Of a stretch of 64,000 nt of DNA, positions 1-64,000 are shown one piece after another. Under the pieces are notes generated by a model. It ran no database searches, was not told the DNA's origin, and was given only the letters and a program-made list of their open reading frames with translations. Location: NCBI GenBank assembly GCA_024803745.1, contig JANJXV010000043.1:25001-89000 (forward strand), given 5' to 3'. Origin of the DNA: Megascapheus bottae. Lineage: Eukaryota > Chordata > Mammalia > Rodentia > Geomyidae. Every line of letters begins with the position of its first letter. Within the stretch, counting starts at the first letter, position 1. Position numbers and translations under genes: made by a program.

Positions 1-1258
1 AGGGGTAGGGTTAGGGTTAGATTTAGGGTTAGGAGTAGGGTTAGGGTTAGGGGTAGGGGTAGGGGTAGGTGTAGGATTTGGGTTAGGGTTAGGGTCAGGG
101 TTAGTGTTAGGATTAGGGTTATGGGTAAGTTTAGGGTTAGGGTCAGGGTTAGGGTTAGTGGTGGGGTTAGGGGTAGGGGTAGGGTTAGGGTTAGGGTTAG
201 GGGTAGGGGTAGAGTTAGGGTTATGGTTGGGTTAGGTGTAGAGTTAGGGTTAGGGGTAGGGTTAGGGGTAGGGTTAGGTTTAGGGGTAGGGTTAGGTTTA
301 GGGGTAGGGTTAGGTTTAGGGGTAGGGGTAGGGGTAGGGTTAGGGTTAGGGTTAGGGTTTGGGTTTGGGTTAGGGTTAGGGTGAGGGTGAGGTTTAGTTT
401 TAGCGTTAGGGTGAGAGTGAAGGTGAGGGTTAGGGTGAATGTGATGGTGAGGGTTAGAGTGAGGTTTAGGGTGATAGGGTTAGCTTGAGGGTTATTGTTA
501 TAGTTAGGGTTAGAATGAGGGTTAGGGTTAGGGTGAGGTTTAGCGTTAGGGTTAGGTTTAGGGTGAGGATGAGAGTTACGTTTAGGGTTAGAGTTAGGTT
601 TAGGGTGAGGGTTAGGGTGAGCGTTAGGGTTAGGGTTAGGGTTAAGGTGAGGGTTAGGGTGAGGTTAAGGATTAGGGTTAGGGTTAGGGTGAGATTGAGT
701 CTTAGGGTGAGGGTAAGGGTTAGGGTTAGGGTTAGGATGAGGTTTAGGGTGAGGGTTAGGTTTAGTGTTAGTGTGAGTGTTAGGGGGAGTTTTACCATGC
801 CGGTTAGGGTTAGGGTTAGTTTTAGGTTTAAGGTTAGGATGAGGTTTAGGGTGAGGGTTAGGTTTAGAGTTAGTGTGAGTGTTAGGGGGAGTTTTACCAT
901 GTCGGTTAGGGTTAGGGTTAGTTTTAGGTTTAAGGTTAGTGTTAGGGTTAGGTTGAGGGTTAAGGTGAGATTTAGGGTTAGAATGAGGTTTAGGTTTAGT
1001 GTTACGGTTAGGGTTATGATTAGAGTTTAGGTTAGGGTTGGGTTTAGGGTTAGGTTTAGGTTTTGGGTAAGGGTTAGGGTTAGGGTTGGGGTTAGGGGCA
1101 GGGTTAGGGTGAGGATCAGGGTGAGGCTGAGGGTGAGAGTGAGGGTTAGGTTTAGGATTAGGGTTAGGGTTTGGGGTACGGTTAGGGTTAGGGTGAGGGT
1201 TAAAGTGAGGGTTAGGGTTAGGGTTATGCTTATGGTTAGGGTAAGGGTTAGGGTTAGG
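1..1258 (+). repeat. Degenerate telomere-like repeat block
   Basis: The block is built almost entirely of 5-8 base units such as TTAGGG, TGAGGG, GGGGTA and TTTAGGG, with no long run of perfect units. The G-rich strand is the plus strand, so it runs 5' to 3' into the window. A true chromosome end at the left edge would show CCCTAA on the plus strand, so this is interstitial or internally inverted telomeric sequence. Long open frames occur on both strands (Arg/Val-rich on plus, Leu/Thr-rich or Pro/Asn-rich on minus), but they only reflect the repeat and are not genes. Confidence 0.93.
734..937 (+). repeat. 102-bp tandem duplication inside telomere-like block
   Basis: Two adjacent copies of a roughly 102-base segment (734-835 and 836-937) share the same order of variant units, including a distinctive GTTTTACCATG stretch. 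They differ at only a few positions. This shows segmental duplication within the degenerate telomeric block, not just single-unit slippage. Confidence 0.85.
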
Positions 1259-1785
1259 TTTTATTTCTTCGTGGTCTCTGAGCAAGTACAATGGGGACTC
1301 TACTGCCACTGACAGTGCTCTATCTGCTAGGATTTGTTCGGTTAACATGGTCATTCATTGTCCCTTAAGCAGCTTCAAGGTGTCTGCTTTTATTTCTTGG
1401 AGGATTTCATCTAGTGTAATGGATAATGTAATGCTGTTCAAATTCCTAAGCATTTCTTTCTGATAAGAACCTTCTTGCTAAGCCCGTATTATCTGCTTCC
1501 TCGTTCAACTTCAGTGCACCAGCTTTTATTTCGTCGTGGTCTCTGAGCAGGTACAAGGGAGGCTCTACTTCCACCAAGATTGCTCTATCTCCTAGAGTTG
1601 TTCTTTTGAACATGGTCATTTCTTTGACCAGAAGCAACTTCAATGTATCTTGTGTTACTTCTTCGAGGATTTCATCCAGTGTAATTGATTTTGCAGTTGA
1701 GCTTCCTACGGAATTGTTCGATCTGCTAAGATCGTTTTTATATAAGCGGGGAATTTTATTTTCCCCCCTGCACCTTCAGTGTACC
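1259..1785. repeat. Satellite: C tail, D/A hybrid monomer, partial B
   Basis: The segment contains the last half of a C monomer (to about 1360), then a D head that switches to an A body near 1430, then a B monomer from about 1627. The B monomer is cut off at the L1 fragment. The D/A switch indicates unequal exchange between monomer classes. Confidence 0.8.
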
Positions 1786-1951
1786 TAACCGAAATCGACC
1801 TGACCAGAAAAAAACATCCCACCGCCACATTGTAATCTGAACTGGATCAATAGAAACCCAAAAAAGGATCCTAAAGGCAGCCAGGGAAAAGGGTTCAGTA
1901 ACCTATAAAGGAAAACCAATCAGAATAAGCCCAGACTTCTCACCAGAGACC

Positions 1952-2209
1952 ATGCAAGCAAGAAGTGACTGGAAGCATATATGTCATGCCCTTAAGTCAA
2001 ATAACTACCAACCAAGAATACTGTACCCAGCTAAGCTCTCATTCATAACTGAGGGAACAATAAAAACATTCCATTCCAGGGGGAAGCTGCAACAATATGT
2101 CGCAACAAAACCAACACTACAGAGAGTTCTCAAAGAGGTTCTATACATAGAAAACCAAAATAAATGCAATATAGGGAAAGAAATGGCACCTAAACAGCAT
2201 ACCATCTAA
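1952..2209 (+). pseudogene. L1 ORF1 C-terminal fragment
   Basis: The fragment encodes the C-terminal domain of the L1 RNA-binding ORF1 protein, which normally forms trimers and coats L1 RNA. The frame ends in MAPKQHTI and a stop at 2207-2209, as does the copy in the larger L1 at 46126-46722. The coiled-coil and RRM regions are missing. It is followed by a ~48-base spacer and then the ORF2 start, as in an intact L1. Confidence 0.85.
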
Positions 2210-2257
2210 GGACCACAAGAACTGTCAAGACACAGGCCCAAATAAAAGCTTTTCAAA

Positions 2258-3524
2258 ATGGTAGGACCTAATAAATATCTCTCAATCCTAAGTCTCAATA
2301 TCAATGGACTTAACTCTCCAATTAAACGGCATAGGCTGTCTAGTTGGATCAACAAGCAAGAGCCATCGTTCTGCTGTCTTCAAGAGACACATCTTACCCA
2401 AAAAAAACAAACATCTTTTGAAAGTGAGAGGTTGGAATAAACTCTATCAAGTTAACGGCCCCAATAAACAGTCTGGAGTTGCCATCCTCATATCAGATAA
2501 AATAGATGTCAAACTAAAATTAGTAGGACAAGACAAAGAATGTTACTACGTACTACTAAAGGGATCTTTCCTCCAGGAAGACATAACGATCCTAAATATT
2601 TAAATACCCAATCCCGGAGCTCCGAACTTCATCAAGCTAACATTACTTACACTGAAACCATACATAGATCAAAATACAGTGATTGTCGGTGACTTTAACA
2701 CACCACTCTCACCTATGGACAGATCAACAAGGCAAAAACTCAACAGAGAAACCTTAGAACTGAACAACTATATAGACCAACTAGATCTAACAGACATCTG
2801 CAGAATATTCCACCCAGCAACAACACAATATACGTTTTTCTCAGCAGCACATGGAACATTTTCCAAAATAGATCACATCTTAGGCCATAAAACAAACCTG
2901 GACAGATTCAGAAACACTGAAATTATTCCATGCACACTCTCAGACCACAAAGGCATCAAACTGGAACTGAACACCCATCTCCACCATCGAAAACCCTGTA
3001 ACTCATGGAGACTTAACAACAAATTGTTGAATCACCAATGGGTCATCTAAGAGATCAGAACAGAAATCCAACAGTTTATGAAATTTAACACTAAGGAGCA
3101 CACAAAATACCAACTCTTTTGGGACACAGCAAAGGCAGTACTCAGAGGAAAATTTATAGCGCTGAGTGCCTACAACAACAAGTTGGAAAAATTGCAAACC
3201 AACAAGTTAATGTCCCACCTTAAGCTCCTGGAAAAAGAGCAACAAACCAACCCTAATCCCAGTAGAAGAAAGCAAATAATTAAAATCAAAGCAGAATTAA
3301 ATGATTTGGAATCCAAAAAAACTATAGAAAGAATCAACAAAACAAGGAGTTGGTTCTTTGAAAGAATTAACAAAATTGACAAGCCCTTAGCAAATCTTAC
3401 CAAAAAAAGAAGAGAGCATATCGAAATAAACAAAATCGCAGATGAAAATGGTAATATCACAACAGAAATTACCAAGATCCAGAATATCATGAGGGAATAC
3501 TTCTCAAACCTTTACGCCAACAAA
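2258..3524 (+). pseudogene. L1 ORF2 endonuclease-region fragment
   Basis: ORF2 begins with the usual NKYLSILSLNINGLNSPIKR segment of the apurinic-like endonuclease, which nicks target DNA for reverse transcription. A frameshift near 2400, a stop near 2601 (after DITILNI) and another near 3050 break the frame. Recognisable later blocks include VGDFNTPLSP and the SDHKGIKLEL endonuclease C-terminus. The frame resumes from 3078 in the region before reverse transcriptase and runs into satellite after 3524. It cannot make a functional protein. Confidence 0.9.
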
Positions 3525-4675
3525 TTCTTGGAGGACTTCATCCAGTGTAATGGATACTGTATTTGCCGTTGAACCTCCTACGGCACTGCTGTTTCTGCTG
3601 AGGACCCTGTTGTCTAATTGGGTTATTTTATACTTCCTCGTTCAACTTCAGTGTACCTGCTTTTATTTCTGCGTGGTGCTTCATCCAGTAGAACCGAGAC
3701 AGTAATAGCACTCATATAGCTCTATCTACTAAGAGTTGTTCTGTGTATGCGTGGTCATCTCTTCTAACACAAGCAACTTCAATGTATCTGGTTTTAGTTC
3801 TTGGACGTTTTCAGCCAGTGTAATTGCTTACTGGATTGTCCATTCAAATTTCTACGGCATTGCTCTTTCTGCTAAGAACCTTCTTGCTAAGCGGGGTATT
3901 ATATGCATCCTCGTTCAACTTCAGTGCCCCAGCTTTTATTTCGTCGTGGTCTCTGAGCAGGTACAAGGGAGACTGTACTTCCACCGAGATTTCTCAGTCT
4001 CCTAGAGTTGTTTTTGAACGTGGTCATTTCTTTGACCACAAGCAACTTCAATGTATCTTGTGTTACTTCTTCTAGGATTTCATCTAGTGTAATTGATACT
4101 GGATTTTGCGGTTGAGCTTCCTACGGCATTGTTCGATCTGCTAAGATCGTTTTTATCTAAGGGGGGAATTTTATTTCCCCCCCTGCACCTTCAGTGTTTC
4201 TGCTCTTATTTCAGCGTGGTGCTTCATCAAGTACAGCGGAGACTGAACTACCATTGACATTGTTCTATCTAGTATGATTTGTTCTGTGTAAACCTGGTCA
4301 TTTCTTCTACCACAAGTAATTTCAATGTATCTCGATTCACTTCCTGGAGGTTTTCACAGAGTGTCATGGATACTGGATTTTGCCATTGCACTCCCTACGG
4401 CATTGCTCTTTCTGCTAAGAACCTTCTTGTCTTAGCGGGATATTTTACTCTTCCTCTTTCAACTTCAGTGTACCTGGATTTTTTCGGCGTGGTGTCTGAG
4501 CACGTACAACGAAGAATCTACTCCCACAAGAACATTGCCCTATCTGCTAGGAGTTGTTCGCTTAACGTGGTCTTGTATGCTTTCCACAAGCAACTTAAAC
4601 GTATCTGGTTTTACTTCTTGGAAGATTTCATCCTTTCTAGTGGATACTGTATTTGGCTGTTGAACCTCCTACCAC
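3525..4675. repeat. Satellite: D, then A-B-C'-E unit
   Basis: Monomers: D 3525-3770 (lacking its first bases), A 3771-4039, B 4040-4313, C' 4314-4587, E 4588-4675. E is an 88-base unit that matches only the first third of a monomer and is followed directly by the next A. Confidence 0.85.
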
Positions 4676-6834
4676 AAGCAACTTCAATGTATCTTGTATA
4701 AGTTCTTGGACGTTTTCATCCAGTGTAATGTTTACTGGATTTGCCGTTCAAATTTCTACAGCATTGCTCTTTCTGCTAAGAACCTATTTGCTAAGCGGGG
4801 AATTATATGCTTCCTCGTTCAACTTCAGTGCACCAGCTTTTATTTCGTCGTGGTCTCTGAGCAGGTACAAGGGAGACTGTACTGTCACCGAGATTGCTCT
4901 ATCTGCTAGAGTTGTTCTTTAGAACGTGGTCATTTCTTTGACCACAAGCAACTTCAATGTATCTTGTGTTACTTCTTCGAGGATTTCATTTAGTGTAATT
5001 TTGCCGTTGAGCTTCCTACGGCATAGTTTGATCTCCTAAGATCGTTTTTATATAAGCGGGTAATTTTATTTTCCCCCCTGCACCTTCAGTGTATCTGCTT
5101 TTATTTCAGCGTGGTGATTCATCAAGTACAACGGAGACCGAACTACCATTGACATTGCTCTATCTACTATGATTTGTTCTGTGTAAACCTGGTCATTTCT
5201 TATACCACAAGTAACTTCAAAGTATCTCGTTTCACTTCCTGGAGGTTTTCATAGAGTGTCATGGATACTGGATTTTGCTGGTACAGTCAATACGGCATTG
5301 CTCTTTCTGCTAGGAGACTTCTTGTGTAAGCGGGGTATTTTCTTCTTCCTTGTTCAACTTCAGTGTACCTGCTTTAATTTCTGCGTGGTCTCTGAGCAAG
5401 TAGAGTGGGGACTCTACAGTCCCCGACAGTGCTCTATCTGCTAGGAGTTGTTCGGTTAATGTGGTCGTTCATTGTACCCTAAGCAGCTTCAAGGTGTCTG
5501 CTTTTACTTTTTGGAGGATTTCATCCAGTGTAATGGATACTGTATTTTGCCATTGCACCTGCTACAGCATTGCTCTTTCTGCTGAGGACCCTGTTGTCTA
5601 ATCTGGTTATTTTATACTTCCTTGTTCAACTTCAGTGTACCTGCTTTTATTTCTGAGTGGTGCTTCATCCAGTACAACCGAGACAGTAGTAGCACTCATA
5701 TAGCTCTATCTGCTAAGAGTTCTTCAGTGTATGCGTGGTCATCTGTTCTACCACAAGCAACTTCAGTGTATCTGGTTTTAGTTCTTGGACGTTTTCATCC
5801 AGTGTAATGCTTACTGGATTGTCCGTTCAAATTTCTATGGCATTGCTCTTTCTGCTAAGAATCTTCTTGCTAAGCGCGGAATTATATGCTTCCTCGTTCA
5901 ACTTCAGTGCACCGGCTTTTATTTCGTTGTGGTCTCTGAGCAGGTAGAATGGAGACTGTACTTCCATCGAGATTCCTCAATCTCCCAGAGTTGTTCTTTT
6001 GAACGTGGTCATTTCTTTGACCACAAGCAACTTCAATGTATCTTGTGTTACTTCTTCGAGGATTTCATCCAGTGTTATTTTGCCATTGAGCTTCCTACGG
6101 AATTGTTCAATCTGCTAAGATCGTTTTTGTCTAAGTGATGTATTTTATTTTTCCCCCCTGCACCTTCAGTATATCTGCTTTTGTTTCAGCGTGGTGCTTC
6201 ATCTTGTACAACGGAGACGGAGCTGCCATTGACATTGATCTATCTAGTATGATTTGTTCTTTGTAAACCTGGTCATTTCTTCTACCACAAGCAACTTCAA
6301 TGTATCTCGTTTCACTTCCTGGAGGCTTTCATAGAGTGTCATGGATACTGGATTTTGCCGGTGCAGTCAATATGGCATTGCTCTTTCTGCTAGGAAACTT
6401 CTTGTGTAAGCGGGGTATTTTCTTCTTCCTCGTTCAACTTCAGTGTACCTGCTTTTATTTCTGCGTGTTCTCTGAGCAAGTACAATGGGGACTCTACTGC
6501 CACCGACAGTGCTCTATCTGCTAGGAGTTGTTCGGTTAACGTCGTCGTTCTTTGTACCCTAAGCAGCTTCAAGGTGTCTGCTTTAACTTCTTGGAGGATT
6601 TCATCCAGTGTAATGTATACAGTATTTTGCCGTTGAACCTCCTATGGCATTGCTCTTTCTGCCGAGGACCCTGTTGTCTAATCGGGTTATTTTATACTTC
6701 CTCATTCAACTTCAGTGTACCTGCTTTTATTTCTGCGTGGTGATTCATCCAGTACAACCGAGACAGTACTACCACTCATATAGCTCTATCTGCTAAGAGT
6801 TGTTCTGTGTATACGTGGTCATTTCTTCTACCAC
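4676..6834. repeat. Satellite: two successive A-B-C-D units
   Basis: First unit: A 4676-4945, B 4946-5208, C 5209-5480, D 5481-5754. Second unit: A 5755-6024, B 6025-6288, C 6289-6560, D 6561-6834. The two units are 1079 and 1080 bases long and match each other class by class. Confidence 0.87.
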
Positions 6835-7849
6835 AAACAACTTCAATGTATCTCGGTTCACTTCCTGGAGGTTTTCACAGAGTGTCATGGATACTGGATG
6901 TTGCTGTTGCACTCCCTACGGAATTGCTCTTTCTGCTAAGAACCTTCTTGTCTAAGCGGGCTATTTCAGTTTTTGGACGTTTTCATCCAGTGTAATGTTT
7001 CCTGGATTTGCTGTTGAAATTTCTACAGCAGTGCTCTTTCTGCTAATAACCTATGTGCTAAGCGGGGTATTATATGCTTCCTCGTTCAACTTCAGTGCAC
7101 CAGCTTTTATTTCGTCGTGGTCTCCAAGAAGGCACTAGAGAGACTGTACTTCCACCGAGATTGCTCAATCTGCTAGAGTTGTTCTTTTGAACGTGGTCAT
7201 TTCTTTGACCACAACCAACTTCAATGTATCTTGTGTGACTTCTTCGATGATTTCCTCCAGTGTAATTGATACTGGATTTTGCCGTTGAGCTTCCTACGGC
7301 ATAGTTCGATCTGCTAAGATCGTTTTTATATAAGCGGGTAATTTTCGTTCCCCCCCTGCACCTTCAGTGTGTCTGCTTTTATTTCAGCGTGGTGCTTCAT
7401 CAAGTACAACGGAGACTGAACTACCATTGACATTGCTCTATCTAGTATGATTTGTTCTGTGTAAACCTGGACATTTCTTCTACCACAAGTAATTTCAATG
7501 TATCTCGATTCACTTCCTGGAGGTTTTCACAGAGTGTCATGGATACTGGATTTTGCTGTTGCACTCCCTACGGCATTGCTCTTTCTGCTAAGAACCTTCT
7601 TGTCTAAGGGGGGTATTTTATTCTTCCTCTTTCAAATTCAGTGTACCTGCTTTTAATTCGTCGTGGTGTCTGAGCACGTACAATGAACAGTCCACTCCCA
7701 CAACCACATTGCTCTATCTGCTAGGAGTTGTTAGCTTAACGTGGTCGTTTATGCTTTCCAGAAGCAACTTAAATGTATCTGGTTTTACTTCTTGGAAGAT
7801 TTCATCCTTTCTATTGCATATTGTATTTGGTCGTTGAACCTCCTACAAC
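6835..7849. repeat. Satellite: C'/A hybrid, then B-C'-E
   Basis: A C' head (from 6835) switches to an A body near 6967, at the point where the C' and A sequences both carry a run of Ts. It is followed by B 7213-7486, C' 7487-7761 and E 7762-7849. The hybrid shows that whole classes were lost by unequal crossing-over. Confidence 0.8.
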
Positions 7850-9420
7850 AAGCAACTTCAATGTATCTGGTTTTAGTTCTTGGACGTTTTCATCCAGTGT
7901 AATGCTTACTGGATTTTGCCGTTTAAATTCCTAAGGCATTTCTTTCTGATAAGAACCTTCTTGCTAAGCAGGTATTATCTGCTTCCTCGTTCAACTTCCG
8001 TGCACCAGATTTTATTTCGTCGTGGTCTCTGAGCAGGTACAAGAGACACTGTACTTCCACCGAGATTGCTCTGTCTCCTAGAGTTGTTCTTGTGAACGTG
8101 CTCATTTCTTTGACCACAAGCAACTTCAATGTATCTTGTGTTACTTCTTCGAGGATTTCATCCAGTGGAATTTTGGCGTTGAGCTTCCTACGGAATTGTT
8201 TGATCTGCTAGGATCATTTTTGTCTAAGCGGGGTATTTTATTTTTCCCCCTGCACCTTCAGTATATGTGTTTTTGTTTCAGCGTGGTCTTTCATCTTGTG
8301 CAACAGAGACGGAGCTACCATTGACATTTGCTCTATCTACTATGATTTCTTCTGTGTAAACCTGGTCATTTCTTCTACCACAAGTTACTTCAATGTATCT
8401 CGTTTCACTTCCCGGAGGTTTTCACAGAGTGTCATGGATACTGGATTTTGCCGGTACAGTCAATATGGCATTGGTCTTTCTGCTAGGAAACTTCTTGTGT
8501 AAGCGGGGTATTTTCTTCTTCCTCGTTCAATTTCAGTGTACCTGCTTTTATTTCTTCGTGGTCTCTGAGCAAGTACAATGGGGACTCTACTGCCACCGAC
8601 AGTGCTCTATCTGCTAGGAGTTGTTCGGTTAACGTCGTCGTTCTTTGTACCGTAAGCAGCTTCATGGTGTCTGCTTTTACTTCTTGGAGGATTTCATCCT
8701 GTGTAATGGATACAGTATTTTGCCGTTGAACCTCCTATAGCATTGCTCTTTCTGTCGAGGACCCTGTTGTCTAATCGGGTTATTTTATACTTCCTCGTTC
8801 AACTTCAGTGTACCTGCTTTTTCTTCTGCGTGGTGCTTCATTCAGTACAACCGAGACAGTACTACCACTCATATATCTGCTAAGAGTTGTTCTGTGTACA
8901 TGTGGTCATTTCTTCTACCAAAAGCAACTTCAATGTATCTCCTTTCACTTCCTGGAGGTTTTCACAGACTGTGATGGTTACTGGATGTTGCTGTTGCACT
9001 CCCCACGGCATTGCTCTTTCTACTAATAACCTTCTGGTCTAAGCGGGGTATTTTAGTTCTTGGACGTTTTCATCCAGTGTAATGTTTACTGGATTTGCCG
9101 TTCAAATTTCTACAGAATTGCTCTTTCTGCTAATAACCTATTTGCTAAGCGGGGTATTATATGCTTCCTCGTTCAACTTCAGTGCACCAGCTTTTATTTC
9201 GTCGTGGTCTCTGAGCAGGTACAAGGGAGACTCTACTTCCACCGAGATTAAGATTGTTTTTATTTAAGCGGGGTATTTTATTTCCCCCCCTGCACATTCA
9301 GTGTATCTACTTTTATTTCATCGTGGTGCTTCATCCAGTACAACCAAGACAATTCTACCACTCATATAGCTCTATCTACTAAGAGTTGTTCTGTGTATGC
9401 GTGGTCATCTCTTCTACCAC
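7850..9420. repeat. Satellite: A-B-C-D unit plus rearranged C'/A/B/D segment
   Basis: A 7850-8117, B 8118-8381, C 8382-8653, D 8654-8921. The next stretch is a mosaic: C' head 8922 to about 9053, A body to about 9247, a short B piece, and a D tail to 9420. At least three class switches occur within 500 bases. Confidence 0.8.
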
Positions 9421-11401
9421 AAGCAACTTCAGTGTATCTGGTTTTAGTTCTTGGACGTTTTCAGCCAGTGTAATGCTTACTGGATTCGCCGTTCAAAGTT
9501 CTACGGCATTGCTCTTTCTGCTAAGAATCTTCTTGCTAAGAGGGGTATTATATGCTTCCTCGTTCAACTTCAGTGCACCAGATTTATTTCGTCGTGGTCT
9601 CAGAGCAGGTAGAAGGGAGACTGTACTTCCACCGAGATTGATCAATCTCCTAGAGTTTTTCTTTGAACGTGGTCATTTCTTTGACCACAAGCAACTTCAA
9701 TGTATCTTGTGTTACTTCTTCTAGGATTTCATCCAGTGTGATTGATACTGGATTTTGCCGTTGAGCTTCCTACGGCATAGTTCGATCTCCTAAGATCGTT
9801 TTTATATAAGCGGGGAATTTTATTCCCCCCCCTGCACCTTCAGTGTATCTGCTTTTATTTCAGCGTGGTGCTTCAAGTACAACGGAGACTGAACTACCAT
9901 TGACATTGCTCTATCTAGTACGATTTGTTCTGTGTAAACCTGGTCATTTCTTCTACCACAAGTAATTTCAATGTATTTCGTTTCACTTCCTGGAGGTTTT
10001 CACAGAGTGTCATGGATACTGGATTTTGCCATTGCACTCCCTACGGCATTGCTCTTTCTGCTAAGAACCTTCTTGTCTTAGTGGGGTATTATACTCTTCC
10101 TCTTTCAACTTCAGTGTACCTGGATTTTTTCGGCGTGGTGTCTGAGCACATACAACGAAGAGTCTACTCCCACAACCACATTGCTCTATCTGCTAGGAGT
10201 TGTTCGCTTAACGTGGTCGTTTATGCTTTCCACAAGCAACTTAAACGTATCTGGTTTTACTTCTTGGAAGATTTCATCCTTTCTAATGGATACTGTACTT
10301 GGCCGTTGAACCTCCTACAACAAGCAACTTCAATGTATCTGGCTTTAGTCCTTGGACGTTTTCATACAGTGTAATTCTTACTGGATTTTGCCGTTTAAAT
10401 TCCTAAGACATTTCTTTCTGATAAGAACCTTCTTGCTAAGCAGGTATTATATGCTTCCACGTTCAACTTCAGTGCACCAGATTTTATTTCGTCGTGGTCT
10501 CTGAGCAGGTAGAAGAGAGACTGTACTTCCACCGAGATTGCTCTATCTCCTAGATTTGTTCTTGTGAACGTGGTCATTTCTTTGACCACAAGCAACTTCA
10601 ATGTATCTTGTGTTACTTCTTCGAGGATTTCATCCAGTGTAATTTGACTGTTGAGCTTCCTACGAAATTGTAATTGTTCGATTTGCTAAGATAGTTTTTG
10701 TCTAAGCGGGGTATTTTATTTTAGCCCCCTGCACCTTCAGTATATCTGCTTTTGTTTCTGCGTGGTGCTTCATCTTGTACAACGGAGACGGAGCTACACT
10801 GACATTGTTGTATCTAGTAAGATTTGTTCTGTGTAAACCTGGTCATTTCTTCTACCACAAGTAACTTCAATGTATCTCGTTTCACTTCCTGGAGGTTTTC
10901 ATAGAGTATCATGGATACTGGATTATGCCGGTACAGTCAATACACCATTGCTCTTTCTACTAAGAAACTTCTTGTGTAAGCGGGTATTTTCTTCTTCCTC
11001 GTTCAACTTCAGTGTACCTGCTTTTATTTCTGCGTGGTCTCTGAGCAAGTACAATGGGGACTCTACGGCCACCGACAGTGCTTTATCTGCTAGGAGTTGT
11101 TTGGTTAACGTGGTCGTTCATTTTCCCCTAAGCAGCTTCAAGGTGTCTGCTTTTACTTTGGAGGATTTCATCCAGTGTACTGGATACTGTATTTTGCTGT
11201 TGAACCTCCTATGGCATTGCTCTTTCTGCTGAGGACCCTTTTGTCTAATCAGGTTATTTTATACTTCCTCGTTCAACTTCAGTGTACCTGCTTTTATTTC
11301 TGCGTGGTGCTTCAACCAGTACAACCGAGACAGTAGTAGCACTCATATAGCTATATCTGCTAAGAGTTGTTCTGTGTATACGTGGTCATTTCTTCTACCA
11401 C
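9421..11401. repeat. Satellite: A-B-C'-E then A-B-C-D (cleanest long period)
   Basis: A 9421-9688, B 9689-9959, C' 9960-10233, E 10234-10321, then A 10322-10589, B 10590-10858, C 10859-11129, D 11130-11401. Together they make a ~1.98-kb composite period, and the same order starts again at 11402. Confidence 0.87.
10395..10601 (-). other. Recurrent minus-strand open frame in A monomers
   Basis: The same ~68-residue frame, with core LGDRAISVEVQS and KLNVEAYNT-like blocks, recurs on the minus strand at 1446-1643, 7923-8129, 10395-10601, 12383-12589 and 13534-13743. Related frames in C monomers lie at 6390-6572, 8483-8665 and 12885-13103. It begins with TTG codons rather than ATG and is bounded by stops and frame changes, so I do not call it a gene. 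The two monomer halves give similar peptides in this frame, which may reflect a coding ancestor of the satellite. Confidence 0.45.
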
Positions 11402-14297
11402 AAGCAACTTCAGTCTATCTGGTTTTAGTTCTTGGACGTTTTCATCCAGTGGAATGTTTACTGGATTTGCCATTCAAATTTCTACAGCATTGCTCTTTCT
11501 GCTAAGAACCTTCTTGCTAAGCGGGGAATTATATGCTTCCTCGTTCAACTTCAGTGCTCCAGCTTTTATTTCGTCGTGGTGTCTGAGCAGATACAACGGA
11601 GTCTGTACTTCCACCGAGATTGCTCAATCTCCTAGATTTGTTCTTTTGAACGTGGTCATTTCTTTGACCACAGGCCACTTCAATGTATCTTGTATTACTT
11701 CTTTGAGGATTTCATCCAGAGTAATTGATACTGGATTTTGCCGTTGAGTTTCCTACGGCATGGTTCGATCTGCTAAGATCGTTTTTATCTAAGGGGGGAA
11801 TTTTATTTCCCCCCCTGCACCTTCAGTGTTTCTGCTCTTATTTCAGCGTGGTGCTTCATCAAGTACAACGGAGACTGAACTACCATTGACATTGCTCTAT
11901 CTAGTATGATTTGTTCTGTGTAAACCTGGTCATTTCTTCTACCACAAGTAACTTCAATGTATCTCGAGTCACCTCCTGGAGGTTTTCATAGAGTGTCATG
12001 GATACTGGATGTTGCTATTGCACTCCCTACGGCATTGCTCTTTCTGCTAAGAACCTTCTTGTCTTAGAGTGGGTATTTTACTCTTCCTCTTTCAACTTCA
12101 GTGTACCTGGTTTTTTTTCGGCGTGGTGTCTGAGCATGTACAACGAAAAGTCTACTCCCACAACAACATTGTTCTATCTGCTAGGAGTTGTTCGCTTAAC
12201 GTGGTCGTTCATGCTTTCCACAAGCCACTTAAACGTATCTGGTTTTACTTCTTGGAAGATTTCATCCTTTCTGATGGCTATTGTATTTGGCCGTTGAACC
12301 TCCTACAACAAGCAACTTCAATGTATCTGGGTTTAGTTCTTGGACGTTTTCATCCAGTGTAATGCTTACTGGATTTTGCCGTTCAAATTCCTAGGGCATT
12401 TCTTTCCGATAAGAACCTTCTTGCTAAGCAGGTACTATATGCTTCCTCATTCAACTTCAGTGCACCAGCTTTTGTTTCGTCGTGGTCTCTGATCAGGTAC
12501 AAGGGAGACTGTACTTCCACTGAGATTGCTCTATCTCCTAGAGTTGTTCTAGTGAACGTGGTTATTTCTTCTACCACAAGCAACTTCAATGTATCTTGTG
12601 TTACTTCTTCGATTATTTCATCCAGTGTAATTGATTTTGCAGTTGAGCTTCCTACGGAATTGTTCGATCTGCTAAGATCGTTTTTGTCTAAGTGGGGTAT
12701 TTTATTTTTCCCCCTGCACCTTCAGTGTATCTGCTTTTAGTTCAGCGTGGTGCTTCATGTTGTACAACGGAGACGGAGCTACCATTGACATTGCTCTATC
12801 TAGTATGATTTGTTCTGTGTAAACCTGGACATTTCTTCTACCACAAGTAACTTCAATGTATCTCGTTTCACTTCCTGGAGGTTTTCATAGAGTGTCATGG
12901 ATACTGGATTTTGCCGGTGCAGTCAGTACGGCATTGCTCTTTCTGCTAGGAAACTTCTTGTGTAAGCGGGGTATTTTCTTCTTCTCCTTCAACTTCAGTG
13001 TACCTGGGTTTATTTCTGCGTGGTCTCTGAGCAAGTACAATAGGGACTCTAGAGCCACCGACAGTGCTCTATCTGCTAGGAGTTGTTTGGTTAACGTGGT
13101 CATTTATTGTCCCCTAAGCAGCTTCAATGTGTCTTTTACTTCTTGGAAGATTTCATCCTGTGTAATGGATGCTGTATTTTGCCGTTGATCCTCCTATGGC
13201 ATTGCTCTTTCTGCTGAGGACCTTCTTGTCTAATCGGGTTATTTTGTACTTCCTTGTTCAACTTCAGTGTATCTGGTTTTTTTTTCGGCGTGGTGTCTGA
13301 GCACGTAAAACGAACAGTCTACTCCCAAAACAGCATTGTTCTGTGCTAGGAGTTGTTCGGTTAACGTGGTCGTTTATGCTTCCACAAGCAACTTAAGCGT
13401 ATCTGGTTTTACTTCTTGGAAGATTTCATGCTTTCTAATGGCCGTTGAACCTCCTACAACAGTCAACTTCAATGTATCTGGTTTTAGTTCCTGGACGTTT
13501 TCATCCAGTGTAATGCTTACTGGATTTTGCCATTCAAATTTCTACAGCATTGCTCTTTCTGCTAAGAACCTTCTTGCTAAGCGGGGTATTGTATGCTTCC
13601 TCGTTCAACTTCAGTGGGCCAGCCTTTATTTCATCGTGGTCTCTGAGCAGCTTCAAGGGAGAATGTACTGTCACCGAGATTGCTCTGTCTCCTAGAGTTG
13701 TTCTTGTGAATGTGGTCGATTCTTTGACTACAAGCAACTTCAATGTATCTTGTTTTACTTCTTTGAGGATTTCATCCAGTGTAATTGATACTGGATTTTG
13801 CTGTTGAACTCCTATGGCATTGTTCGATCTGCTATGATCATTTTTGTCTAAGCGGGCTTTTTTATTTTTCCCTCTGCACCTTCAGTGTATCTGCTTTTAT
13901 TTCAGCGTGGTGCTTCATCTTGTACAACGGAGACGGAGCTACCATTGACATTGCTCTTCTTTGTAAACCTGCTCATTTCTTCTACCATAAGTAACTTCAA
14001 TGTATCTCGTTTCACTTCTTGGAGGTTTTCATCCAGTGTAATGGATAGGAGATTTTTGCCTTTCAAGTTCCTACTGCATTGTTCTTTCTGCTGAGGACCC
14101 TCTTGTCTAAGCGGGGTATTTTATTCCTCATTCAAATTCAGCGTACCTGCTTTTATTTCGTTGTGGTGTCTGAGCAGGTACAACGGAGACTGTACTTCCA
14201 CCGATATGGCTCTATCTGCTAAGAGTTGTTCGGTTAACGTGGTCGTTTATTGTCCCCTAAGCAGCTTCAAGGTGTCTGCTTTTACTTCTTAGAGGAT
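11402..14297. repeat. Satellite: A-B-C'-E, A-B-C-(D/C')-E, A-B-C variant, D edge
   Basis: A 11402-11671, B 11672-11945, C' 11946-12221, E 12222-12309. Then A 12310-12577, B 12578-12844, C 12845-13115, a D head with C' tail 13116-13385, and a shortened E 13386-13460. Then A 13461-13731, B 13732-13988, a C-like mosaic 13989-14258, and the first ~40 bases of D to about 14297, where the array ends in non-repeat sequence. Mosaics become more frequent toward this edge. Confidence 0.82.
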
Positions 14298-14974
14298 TTT
14301 CCTCTTGCCAAGGAAATCCAAAAGGGAATTTGATATTCGGTTCCATATGCACAGATTTTAAGATGAGGAACATTTTTTTGCACTGCAAGATTTATGAAGA
14401 TGAGTGTTGCAAGTGTAGACAGAAGAGTCATAGTGAAGGAGAAAGGGGGAAATCGGTAGTTCTAGAGTATTTTCTGTAGAGACCTCTGCAAGCTCAGATG
14501 GGCACAGCCAGAAGGCACATGCCACACTGTTGCTAGCGTTTGCCAAAAGCAGTTCCGCAGGAGATCTCACACCCTGGTTACATCTCCATGTGCTAACTGT
14601 GGAAGGTCACTTGACAAATACCTGGTGCTTCAGCTTCCTTAGCTCTTATTCACTGTGAAATTTCACCCACTCTCCAAAGGATAGCAAGGGACTGACTTCG
14701 TAAGTGTTCATTAGAAATGGTGGGCGGGCCCACACAGAAAAAATGGCACCCTCTATTCCTTTATTCATTTCTTTTCACTGCCTCAGGATGGTTATTGCCC
14801 TAAAGAAAATTTACTTCCTTTATGAATAAATCCACAAGAATTTCTCTCTTCTATTATCTGAACAATCATTGATCTCTCTTGAAAAAAATTGAAAACCCTC
14901 ACTTTCTCCCTGTGTTGTTTCAGGTTTTGGTTTGTTTATTCTATATTGTGTTTTGTTTTGCTTTTCAAAATTTT
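14298..14974. other. Non-repetitive sequence at satellite edge, no gene seen
   Basis: Ordinary AT-leaning sequence begins where satellite monomer D fades out. I see no exon, RNA gene or recognisable repeat. A 70-codon minus-strand frame at 14358-14570 has no family likeness. Confidence 0.5.
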
Positions 14975-15168
14975 TCCAGTACTGATGCTTAAACTCAGGG
15001 CCTGGTTCTAACCATTTTTCTCAAGGCTGGTACTCTACCACTTGAGCCACTCTTCCACTTCTAGCTTTTTGCTAGCGAATTGTTAATCAGAACTTCATGG
15101 GTGGCTTTGAATCACAGTCCTCAGTTCCCAGATGCCTGAGCAGTTCCAAATGCGAGCCGCAGACTGCT
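14975..15168 (-). mobile_element. Dimeric tRNA/ID-type SINE, decayed
   Basis: Reads on the minus strand as the common SINE of this window: a B1-like left part and an ID-like right part. Recognisable pieces on the plus strand are GGGCCTGGTTC, CTACCACTTGAGCCAC and CCTGAGCAGTTCC. The order and orientation match the better preserved copies at 16545-16780 and 51961-52250. Confidence 0.7.
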
Positions 15169-15179
15169 AGGTCTTAATT

Positions 15180-15300
15180 TAGCCACTCTACAAATAGACA
15201 AATTGAGGTTCAAGAAGGTAAGCGACTGACCCAAGGTCATATGGCTACGAAGGGAAGAACTGGGAATGAAAGCCACTTCAGGGTGCAGCACTCAGCTGCA
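15180..15300 (+). mobile_element. MIR SINE remnant
   Basis: The segment with AAATTGAGGTTCAAGAAGG and CTGACCCAAGGTCATATGGC matches the conserved core and 3' part of mammalian MIR elements in order. It is old and unrelated to the younger SINEs here. Confidence 0.7.
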
Positions 15301-16304
15301 GACGTTAGGTGTGGGCAGTGCTGGGAAATGCCACTGGGAATGTTTGAAACCCTAAGCCATCTCTCATAGTCACTGGTTATCTATTCAGAGGCTCCTATGT
15401 TCCAAGCATCACAGGGCTCATGAAGATAAATCACCCTTGAACAGACCACAGTCCAGCAGAATAATGATGAGTCAGATCAAACTGAATTTTAAATTGTGTT
15501 ACATGAATCTGTACATGATAAACCCATTAAGAGCTCACCATACACAAAGCATCACGTATTATTCATTACACCAATGCACGCCAATTGACACCTGCCTCAG
15601 TAGTGTGTCATCACCATTTTTACCTTTCTGAATGAAGAAGTCATTATCCTAAAAATATCCTAAGGTCTTAAAATATCTGATACTATGTTTGAAGTGTAAT
15701 TGGAAGGTATCAGAACAATCATTATCCTGTTGGAGAACTATTGTAGGGCTTAATTGTGACTTCTCCACCCACTCCTTTCCTCCATGCTCATTTACCAGAC
15801 AGAGGATGATGGGAGAAGGTTGAAGCAGAACCCTGCTGCACTGTGGTAGCTGGAGATTGTTTGGAAGGACTTGGTGAAAAGATTAGAGGAGGCATTTCTA
15901 TTGGTTTATCAGGTCAATGCTGAGTTAGCAGTTGTGTGGTTTCTGCTTGCCTTCTCCTATCTTTCCTTCCAATTTTTGGACTGTAGAAAGCCGGTCTGGG
16001 TTTTGTAGTCAGACAAATATGATCTGCCTGTAGTTTTAGTTAAGACAGGTGTCTGATGCTTGTGAACTCTTTCAGCTATGCTCAGTTCTTTGAGTCCTTT
16101 CTCAAGCTTGGAAGAATGTAATGGGTGTGGTCAAAGGAATATTGAGCTCTCTTGGAGATTTTTAGGTTTGTAACATTATGTACAAGTATGAGATTAGAGT
16201 TTGCAGGCTCTAAATAGATCAGGAAGCTGATGCTGCTTAGTATTTTAGATTTTTTATGGTTTATTTTTTATTAAAGAATTTATTAACATTGATTTTTACA
16301 TCAT
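15301..16304. other. Intergenic or intronic sequence, no feature recognised
   Basis: AT-rich, non-repetitive as far as I can judge. Frames are short and without family likeness. Confidence 0.45.
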
Positions 16305-16482
16305 ATTTTTTCATATATTTTTATTGTAATTAATAGAAGGGTTTCATGATATTTGCCAGATAGATGGTGCATTAATTCCCATACATGGATACCCTTTCAC
16401 ATGTCTTGGTCCCCATTTCCCTCCCCCCACCCCCACCCCTCATCTTGTTTTCCCCCATTCCCTATCCAATTTCAAATTCACT
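16305..16482 (-). mobile_element. L1 3'-end fragment
   Basis: Matches on the minus strand the 3' UTR shared by the other L1 copies: poly-T side at left, ATTGTAATTAATAGAAGGG, GGTGCATTAATTCCC, CCCTTTCACATGTCTTGG and a C-rich tract with CCCCACCCCCACCCC. Only the last ~180 bases of the element are present. Confidence 0.85.
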
Positions 16483-16544
16483 CAACATGATTCGCTCTAG
16501 ATTTATCCACTTTCCTGCGAATGCCATTGTTTTTAGATTGTTTT

Positions 16545-16780
16545 TAATGCTGGTCATGGGGCTTGAACTCAAGGCGTGGGCACTGACTTAGCTTTTTCTT
16601 GTTTAAGGCTAATGTTCTACCGCTTTAAGCCACAGCACCATTTGCAGTTTTCTGGTGATTAATTGGAGATAAGAGTCTCAGGAATATTGTCCTGCCCAAG
16701 CTCATGTCAACTTAAATCCTTAGATCTTAGCCTCCTGAGTAGCTCGGATTACAGGCGCGAGCCACTGGCTTTGGCTGGAC
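16545..16780 (-). mobile_element. Dimeric B1/ID-type SINE
   Basis: A nearly complete copy. On the minus strand it starts with a B1/7SL-like head (plus strand: CCTCCTGAGTAGCTCGGATT then CAGGCGCGAGCCACTGGC) and ends with an ID-like part (plus strand: TGGGGCTTGAACTCAAGG). Confidence 0.85.
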
Positions 16781-19134
16781 AGGAGATTTTGCTTGAGCAA
16801 TCAATCCCCTCAGTGTAGAGCTGGAGTCCTGAATACAGCGTTTGAGAACTAGCATTCCTGGGTTATCTCTTAGAGCTGCATGAAGTTAGGCAAGCTTTTT
16901 GCTTACATTTACCATGCTTGCAATAAGAACTGAAATTTTAACAATCCAAGAGGATCATTAGAATAATCAAATGAGTTCAAAATATATGGAAATTGATAAA
17001 ATTACAAAGTAAGTACCAATAATTTTGTAGGTGCAATTGTATGGCTACATGAGCAAAATAGTTCTCTCAGAAGTTCTGCAACATCTTGGTGTAATTAAGG
17101 AAAACTTAGGTTCAAAAATGTTTCGTTTTAAATTACATAAGGAATTATAAAGAAGTGTGTAGGAATAGCTGTTTAACATATATAAGATCTATTTATCCTC
17201 TAGGTGGAGTGAAATATTTTGATGACAATATAAGATAGATACACAAAGACATATATTCAAGTTGATATAGATGATTATCTTTAATCTAAAGAAACACATG
17301 TGTACATGACAAACTACTTTAAAATTCTTCACAGGTAAAAGAAAGTTCTAAACTTAAAAAAACAATTGGACATTTAAATGCAGTTCATAGATTTTTATAA
17401 CCCAAAAGGTCAGACTTCTGGTATCTTGTTGTTCCTGCAAGAACCAGATCAGGAAGCAGATGCCTAGACTCCTCGCTTCTCTGGAGTCTGAGGCAGGAGG
17501 AGCAGGGGACAGCATGAGATCTACTTAAGAACCAAACTAAAAAGAGCAAAAGGGCTGGGAGTGTGGATCTAGTGGTGAGACTAAGCTCAGTAAAAAGAAA
17601 TGAAGCTAATTAAAATCCAAACAAAATGGTAACACACGCTGACACCAAAACTAGGTCCTTCACTGGATTGACTACAATTAACTGTGATTAACACGACTAT
17701 TTACTTGTAAAAAATTTGTTTAAAACAAATCTTTGGGTTAGTTGCAGGACAACTTGACGATGAAGACTCTGGATCATCCACCCTGGACTTGTTCACCTGT
17801 CTTTAAGCAAGGAAGATAGCCTTTATGGGCTTGGATTGTTATAACTGAAATGATGAGATGAGATAGTAATATAATCCCATAGAACACTATAAACATGAAG
17901 GTGAGATTATAAGAAAGGAGATTGACGCAAACCGGCTCCACATACAAGCTTACTTTAAAAACTGGTTATATTCATTGTTACAAAACTATTCACATGAAAA
18001 GTCTAATCCATTGGCATTTAAAATATCCTGCAACCACCAGTTGTTACATAATACATTTAGGAAAGACTACTTAGTTATGCTTTTTCTCTTCTGCTCTTCT
18101 TGTGGTTGTTACATAAAGATCAGTCAATTAAAAATAATAGCCCGCCTCAGCTCCAGGCCCATTGTGAGCTTGCATTTCCCTGTGTACATTTCCCATGAGA
18201 ACCACTCCACAGGCCTTTAGAATGGGAGAACAGCCAGAAGCCCACCAGCCCACAACAACCCACTTCCTGTAGGCCTAGTGTTGTGTCATGTGTTGTATAT
18301 GTGATTTTAGTTTTGGCTTTCTCTATAGTATCTTAGAAACGCGTTTGTTTTCTAACATTAAAGAAAACTCACAGATCAGAGCTGTTTTACTCATATATAG
18401 ACTAGCAGACACGAGCATGACTAGTCACACTTCAGTGATGGTATGCTCTACCTCCCTGCCCAGTTCTGCTCAAAACTCTTTTCCTTCTCAGCTAAATTAA
18501 GAAAGAAAAGTGGGCTACTATGGTAATATATATGTGATTTAAACGAATTTCATTAATTCTCAGAATAGTTTACTGAATTTATACACTCCTGTACTTCTTA
18601 GCAATGTTCATAAATATTTCCACTCTCTTTTCTTGACAGTGATAGATGGCTCACTCATCCCTGCCTGCCAGTGGCTGTTAACATAGCTAGCCCTAACTGA
18701 CCCAACCCAGTGGTATTATGAATATGGTATTCAGAATGTATGATTATTGGCCATTGTGGTGAATATTATCTTCATTTTAAATGAGATTATGTTGCATTTA
18801 TATTTTTGCAAGTACTTGATAATCCATCATTAATTTATTTCAACCCAACAGCTATGATCGGTCTACAGTATTTGAACTTGTTACATTTAATTTGAAAATT
18901 AACATTTTAGTTTTTTTATCATAAAAGTAACAAGGACGGATCTGAACTCACTGTCAGCGATGAGATCTGGAATGACATGAGCGCCTAACTGATTTCACCT
19001 TGTGTGTCATGAATATCAATACCACCCCCTACAGAACCATTACCATGTTTGATATGCTCCAGCCCCTTCTGAGTTGCTCTGTAACAATGGGATATGTTTT
19101 CTACCTCAGATCTTTTCCAAAAAAATGGCTTAAA

Positions 19135-19136
<2 letters not shown>
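16781..19136. other. Non-coding sequence, no gene seen
   Basis: AT-rich sequence. A possible badly decayed SINE lies at about 17400-17600 (GAGGCAGGAGGAGCAGG, GGGCTGGGAGTGTGG). No exon-like frame with splice signals was recognised. Confidence 0.45.

Positions 19137-19179
<43 letters not shown>
19137..19179. repeat. (TA)n microsatellite
   Basis: About 21 uninterrupted TA units. Confidence 0.97.
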
Positions 19180-19182
<3 letters not shown>

Positions 19183-19309
19183 CATAAGGAGACTAAGGGC
19201 TTTATTCTTTATTTAAATCCTTGCATTCAATTCAAATGACTGAAGTCTACACTCATATCAGTCATTAAAGTGGTTTATAGAGACAACTGATTCTACTTTG
19301 AGCTGTGCA

Positions 19310-19312
<3 letters not shown>

Positions 19313-19358
<46 letters not shown>
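19313..19358. repeat. (GT)n microsatellite
   Basis: About 22 uninterrupted GT units, 135 bases after the TA run. Confidence 0.97.
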
Positions 19359-19361
<3 letters not shown>

Positions 19362-20082
19362 ACTGGTAGTGTAGATACCAATGTGTATATACTAGAATAC
19401 AGACTCTTGTGAAACAGAAGGAAACAATCACAGAAATGACAAACATACTACATAAATGCAGCCATTATCATAGTCTCAGATCTCCTGAATTAGCCAAAAA
19501 GGGAGAACCCCCCTTTTGGTATGCAAACATTCAGTTTCCCTGATGACCTTGCTGGCTTGGGGAATCACAGAGTGTGGCTGAGGCTAAGCCAAGTGTCTCC
19601 ATTCATTAGCTCCTCCACATTCTCTTCTTTGGCTGAGATTCAGGGAGTGTATCGATTTCATCTCAGAACCTCATGGGGTTCATTCAACCCACACTCAGCA
19701 GGTGTCCTTCGTTAACTCCTGGATACAGAGACACTGGCAGGCCCTCCCCAGAGGACAGTGGACCAAGTGTGGTAAAACTGCTGGCATGTTTTCTGTTGTT
19801 GGGATTTGTTTTACATAATCACATGCCACAGCTCCTCAAGGAAGGAAGCTAGACACTGCCCTGTTCTGTCTGCAAACACCTCAGAGGTGTGAGCTCTAAC
19901 TGTGTTCTTTGGTGCCAAGCTCCCTCCTCTCTTCTCTTTAGCCACATCACACACAGGTCATATCCTCTAGAGACAGGAAGGAGCAGGGCTTCGGGTATCA
20001 CTTATGATATTGCAACTGCATCTCAACATCATAGTTCAGTACTCTGGTTTTCATGCTTTGTTGTTTGTGGGTTTTTGTTTCT
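19359..20082. other. Non-coding sequence, no gene seen
   Basis: Unremarkable composition. A 64-codon plus-strand frame at 19521-19715 has no recognisable family or splice context. Confidence 0.45.
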
Positions 20083-20308
20083 TTGCTTTTTTTGATGTGC
20101 GTGCCAGTCCCAGGGCTTGAACTCTGGACCTACATGCTGTTCCCAAGACTCCTTTTGCCCAAGGCTAGTGCTTCACTTCTAGTTTTTTCCATGATTAATT
20201 GGAGATAAGTCGAACTTTCCTGCTAAGGAGGGCTTCTTACCACAATGCTCAGATCTCAGCCTTCTGAGATGCTAGAATTACAGGAATGAGGCACTGGTAC
20301 CCAGATAC
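20083..20308 (-). mobile_element. Dimeric tRNA/ID-type SINE
   Basis: Poly-T side at left, then CCCAGGGCTTGAACTCTGG, AAGGCTAGTGCTTCACTTC, ATTAATTGGAGATAAG and CTCAGATCTCAGCC in the order seen in other minus-strand copies. Confidence 0.82.
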
Positions 20309-20421
20309 TTTTTTTTGAGATAGGTTTTTCCTGTGTAGCTCAGATGTCCTTGAACTAACACTCTTCCTTCCTTATCCTTTAAACTGCTGAAATTACAAGA
20401 ATGTTCCTTCTGCTTGGCTAA
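20309..20421 (-). mobile_element. B1 SINE, decayed
   Basis: On the plus strand the segment reads TTTTTTGAGATAGG, CTGTGTAGCTCAGATG, CTTGAACTAACACTC, then TGCTGAAATTACAAG. This is the order of a minus-strand 7SL-derived B1 element and is direct evidence for a rodent genome. It abuts the previous SINE. Confidence 0.75.
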
Positions 20422-22294
20422 TCTAATTAAATGGTCTTCATTCTTTAGTTATTGGCAGACCAGATGAGCTTCCATATTCTTTGTTATGACAAATAGTATA
20501 CATTTTGTAGGTTGTTTTATTTTCCATTTAATCCACATTTTATGCCATTTGGTATGGTACTTTAAGATGATAACAGCTTAAAAAGTTAGCACTAGAAATA
20601 ATGGGTTAGCTAACTTAAAACATCAATTTTCTATTGTATCATAACTATACAAACTAGGATCCAAAAATTATTCCAGTGATTAATTACCCCTCTTACAAAT
20701 GAATCCTATATGTTGTTAAGGAATTGTTGACACAATGGATGCTTAAAGACAAAAAAAATGACTCTTGGACATGGTAAATTAAACAGGCCTCTAAACATTC
20801 ACACAGTGAGACCAAAGGAGGATATATGATCATATAAACGAAATGAATTTGAAGCAATGGAAACAAGGTTTTTCTTATTTTGCTTTTTATTTTGTTTTCT
20901 CCTTGACACTGTTTTGGATATCTGCATCATTTGTCTTTCATGTAAGAAAGCTTATTTGATTTGAGGAAGGTTGGGGGAGCACAGAAATGGTGAGACCAAG
21001 GGTGAACAAATGTAGCAGTGATACTCACCAGACTATACTGAACATGAGCTATCAAGCTTGTGGGGGAGGAGGATAGGAGGGAGAAAACTTGGGGAAAATG
21101 AGGGAAGAAGTGATGCTGTTCAAAAAGAAATGTAACTTAATATAACTGCAACATCCACTCTGAACTCTCAACTGTACAAGGAAATTTTAAAAAACAGAAA
21201 TTAGGAGCTCAGAGCTATATATTTTGAACATAACATGCACAACTGATAGAAACTATGTGGAAAGAGTCATTTCCCCTCCCTCCTTAATGAAAGCTACAGA
21301 GGGAAAGTAAGGAGATTTCAGTTTGCTCAGAATTTAAATGCAAGACATCAGGCAGGCTAAAATACATTAATGCCAAAGTCAAATCCTCCTTGAGAAAACT
21401 CTCCTGAGCTGTTGTCTCAATAGTGAGAGCGCAGTAGCGCCTCAGTAAATAATGGAACAGTTTAAACCAAGGATTATTCTACTTTCCATTTGACATCTTT
21501 GCAAGTCATAAAAGCCATTATTCCACACCAATGACTGGTTGATGCTGAAGTTAATTCAGGAATTTCAGTATGAAAAAGAAGAAAACTATTAAATATGAAG
21601 TATGGCCCATAGTTGAGTCTTGGAACTTAAAGCATATTTATTTAAATGGCTGCTAATAGAAAAAAGCATTGAAGGGTGAGTTTTGAGGCACCGCTTCAGG
21701 GACAGGGTCTACAGTGTGGATGGTAACCCTGGCAGATCTCTATATGTCTCAGGGCTCTACTTGCTCATGTGTAAAATGCAGGACACTTCCACTCATTTAA
21801 GTTTTCTTCCAGCTCTGACACTGTGGGATCATATTCACACTTGAACTCAGCAATAGAAGCACTGAATCTATCTTCTAGTGCCAGAACCAATTTTACTTTA
21901 GTGAGCTGAGCTTTATGCCAGTGTTCTTGGACACAGAACACCATCTGTGAAAAAAGTTAAGTGCCAACTCTCAAGAAATAGACAGAGGGCCTTTGATAAT
22001 CCCAGTGGGAATCCTTTAGCCACAGAAGGCAGTGGAGTGGCCACACAATAAAAACCATGTATCATATGATTCTTTTCTCTTTTTGCATTGTTTTATTTCT
22101 TCATATTTTTAAATTAAAATTTTGACTTCTACTGGAGAAATTTGACATACTTTTCTACTAAGCTGACTTAAATGACAAGTAATCATTGAAATCATTTTTT
22201 CACATTCTTGTAGAGTTTCCTCTAGACCAATTTCAATTTCAATTTGTTGTATTTCATTATTTAATTTAATTTTAGTTTACTGCAAAGGTAATAT
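20422..22294. other. Non-coding sequence with a probable MIR remnant
   Basis: No gene recognised. The stretch at about 21750-21835 (CTCATGTGTAAAATGCAGG and TTCTTCCAGCTCTGAC) resembles a MIR-family element. The rest is AT-rich. Confidence 0.45.
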
Positions 22295-22309
22295 ACAAAG
22301 GGAGTGCAG

Positions 22310-22684
22310 GACCTGAGACTTTTTTTGCCAGTCCTGGGCCTTGAGCTCAGGGTCTGAGCACTGTCCTTGGACTTTCTCAAGGCTAGAACTCTACCACTTG
22401 AGCCACAGCACCACTTCTGGCTTTTTTCTATGCATGTAGTACTGAGGAATTGAACCCAGGTCTTCATGCATGCTAAACAAGCACTCTACCACTAGGCCAA
22501 ACTCCAAGCCCAATTTGAAATTGCATAGGGAAGGGAGGAAAACAAGATGAGGGGTGGGGGTTGGGGGAGGGAAATGGGGACCAAGACATGTGAAAGGGTA
22601 TCATTGTATGGGAATTAATGCACCATCTATCTAGCAAATATCATGTAACCCTTCTATTAATTACAATAAAAATACATGAAAAAA
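22310..22684 (+). mobile_element. SINE-L1 composite insertion with one 15-bp target duplication
   Basis: Two identical 15-base copies, ACAAAGGGAGTGCAG, lie at 22295-22309 and 22685-22699. Between them are a minus-strand ID-type SINE (22318-22512, poly-T at its left) and a plus-strand L1 3' end (22513-22684) ending in an A-rich tail. The outer duplication pairs with the L1 tail. I see no separate duplication around the SINE. Either the SINE later landed exactly at the L1 edge and lost its own duplication, or both were joined during one insertion. Confidence 0.8.
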
Positions 22685-22984
22685 ACAAAGGGAGTGCAGT
22701 TACATAAGAAAGGTAATGTGTACATTTCCTGTTAAATAGTGCTCCTCCCTCCCTCATCTTCTCCTCCTTCCTCTCAGTCCCCACAAGTGAACATCACTCT
22801 TACATTGCTTCATCCGCTGTCCTTTGTCTCACCATTTTGTGATTCTCCTTCCCTTCCCCTTATCACATAAATTTGTGTAAAAACACAGGGTCCCCAAATC
22901 AAAAACAGTGAACACAGGTGAGAACCTAACAAATAAACTAAACATGAAAGAAAAAAATAACTTCACAAAGTACCTTAAAACAAA

Positions 22985-24010
22985 ACAAAAAACCCTCTTG
23001 TTTCCATTTCTTGGAGTTCATTTTGGTTAGCATCATTTTATATGGTCATATGTGTACAGTTATTGAGCTGTTGTGATTCTATACTAGGTCAACCTTAGAT
23101 ATATCCTAATTATTATAAACGAGGGGTCTAGCTTACTCCACTTAATATGATTTTTCCCAAATCTCTCCATTTCCTTATGAATGGGGTGATGTCATGCTTG
23201 GTGATAAAATCACAGAATTCCAGTGTGTATATATAGCACTTTTGATCTATTCTTCTACTGAGGAGCATATGGGTTGGTTCCATATTTTAGCTGTGGTAAA
23301 TAATGCTGTAATGAGCATAGTTGCACGGATAGTGTGGCCTTGTTTGTGACCATTTGATTAAATGCCCAGGAGTGGGTTTTCTGGGTCAAAGGGGAGCTCT
23401 ATGCTTAGTCTTTTCGGGAATTCCCATACTGCTTTCTAGAGTGTTGAACCCATTTACATTCCATGTTCCCTTCTGGCCCCCTCCCCACCAGCACTGGTAG
23501 TTTTCTTGATAATGGCCATTCTAACTGGGGTGAGGAGGAATCTCAATGTGATTTTGATTGGATTTTTTTTTCCAGTCCTTGGCTTGAGCTCAGGACCTGA
23601 GCACTGTCCCTGGACTTTCTCTTGGCTAGAGCTCTACTACTTGAGCCTCAGCACTACTTCCAGCTTTTTTCTATGTATGTGGTACCGAGGAATTGAACCC
23701 TGGTCTTTGTGCATGCTAGGCAAGCACTCTACCACTAGGCCAAACTCCCCGCCCTGATTTGATTTTTTTATGGCTAGAGATGTTAAACATTTCTTCATGT
23801 GTCTATTGGCTATTATTTGCTCTCCAGAGAAGTATCCTTTTAATTCCTAATTGTTTCTTTAAGGATTTGTTCTTGAGGAATTTAATTTTATTTTAGCTCT
23901 AGATCTATTTTTGAGATGAGATCTTTGTCTGTTGTATAGCTACCAGTCTGTGGGCTTTCTGTTTATCCAATCAGACTTGATTATACTGGGTAGCTGCATT
24001 TCCTTTTAGT
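22985..24010 (-). mobile_element. Old L1 ORF2 3' remnant
   Basis: The minus strand carries the end of L1 ORF2 in decayed form. Plus-strand blocks such as CACTTAATATGATTTTT, CTCTCCATTTCCTTATGAATG and GGCCATTCTAACTGGGGTG match in order the younger L1 at 42380-42900. Many substitutions and indels mark it as an older family member. It is split by a younger SINE at 23562-23757. Confidence 0.82.
23562..23757 (-). mobile_element. ID-type SINE inside old L1
   Basis: Nearly identical in layout to the copy at 22318-22512: TTTTTTTTCCAGTCCTTGG, GCTCAGGACCTGAGCACTGT, GTACCGAGGAATTGAACC, GGCAAGCACTCTACCACTAG. GATTTGATT-type repeats on either side look like a short target duplication. Confidence 0.87.
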
Positions 24011-24940
24011 AAATCACAGAGGCAAATATATTCATTTGTAGCCAGAATTTCAGATTTCTGAACCAGAGAGCTGTTTTACACATAGTGAGATGAAGTCCCT
24101 GGCTGAATTTCTGGATGTGTTTTGGTAGCTGATGGTGGTTCAGTAGCATGAGAGTAAGAAAGAAAAATTATTGCCAGTAATAGACAACTGTCTACTATAG
24201 TTATACAGAAAACTGATATTAGCCAATTCCTCACTATGGGAACTTACAAAAAGGAGCCACACTTGGGATATTTTGAGAACTGTTGTCCAAGAAGAAAACA
24301 CTGCTATTGCTCCAGTCAGGCAATCTGGTATTCCAATTTCCTAAGGTGATATGTGCATTCATTACCTAAGGTTTTAAACAGAAACAAAGCTGCTGTTAGA
24401 GATTAGGGGCTCCAGATATTCTAGCTAGCTTTCTACATTACCCACACTGAACATGCTCTGCGTTTGCCTCTTTCCCCTCTGCACCTTCACAGTGCTAACT
24501 AGTGGCTCAAAATGGAGAGGCTGGTTTTTGAGGAAAGCATTTGGATTAGGGAAGCAGGAATCTTGGAAGTACCTCTAGGGAGCTTGAGTAAGCACCCTTC
24601 TTTCTTGGGTTTTCCATCTGAAGTCTTTTCCCCTCGAGGCTGGTACTCTACCCTTTCACTGCTTCATCTTGAAGAAGGCAGAATTACTTGGCATACACAA
24701 AGACTATGATCATTTCAAACTCTCATTCTGTGTCTAATTTAGAAACATTTCTCCTGACCTCGTGATGGGTCAAAATGGTGTTTAATCATCTTAGATGGCT
24801 CTACTCTGTAATAACTGACAACAGTATTTCTACAGTCCCACACTCCTATCTTAGTAGGGATTGGAATAGAGGCTCTGAAGGATAGACTCAATTTTGAAAA
24901 ATACATTGATTGTAATTTCTATTTTTCACTGTATTTGCTT
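24011..24940. other. Host sequence left of the nested proviruses, no gene seen
   Basis: Non-repetitive as far as I can judge. A 65-codon frame at 24512-24709 lacks any recognisable domain. Confidence 0.45.
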
Positions 24941-24946
24941 CAGTTG

Positions 24947-25370
24947 TGCCGGGGCCAGCCGGCAGCAAACCAGGGTTCGCAGATTGGGATTCCTGAAATA
25001 GGGGCAAGGACTAGGAAAAATTAAAAGAGAGACAAACAGACGGAGTGTGGGAGGACTACAGCCCAAGTCAGCAGTCCAAGAAGGCTGTGAGCTCCAGAAT
25101 GCCTCCTAAGACTGTCCTGTTTATTTTAAGTTCCGACCTTAAATACTCTTCTTAAAACTAGGGAACTGCCAGAGGCTACATTCATACAAAATAGTAAACA
25201 AGTCACATATAGGATAAATGAGAAAGGATTAACATTGCTTAAAGTTATTCTGATAAGAACTGATTGACATTGCTTAAAGTTATCCTGATCAGAGTTACTT
25301 CCTTGTGTATACAGTTGTGTAGGTCCAAGGTCAGGTCCAAGGTCATTGACCCCACAGTCGCTCCCCAACA
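24947..25370 (-). repeat. 3' LTR of outer provirus
   Basis: Minus-strand LTR starting TGTTGGGG and ending CCCCGGCA, nearly identical to 37181-37602. An AATAAA signal lies on the minus strand at 25120-25125 (TTTATT on plus), followed by a TTTAAGG-type sequence upstream in transcription order. Confidence 0.93.
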
Positions 25371-25391
25371 TCTCCCCCGTCTTTCTTTTAA
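25371..25391 (-). other. Polypurine tract of outer provirus
   Basis: On the minus strand the bases next to the LTR are a purine run ending GACGGGGGAGA. It would prime plus-strand synthesis during reverse transcription. The third provirus has the matching tract at 57688-57711. Confidence 0.8.
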
Positions 25392-26299
25392 AAGATGCGG
25401 ACTTGCTTGTCTTAGGTTGGGTGGATCGCTGACTCTGCCTTACCCGTCATGGGGAACTTCTTCAGATCAAGCTGAAGGCCCTGTCTTAGGTTGGTCAGAG
25501 AGCATCCTCTCTTATCCCGTCCTTGACTGCGATTCCTATCGGGGGGGAATTCATCCATCTGGGGCTTCGATCTGCGGAGTTGTTCGATTGGTGACTGTTG
25601 CAGATGTGACCATTGGACGGGTACTGGCCATAGGTGTTGATTTGTTCCCAGCCATAGCTTCAGTTGTCACTTTACTTGGAGTAGAAACAACAGCAGTTGG
25701 CTTGATATTGGCTGTTGGTGGATCTGAAGTGCTGGCAATTCCTCGTTCTTCAGAAACTGCAGTAGTTTTCAACGTGATCTGTCTCTGCTGTTCTGGGACC
25801 TTACTAGTAGGTTCTTGAGGCTCTTTGCTCTAAGTGCCTCCCTTGATGCTCTCAGAGTTCTCTCTCCAATCTATTGATTCGACCTTCTTAATGGGACTTA
25901 AGAGCTGTCATACGAACATCAAGTTCATTTTTTTTTTGCTGATCTAATGTTCCATTCTCCCCCCTCTTTAAAACAATGCAATAATTCAAACCTAAATGAT
26001 TTTCTTGATTAAACCTTGAAAATGTTCACTCACTCATTTACACACATTCATACTCAAAGATTTTAAAGTGCACAAAATTAATATTGGCCATTCATTTTCC
26101 GGAAGTTTGTGTCAAGAGAGCTTTGCCAATTTTACTCTTGCAGGTGAGAACCAGGTTCAATACAAAACTTTAGAAAAACCTTAAGGATCCATATTTAAAA
26201 CTGGTACCAATTTCAAAGACAAAACTGGACAAGAAAAAATATGTAACACGAACAAGACAAAGAAACAGAGACTTTTACACTTAACACAAAAACATGAAC
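25392..26299 (-). other. Non-coding region in env position of outer provirus
   Basis: About 0.9 kb between integrase and the 3' LTR. Frames are short and show no signal peptide, fusion peptide or transmembrane-subunit motif, so this is not env. The part at about 25965-26226 matches, in inverted genomic orientation, the plus-strand block at 30843-31255 in the inner provirus, including a 20-base-plus stretch containing CCTGGTTCTCACCTGCAAGA. The 183-codon plus-strand frame at 25264-25818 crosses the LTR edge and is antisense to the provirus, so I do not call it a gene. Confidence 0.75.
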
Positions 26300-27232
26300 T
26301 CAGGTCTTTTCCCCATTACTGGATGCATTACTGGAGGGTTGGGGGTGAAGGTCCAGTGAGTCGCTGCTTGGATGACCACTGTCACTCTCCACAATCCGAA
26401 CATAGCTTTCGGGCAGCCAGCGGGCATCATTTTCTTCCTGTGAGAAAACACATGCATGCCCTCTACCCCAGGTTAGAACAGGATCTGGTCCTTGCCAAGC
26501 ACCAGTTAGGGGATCCTTCCATTTTACTAAGGCAAAAGCACGCTGCTCTCTTTTTTCCCAGAATCGCTGAGCAGCAGATAAATTATTTGAATCCAAATTC
26601 AAAAAATTTAAAACAAATAAAGCATGATTAAGTATATTCACAGGGGTAGCGGGATATGATTCTCCTTTCTGTATTTTAGCAATTTGATGTTTTAATAATC
26701 CATTAGCTCTCTCCACGATGCCTTGACCTTGAGGATTGTAAGAAATGCCTGTAATATGAGAGATATTATAGGAATGGCAGAAGGATTGAAATGCTCGGCC
26801 TGCATAGCCAGGGCCATTATCTGTTTTTATTTGCGAGGGAATCCCCATCACAGCAAAACATCGAATGCAGTGAGAAATACAATGTTTAGTAGCTTCCCCA
26901 GCAAGGGGGGTGGCCAGGATAAAATTAGAATAAGTATCTACAGTAACATGAACATATTTTAATCAGCCAAATGATGGAACATGTGTGACATTCATCTGCC
27001 AAATGTGATTAGAAAGCAGTCCTCGTGGATTTATACCTAAATGAGGAGCTGGTGAGAAGGGCACACAGTTGGAGCAAATTTTAACTATTTGACGTGCCGC
27101 TTCTCTAGATAATTTAAACTGTCGGCGCAAGGCTCGCCTGTTTTGATGATGGATGGCAGGTGACTGCTTAGCAAGTTCAACTTGAGTTAAATAAACTCTG
27201 GTGGCAGAATCAGTAACTGCGTTACCTTCACT
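26300..27232 (-). pseudogene. pol: Betaretrovirus-like integrase, inactivated
   Basis: Integrase inserts viral DNA into host DNA. The minus strand carries the zinc-binding N-terminal region (His-x-His and Cys-x-x-Cys parts near 27080-27180), a catalytic core and a C-terminal DNA-binding domain. The last uninterrupted frame is 26300-26851, with the core TDNGPGY aspartate and the VERANG glutamate present. The codon at 26990-26992, where the first catalytic aspartate is expected, reads Asn. An in-frame TGA lies at 26963-26965 just after it, and the frame is also broken near 27232. The protein would be non-functional. Confidence 0.88.
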
Positions 27233-28500
27233 TCAAGGGCCAGGAAGATTAGTGTGAGCCCGAACGAAGCCAAAAAAACAGGGGTGGTTGCAAGAACAAA
27301 GCAAAGTTTGTACTTGGTGAAATTGGGTCTGGATATTGGAGTTAGTAGTTCCAATAAAAGGAACAGTTTCTATGACCTGAAGAGCACGAATTACATATTG
27401 ACTGTCTGAGTATAAGTTAAAGGGCTCGTCTTGTAACGGGATGAGGGCTTGTAAAACAGCCTCTAATTCTACCTCTTGGGCGGAGGAAAAACCCGTAACC
27501 CAAGATTGAGTTTTCCCATTAATGGTCAAAGCAGCCGTTCCATTAGAGGATCCATCTGTAAATACTAAAGCGGCAGAAGATAAAGGCGAGGCCCGTACTA
27601 TGGAAGGAAATAGGAACGTATGACACGCAGCAAATTGGAGAAGTTTGTTAGACGGGTAGTGATGCAAAATTTTTCCCGTATAATTGGCCCAAGCAATGGC
27701 CCAAGAATCGCAATGGGCGAATAGCCAATCTTGTTGTTGTAAATTATATGGGACACAGATAAAATGAGGTTCCTGACCTAAATAATTACTGCAATCCACT
27801 CGGCACATATGTATCAGATTAGCTACCAATTTGTAGTAGGGGGTCAGCACTTTGCCGGGTGTTGATGTAGATAAAGCCATAAAAGTGGGCCATCCTGCCA
27901 CAATACAGCAGTTGGGAAGTGAGAAGTAGCTAAAATGTAAACTCCCCATGGTTTAGAGTAGTCACAATAGGTCACTTGTTGCTGGAAAATTACCTTTTCT
28001 ACGATTTGGATGGCCCTCCTGGCGTCTGGATTTAAATTGCGCAAGGATGTAGGGTTGGTATCTCCTTTTAAGAGATCAAAGAGGGGTTTTAACTCTCCAG
28101 TGGAGAGCTTTAGATAAGGCCAAAGCCAATTTATATCTCCTAAAATTTGCTGAAAATCATGAAGAGTTATTAAGTGTGAAGTTTTTAATTGTATTTTTTG
28201 GCTTTTAAAATAGTGTGGGCCTAATATATGGCCTAAATACGTAAAAGGGGGGTGTTCCTGAACCTTTTCAGCTGCTATTATAAGGCCAAAGAGGCTCAGA
28301 TCTTGCTTTAGTTGTTCAAAGGCTTGTCGTACGACGATAGGGTCAGAACAAGCCAACAAGATGTCATCCATATAATGAACAATATAAACAGAAGAAAATT
28401 TTTCACAGGTCGAAGAAATGGCTCTGGCTACAAAACTTTGACAAAAAGTTGGGCTATTTGCCATGCCCTGTGGGAGCACAAGCCAATGATATCGCTTCAT
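27233..28500 (-). pseudogene. pol: Reverse transcriptase palm/thumb and RNase H, frame-disrupted
   Basis: Two overlapping minus-strand frames (27844-28500 and 27233-27949) cover the rest of reverse transcriptase and RNase H. The polymerase catalytic YMDD motif lies near 28365-28376 in HYMDDILLA. RNase H shows FTDGSS, a downstream Glu in VELEAV and YSDSQY, which are its metal-binding positions. The frame changes near 27850-27950 and again at the upstream end near 28500-28520. It is therefore broken although the active-site motifs survive. Confidence 0.9.
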
Positions 28501-29610
28501 GGGTTCTTTAAAATTAACAGAGGGACGCTGAAGGCAAAGTGCTTACAGTCTTGAGGCGCCACGGGTATAGTATAGAAACAATCCTTCAAATCTATAATAA
28601 TCTTGAAAGTATCCTTTGGAATTGCGATGGGTGAAGGCAAGCCGGGCTGTAAGGCTCCCATCAGTTCCATAGTTGCATTTACCTTTCTCAGATCCTGTAA
28701 CAGCCTCCATTTACCTGACTTTTTCTTTATAACAAAAATTGGAGAATTCCATGAAGAGTTAGAAGGGGCCACATGTCCCAAGTCTAGCTGTTCCTGTACC
28801 AGCTGCTGAACTGCAATGATCTTTTCTAGAGAGAGAGGCCACTGTTCGACCCATACCGGTTCTTCAGAGAGCCAATTTATGGGATCAGCAGGAGGGGCAG
28901 GACAAACTACATCCCCCGTTAAAGAATACCCTAATCCTTGTCTCGGGGGGTGAGACTGGGGTTGGAGTAGCTCTGGCTCTCCCTGTGCTGCTCGGCCTAG
29001 TCCCCTAAAGGGGAGGAGGCCTTGATCAAGTAACTGCTTAGTGACCGCAGCACTAGGACTAAACATATACACTCCCATTTTTTCCATGATATCACGACCC
29101 CATAAATTAATTGGCAGATGATCCAGGACAAATGGCTGAAAATGACCTGAGTGCCCTTCCTCATCTCTCCAAACAAGGATCACACTGCTCTGCTGTGGGT
29201 CAGTTGCTTGCCCAATCCTCTGTAGGGAAGTCATAGAGGTTGTCATTGGCCATTGGGCTGGCCAATGCTTTTTAGATATTACAGACACATCCGCTCCTGT
29301 GTCTAATATTCCTTTAAAGGGTTTTTCTTGTATAAATGTAGTCATCTCAGGCCTCTCTTGTTTTATGCTTTGTACCCAATAGATATCAGATGATCCAAAT
29401 CCTCTCTGTCCGCATGGGGCAGAAGAATTAGCAGTATCCCCATGAGATAAAGGCACAAGTATTAGTTGTGCTAATTTTTGACCAGCTGGGATCGATACCA
29501 CGTGTTTCGGGGCAGAGGCCATAACTTTGATTTCTCCAGTAAAATCCTGGTCAATTTTGCCAGGTGTAATCTGTATCCCTTTAAGGGCTGAGTTACTTCG
29601 CCCTAACAGC
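28497..29610 (-). pseudogene. pro-pol: dUTPase C-terminus, protease and RT N-terminus in one frame
   Basis: One long minus-strand frame. It starts with the C-terminal end of a dUTPase (GRSNSALKG and a GEIKVM block), a betaretroviral hallmark. Then comes an aspartic protease with active site [10 protein letters not shown], a linker with QGLGY resembling a G-patch, and the fingers of reverse transcriptase ([20 protein letters not shown]). The upstream part of dUTPase lies beyond the inserted provirus at 35086-35369. The frame ends at 28497 because of a one-base shift relative to the continuing RT. Protease and RT sharing one frame differs from the separate pro and pol frames usual in betaretroviruses. 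Confidence 0.88.
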
Positions 29611-29614
29611 AATC
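29611..29614. other. Left copy of 4-bp target duplication of inner provirus
   Basis: AATC immediately precedes the inner 5' LTR. The same AATC follows the inner 3' LTR at 35086-35089. A 4-base duplication is typical of gammaretroviruses. Confidence 0.85.
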
Positions 29615-30177
29615 TGTGTGAATGAAATCTCCCCATAATGTAATAGTAACCAATAGCAACCACTCGAAAGTACTTTCACAACACAAACATAATCCAAAGT
29701 CTTAAAAGAATGGCCTTTAGAATAGTGCAAGTAGCTGCAGTTTATACAATGGGCTGGAAAAACAGCCAACAGGATGTGCAGTTTGAGTTGGTTCGAGTCA
29801 GTGAAACTGTTCCTGAATAAGAGGAGGAAATTCCAGGGATAAAACAATAATATGGCCAGAAACAAGACATGCAGTCTACTGCCTGCTTAACCAAGTGAAA
29901 ATTCAATAAACCCCTAGCTGAGTCTTACCTAATGTGATTATAATCAATCATTAATCAATCATTACCCTGTAACTATGCTTCTGCTTCTGTAACCTGCTTC
30001 AGCCACCCATAAATATCACCCTCTCCCCAGCCTAGGCGCGCAAGTCTCCTAGGAGATCTTGTTGCCCCCGGGTTCCTGAATAAACCTCTTGCTAATTGCA
30101 TCCGACTGCGTGGACTCGCTGTTCCTTGGGAAGGGGGCTCCGTCTGGAAGACATCCCGCTGAAGCGGGAGTCTAACA
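29615..30177 (+). repeat. 5' LTR of inner provirus
   Basis: Begins TGTGTGAATG and ends GTCTAACA. A TATA-like ATAAATA lies near 30009, an AATAAA signal near 30079-30085, and a GC-rich U5 follows. It has the U3-R-U5 layout of gammaretroviral LTRs and matches 34531-35085 almost throughout. Confidence 0.93.
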
Positions 30178-30179
30178 TT

Positions 30180-30197
30180 TGGAGGTCCCACCGAGAT
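30180..30197 (+). other. Primer-binding site, tRNA-Gln type
   Basis: TGGAGGTCCCACCGAGAT, two bases after the LTR end. From memory this is the primer site complementary to the 3' end of tRNA-Gln, as in GLN-type murine gammaretroviruses. Confidence 0.85.
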
Positions 30198-30670
30198 AGG
30201 AGACCCCCACCCAGGGACCACTGACCCACCTTCGGGAGGTAAGCTGGCCAGCAAATTTCTGTTGTCTTTTGTATGTCCTGTCTTATGTTAAGAGTATTTC
30301 TTTGTATGTCCTGTCTTATGTTAAGAGTATTTCTGGAATCTGTGACTCGGCCGTGTCAATCTGTATCTGGTCAATCTGTATCTGGCGGACCCATGGAGGA
30401 GCTGACGAGCTCGTACTCCCGACCGCAGCCCCTGGGAGACGTCCCTGAGGCATCTAGGGTCAGATTTCTGACCCGTCTGGTTTCCCCTTTTGGGGCTTCG
30501 CCCCAGTCTGAGGACTCTTCAGTCCAGCTGGTAAGGGAAACGTCTGGGTTTCTTCCATTGGGGGCCCGATTTTTCGGTGCCCCCAGTGTATCGGAAGGAT
30601 ACTGTTGGTCGAGGGAACGGCTTTTGCCCCTCCCTGACCGTCTGAAAGCCGCGCGGTAGGTTAAGGGACC
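30198..30670 (+). other. Gammaretroviral leader / packaging region
   Basis: Contains GAGGAGCTGACGAGCTCG, CTGGGAGACGTCCC and GGGGGCCCGATTTTTCGG, which follow the order of leader and packaging sequences in murine leukaemia-type viruses. A ~32-base unit (TTGTATGTCCTGTCTTATG onward) is tandemly doubled at about 30268-30331. A 128-codon frame through it (30273-30659) looks incidental. Confidence 0.75.
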
Positions 30671-30842
30671 AGTCTGTTTGTTTTGTTTCTTGTATGTCTG
30701 TTTTGTTATGTTTTACTCGGAGTCTAAAATGGAACAGTCTGAGACTGCTGCCATGCATGTCATCAAAATTTGGAGTACTTAAAGGTCTCTGCTTCTGTCT
30801 TGTTTTGTGAGGTGTTTTTTTATTGTATGGTTTTGTTTTCAA

Positions 30843-33190
30843 AATTGGTACCAATCTTAAATATGGATCCTTGCAATTTTTGTGTGTGGATTCTGGGCAG
30901 TTGTAACAAGCCCTAGAAAAATAAATCACTGCTAAGTTGCCTTGTAAAAAGTTTTGTTCTGAACCTGGTTCTCACCTGCAAGAGTAAAATTGGCAAAGCT
31001 CTCTTGACACAAACTTCCGGAAAATGAACGGCCGATATTAATTTTGCGCGCTTTAAGATCTTTGAGTATGAGTGTGCGTGAATGAGTGAGTGAACATGTT
31101 CAGAATTAAATTGTCAGCATGCTGTATAAAACAATGGATAAATTTATACTTGAAACAAAAAGGCAATTGGGTAAATCTAAGTCTAAACTTCAAGAAATTA
31201 GGTTAAAATGTTTTACAATGTCTCAAAGAGTAATTGCATTGTTTTAAAGAGAAACTGGTAAAAAGTATTTTTTCTAAAGTAGAAAAAGTATTTTCTAAAT
31301 GAAATTTACATTAATAATTTGATATTAAAATGCACAGAGCTGTTTACATTGTAAACATTGTATCCTGTTTAATCCAGAGGTATTAGGGAATTTGGAATCT
31401 ATTCCCTTAAGTTGAAATTTGGAGATAAATATTAGGAATTAAAATGTAAAATTTATTTATTAATGTCAGAGACCTTACCTATCTTTCAAAACTGTCTAAG
31501 TAATCAAATGCTAAGAGAAAGGATGGGAAAACTTAGGATAGTCCTATGTGACCATCTTTGGGGTTGAGAGGTGAACTGGCAAAGGTGCAGCTCTGGGTAA
31601 ATAAGCTGGAATGAAGGCTGTTCACTTAACCTGGTCAGGTGGACTGAGATCCACATCTTCGCTCTTTTTCTTTGCAGACTGACACTGAAAATCTGATGGT
31701 AAAATCTGGGTAATATGATTAGTATTTTAAAAGGAATAAATATTTAAAAGTTTATCTCTGTATAATTTGGGTTCATGCTACTGCATTGCAATTGGATGTA
31801 TTCTAGAAAAAGAAGGAAACTAAGTCCAGATTTAGACTTTTGGTGCACTGATGATGTTTACAGTTCTTGCATTGAGGAAACTGTTGCTGGAGTTTTGAAA
31901 CCTGGAAAGAAAGGGAGTTCCTTGGGCCCCTAAAGATTTTTCAAATGCACATAAAGGCCAAGTTTAAGCAAATATCAGTAAAAATTTTTAAAGAACATTG
32001 GAAATGGGTTCCTGAACAAAGTTTGAAATTGAAATTATCCTAAATGTTTGTTTAAACAAGAAAAATTAGGACTACCAAAATGGTTGCTCAATTGCTATTT
32101 CAGCTTATTCTTGCAAGTTACTCTATAGCAATTTGCAGCAGGTCTATGGAGAAGGACAGCAGATCCTCATTCAGATGTAAATTTGGCCCTCACCAAGTTC
32201 CAGGTAAGGTCATGCTTAGAGACTATTTCTGAGTTGACCACCTTGTTGCTTCTAATTGGAGTAAAGTGGCCTTTGTAGGACTCACTGATCTGAAAGCCGC
32301 AGTTTTGAGCCAGCCCGGGCAAAGCAAAGTCCCTGTGAGACTGTGGTGTCTAATCTGTCAGAGTGCTATTGAGAGTTGCTTTGGAGCTCCAAGTGGCAGA
32401 GTGCTGGCTCTGAGCTGAAAAGCTGGGGGACAGCACTCAAGCATCAGGCCCAGGACTCAGTGGCAGAGTGCAAGCCTTGAGCTGCAGAGCTGAGGAGAGG
32501 CACTCAGGCCCTGTGTTTGGGACTTAAAAGTGGCAGGGTGCTAGCCTTGAGCTGGAGAGCTGAGAGACAGCACCCAGACCCTGAGTTCAAGTCCAGCAAC
32601 CAACAAAGTGAAATGCCAATGGGACATTTATTCCTGTGTGGAGAGACACTACTGGGACAATGAAGCATCCAAATGCAGTAAGCCACAGCTTGGATGGCAG
32701 AGGTGGTGTCAGATCCTAGAGTCATTTGTGCTTGGCCATTCAAAATTAATCAGAGCCGGGAGGTCATAGAATAGTTTGTAAGCATGCCTTACTAATGCCC
32801 ATGCCTTTCATACCTGGGCAGGAACTTGTCAATCATCTGTGATAGAGGATGGTTTAAAATCCTAACTGAGTGAAGTTTGATTTGACACCAGCCACAAATT
32901 CAGGGTGGATGTGACGCTTGCACCCCTATTATATGTTTAGATATGGCAACTGAAGCATAGAGTGCAGGGATTAAGTTCCCCAGAAAATCAGGAAAATGCC
33001 TTTGCAAGTGGGTGCTAAGTAAGCTACACTGTTGTAGCCAAAGAAAAAGTTTGTGCAGTTGTTAAATGCTTTACATGACCTCCAATTTGGAATAGAATAT
33101 ATGTAATCTTGACAGCCTCTTGGTAAAATAGGCTAAGTTTTCAGGGTCCCTGGCTAGGTATAGAGACAACGCCCCTGAGTCAGCCTGAAG
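30843..33190 (+). other. Non-coding block shared with env-position sequence of two other proviruses
   Basis: AT-rich, with stops in all frames. Part A (30843-31255) matches the minus strand of 25965-26226 in the outer provirus, with a 65-base insertion at about 30885-30950. Part B (about 32290-33190) matches the minus strand of 57838-58615 in the third provirus, including a shared SINE. In both donor-like elements the matching part lies between integrase and the 3' LTR. Here the block lies between leader and pol. Its relation to the betaretroviral family rather than to gammaretroviral gag is inferred from these matches. Confidence 0.8.
32395..32605 (+). repeat. SINE 3' unit expanded to three tandem copies
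   Basis: Three ~70-base units each begin with GTGGCAGAGTGC or GTGGCAGGGTGC and run to a CAGGCCC/CAGACCC end. They represent the ID-like right part of the common SINE. The homologous place in the third provirus (about 58460-58530, minus) holds only one such unit, so the expansion happened in the inner lineage. Confidence 0.8.
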
Positions 33191-33429
33191 AGTGGAGACT
33201 GCACTTGGGGGGAACGGCTACAGTTTCGAGTCTTCTGTGCCTGTCTAGAGAGTGCCAAGCCTTGTTCAATCTGGATACTAAAAGTTGCCACCCTGGTATT
33301 GTGCTCGGGTAAAGCAACTAGAAAAGCATTGGGAGAATTCACCAAAGTCAGGCCTTAGGTTAAGCTTCTTTAGAAATTTTGCAGGTGACCCAGCAGGAGG
33401 TGTGACATTCCATTGGAGCTACTGTGCTG

Positions 33430-34370
33430 CCGGATTCAACCACTACCTTACAATTGTTTACTGAGAGGACTGGAACTAAACTCTTGGTGATGGGACCCGA
33501 CCTGATTTGACAGACCACCCCCTTCAGGATGCTGAGCTCACCTGGTTCACGGATGGCAGTAGCCTTCTGGAAAATGGAGAGCAGAAGGCAGGGGCAGCTG
33601 TTACCACTGAGATTGAGGTAATTTGGGCTGGAGGGCTGCCCCCTGGAACATCGGCTCAGAAAGCGGAACTTATTGCCCTAACCAAGGCCCTCCAAATGGC
33701 TGAAGGTAAGAGGCTCAACATTTACCCGGATAGCCGATATGCATTTGCTACAGCTCACATACATGGGGAAATTTATAGAAGAAGGGGCTTACTGACTTCA
33801 GAGGGAAAGGACATTAAGAACAAAGCCGAAATTATAGCCCTGTTGACTGCACTATTCTTGCCCAAAAGACTGAGCATTATGCATTGCCCGGGACACCAAA
33901 AAGGGGAATCAATGGAAGCCAGAGGCAACCGCCTAGCAGACAAAGCAGCCCGGGAGGCTGCACTCCAGAGTAAGAGAACTCCACAAGTGCAAGTCCTCCC
34001 AATGACAGAAAAGTCCCTCTGTAACCTTCCCCCGCTCCCATACACTCCAGAGGATATTGAGTGTCTTAAGAAAATGGGGGCGGCCTATGACTCCAAGCAG
34101 AAATTATGGACTTTTGATGGAAAAACAGTTTGGCCCAAAAAGTGGACTTTTAAAATGAAGACTCTCATAGAGCGGCAGGAAAACTTTGGCCACTTCTTGG
34201 GAAAGGAGGAGGCTTTGCAACAAGTGGCTACCCAGTGCCCAGCGTGTGCTAGGGTGAATGCAGGACAGACTAAAATTGGACTTGGAACCAGAGTGAGAGG
34301 ACACCTCCCAGGTGTTCATTGGGAAATTGACTTTACAGAAATTAAACCTGGACAATACTTTTCTTAAAGG
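33430..34370 (+). pseudogene. pol: Gammaretroviral RNase H and integrase N-terminus
   Basis: The open frame 33507-34367 (286 residues) encodes gammaretroviral RNase H with [24 protein letters not shown] and NRLADKAA carrying the four expected acidic residues. The RT connection region upstream is recognisable from about 33430, but a stop precedes the frame. It continues into integrase: a zinc-domain part with CPACARVN and the start of the core ([11 protein letters not shown], first catalytic Asp). The frame stops at 34367 where a deletion joins pol to env. Confidence 0.9.
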
Positions 34371-34500
34371 ATGGTGATTTATGTGCTGCTTTGAAAGAGG
34401 AATGTTGTTTTTACGCTGACCAAACGGGAATTGTCCGGGAAACCATGGGCAAACTTAGGGAGCGGCTGACAGAAAGAGAGACCACTCTCATTGAATGAAA
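34371..34500 (+). pseudogene. env: Env transmembrane-subunit remnant
   Basis: About 40 codons directly after the pol stop correspond to the gammaretroviral TM ectodomain around the CX6CC cysteine cluster and the downstream conserved helix. It stops at a TGA near 34497. There is no signal peptide, surface subunit, fusion peptide or membrane anchor, so no envelope protein can be made. Confidence 0.85.
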
Positions 34501-34514
34501 GATTCCATTCAACC

Positions 34515-34530
34515 AGAAGAAAATGGGGGA
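34515..34530 (+). other. Polypurine tract of inner provirus
   Basis: AGAAGAAAATGGGGGA directly abuts the 3' LTR. Confidence 0.87.
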
Positions 34531-35085
34531 TGTGAGAATGAAATCTCCCCATAATGTAATAGTAACCAATAGCAACCACTCGAAAGTACTTTCACAACAC
34601 AAACATAATCCAAAGTCTTAAAAGAATGGCCTTTAGAATAGTGCAAGTAGCTGCAGTTTATACAATGGGCTGGAAAAACAGCCAACAGGTTGTGCAGTTT
34701 GAGTTGGTTCGAGTCAGTGAAACTGTTCCTGAATAAGAGGAGGAAATTCCAGGGATAAAACAATAATATGGCCAGAAACAAGACATGCAGTCTACTGCCT
34801 GCTTAACCAAGTGAAAATTCAATAAACCCCTAGCTGAGTCTTACCTAATGTGATTATAATCAATCATTAATCAATCATTACTATGCTTCTGCTTCTGTAA
34901 CCTGCTTCAGCCACCCATAAATATCCCCCTCTCCCCAGCCTAGGTGCGCAAGTCTCCTAGGAGACCTTGTTGCCCCCGGGTTCCTGAATAAACCTCTTGC
35001 TAATTGCATCCGACTGCGTGGACTCGCTGTTCCTTGGGAAGGGGGCTCCGTCTGGAAGACATCCCGCTGAAGCGGGAGTCTAACA
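34531..35085 (+). repeat. 3' LTR of inner provirus
   Basis: Begins TGTGAGAATG and ends GTCTAACA, followed by the target duplication AATC (35086-35089). It lacks 8 bases (CCTGTAAC) present in the 5' LTR. Confidence 0.93.
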
Positions 35086-35369
35086 AATCCAGCCACTCCC
35101 GGGGGAAGGGGGCCCAAGACCCCCGTGGGGAGAGCTTGTGTCCTCATCTCTGGGGTCAATACTGAGCAGGTGGAGGAACAGTGGTCCAATCCTGAGCTGC
35201 CAGGGGTGGCACGGAAGAGGCTGGAGACTGGTTTTGGGGGGTTGTTAGAAGATGTACTTGTGGCCGAGAAGAGGGAGGGACTGCCCCATGGTTTTGCGGG
35301 GCCAGAGGCTGGCCCCTTCTCCAGTTTGCCGAAAATGGGCGGCCATTGCGATTTGTTGCTGACTTGCAA
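35086..35369 (-). pseudogene. pro: N-terminal part of outer provirus pro/dUTPase frame
   Basis: A minus-strand frame overlapping the end of gag runs from 35369 into the inner LTR. It starts MQVSNKSQW and would continue as dUTPase on the other side of the insertion (29610 downward). It overlaps gag in another frame, as pro does in betaretroviruses, which use ribosomal frameshifting to express it. Interrupted by the inner provirus. Confidence 0.75.
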
Positions 35370-37039
35370 TCTTTAGCCCAGTGCTTCCCTTTACCACAGC
35401 GTGGACATGTGCCAGGTAATTTTTCTCTCTTTAACCTGGCCTGGCATGGGCATTGCGTCATCCAATGTCCTATTTGTCCACAAGAGAAGCAACGCCCTGA
35501 GGGTCTAGCATCCCGAGAATACCGCTGACCTCTATATTTTAGAAACTCAGTAACAGTCTTTCCTTGACTAGCGGCGGCTAAAGTAAGGCCTTGTACATGG
35601 GAGGGTCCAATATCAGCACACAGTGAAATAAAGTCCGTGATTTCTCCCTTATTCCTATGGGGTCTGATAGCCGCCTGACAGGTGGCGTTGGCATTTTCAT
35701 AGGCTATGTGTCTAACTATAATCTTCCTTGCATTCTCATCTTGTACTAGGCGGTCTGCAGTCTCCATTAATAGAGACAAAAATTCTAGATAAGGTTCATT
35801 CGGTCCCTGTTTAACTTCTACTAGATTTTTTGTACGATTGGAATTGCGTAACCTTTTCCAAGCCTCTCTCGTCGCAGCATTTATTTGTAAATAGGCCTCC
35901 TTTGCATAACCCAATTGATCTTCGGTGTTTTTATAGTTTCCCTCTCCTAACAACTGATCAACAGTGTAAGGCAGGTTCTTAGACCTATTTGTTTCAATTT
36001 TAGCCCGACACTGTGCAGTGAACTCTGTCTCCCATAATAAGTACTCTCCTGCACTAAGGCATGCTCTGGCAAGCCGCTTCCAGTCATTTGGGCATGCAAT
36101 ACCAGCACACGCGGCCTCCAATATTACTTGAGTAAAAGGGGCAGTTGGCCCATATTGGGAGCAGGCACTCTTTAAATCCTGTAATAGTTTAACAGGAACA
36201 GGTTGATGGTATACTTGTTCATCATGATCAACTAAACTAGGGAAGCATCGAGGCCCTGAAATATCTTCCCTCCCTCTAGCAGCCTGAGTCAGGTTTAATT
36301 GCGATGCAGTGTGCCTGGTTGTAGTGCCTGTTAAAAGGGACTTGTTCCTAGGGCTTTTAGGCTTGAAAGGTTGAAAAAGGGATTGGGGCCGTAAGGCTGC
36401 AGCCGGAGGCGGTGGGTGTGAGGGATAAGGTTTAGAATCAGACACCATAGTGGCCTGAGGGTCATATTTCTTTCCTACTTCTGGGGGGGCTCTCTGCTCT
36501 CTCCCCATTTTAGATAGTAGATGTAGGATTTCTTCTAACCTCTTTTCTATCGTAGCTATCCGGTCCTCCATCGGCTCATCATAACTTTCCTCCTTTATAT
36601 TCAAATTTGAATTCTGATACTCAGTATCGACTGGTTGTTGTTCCCTTTTCAAGATCTCACTTAGACGCTCTTGGGCTGCGGCGGCATATGGCTCAGCCTC
36701 AGGTTTTTCAGAAGGGTCCTTTAATTCATAAATTTCCCTTAATTCAAGATTAAGTTCAGCATTCTCATTTTGAGGATCTATGCATTCACTTACTAAATTC
36801 CAAACAGTAATAGCATCTACTGGGGTCTTTTCGGGGCCATATGCATTATAATATTCTTGAATTCCTTTTCCTATCCGGTGCCAGGTTTTTAGGAATTCCT
36901 CCTCTATAGACCTCGGGCATGCCTCCTTGAAAAACTGTAGGAAGCTCTGAAGCACCCCTTTTTCCACCCATGTTCCGTGGGCTTCAAGTAGGCCTGTTAA
37001 GATCGGTACATATGACGTATGGCTATTAACTAGACCCAT
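35156..37039 (-). CDS. gag: Gag polyprotein of outer provirus, intact frame
   Basis: A 627-residue open frame. I choose the Met at 37039 because it is followed by Gly (MGLVNSH), the usual myristoylation start, rather than the Met 13 codons upstream. Gag builds the particle: a matrix region, a proline-rich linker (YPSHPPPP), a capsid with a major homology region around QGPNEPYLEFLSLLMETADR, and a nucleocapsid with two zinc knuckles, CFSCGQIGHWMTQC and CPRCGKGKHWAKDC. The length fits an intact betaretroviral Gag. Downstream pro/pol is broken, so at most Gag could be made. Confidence 0.9.
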   Translation of the reverse strand: MGLVNSHTSYVPILTGLLEAHGTWVEKGVLQSFLQFFKEACPRSIEEEFLKTWHRIGKGIQEYYNAYGPEKTPVDAITVWNLVSECIDPQNENAELNLELREIYELKDPSEKPEAEPYAAAAQERLSEILKREQQPVDTEYQNSNLNIKEESYDEPMEDRIATIEKRLEEILHLLSKMGREQRAPPEVGKKYDPQATMVSDSKPYPSHPPPPAAALRPQSLFQPFKPKSPRNKSLLTGTTTRHTASQLNLTQAARGREDISGPRCFPSLVDHDEQVYHQPVPVKLLQDLKSACSQYGPTAPFTQVILEAACAGIACPNDWKRLARACLSAGEYLLWETEFTAQCRAKIETNRSKNLPYTVDQLLGEGNYKNTEDQLGYAKEAYLQINAATREAWKRLRNSNRTKNLVEVKQGPNEPYLEFLSLLMETADRLVQDENARKIIVRHIAYENANATCQAAIRPHRNKGEITDFISLCADIGPSHVQGLTLAAASQGKTVTEFLKYRGQRYSRDARPSGRCFSCGQIGHWMTQCPCQARLKREKLPGTCPRCGKGKHWAKDCKSATNRNGRPFSANWRRGQPLAPQNHGAVPPSSRPQVHLLTTPQNQSPASSVPPLAAQDWTTVPPPAQY

Positions 37040-37160
37040 AATTTTTACTCTGGACAATACAGCCTCCCGCTCTCTCACTCTCTTAAAATCATCTCTTAAC
37101 AGTCCTACGATGCGTTACTCACCACAGCAAGGTCCTCCACCGTCGTCCCAGATTTTCAGG

Positions 37161-37178
37161 GTCCCTGTTCGGGCGCCA
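37161..37178 (-). other. Primer-binding site of outer provirus, tRNA-Lys3 type
   Basis: On the minus strand the 18 bases read TGGCGCCCGAACAGGGAC, two bases inside the 5' LTR. From memory this is a perfect tRNA-Lys3 site, as used by MMTV-like and some other retroviruses. Confidence 0.9.
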
Positions 37179-37180
37179 GT

Positions 37181-37602
37181 TGCCGGGGCCAGCCGGCAGC
37201 AAACCAGGGTTCGCATATTGGGATTCCTGAAATAGGGGCAAGGACTAGGAAAAATTAAGAGAGACAAACAGACTGAGTGTGGGAGGACTACAGCCCAAGT
37301 CAGCAGTCCAAGAAGGCTGTGAGGTCCAGACTGCCGCCTAAGACTGTCCTGTTTATTTTAAGTTCCGACCTTAAATACTCTTCTTAAAACTAGGGAACTG
37401 CCAGAGGCTACATTCATACAAAATAGTAAACAAGTCACATATAGGATAAATGAGAAAGGATTAACATTGCTTAAAGTTATCCTGATAAGAACTGATTGAC
37501 ATTGCTTAAAGTTATCCTGATCAGAGTTACTTCCTTGTGTATACAGTTGTGTAGGTCCAAGGTCAGGTCCAAGGTCATTGACCCCACAGTCGGTCCCCAA
37601 CA
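37181..37602 (-). repeat. 5' LTR of outer provirus
   Basis: Minus-strand LTR TGTTGGGG...CCCCGGCA, 422 bases. The target duplication CAGTTG follows on the plus strand at 37603-37608. Confidence 0.93.
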
Positions 37603-37608
37603 CAGTTG

Positions 37609-38317
37609 ACTGTTCTTTTTCCTCAGCATTTGAAATTAAACAGCAAATGAGTGAAACAGTAATTCTGAAACGTGAAAGCCTGCCCATGGACTGGATAAGA
37701 AAGCCAGGGACAGCTTGCCAGTCGGGGCCCAGTGCCTCCACGTGGCACATCAGATTCTACAGAAGAGCCAAACCACCCATGGCTCCTCTCCTAGCAAAAG
37801 ACAGGGCCACACGGTGGTTGTTCTTTGCTTCTCAAGCAAGAAGGTAATATTGCTACCAACATACTTTTAGTGACTTTATGTCTACAACTCAGGGGATCTC
37901 CTTCAGCCAGAAAACCTAGAGAGCGTACTTCCAAATGCATTAATTTTTAAAGCAAATTTTTAAAAAGATCCATGTGATCTCTTTCTTTGCCTTAAAGATT
38001 TTTTTGCCAGCCTGGGCTTGGGGTACCGAGGAATCAAACCCGGGTCTTTGTGCATGCTAGGCAAGCACAGCCTTAAAGATTTTTGGTGCATACTTTATCC
38101 AGTCTGGTCTTCTTGACCTTCTGAATTATAAAACATGTATTCATTTAACAAGAAATTCTTGAGTAGCTTCTGTGTAATGCTCCATTACCGACCATAAAGA
38201 ATAAAACAACAAGTAAAACATGGGAGTAGTGACTTGTTTCTGCAATTCGAGCTACTCAGGAGACTACACGCAGAGTCAAAGTTTGGAGCCAGTCTCAGAA
38301 GACAAAATCAAGAGACT
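37609..38317. other. Host sequence with decayed SINE pieces
   Basis: No gene seen. A partial minus-strand ID-type SINE lies at 38001-38072 (GTACCGAGGAATCAAACCC, GCATGCTAGGCAAGCAC). A degraded plus-strand SINE head lies at about 38222-38305 (GAGCTACTCAGGAGACTAC). Confidence 0.6.
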
Positions 38318-38420
38318 TATTTTTTTAAATATATTTTTTATTGTAATCAATAGAAGGGTTACATGATATTTGCCAGATAAATGGTGCATTAATTCCCACA
38401 CATTGATACCCTTTCACATG
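38318..38420 (-). mobile_element. Very short L1 3'-end insertion
   Basis: About 100 bases of the L1 3' UTR, flanked by AAGAGACT at 38310-38317 and 38421-38428. Poly-T is on the left, so the element is on the minus strand. Confidence 0.85.
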
Positions 38421-38454
38421 AAGAGACTCATTTTTTTTACATATCATTATTTTT

Positions 38455-39160
38455 TCTTTCATTTTTTATTGTAATTAGTAAAAGGGTTACATGATATTTT
38501 CCAGACAGAAGGTGCATTAATTCAAATACATTGATACCCTTTCACATGTCTTGGTACCCATTTCCCTCCCCCCCCACACCCCCACCCATCTTGGTTTTCC
38601 CCCCTTCCCTATCAAATTTCAAATATCCAAATTCAAATAAATTCAATATATCAGATAACAAAGTGAGATACTATAACAATATGAGATAACCAACGGACTG
38701 CAAAGGAGATGAGAGACATCATATTACATTAAGGACAACAATCATTAGTTATATGGCTTTTGTTTCAATATCCTGGAGGTCCTTTCAATTAGCTTCACAT
38801 TATATGTCCTTATGTATCAAGATTTTGCTCTATTGCAGATCTCTGCTAGTAGAGCCCAAGGTTTCTACTGATTATGACGAATGAGGGAAACCATTGAGCC
38901 TAAGTTCCCTTGAGTCTGGCTTACTTCACTTAATATGATTTTTTCTAAGTCTTTCCATTTCCTAACAAATGGGGCGATGTCATTCTTTCTGACAGCAGTA
39001 GAGAATTCCATTGTGTACAAATTCCACAACTTGTTGATCCACTCATCAACTGAGGCACATCTAGGTTGGTTCCATATCTTTGCTATGGTGAATAGTGCTG
39101 CAATGAACGTTGTTGTGCTAGTGGATTTAGTATGCCCTTGTTTCTGGATGATTGGGTAAA
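38455..39160 (-). mobile_element. L1 3' end, left arm of inverted pair
   Basis: Minus-strand L1 3' UTR plus the end of ORF2. The ORF2 C-terminal frame at 38865-39194 includes NQPRCASVDEWINKLW. It ends near 39160, where plus-strand L1 sequence begins. Confidence 0.87.
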
Positions 39161-40316
39161 TGCCAACCAACCAAACAACGGACAAAGGCCTCATATCTAA
39201 AATATATCAACAACTCAAAAAATTGAATCACTCCAAAACTAATCTCCAAAGTAACAACGATCGCATTAAAAAATGGGCCAAAGACATAAAGAGAGTCATC
39301 TCTGAAAAAGAAACAAAAATGGCCTATAGACACATGAAGAAATGCTCAACATCTCTGGTCATAAAGAAATGCAAATCAAAACAACTCTAAGATTCCACCT
39401 CACTCCAGTTAGAATGGCCAGGATCAGGAAAACGAATAATAACAGATGCTGGAGGGGATGTGGCCAGGAGGGATCACTACTACACTGTTGGTGGGAGTGC
39501 AAACTCATTCAACCACTATGGAAAGCAGTGTGGCAGTGCCTCAAAAGGCTAAACATAGAACTCCCCTATGACACTACTTGGCATTTACCTAACCATCCAG
39601 AAAAAAGGACATACTAAATCCACTAGCACAACAATGTTCATTGCAGCAATATTCACCATAGCAAAGATATGGAAACAACCTAGATGTCCCTCAGTTGATG
39701 AGTGGATCAACAAGTTGTGGTATTTGTATACAATGGAATTCTCTGCTGCTGTCAGAAAGAATGACATTGTGCCATTTGGTAGGAAATGGAAAGACTTAGC
39801 TAAAATCATATTAAGTGAAGTAAGCCAGAGTCAAGGGAACTTAGGCTCATTGGTCTCCCTCATTCGTCATAATCAGTAGAAACCTTGGGCTCTAGTAGCA
39901 GAGATCTGCAATAGAGCAAAATCTTGATACATAAGGCCATATAATGTGAAGCTAATTGAAAGGACCTCCAGGATATTGAAACAAAAGCCATATAATGAAT
40001 GATTGTTATCCTTAATGTATTATGTTGTCTCTCATCTCCTTTGCTGTCCCTTGGTTATCTCATATTGTTATAGTATCTCACTTTGTTATCTGATATATTG
40101 AATTTATTTGTATTTGGATATTTGAAATTTGATAGGAAAGGGGGGAAAACCAAGAAGGTGGGGGGTGTGGGGTGGAGGGAAATGGGTACCAAGACATGTG
40201 AAAGGGTATCAATGTATGTGAATTAATGCACCTTCTATCTGGCAAATATCATTTAACCCTTTTACTAATTACAATAAAAAAAGAAATGTTAAAAAAAATA
40301 AAATAAATAAAATAAA
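39161..40316 (+). mobile_element. L1 3' end, right arm of inverted pair
   Basis: Plus-strand L1 from within late ORF2 (ACCAAACAACGGACAAAGG) through the C-terminal frame 39568-39879 and 3' UTR to an A-rich tail at about 40280-40316. The last ~700 bases are the inverted copy of 38455-39160. Each arm has its own 3' tail, so these are two L1 copies head to head rather than one twin-primed insertion. ORF2 is frameshifted near 39390-39570. Confidence 0.85.
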
Positions 40317-41911
40317 ATCCAGCATGTAAACTAATACGTATCAATCATACACATCATTTATAATCCAGAGTGTAATCCGACACATAGCAATCATATACTC
40401 TGTTACTACTTTACTAATATCTTACTATAAGATCTTATTAAGATCTTATTTACAAAGAGCTTTTTACAGATGATGGGATAAAATAATTGACGTATAAATA
40501 ATGAAATGAGTTAGTTCTATAAAGATGGCAATCTGAACCAGAGATGTCAGCATTTGACAAATCCTTGTAAACAGAGGTAGCACAGTGAAATATGGATATT
40601 TAAGACGCTGGAAGAATTTTAGAGAAAACATTCTGTTTAAAATGAAGCTGGAATGCATTTGGGTAACACCTATAAACCCTACCTACTCAGGAAGCTGAGA
40701 TTTGAGAATCAAGGGGCAAAGTGAGTCGGAGCAGAAAAATCCTCTTATCTCCAGTTAATTAGCAAAATAAAGGCAGAACTGGAATTTTGGCTCAAGTGAT
40801 AATGTACTAGTGTATAATGCCTTGACTGTAAGCTCTGGTACTGAAACAATTTTTTAATGATACTGGATCTATAATAAGGAGGAATCCCTGAAAGACTTTT
40901 ATTATCCCATGTCATCAGTGGGTCAGTATTGAACAGGGTAAAGGTTTTATTTCATACAGGAAAATACAACATAGAGTGTGTGTGTGTGTGTGTGATATAG
41001 ATGGTTTGGATGTCATGATCTGAAGGTTGGAACAGGTAAAGGATGAGGTGATTATTTAGGATTCTGAGAAGGAGATGAGGTGGGAAAGAATAAAGTCAGA
41101 ATATTTATAAAGCACCAACTTAACAGAAGCAGAAAGATAGACCTGTTTAAAGTTAGATGACAGATAGCCTTGGTGCCAGGCTAAGGACTTTTGTTTTACT
41201 TCAAAAATAAATATGGATGTATTTTATGTTTATGAAGATTGGCATTCATCAAAAGTTTCACAAATGTGCATGCCAGAAGTTCTAGTCACTGTAATAAATA
41301 AACCATTTTTTGTAGTCCTTGTGGCAACATGCAGTGATGATGTGTCTTTCACAGCCAAAAGGGGTCTTTGCTCGCAAAGGTTTTGGCTGATCTCTACCTG
41401 CTTCCCTTCTGCTGACTGCATAGTATACGGGTCTAGGACACAGCTCTCAATAGGATGGATGAAATGAGAGCAGTTTCAGAGGGACTAAGCCATCCTTAGG
41501 AATGGGGCAGCTGAGAGAGGTCTGGTATTCTGCCTTTTACAGTTTAGATTACTCTTTAACTTGGTAGAGAGGCACTGTAGCACTTGAGCTACATCTCTAG
41601 GTCTTTTGCTTTGTTTTTCAGATAGAATTTCACAGTTTTATACAGCAAACCTATATCTTTTTCCTTTATATTTTGTTACATTTTCTTTGATCTGTCTCTA
41701 CTTACTAAGTATAAGCAGTACACAATTAATTGATGAAGTGCTATGACTTTAAAGAGCATATGTTAAGATAAATCTAGAAGAAGAATAAATCTGAAGTGGC
41801 TGAAATAACCATCTTAGACGTGGCTGGCATTTAAGCTTTTTGAGCTTGGAGAATCACTGATGCAGTACTATATGGGGATTTTATTTTATAGGCTTGTCAG
41901 TCAAAGATATT
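40317..41911. other. Host sequence with one SINE, no gene seen
   Basis: A plus-strand dimeric SINE, decayed, lies at about 40650-40855 (CCTACTCAGGAAGCTGAGAT, ATCTCCAGTTAATTAGC). A short GT run sits at 40975-40994. Frames at 41213-41467 and its antisense shadow show no family likeness. Confidence 0.55.
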
Positions 41912-42320
41912 TTTTAAAATTTTTTATTGTAATTAGTAAAAGGGTTACATGATATTTGCCAAATAGAAGGTGCATTAATTCACATACATTGATACACTTT
42001 CACATGTATTGGTACCCATTACCCTATGCCCCGTCCCCCCACACGTATTGGTTTTCCCCCTTCCCTATCAAATTTCAAATATCCAAATACAAATACATTC
42101 AATATATCAGATAACAAACTGAGATACTATAACAATATGAGATGACCAAGGGACAGCAAAGGAGATGAGAGACAACATAGTACATTAAGGACAACAATCG
42201 TTCGTTACATGGCTTTTGTTTCAATATCCTGGAGGTCCTTTCAATTACCTTCACATTATATGGCCTTATGTATCAGGATTTTGCTCTATTGCAGATCTCT
42301 GCTAGTAGAGCCCAAGGTTT

Positions 42321-45300
42321 CTAGTGATTATGACGAATGAGGGAAACCATTGAGCCTAAGTTCCTTTGAGTCTGGCTTACTTCACTTAATATGATTTTTT
42401 CTAAGTCTTTCCATTTCCTAACAAATGGCACAATGTCATTCTTTCTGACAGCAGCATAGAATTCCATTGTGTACAAATACCACAACTTGTTGATCCACTC
42501 ATCAACTGAGGGACATCTAGGTTGTTTCCATATCTTTGCTATGGTGAATATTGCTGCAATGAACGTTGTTGTGCTAGTGGATTTAGTATGCCCTTGTTTC
42601 TGGATGATTAGGTAAATGCTAAGTAGTGGAATTGCTGTGTCATAGGCGAGTTCTATGTTTAGCCTTTTGAGGCACTGCCACACTGCTTTCCATAGTGGTT
42701 GAATGAGTTTGCACTCTCACCAACAGGGTAGTAGTGATCCCTCCTGGCCACACCCCCTGCAGCATCTGTTATTATTCGTTTTCTTGATCCTGGCCATTCT
42801 AACTGGAGTGAGGTGGAATCTTAGAGTTGTTTTGATTTGCATTTCTTTAATGACCAGAGATGTTGAGCATTTCTTCATGTGTCTATAGGCCATTTTTGTT
42901 TCTTCTTCAGAGAAGACTCTCTTTAGATATAAGGCCTTTGTCCGTTGTTTGGTTGGTGAAGATCTTCTCCCACTCTGTAGGCTTCCTAATTAGTTTACTA
43001 GCTATGTCCTTTGCCATACAAAAGCTCCGCAGTTTAATGCAGTCCCACTTATCCAGCCTTTCTCTGATTTGTTGTGATTCTTGGTCCTTATTGAAAAAGT
43101 TTCAACCTGTGCCAAGGAGGCCTAGTGTATCTCCAATTCCTTCCTGTAAAGTTTTCAGTGTGTCAGCTTTTACCTCCAGGTCTTTGATCCATTTGGAGTT
43201 AATTCTAGTGCAAGATGACAAAGAAGGATCCAACTTTAGTTTTCTGCAGGTGCTTAACCAGTTCTGCCAGCACAACTTGTTGAAGAGGCTGTCTTTCTTC
43301 CATTCTATTTTTTTGGCTCTCTTGTCATAGATTAGGTGGCCATAGGTCTGTGGTTTAATATCTGGGTCCTCAATTCTATTCCATTGGTCTTCAGGCCTGT
43401 TCCTGTGCCAGTACCAAGCTGTTTTGAGATTTATTGGTCTGTAATAGAGTCTAAAGTTTGGAATTGAAATTCCTCCAGCGCTGTTCTTTCTGCTAAGAAG
43501 TGTTTTTGCTATACGGGGTCTTTTATTATTCCATATGAAATTTTGGGTTGCCTCTTCTATTTCTTTAAGGAATGACATTGGGAAGTTGGTGGGTATTGCA
43601 TTGAATTTGTAGATAGCCCTTGGCAATATTGTCATATTAACAATGTTGATTCTTCCGATCCAGGAGTATGGGAGGTTTTTCCATTTCCTTAGTTCTGCTT
43701 TAATTTCCTTTTTTAGCGTTTTAAAGTTTTCATCAAAAAGGTCCTTTACATTCTTAGTTAAGCTAATTCCTAGGTACTTTATTTTCTTTGAGGCTATTGT
43801 GAAAGGAGTTACTTTCCTGGTTATTGCCTCATTGCTCTCATTGTTGGCGTAAAGGAAAGTAGTAGATTTTTGAGGGTTGATTTTATAGCCTGCTAATCTT
43901 CCAAAGTTTTGACACAGCTCAAGGAGCTTGGGAGTAGATTCCATAGGATTCTTTGAATACAGAATCATGTCAACTGCAAAGAGGGATAGTTTTATTTCTT
44001 CTTTCCCTACTTGGATCTCCTTTATGCTTGCTTCTTGCCTTATTGCACTGGCTAGGAATTCTAGTACTATGTTAAAGAGTAGTGGGGAGAGTGGGCATCC
44101 TTGTCTCGTTCCTGATTTTAGAGGGAATGGCTTTAGCTTTTCACCATTAACTGTAATACTAGCTGTGGGTTTCTCATACACAGCCTTTATTACATTGAGG
44201 AATGTTCCATGGATTCCTAGTTTCTCCAGAGCTTTTAAATTAAAGGGGTGTTGGATCTTGTCAAATGCCTTTTCCACGTCTATTGAGACAATCATGTGAT
44301 TTTTGTCCTTGCTCCTGTTGATGTGTTGAATTATATTAATTGATTTGTGTATGTTGAACCAGTTTTGCCTCCCTGTGATGAATCCATTTTGATCATAGTG
44401 TATAATTTTTTTGATGAGTTCTTGTAGACGGTTGACAGTATTTTGTTGAGAAGTTTTGCATCGATGTTCATTAAAGAAATAGGTCTATAGTTCTCTTTCT
44501 TTGATGAATCTCTGTATGGTTTGGGGATGAGGGTTATACTGGCTTCATAGAAGGACTTTGGTAAAGAACCTTCATTTTCAATTTCGTTGAAGAGTTTGAG
44601 GAGTATTGGTGTGAGCTCTGCTTTGTAGACCTTATAGAATTCAGCTGTGAATCCATCTGGCCCTGGGCTTTTCTTAGGTGGAAGTTCTGTAATTGCCATT
44701 TCTATTTCAGAGCTTGAAATAGGCCTGTTGACTTGGTTTAGTTCTTCTTGGTTCAGTGTAGGTATGTTAATATTGGTTAGGAATTCATCCATTTCATCTA
44801 GATTCTCAAATTTGTTGGCATAAAGGTTTGAGAAGTATTCCCTCATGATATTCTGGATCTTGGTAATTTCTGTCATGATATTACCATTTTCATCTGCAAT
44901 TTTGTTTATTTCGATATGCTCTCTTCTTTTTTTGGTAAGATTTGCTAAGGGTTTGTCAATTTTGTTAATTCTTTCAAAGAACCTACTCCTTGTTTTGTTG
45001 ATTCTTTCTATAGTTTTTTTTGGATTCCAAATCATTTAATTCTGCTTTGATTTTAATAATTTGCTTTCTTCTACTGGGATTAGGGTTGGTTTGTTGCTCT
45101 TTTTCCAGGAACTTGAGGTGAGACATTAAGTTGTTGGTTTGCAATTTTTCCAACTTGTTGTTGTAGGCACTCAGCGCTATAAATTTTCCTCTGAGAACTG
45201 CTTTTGCTGTGTTCCAAAGGAGTTGGTATTTTGTGTGCTCCTTACTGTTAAATTTCATAAACTTTTGGATTTCTGTTCTGATCTCTTCGATGACCCATTG

Positions 45301-46077
45301 GTGATTCAACAATGTGTTGTGCAATCTCCATGAGTTACAGGGTTTTCGTTGGTGGAGATGTGTATTCAGTTCCAATTTGATGCCTTTGTGGTCTGAGAGT
45401 GTGCATGGAATAATTTCAGTGTTTCTGAATCTGACCAGATTTGTTTTATGGCCTAAGATGTGATCTATTTTGGAAAATGTTCCATGTGCTGATGAGAAAA
45501 AAGTATATTGTGTTCTTGCTGGGTGGAATATTCTGCAAATGTCTGTTAGATCTCACTGGTCTACACAGGTGTTCAATTCTAAGGTTTCTCTGTTGAGTTT
45601 TTGTCTTGTTGTTCTGTCTGTAGGTGGGAGTGGTGTGTTAAAGTCACCGACAATCTCTGTATTTCATTCTATGTATGGTTTCAGTGTAAGTAAAGTTTGC
45701 TTGATGAAGTTTGGAGCTCCGGGATTGGGTGTGTAAATATTTAGGATCGTTATGTCTTCCTGGAGGAAAGATCCCTTTACTAGTATGTAGTAACCTTCTT
45801 TGTGTTTTCTTACTAATTTTAGTTTGAAGTGTATTTTATCTGATATGAGGATGGCAACTCCAGCCTGTTTATGGGGGCAGTTAGCTTGATAAAGTTTATT
45901 CCAACCTCTCACTTTCAAAAGATGCTTGTTTTTTTGGGTAAGATGTGTCTCTTGAAGACAGCAGAACGATGGCTCTTGCTTTTTGATCCAACTACACAGC
46001 CTATGCCTTTTAATTGGAGAGTTAAGTTCATTGATATTGAGAGTTAGGATTGAGAGATATTTATTAGTTCCTGCCAT
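42321..46077 (-). pseudogene. L1 ORF2 (endonuclease-reverse transcriptase), broken
   Basis: ORF2 encodes the enzyme for target-primed reverse transcription. Pieces in order: endonuclease 46077-45664 (start MAGTNKYLSILTLNI), 45375-44983, 45035-44331 (pre-RT and fingers, [18 protein letters not shown]), 44295-43102 (RT palm and thumb; [20 protein letters not shown]), and the cysteine-rich C-terminal region 42683-42321. The usual FADD-type catalytic motif appears as FAVDM, so the first Asp is replaced. Frames change or stop between all pieces. Confidence 0.9.
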
Positions 46078-46125
46078 TTTTAAAAGCTTTTATTAGGGCC
46101 TGTGTCTTGACAGTTCTTGTGGTCC

Positions 46126-47298
46126 TTAGATGGTATGCTGTTTAGGTGCCATTTCCTTCCCTATATTGCATTTATTTTGGGTTTCTATGTATAAAACATC
46201 TTTGAGAATTCTCTGTAGTGTTGGTTTTGTTGCGTCATATTGTTGCAGCTTTTCCCTGGAATGGAATGTTTTTATTGTTCCCTCATTTATGAATGAGAGC
46301 TTAGCTGGGTATAGTATTCTCGGTTGGTAGTTATTTGACTTAAGGGCATGACATATATGCTTCCAGTCACTTCTTGCTTGCATGGTCTCTGCTGAGAAAT
46401 CTGGAGTTATTCTGATTGGTTTTCCTTTATACATTACTGAGCCCTTTTCCCTGTCTGCCTTTAGGATCCTTTCTTTGGTTTCTATTGATCCAGTTCGGAT
46501 TTCGATGTGGCGGTGGGATGTTCTTTTCTGGTCGGGTCTGTTTGGGGTTCTAAAGGCTTCTTGTATCTGGATGGGCCTGCCCTTCTGGATATTTGGGAAA
46601 TTCTCTGAGATGATTCCCTGAAGTATATTTCCAATACCATTGACCTCTTTCTCCAGACCCTCCTCAATACCAATTAGCCTTAAATTAGGCTTCCTAATTG
46701 TATCTTGGACCTCCTGAAGCACTCTCTAATTTTTCCTAGATTTGGATTGACTCATTTTCTGTTCTTTCTCTATAATAACTAAATTATCTTCAGCCCCGGA
46801 AATTCTCTCCTCTGCATTGTCTAACTTGCTATCAAAGCTATCTACTTTATTTTTCATCTCCCTCACTTCTAATTGCTCATTTTTGATGCCTTGCATCTCT
46901 TCTTTTAGATCATGTATGGATTTCTTTAGCTCCTTGATTTCCATTTGAGTGGTTAGCTCAGTAGCTTTATTTTCTTTGAACATTTTCTGGAATTCGGTCA
47001 CCTATTTATTTGTGGATTGTATGAATTCATCCATCTTTCTTTGAAAAACCTTTATTATGGCCTGCTTTATGGCTTCTTCTTTTTCACTTATCACCTCTTG
47101 TTCAGCTATGGCTTCCTCCCTTATCTCTTTCTTTATATTTTCACATTTTTCATTAATGATGTGTATCAATTGCATTTGTATAGCACTTGTAAGAGTCTCC
47201 TCTAGGTTTGCCAGTGACTGTTCCATTGTCTGTTTACATTGGGTGGGGGATGTTGTTTCTTGATTTGACATTTTTCTTGAGTTTCTTGTTCTGTCCAT
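46126..47298 (-). pseudogene. L1 ORF1 (RNA-binding protein), broken by stops
   Basis: ORF1 coats L1 RNA. The N-terminal coiled-coil part (47298-46726) is rich in Glu, Lys and heptad-like hydrophobics (KELKKSIHDLKEEMQGIKNE). It contains an in-frame TAG near 47002-47004 and a stop near 46726. The RRM and C-terminal domain are at 46722-46126 (RKPNLRLIGIEEG, ARSDWKHICHALK). About 390 codons in total, usual for the family. Confidence 0.88.
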
Positions 47299-48630
47299 TT
47301 GAAAATGGGAGCAAGATTAATACTAAACACGATTATAGTTTTTCAGGTATAACCGACCTAGAGCTCTGTAGCTGGCAGACACTAGATGTTCACAAATTTT
47401 TTTTTCTTTTTTTATTGTAATTAGTGAAAGGGTTACATGATATTTGCCAGATAGAAGGTGCATTAATTCACATATATTGATACCCTTTCACATGTCTTGG
47501 TACCCATTTCCCTCCCCCCTCCACACCACAAGTTTTGACTGGTGTTATCACTCTTTCTTTTTGTGCAGTTACAGACCAGTCTAATACATCCACTGGTAAG
47601 CGATTTATACCCAAAACAATAAACCTCTCAATCCAATCTCTATTGTCTTTAAGTCCCTCTGGACCTAGAGAATAATTGAACACCTAGATATACAGTATTT
47701 CTCAACAGCCATCAAGTGTAGATCCGTGCAGTATTAAGGGTTATAACACGAAGTGAGGTCCAGAGATAGAATGAGAGAGGTCAGGGGAGGTACAAGAGGA
47801 TTAACGTAGGAGTGTAAGAATATTGTAGTAATAAGAAAAGGTATAGCGTAAGGATAACTGACCTAAGTTGGTAGGTAGGTAGCGTATTTGAGTACAAAGT
47901 TTGGAAAGTATTAGAGTAAAATTATGTGTTGCTGCACGACTAGCTCTTAGCCCAACCAGTGGCCTCACCGTGGACCATGGGATGGATCTGCGAGCTTCTG
48001 TCTGAACGCGGTTGGCAGACTTTTTCCCATGCTGCTTCCAAGGGCGACCCCAAGCCAAGGGTCTGGGCATTGAAACTTTCCAGGGGCTCTCAGCAGGACC
48101 AGCAGGAGACCCCTCTGTTCCCAGGGGCGGGGCCCAGCTGAGGACGTGGGCTCCAAGGGCGGAGCCGCGCCTTTTTTAATCTCAGAAGGGGAGCTTGGCT
48201 GCTGGTGGGCCCTTCAGGTCTCTGCTGTGTTTCCACTGCTTTGACTGTGGGGGACCCCTCGGTGCTGTCTTGCTCAGGATTCCCAGCTGGAGGATGCCCA
48301 GCTCAAGAATTGAGGGGGGGCAGATGCTGGCTCCTATTTTCCCGCACACCCTACCCATTGTTGTGAGGCAGGGTCCCAGCGACTTCCACTCTCCAGATCC
48401 AGTGGCCTGGGAGAGGAGCCTGGTGGGCGGGTGGGAGCTGGGACAGCTCTGCCTCCCCTGGTGGGGTGCTTAGTCTTAGGGTATGCCCACCTGTTAGTCT
48501 CCAGTCAGAGGGCTGGGGGTTGAGCCCGTTGGGCGGGTGGGAGTTGGGACAGCCCCGTCTCCCTTGGTGAGGTGCTGGGTCTTAGATATCCCACCTGTCA
48601 ATCTCCTGTCAATGGCCTGAGGGAGGGGGA
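47299..48630 (-). promoter_or_regulatory. L1 5' region with GC-rich tandem units
   Basis: Upstream of ORF1 the sequence becomes GC-rich. Between about 48400 and 48620 two ~120-base units repeat (GGGCGGGTGGGAGCTGGGAC and GGGCGGGTGGGAGTTGGGAC, each followed by CTCC/TCC C-rich sequence and CCACCTGT). This is the arrangement expected for L1 promoter monomers. Promoter activity is inferred. A foreign L1 3' end interrupts it at 47401-47526. Confidence 0.65.
47401..47526 (-). mobile_element. Short L1 3' end inserted in the L1 5' region
   Basis: About 125 bases of L1 3' UTR with poly-T at left, flanked by CACAAATTTT (47391-47400) and CACAAGTTTT (47527-47536). Confidence 0.78.
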
Positions 48631-48639
48631 GTCCAAGAG

Positions 48640-49002
48640 TTTTTAAGCATACAAAAAGTGATTTGGCCTGGAAGATAAGACAGACATTCAGCTGTCAGTG
48701 AAGCTGCTTTGCTTTTAAATGGCTTGTTCCAAGTTTGAGTGTGTAATCCACTGGTAGAAAAGCTTTCGATTTGCAGGCAGAGATGCAAGATGCTCAGAAG
48801 CTATTACCTTATAATAGAAACTGATAGATAAGCAGACTATAGAAGTTCCCTAAAGGGAAATGGAGAATTGAATTGAGATGATTATCTCCTTATTATTGGC
48901 CAAAATTAAAGTTCATCTTTAAAGAGTCAGATCAGTAATTCAAAAGTACAGACTGTCATTCACTTATATGATAAACAGGAAGTTATCAAAATTGAGAGGC
49001 TT
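48640..49002. other. Host sequence, no feature recognised
   Basis: AT-rich sequence between two L1 insertions, without exon-like frames. Confidence 0.5.
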
Positions 49003-49012
49003 TATTTGAAAT

Positions 49013-49408
49013 ATTTTTAATTTTTTTATTGCAATTAGTAAAAGTGTTACATGATATTTGCCAGATAAAAGGTGCATTAATTAATTCACATACATTGATA
49101 CCCTTTCACATGTCTTGGTACCCATTACCCTACCCCCCGCCCCCCCACCCGTCTTGGTTTTCCCCCCTTCCCTATCAAATTTCAAATAACCAAGTACAAC
49201 TAAATTCAATATATCAGATAATAAAGTGAGATACTGTAACAATATGAGATGACCAAGGAACAGCAAAGGAAATGAGAGACAACATAGTATATTAAGGACA
49301 ATGACCTTTCGTTATATGGCTTTTGTTTCAATATCCTGGAGGTCCTTTCAATTAGCTTCATACTATATGGCCTTATGTATCAAGATTTTGCTCTATTGCA
49401 GATCTCTG
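49013..49408 (-). mobile_element. L1 3'-end insertion
   Basis: About 395 bases of L1 3' UTR and end of ORF2, poly-T side at left, flanked by TATTTGAAAT at 49003-49012 and 49409-49418. Confidence 0.87.
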
Positions 49409-49418
49409 TATTTGAAAT

Positions 49419-50170
49419 TTTTATAGTTTGTATATTTCAGTTTAAGAAGTTCTAAGATGTGAAGGAAATAGGAGGATTTTGGAAAAATAAGGAAAAGGAC
49501 TTCTGAATTTTTTTAAAGAAATCCTCTTTTCTTTTTCCACAGTCTGAACGAAAGACTGCATGTGTCTCTGGTATTGTGATCAAGGAAATGAACAAGTGAA
49601 CGGTTACATTAAAATAGATTATGTTAGATAAACTGTGTTTTTTTATCTGTTACTCATAATTGTGTCGACCATGTTGGAAATTAGGGCAAATGAGGAGATT
49701 CATATAATTTGTGAAATTGATCCTCACATCTGCCCCGATCTCAATAGTGTTCTTTTTAAATAAACATATTCAGAAGTACTATTCTTATTTTAAAATTCAG
49801 ACATTTTCTAAAATGAGTACTTTTGCAGGGGAGTTAGGCACAGGACAGAAACATTAGTCTCCTTCTGGACCATCAAATAGCAGATGCAGAAGTTTGTGTT
49901 AAGCATGAGGCTAAAACAAGGCCAAGGGATCTCTGACAAATGAAAATATGATCAATATGCGCAAAAAAAGTTTTCCTACATTTAGAAGGAAGGGTGGGGA
50001 TTTGTTTTGGCTCTGGTTTCTGTCATAGGAAGAAGGAAGTTTTCAAGGTAGTCTTCCTGTAACTCTCAGTGTGAAGGTAGGCGTTCATGGGAGCCCAGCA
50101 CATGCTTGCTTCCAGATGCTCTCCAGCTGTTGCTGAGGGCTGGCACGATGCCGTCTCGGCTCTCTTCCAG
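49419..50170. other. Sequence upstream of GABRG2 exon 7, probably intron
   Basis: No upstream GABRG2 exon recognised. The stretch ends in a pyrimidine-rich tract and CTCTCTTCCAG acceptor at 50170. Confidence 0.6.
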
Positions 50171-50323
50171 GAGACTACTTGGTCATGAGTGTCTACTTTG
50201 AACTGAGCAGAAGAATGGGCTACTTCACCATCCAGACCTACATTCCCTGCACACTCATAGTTGTCCTGTCCTGGGTGTCGTTCTGGATCAATAAGGATTC
50301 TGTGCCAGCCCAAACATCTTTCG
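50171..50323 (+). CDS. GABRG2: GABRG2 exon 7 (end of ectodomain and TM1)
   Basis: A 153-base exon bounded by TTCCAG and GTGAGAC splice signals. It starts G|GA GAC TAC and encodes the last extracellular strand, TM1 ([20 protein letters not shown]) and the start of the TM1-TM2 loop. The exon length and phase are those expected for the gene. From memory it differs from typical gamma-2 at about five positions, including Asp to Glu before LSRRMGYF and Arg to Gln in the TM1-TM2 loop (VPAQTSF). The SVYF and ISTIL context favours gamma-2 over gamma-1 or gamma-3. Confidence 0.9.
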
Positions 50324-51960
50324 GTGAGACACATTGCTTTGTACGGAGGAATGCCCATACCAACTACCTTCCCATTCTAGTTCATTTGCTCTAAGTTCAG
50401 CACCAGGGAACCATTTGCTCTGAGGAAAATGAGGATTTAAATAACTATAGTCATAGTCACTAGCTCTGTTGTTCTGCTTTCCCAAATCACTTCAGTAATT
50501 TTTATTATGTGTTTATAACCAACTTAACTAAAAAGAAACCATTTGATGTCAATGAAATTGTACACAAACATATTGATTCTATCTAGTCTTCTCTAATTCT
50601 GTGCTTCACAGTGTCACAGAAGTAGTTAAAAATAAGCCAGGGTGAAGTGTTAACCCCATCGTAAGGCAGGCAAACACTGGAGACCAGGTCTTCTGTTTCC
50701 TGCAGTCAGTCAGTGCACATTTCCCAGGACATAACTCGCTGTTGGTAAATTTAAACACATATCATTCTTCTGATGATATTTGAGGTAATGGATGCTTTAC
50801 AGAAGAGCCATCAAAGATTATTTTTGATAAAGTATATTTGCCTGATATATTTTGGAAACAACATGTCCTTAAGGTTATTTGCAGTTGCCTCATCTACTTC
50901 ATATGCTAGCATTTGTCTTAAACGTTTACCCTATTTTGCTTTGTCCATAGAAGAAGATACACAAATACATAGCCACAGATACTTGGGGCATTAGAGTCTA
51001 AAGCCATGAATGAAATGTTTATTCTACATAAGAGTTTAGAGGATTTAAATAAAAATGAAGCGAAGATTGATTGTAGAATCCCTGTCCCCTTCACCAGCTA
51101 CATCGAACCTAAAAACACATTCCTTCTATCTCCCTGAGTTACAGGAAAAGTATTATATAATAGTTTAGAAATTAAATTTTCAACTTTAGATTTCTAGCCA
51201 TACATACAGTATGACCTTGGAATGTCCTTTATTCTCTAAATCTCAGCTGTCGCACACATAAAACATATGACACTTCCTGTAATTAACATCCAAGGTTCCA
51301 TTAGGTTTTATTTAAGTAAAGTATCCTATGCAAACAACATTAAGTACAGCCACTGGAGTGATTTCCTGACAAAATGATCTGTACTAGGTTATTAAACAGG
51401 GGGCAGAACTGATTGCTGCCAAAAGTAATTTGCATATTTGTCCTCTTCCAAACTTAATTTAGTTTCCCATCTGTTTCAAAATAAAGTCATTTTGATTTTT
51501 CCTGTTTTATGCAGTACTGTGTGTTACAAATCCTATTCAACAATTTGTATATCTAGTCTAATGGTATAAGCTGAAATGAACTCAACATATTGCAAGCCTA
51601 ATATTTTAGGCCTAGAACTTGTATCACTTTTCTACACTTTGCAGAAAATACACACAGACGTTCTAATAATAACACAAATTATCATCACAGGTTTTGGAAC
51701 TGAGGAAATAGAGGTGTTGCGAATTTAAATGACTTATGTAAGGTCACAGACCTGGCAGGAAATAGACCCTTCACCTTGCCTCATGTGCACAGATCGGGTG
51801 TGGGTGTGAGGATGCCCAGAGACCAATGCTGGGTAAAGGTGCCAACCCACATGTCTGCAGCAATTACTGTTTTAAATTTGTTGTCCCACTTCTCTAGATC
51901 ACTACTCCCTAAATTAAATTGTACAGTTGTATCATTTGGAGCAACTTTAAAAGAACAGGT
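50324..51960 (+). other. GABRG2 intron 7, first part, with MIR-like remnants
   Basis: Non-coding. Segments at about 51205-51300 (GACCTTGGAATGTCC) and 51690-51780 (AACTGAGGAAATAGAGG, TAAGGTCACAGACC) fit decayed MIR elements on minus and plus strands respectively. Confidence 0.55.
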
Positions 51961-52250
51961 GGTGAGCCAGGCACTAGTGGCTTGCATCTATAATCTTACT
52001 ACTTAGAAAGCTGAGGTCTGGGGATGGCTATTCAAAGCTAGCCTAGACAGGGAGGTCCATGAGACCCTATCTCAAACGAGCTACCCAAAGAAATAAAAAG
52101 AAGAGCTAGAAGTGGAGCTGTGGCTCAAGGGGTAGAGCACTTAGTCTAGAACCAAGAAAGCTCGGGGACAAGATTCAATTGTTTAGCTCTTCAACGCCCA
52201 AGAATAACACAAGTAAGTAAATAAACAGATAAATAAAATATAAATAAAAG
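51961..52250 (+). mobile_element. Dimeric B1/ID-type SINE in intron 7
   Basis: GAGCCAGGCACTAGTGGC, AGAAAGCTGAGGTCTGG, then AGAAGTGGAGCTGTGGCTC and GGTAGAGCACTTAG, with an A-rich tail at 52205-52250. This is the clearest plus-strand copy and shows the B1-like head followed by an ID-like tail. Confidence 0.87.
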
Positions 52251-53356
52251 GAAAGGAAGATGACTTAATTCAACTCTTGATACTCAAGAGCAAGGACTAG
52301 AAATTAGTTTGCATGACAATTAGACAATTAGACAAGAAAAGTTTTAAAATCATACAGTTAAGCCCTGCATCCAAATTCTCCCTCTGTTGATTTACAAGCT
52401 ATGGACCAAGGACAGAGTCTAAATCCCTCATTGAAGTCTTCCTTCCACTCGAGGAGATTCCCATCATGCCTGTCATCTCCCACAGCACACACCATACTTA
52501 AAGTTGTTGTAAAGTAGAGACAGTACATCCAGTTGGACAGATACAGAGAAGCTACCGCTTAAAAGGACAAATTATAAGAACTGGAGAGCCAGAGGCTGCT
52601 GGAGGACTCTTGTCTCAAAGAACAGCAGCCCAAAGAATACACTTAATGCTGTCAGAAAACTGAGTCATGAGAGCCAGAGAGGAAAGAGCAGAATAAGAGT
52701 ACCAACAAACCAGATCAGCTCCAACAGAGAGCTGAAGTAGGGTGCTGTGGTGATGGGAGAAAAGCCAGGAGACAGGAAGATGGAGACGTGGCATGGCGTA
52801 ATGGCACCTGAGCTTATCTGGGCCTATATAGGGTCAGACTGGGAACAGGGTCACAGGGAGATTGAGATTTCACCACCGAAGACTGGCAAGTCCAGTAACC
52901 TATGCTCCAATTCTCCACCTCCACCTCTAGGAATTCAGGCACACCCAGTACCTGGGAGGTGGGACTTCCTGCTTCCACCGTGAAGACAAGATAGCACCAG
53001 CTAAACCCAATAGCCTATCATCTACCACGTGGCCAGATGGCGCTGGACCGATGCAGCATCCCTACTTCAGAGTGAAGATTTTCATGACTTGCCTGACTCC
53101 TAGGGTTCTCTTACTAAAATATAATGCATAGAGTGCTGGGACCAGTCTATATGTTCCACTACATACCCAGTGCTCACCACAATAACATAGATAGCCGATA
53201 AGCAGTGACATCTGTGAAACAGGGAAGCTAATTCATTGTGACTTCTCCCCCACTGCTGAGGCTGGGGATCAGAAGTTGGTACCCACGCATTGCTACCATG
53301 ACCGACTACCCCCCATGATTGTTTTCCATGATTGGTTTCGTTTCATATCTCTCCAG
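52251..53356 (+). other. GABRG2 intron 7, second part, unassigned
   Basis: Slightly GC-richer stretch (about 52500-53290) that may be an old LTR or other repeat, but I cannot name it. It ends in the exon 8 acceptor. Confidence 0.45.
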
Positions 53357-53434
53357 GTATCTCCACTATCCTGACAATGACCACGCTCAGCACCATTGCC
53401 CAGAAATCTCTGCCCAAGGTCTCCTATGTCACAG

Positions 53435-53449
53435 CCATGGATCTCTTTG
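53435..53449 (+). other. 15-bp target duplication, left copy
   Basis: CCATGGATCTCTTTG here and again at 53756-53770. It is coding sequence of exon 8 duplicated by the insertion. Confidence 0.95.
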
Positions 53450-56022
<2,573 letters not shown>

Positions 56023-56046
56023 CTTCTCTGGATGTTTTCCTTCAAG
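56023..56046 (+). CDS. GABRG2: 24-bp alternative exon of the gamma-2 long isoform
   Basis: CTTCTCTGGATG followed by TTTTCCTTCAAG, flanked by AAAG and GTATAATG splice signals. It encodes LLWMFSFK. From memory the gamma-2L insert is LLRMFSFK, with a serine phosphorylated by protein kinase C in the large cytoplasmic loop. The Arg before Met is Trp here, which would weaken the kinase site. Too short to be found by frame length and recognised by exact position and motif. Confidence 0.88.
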
Positions 56047-57280
56047 GTATAATGTTCTTGGAATGAAAATCCACTGCATGCAATTGCTAAATTTAACTAT
56101 TAGTGCTTCACACCGTGTTTTTTTAATTCATTTTTTTTATAAGTAGAGATGTAAGCATTCTACTAGATAGAACATATTCAAGGTTGGGGAAAGTTCTGTA
56201 GTTTCCAGAGTTGATGAAGTAACTATTCAGCATTTCACTATAGGCTTTGATCTTACTCTAAAGCTCACAATTGTAAGGCCAGTGAAATGTCACAGGGAAT
56301 CAAGGCTCTTTTAAACATCAAAGCCAAAAATGACCTCTCTTCAGAAAGGGAGAAAATAGGATCCAATGTCGCTCAGTTATACCTACTATACTTGAATAAA
56401 TTTAAAACAAAATTTTATAAATCCTAAAATCCAGATTTTGAAATATTTTTTTCTATAAAATTGATCACTTTTGTTTAAGCTAAACTTGTGAATTTTATAA
56501 GAACAACACTGTCTTTAAAAGACTTTAAGTTGAAATGCCTGTTCTTTCCTTCCAGTATGTTCATGAGGTTTGGTGATTCTATGAAGGATTAAAATGAGAT
56601 TTCTATTCTATTAAAGACATAGATTTGTGTTTATGCTGTACTAAAAGAAACTCAGCAAAATCAACATTAAATACAGAAAAATTTTATTAGTAGTTGGGTA
56701 TCAAGAGTAGACTTGCATATAGTTAATTGGTATGAACTTACTAACTGGTTTAACTAACCAATAGTTTCTCCTCACATGCTAAAAACAATTAACATGTAGA
56801 TTCATTCATATGAATGTAAATAATGCTTACTTCTTAATTTCAAGTTGTTGAGGCCTACTAAAAGACTTTCTTGAAACATAAGACATACTACGGTGGTGGT
56901 ATAAAGTCAAGAATCTTCTAAGCCATATATATTTTAGCATATTTCTATTAACATGACTTAATATATTTGCTCAGTATCATAGGGTTTTCCTATTTGCCTA
57001 TAACTAAGCATGAAAGAATTTCATTTTAAAATCAATGCATTTTTATTTCTCTGTTTCACTCACACGCAGACTCATCAAATGGCTTCATGTAACCAATTTC
57101 ACATCTAGTAAATAATAGAATATGATTCCATGCAGTTTGATTTGAATCTTCAGAGTTTGCATTCTTTTGGTGTTCTATATCCTTGCGTTAGCAATTAGCT
57201 TGACATTATTTTCAGCTACACTGCTTAAGCTCAGCACTTGAAAAACGCCAATGTGCTACCTTTCTAAGTTGAATTTTCCC
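56047..57280 (+). other. GABRG2 last intron, left part
   Basis: AT-rich, no repeat or exon recognised. It ends at the target duplication ATCATA (57281-57286). Confidence 0.55.
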
Positions 57281-57286
57281 ATCATA

Positions 57287-57687
57287 TGCCGGGGCCAACC
57301 GGCAGCAAACCAGGGTTCGCAGATTTTGATTCCTGAAACAGGGGGCAAGGACTAGGAAAAAATAGAAGAGAGACAAACAGATGGGTTTCAGGAGGGCTAC
57401 AGCCCAAATCAGGAGCCACAGCTTAAGAAGCCTGTAGCCCAAGACCGTAACCCAGTTTATTTCCAGTTCTGAATCTTGAATACACTTCTTTAAACTAGGG
57501 AACTGCCAGGGGCTACATTCGTACAAACAGTATCAAGTCTGAAATAGGTTGAATGAGAAGCTATCAAGTCCCAAACAGGTTAAATGAGAAGCTATTGACA
57601 CAGCCCAAAATCATGATAAGAGCTTACTTCCTTGTGTACTCAATTGTGCGGGTCCAAGGTCACTGACCCCACAGTCAGTCCCCAAAA
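57287..57687 (-). repeat. 3' LTR of third provirus
   Basis: Matches 61466-61887. On the minus strand its first bases read TTTTGGGG, so the terminal TG dinucleotide has mutated after integration. Confidence 0.9.
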
Positions 57688-57711
57688 TCTCCCCCATCTT
57701 TATTTTAAAAG
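57688..57711 (-). other. Polypurine tract of third provirus
   Basis: Minus-strand purine run ending GATGGGGGAGA next to the LTR. Same as in the outer provirus except one base. Confidence 0.8.
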
Positions 57712-58900
57712 AAACACAAGTGCAATTTTTTACTCTTTTCTATACCCCTAATTTATCCTGTCACATTTTCCAAAAATGACTTTGGTCCCTTGGTCTAACA
57801 GGGATTGATGGGCGGAGATTCAACTTCTGTGACTTCTTCAAGATGACTCAAGGGGTGTTGTATCTGTGCTTGACCAGGGACCTTAAGAAGCCTAGCCTGT
57901 TTTATCAAGGGGTTGCAAGGATTAGATATTAGGAACAACAATTTACTCCAAACTAGAGAGCATATTTGACATTTAACAACTGCACAAACCATCTTTGGCT
58001 ACAATAGTGTAGCTTACATAGCACCCATTTGCAAAGGCATTTTCTTGATTGTCTGGGGAACTAAATTTCTGCAACCTTAACAATACTTCAGTTGTCAGAT
58101 CTAAACAGATTAATAGAGACACAAGCCTCAGATCCACAAACTTTTCCTGAATTTGTGGCTGGTGTTAAAAATAAAAAATAAAAATTTCGCTCAATTAGGA
58201 CTTTAAACTACCCACTATCACAGAAGATAGACAAGTTCCTGCCCAGTTATGAAAGGCACGGGCATTAGTAAGGCATGCTTACAAACTATTCTATGACCTC
58301 CCGGCTCTGATTAATATTGAATGGCCAAGCACGAGTGACTCTAGGATCTGACACCATCTCTGCCATCCACGCAGAGGCTTTCTGCATCTGGATACTTCAT
58401 TGTTCCAGTAGTGTCTCTCCAAACAGGGATAAACATCCCATGGGCAATTCACTTGCTTGGTTGCTGGACTTGAACTCGGGGTCTGGGTACTGTCCCTCAG
58501 CTCTCCAGCTCAAGGCTAGCACGCTGCCACTTTGAGCTCCAAAACAACTCTGCCTCAATTAGCACTCTGCTGCCAGATTAGACACCACAGTCTCACAGGG
58601 ACTTGACCACCCAGGCCTCTGTTTTAGGCCCACAGTGCACCTTTTCAAACAAACAAACAAACAAACAAAAATAAAATAAAATAAAATAAAACGCAGACAT
58701 ACAGGGGGGTCAGCCGACTTCTACTTACCTCTGGAGGCCTTTGCTTTTCACCTGGGCATCTTTTACAAAAAAGGTTATTAAGAAGAGGGATGGTAAAGAC
58801 AAAATAATGTCACATATTAAATTGTGTAGAGTCAATGAATATGTTAAAAGGTCCCTACATAATAGTAAAAGGAGGAGAAACACAGCTCATATGAATGTGT
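57712..58900 (-). other. Non-coding block in env position, with SINE
   Basis: Stops in all frames. 57838-58615 matches, in inverted orientation, 32290-33190 of the inner provirus, including the same SINE (one ID-like unit here at about 58460-58530). An (AAAC)n/(AAAT)n run lies at 58646-58691. No envelope features. Confidence 0.78.
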
Positions 58901-58912
58901 GGAACAAGTGGA

Positions 58913-59412
58913 TCAGTAGCAGTCCCAATTGACATGCACAAATAACTGAGGTCCTTCCCACGTCGCAGGATGAACCACTGGAGGGTTGGGAGTGTAGGCC
59001 CAGTGAGTCGCTGCTTGGATGGCCACTGTCACTCTCCACGATCCGAACGCAGCGTTCAGGCAGCCAGCGGACGTCATTTTCTCTTGTGAAAAACACATAC
59101 ATGCCCTCGATCCCAGGTTAGAACATGATCGGGTCCAACCAAGCACCAGTTAGGGGATCCTTCCACTTTACTAAGGCAAAAGCACGCTGCTCTCTTTTTT
59201 CCCAGAACCTCTGAGCAGCAGATAAATTATTTGAATCCAAATTCAAAAAATTTAAAACAAATAAAGCATAATTAAGTATATTCACAGGGGTAGCGGGATA
59301 CGACTCTCCTTTCTGTATTTTAGCAATTTGATGTTTTAATAATCCATTAGCTCTCTCCACGATGCCTTGACCTTGAGGATTGTAAGGAATGCCTGTAATA
59401 TGAGTGATATTT
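58913..59412 (-). pseudogene. pol: Integrase C-terminal remnant
   Basis: The end of the integrase core (VERANGLLKHQIAKIQKG) and the DNA-binding C-terminus, closely matching 26300-26800 in the outer provirus. A frame change near 59120 splits it. The left end joins gag/dUTPase sequence near 59412 where about 5 kb present in the outer element is missing. Confidence 0.87.
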
Positions 59413-59453
59413 AAAATAAAGACGGGGGAGAGCATTTGTCCCCAACTCTGGGG

Positions 59454-61338
59454 TCAATACTGAGCAGGTGGAGGAACAGAGATCCAATCCTGCACTGCCT
59501 GGGGTGGCATGGAGGAGGCTGGAGACTGATCTTGGGGGGTTGTTAGAAGATGCACTTGTGGCCGAGAAGAGGGAGGGACTGCCCCATGGTTTTGCGGGTC
59601 CAGGGGCTGGCCCCTTCTCCAGTTTCCCAAAAACGGGCTGCCATTGCGATTTGTTGCTGACTTGCAATCTTTAGCCCAGTGCTTCCCTTTACCACAGCGT
59701 GGACATGTGCCAGGTGATTTTTCTCTCTTTTGCCTGGCCTGGCGTGGGCATTGCGTCATCCAATGTCCTATTTGTCCACAAGAAAAGCAACGCCCTGGGG
59801 GTCTAGCATCCCGAGAATGCCGCTGACCTTTATATTTTAGAAACTCAGTAACAGTCTTTCCTTGAGGAGCGGCAGCTAAGGTAAGGCCTTGTAAATGGGA
59901 GGGTCCAATATCAGCACACAGTGAAATAAAGTCCGTGATTCCTCCCTTATTCCTATGGGGTCTGATAGCCGCCTGACAGGCGGCGTTGGCATTTTCATAG
60001 GCTATGTGTCTAACTATAATCTTCCTTGCATTCTCATCTTGTACTAGGCGGTCTGCAGTCTCCATTAATCGAGACAAAAATTCTAGATAAGGTTCGTTTG
60101 GTCCCTGATTAACTTCTACTAGATTTTTTGTACGATTGGAATTGCGTAACCTTTTCCAAGCCTCTCTCGTCGCAGCATTTATTTGTAAATAGGCCTCCTT
60201 TGCATAACCCAATTGATCTTCGGTGTTTTTATAGTTTCCCTCTCCTAACAACTGATCAACAGTGTAAGGCAGGTTCTTAGACCTATTTGTTTCAATTTTA
60301 GCCCGACACTGTGCAGTGAACTCTGTCTCCCATAATAAGTACTCTCCTGCACTAAGGCATGCTCTGGCAAGCCGCTTCCAGTCATTTGGGCATGCAATAC
60401 CAGCACACGCGGCCTCCAATATTACTTGAGTAAAAGGGGCAGTTGGCCCATATTGGGAGCAGGCACTCTTTAAATCCTGTAACAGTTTAACAGGAACAGG
60501 TTGATGATATACTTGTTCATCATGATCAACTAAACTATGGAAGCATCGAGGCCCTGAAATATCTTCCCTCTCTCTAGCAGCCTGAGTCAGGTATAATTGC
60601 GATGCAGTGTGCCTGGTTGTACTGCCTGTTAAAAGGGACTTGTTGCTAGGGCCTTTAAGCTTGCCTAAAGGTTGAAAAAGGGATTGGGGCCGTAAGGCTG
60701 CAGCCGAAGGTGGTGGGTGTGAGGGGTAAAGTTTAGAATCAGACACCATAGTGGCCTGAGGGTCATCTTTCTTTCCTACTTCTTGGGGGGGCTCTCTGCT
60801 CCATCCCCATTTTCGATAGAAAATGTAGCATTTCTTCTAACTTCTTCTCTATCATAGCCATCTGGCCCTCCATTGACTCATCATAACTTTCCTCCTTGAT
60901 ATTCAAACCTGAATTCTGATACTCAATATCTACTGGTTGTTGTTCCCTTTTCAAGATCTCTCTTAGACTCTCTTGGGCTGCGGCATATGGCTCAGCCTCA
61001 GGGTTTTCAGAAGTGTCCTTTCATTCATAAAGTTCCCTTAATTCAAGATTAAGTTCAGCATTCTCATGTTGAGGATCTATGCATTCACTTACTAAATTCC
61101 ATACATCAATAGCCTCTACTGGGGTCTTTTCGGGGCCATATACATTATAACATTCTTGAATTCTTTTTCCTATCTGCTGCCAGGTTTTTTGGAATTCCTC
61201 CTCTATAAACCTTGGGCATGCCTCCTCGACAAACTGTAGGAAGCTCTGAAGCGCCCCTTTTTCCACCCATGATCCGTGGGCTTCAAGTAGGCCTGTTAAG
61301 ATCGGTAGAAATAACCTATGGCTATTAACTTGACCCAT
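59454..61338 (-). pseudogene. gag: Gag of third provirus, interrupted
   Basis: Starts MGQVNSH at 61338 (Gly2 for myristoylation). The first frame stops at 61021. The middle continues at 60954-60763, and the capsid-nucleocapsid part is open at 60749-59454 (431 residues). That part includes the major homology region and zinc knuckles CFSCGQIGHWMTQC and CPRCGKGKHWAKDC. Apart from the breaks it is very similar to the intact Gag at 35156-37039. Confidence 0.88.
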
Positions 61339-61445
61339 AATTTTTACTCCTGACTATACACTCTCTTAAGATCCTCTCTTAATAGTCCTACGATGTGTAA
61401 CTCACCACAGGGAGGGGTCCTTCACCTTCGTCCCAGATTTTCAGG

Positions 61446-61463
61446 GTCCCTGTTCGGCCGCCA
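61446..61463 (-). other. Primer-binding site of third provirus
   Basis: Minus strand TGGCGGCCGAACAGGGAC, one mismatch from the Lys3-type site of the outer provirus. Confidence 0.85.
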
Positions 61464-61465
61464 GA

Positions 61466-61887
61466 TGCCGGGGCCAACCGGCAGCAAACCAGGGTTCGCA
61501 GATTGGGATTCCTGAAACAGGGGGCAAGGACTAGGAAAAAATAGAAGAGAGACAAACAGATGGGTTTCAGGAGGGCTACAGCCCAAATCAGGAGCCACAG
61601 CTTAAGAAGCCTGTAGCTCAAGACTGTAGCCCAGTTTATTTCCAGTTCTGAATCTTAAATACACTTCTTTAAACTAGGGAACTGCCAGGGGCTACATTCG
61701 TACAAACAGTATCAAGTCTGAAATAGGTTGAATGAGAAGCTATCAAGTCCCAAACAGGTTAAATGAGAAGCTATTGACACAGCCCAAAATCATGATCAGA
61801 GCTTACTTCCTTGTGTACTCAATTGTGCGGGTCCAAGGTCACTGACTCCACAGTCAAGGTCACTGACCCCACAGTCAGTCCCCAACA
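61466..61887 (-). repeat. 5' LTR of third provirus
   Basis: 422 bases. A 21-base segment (CACTGACTCCACAGTC region, 61838-61879) is duplicated relative to the 3' LTR. Confidence 0.9.
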
Positions 61888-61934
61888 ATCATAGATCGCA
61901 ATGCCATAGCAATTTCCTGAGTGCTCAGTTCTAG

Positions 61935-62300
<366 letters not shown>

Positions 62301-64000
62301 GGAGATATGGGTTTTACTGATATGGGTCTTACTCACTGAATCTCATGGAAAGATGTCCTTTCTAAGTGTAGTTGGTAATGATCAGAGTTCATTTCTCTGT
62401 CCTGATCTGGTAAACTGTATAATGTCATATTGTTTGTGCCCAACTCTCCTTTGGTTAGTGTAATTTGAAATTCAATGTGTGCCATGTTTCAAAACTGCAA
62501 GGCTAAAGTAAAATTAGAACAAGAATTTTTAAGCCAAACAAGGAAGTTATTTTTCAGCTACAACTGAAATTGTGAGAGCCTGACTTTATACCAATGGTAT
62601 AGAATACCTCCCTTATTTGTCAAGAATCACAACTCACTTTAAATATAAAAGCCTAGAGTAGAAATCTACTAAGCCTTTATCCTGAGACAAGAACAAACTG
62701 TCCTGCACATCCCTGTACAATGATGTAAATATTTCAATGATGTAGAATGCTTCCAGTTTAATGCACGCATCTCTTTAGAGCCAAAATAAATGGACTCAAG
62801 TTATTATCCTAAAGCATTGTCGTTTATTTTGTGTATTTGGCCTATATAACAGAAAACATGAATGCGATTTTAAGGATTTGGGTTTGGAATTGGAGGGAGG
62901 GATTTTCAATGTCCTCCCCTTCATGCATGAAGATTTAGCTGATTTATTTGCTTTTTGTATGACAGATGACAACACTTGAAGTGAAATATAGGCTGAATAA
63001 GTGACATTTGCTAACTCTTAAATATGCCCACTATCTGAGTATAGTATGAAGTAATTGTATATGCTTGCTGCTATTTTTCCTTCCTTTCAGGATGCTAGTT
63101 CTCAACAGAACTAACCCCCATGTCATTATCTGCTTCCACTGATTGCCTTGTAGGCAGAATCATTGTCCTTTCTTTGGGTCTCTGCCCCTTGTGCCTGGCA
63201 CACAGTGCTTAGAAAATGGGGTCTGAGACAAATCACCTCCCAAACGCCCGATGCTGAATCTCCCTTTGCTGAGCTGGAAGTAGGGATTCATCTTTTTTAC
63301 TCTAGCATTGTCAAGTGATGTTTGGTCTTGCAGAAACACCAACAGGATCCAGGGAACATTGGCTATTGTGTTCCTCCTTAAAAGTATTGTGTTCACAGTC
63401 TGTAGCTCTTTTAAAATAGTATCTATGTCTCATGTTTGTGCACAAATGACTACTTGGGCATAGACTTCATTGCTTTTCTGAGTTTTGGGATGTCTTTCTT
63501 AACCCATTCAAAATTCTACTTGGGACATCATGACAGGTATAGACATTTTCACACGTGACTGGAATTCAGAATGTAGCACTTTATTATACTGGAAAGAAGG
63601 AGTAAGCCAATGCATGTCTTACCCAGAGCCTTGGCTATGGCCTCGTAGTCTATGTAGTAATCAGATTATGTGATTGCCTCACAGTTTGAACATTACTGGT
63701 TGAGCTCTGTCTTCCTTTGCTCCTCCCAAATACTTACATTTTAAAAAATACATCCTTTTTCAGTTCTTTTTTAAGGCAATCATTTTGCTAAGTCAGAACT
63801 GAACTATTAGTAGTATAACTCTATATATAATCTAAAAAGTATAGAAAGAGAGAATAAACTTGGATAATATAAAATCATGTAAAGTGATATCAACTCATCT
63901 GAATAAATCTTGAAATACATTTAGTGACCAATTTTAATATAGCAATGCTTTTACTTAGCCTCTGACAAATGTAAATAGAACAAAAATATTTTCTTGTATT
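62301..64000 (+). other. Probable GABRG2 3' UTR and downstream
   Basis: No other gene seen. AATAAA at 62785-62790 is a plausible early polyadenylation signal and AATAAA at 63853-63858 a later one. Transcript end cannot be fixed from sequence alone. Confidence 0.5.

What the first reader, a model, noticed from the sequence alone, without database searches (positions are those of the whole stretch)
30843..33190. One non-coding module present in two unrelated retrovirus classes
A ~2.3-kb non-coding block inside the gamma-LTR provirus contains part A (also at 25965-26226, minus) and part B (also at 57838-58615, minus). In the two beta-type proviruses each part lies between integrase and the 3' LTR, in the same sense as that provirus. 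The order A then B fits a single ancestral module that replaced env, with each beta-type copy retaining a different portion. In the gamma-type element the module replaces gag to RT, giving a VL30-like chimera. This suggests recombination by co-packaging or template switching, or a captured host sequence that helps these elements spread.
Basis: partly seen in the sequence, partly recalled or inferred. Interest (0 to 1): 0.86.

Follow-up and report, generated by a model that had tools for sequence, protein, structure and literature searches.

The report
Beta-retrovirus tail swallowed by gamma element
A 2.7-kb non-coding stretch that follows the polymerase gene in many copies of one class of fossil retrovirus also sits inside about 155 copies of a single chimera of an unrelated class, in place of most of gag and pol, and it was likely copied across when both RNAs shared one virus particle.

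Summary
Parts A (30780-31251) and B (32327-33191) of the gamma-LTR provirus match, in sense, the stretch between integrase and 3' LTR of two beta-type proviruses. The host genome settles the main puzzle: 28 of 30 class II loci fetched with beta2's region carry A and B together, and fuller copies read integrase - pre - spacer - A - middle - B - tail - PPT - LTR. The window's two betas are deletion forms. The gamma block is longer than reported: it starts ~17 codons into gag and ends at ~33496, where the RNase H frame begins. Its two junction words occur 160 and 155 times genome-wide: one chimera, amplified. A word of the block's 3' end occurs 832 times and two old beta-type copies carry it, so the gamma element is most likely the recipient. 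A ~260-nt core of A was likely exchanged again later. This is a VL30/ETn-like non-autonomous element whose non-coding body has an identified donor. No coding relic, covariation or known export element was found; function is untested. Likely mechanism: co-packaging plus template switching.

The parts
29615..30177 (+). 5' LTR of the gamma-type element (target duplication AATC at 29611-29614 and 35086-35089)
   Evidence: LTR pair 97.7% identical; 5 differences in 555 aligned sites, K2P 0.009
30180..30197 (+). gamma primer binding site; the glutamine tRNA assignment is recalled, from no call
   Evidence: sequence read
30359..30451 (+). gammaretrovirus core encapsidation signal in the leader (below Rfam's gathering score)
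   Evidence: Rfam RF00374, 59.7 bits (gathering 93), E 3e-8, model 1-101 of 101
30729..30782 (+). gag start, 17 codons then TAA at the junction; the myristoylation-type start in some sister copies is recognised from memory
   Evidence: sister copies
30780..31251 (+). part A of the class II block
30896..31159 (+). A core, likely exchanged a second time between gamma and one beta group
31252..32326 (+). middle of the block, collinear (with deletions) in full beta copies
32391..32600 (+). tRNA-SINE-like units (about three partial copies) inside B; SINE label recalled
32327..33191 (+). part B
33192..33496 (+). 3' end of the class II block (not gamma pol); this copy lacks about 125 nt of tail before it (compare L002)
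   Evidence: found in part in old copies L067, L068 and L075, two of them with beta pol upstream; a word of it counted 832 times genome-wide
33497..34367 (+). gamma pol remnant: RNase H and integrase zinc finger
34531..35085 (+). 3' LTR of the gamma-type element
24947..25370 (-). beta1 3' LTR
25371..25963 (-). beta1-specific stretch between A and PPT, Ser/Thr-rich ORF of 92 aa, no Pfam
25964..26277 (-). part A in beta1, shortened
   Evidence: the A-plus-tail arrangement near full length in 39 of 40 scored candidates (itself included) and over 176-926 in one
26300..26962 (-). beta1 integrase
35156..37114 (-). beta1 gag
37181..37602 (-). beta1 5' LTR
   Evidence: pair with 24947-25370, K2P 0.017
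57283..57689 (-). beta2 3' LTR
57690..57834 (-). beta2 tail up to the polypurine tract, homologous to gamma copies L002, L006, L010 up to the PPT region
57835..58604 (-). part B in beta2
58605..58943 (-). 'pre' piece that follows integrase in fuller beta copies; splice-donor-like AGGTAAGT near 58730
58944..59411 (-). beta2 integrase remnant (pro-pol deleted before it)
59454..60836 (-). beta2 gag
61462..61890 (-). beta2 5' LTR
   Evidence: K2P 0.033

Best explanation
The block is the 3' non-coding region of a large class II (beta-type, ERVK-like) endogenous retrovirus family of this genome, and a 2.7-kb piece of it was likely copied by reverse-transcriptase template switching, in a particle holding both RNAs, into a class I (gamma-type) RNA between gag codon ~17 and RNase H, giving one chimera that now has about 155 copies. 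Shown: the same two junctions stand in 19 and 18 of 20 gamma loci examined, and both lie inside gamma coding sequence; in beta copies the same sequence is continuous beyond both ends and fills the space from integrase to polypurine tract. Inferred: direction beta to gamma; that the exchange happened in a co-packaged particle; that the chimera, which keeps LTRs, a packaging-signal-like leader and a PBS but only a remnant of gag and pol, was spread by proteins of another gamma-type virus. A second, younger exchange of the ~260-nt A core between gamma and one beta group is likely, direction unresolved. Function of the block is not shown; my first guess is a cis-acting RNA element in A core, since A is what the amplified lineages sampled here mostly keep.
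For: Alignments of A and B. 28 of 30 loci from the beta2 query carry A core, B, tail and class II LTR in order; the other two are the window's beta2 (no A) and L031 (only the end of A). 6 of 7 further class II loci (L059-L065, all but L063) show int end - pre - A - mid - B - tail. 5' junction word 160 and 3' junction word 155 genome-wide, reversed controls 0; 19 of 20 gamma loci show the same 5' and 18 of 20 the same 3' junction. The gamma RNase H word has 150 matches, so close relatives without the block were not seen. A word of the block's 3' end has 832 matches against 155 gamma junctions, and 3 of 36 exact ones listed on contigs C1-C5 lie by the exact gamma RNase H word. Two old copies with part of that 3' end have beta pol upstream: L079/L067 integrase (Pfam E 1e-19) and L081/L075 an RT piece (40% over 50 aa to beta1; Pfam silent). 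27 of 34 exact A words on C1-C5 have an exact B word 1.38-1.73 kb downstream. A core: sites Bi=G but not Bii 47 vs Bi=Bii but not G 3 inside the block, 28 vs 130 outside, Fisher p 3e-23.
Against: The trees do not root themselves: with L080 as outgroup G is sister to, not inside, the beta clade (L081, L079, young betas), and the single-segment trees place L081 on the other side. L080's own context is unknown. Old copies are only three and were picked by an exact word in B. 39 of 96 exact B words on C1-C5 had neither junction word in the forms listed and were not examined as a set. No RNA, particle or helper was observed. The A-core likeness could also be constraint rather than exchange. beta1 keeps A but has lost mid and B, so most of the block is dispensable there.
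Confidence: 0.75

Rival explanations
1. The transfer ran the other way: the block arose in the gamma lineage and young and old beta elements took it up next to their polypurine tract.
For: G is sister to the beta clade when L080 is the outgroup; young betas end the homology at their PPT region, as a recipient that must keep its PPT would.
Against: In gamma the block interrupts coding sequence (gag codon ~17 to RNase H), betas hold extra continuous sequence beyond both ends (pre and spacer; past 33496 in L075), and a word of the block's 3' end has 832 matches against 155 junctions.
Confidence: 0.12
2. A third element or captured host transcript was the source, and both classes took it up independently.
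For: No viral protein relic was found in the block; it holds SINE-like units and splice-donor-like and acceptor-like sites (58730, 31662-31677); 1 of 12 sampled B copies is not in a recognised ERV context.
Against: Two old copies with beta pol upstream share the block's 3' end with the gamma element; none of the 12 sampled stretches was recognised as a host gene, though they were compared only with ERV parts.
Confidence: 0.1
3. The block is a cis-acting RNA element (export, dimerisation or packaging) selected in both classes, and the A-core likeness reflects constraint, not a second exchange.
For: 31020-31139 keeps 0.91-0.92 identity between lineages against a median of 0.78; 31015-31165 holds 5 perfect 8-nt palindromes, reached in 2 of 2000 Markov controls (stretch chosen after seeing it). 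beta1's lineage keeps A though it lost B.
Against: RNAalifold covariation is negligible: 2 of 59 pairs. Rfam finds only the gamma packaging signal and a chance-level hit in 30178-33480. The SPRE core motif is absent. G and Bi differ at 6 of 223 fixed sites in the block but Bii differs from each at about 50, which constraint alone does not explain.
Confidence: 0.25

Closest known systems
VL30 elements of mouse and rat (class I, non-autonomous)
   Same: 5-6 kb, LTRs and PBS kept, gag-pol not usable, no env, RNA packaged by other viruses (PMC4859993, passages)
   Different: VL30 bodies are described there as gag- and pol-related with stops; here gag-to-RT is a foreign class II non-coding block with single junctions
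ETn elements (non-coding subclass of MusD, class II, mouse)
   Same: non-coding body, proteins supplied in trans (PMC2265474, passages; class II label recalled)
   Different: here the element is class I and the donor of the non-coding body is identified as class II
Inter-class env exchange (SERV/BaEV, RD-114, PyERV)
   Different: those carry an env gene; this block has no coding relic found
CTE of type D viruses and RTE of mouse IAP
   Same: cis-acting export elements in class II elements (PMC1363727 and PMC8579622, passages); the place near the 3' LTR is recalled
   Different: no sequence or structure match shown here; no export test

Membership tests
Class II (beta-type) endogenous retrovirus | beta-type gag p10/p24, dUTPase-pro, integrase | tested here: met
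   Pfam; named nearest Gag relatives are mostly ERVK Gag-like, best Dipodomys; integrase
Class I (gamma-type) element | gamma-type RNase H, integrase zinc finger | tested here: met
Class I (gamma-type) element | 4-bp target duplication (size recalled for this class) | tested here: met
   AATC on both sides
Class I (gamma-type) element | gamma packaging signal in the leader | tested here: inconclusive
   RF00374 E 3e-8 over the whole model, but 59.7 bits is below gathering 93
VL30 | LTR/leader sequence homologous to mouse or rat VL30 | not tested
   no VL30 sequence compared; works-like claim only
VL30 | RNA packaged by a helper virus | not testable with these tools
   needs cells
ETn/MusD | class II LTRs around the non-coding body | tested here: not met
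   leader and pol between the chimera's LTRs are class I and the target duplication is 4 bp; LTR sequence not compared with ETn
CTE/RTE/SPRE export elements | sequence or structure match | tested here: not met
   Rfam none (CTE or RTE models may not be in Rfam), SPRE core 0 matches; export itself not tested

The most novel reading that the evidence does not exclude
A core is a portable RNA module that two unrelated retrovirus classes exchange repeatedly because it lets their RNAs pair, be exported or be packaged together: its perfect palindromes act as cross-class dimer sites, so the element itself drives co-packaging and its own transfer.
Probability: 0.15. Interest if true: 0.85.

Novelty: new variant of a known kind. 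Interest (0 to 1): 0.62.

Why it matters
Non-autonomous elements such as VL30 and ETn have unusable or non-coding bodies, and for ETn the origin of that body has been unclear (recalled). Here the donor of such a body can be named, both junctions are pinned, and the donor is of another retrovirus class. If the direction holds, non-coding 3' regions, not only env genes, cross the class I/class II border, and the recipient then amplified. The ~155 chimeras and more than a thousand donor-type copies make timing, direction and any selected core testable by comparison within one genome and its relatives.

Tried and rejected
Hidden env or other gene: ten long ORF pieces (nine chosen from five loci's list, one from beta1) gave no Pfam match better than E 0.03; a 94-aa piece of L080 and shorter ones were not given. 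Known RNA families in 30178-33480: only RF00374 and a chance-level lncRNA hit. SPRE core: 0 matches in the window at up to 3 mismatches. Conserved RNA fold of A core: no covariation support, 2 of 59 pairs. tRNA genes: none in the window. Viral contig scan for an exact 39-nt A word: 0. The conservation peak at 32700-32819 was set aside because the three old copies had been picked by an exact word there. Generic-repeat reading: rejected on the 12 sampled contexts. beta1 inside the gamma clade in one A tree: set aside, long branch and short row. A module-free gamma parent: not found by the RNase H word (150 against 155 junctions); a parent more than 3 mismatches away in that word would be missed. 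Rows dropped: trees and profiles left out rows short in the segment, and searches left out 14 near-identical beta rows (L037-L050). DNA searches of the genome score only 40 candidates, so those counts are lower bounds; pattern counts are whole.

Papers: eight searches of the held library showed no description of this exchange in the listings; most subscription papers are not held. Passages read in PMC4859993, PMC1363727, PMC10536682, PMC2265474, PMC8579622; others seen only as search listings.

Full report
Observation. The window lies in a 2.84-Gb genome whose nearest named Gag relatives are from Dipodomys (50% identity over 84% and 56% over 67% of the query), so the host is probably a heteromyid rodent (inference). 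Two class II proviruses lie on the minus strand. beta1 (24947-37602) is split by a class I element (29615-35085); beta2 (57283-61890) has lost pro-pol. The reported matches are real: A 92.9% over 155 nt, B 81.2% over 714 nt, sense to sense, with collinear flanking pieces. Pfam and solved-structure searches support both class calls.

What the class II family looks like. Querying the host genome with beta2's integrase-to-LTR region scored 40 candidates and returned 30 loci. In 28 of 30, A core, B and tail lie upstream of a class II LTR in the same order, with the middle between them (largely deleted in L025); the window's own beta2 lacks A and L031 has only A's end. Stretches further upstream show the 339-nt 'pre' piece after the integrase end in 7 of 8 (the eighth, L054, stops inside integrase), mostly with an internal pol deletion. 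In 6 of 7 further loci (all but L063, which lacks A) the order is integrase end - pre - ~195-nt spacer - A - middle - B - tail. beta1's arrangement, A plus a different 593-nt tail, matches near full length in 39 of 40 scored candidates (itself included, the others 95-97%) and over 176-926 in one.

What the class I element looks like. Leader with a gammaretroviral encapsidation signal (RF00374, E 3e-8, below the gathering score), a gag start and 17 codons, then the block from ~30780 to ~33496, then RNase H and the integrase zinc finger. The 3' edge was moved from 33190 to ~33496 because an old copy (L075) stays collinear with the gamma block through that point and then departs, just where the gamma pol frame begins. 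Gamma copies L002, L006 and L010 also keep the tail up to the nine bases that precede the polypurine-tract region in young betas. 19 of 20 gamma loci show the same 5' junction (L018 is 5'-truncated) and 18 of 20 the same 3' junction (not L014, L015). Genome-wide the junction words number 160 and 155, with 0 in the reversed controls: one founding chimera, amplified.

Direction. A 28-nt word from the block's 3' end (within 33192-33496) has 832 matches, over five times the gamma junctions; of 36 exact ones listed on contigs C1-C5, 3 have the exact gamma RNase H word within 400 nt. Two old copies with part of this 3' end have class II pol upstream: L079/L067 an integrase, L081/L075 a piece of RT, 40% identical to beta1 over 50 aa (Pfam silent). 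In betas the sequence is continuous beyond both ends of the gamma block; in the gamma element it interrupts coding sequence. These point to beta as donor. Trees are consistent but not decisive. Without old copies, G and betas are separate clades in the middle and in B. With them, G is one clade (100/99), and with L080 as outgroup it is sister to a clade of L081, L079 and all young betas (97/90), whereas single-segment FastTree splits put L081 and L080 with G (0.98-0.994). L080 itself has no recognised context upstream.

Second exchange. Along the block, G and beta group Bi are 63-95% alike (the high end over the SINE-like part, ~32310-32420, and near 32719), but 94-96% through about 30896-31159, as alike as copies within a group. 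Fixed sites: inside, 47 join Bi with G against Bii and 3 join the two beta groups; outside, 28 and 130 (Fisher p 3e-23). The data suggest a younger exchange of this core; direction is open, and Bii's core is itself divergent. In the core tree G and Bi are still separate (92/87, 81/65).

Abundance and the generic-repeat alternative. An A word has 2115, a B word 2465 and the young-beta tail-PPT word 1785 matches, all controls 0. On C1-C5, 27 of 34 exact A words have an exact B word 1379-1726 nt downstream on the same strand; of 96 exact B words there, 53 have the exact tail-PPT word, 4 a listed gamma junction word and 39 neither (those 39 were not examined as a set). Of 12 B copies sampled from the exact matches listed first, 8 are class II, 3 old with the block's 3' end, 1 unclassified.

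Function. Not shown. No Pfam domain in the ten pieces tested, no covariation, no Rfam match to the block itself and no SPRE match. 31020-31139 is conserved between lineages (0.91-0.92, median 0.78) and 31015-31165 is rich in perfect palindromes (five of 8 nt; 2 of 2000 controls reach this; chosen after inspection). A cis-acting RNA role is my guess, at about one in four.

Comparison. The chimera works like VL30 and ETn: non-autonomous, non-coding body (PMC4859993, PMC2265474, passages). It is not ETn (class I leader and pol), and VL30 membership was not tested. Exchange of env between classes is documented (PMC10536682, passages); a non-coding 3' block with a named class II donor in a class I element was not in the listings of my eight searches.

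Noticed in passing
window 1-1258: About 209 degenerate AGGGTT units, telomere-repeat-like, followed by ~272-bp repeat arrays between 3525 and 14299: looks subtelomeric or an interstitial telomere relic.
   Followed up: partly
window ~59410-59431: At beta2's gag/integrase deletion junction stands a sequence like the element's polypurine tract in the opposite orientation, as if an inter-strand jump made the deletion (seen).
   Followed up: no
window 58730 and 31662-31677: Splice-donor-like AGGTAAGT just after integrase in beta2 and a strong acceptor-like CTCTTTTTCTTTGCAG in the middle of the gamma element's block.
   Followed up: partly
window 29615-35085: The gamma element sits inside beta1 and its LTR pair is the least diverged of the three (K2P 0.009 vs 0.017 and 0.033), consistent with the nesting order.
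   Followed up: yes
window 35282-35330 and 59580-59628, minus: Gag/pro frameshift sites (Rfam RF01097) in both betas.
   Followed up: no
window 1789-3526 vs 46546-44809; 39287-40299 vs 42925-41907: Long inverted repeats at 93-94% identity, unidentified.
   Followed up: no
L051, L053, L054, L056, L057, L058: These class II copies share an internal pol deletion that joins early pol to the integrase end, so a large part of the beta family may itself be non-autonomous; L055 has RT and integrase.
   Followed up: partly
L063 2041-2865: A gag piece in reverse orientation directly upstream of B in this class II copy.
   Followed up: no
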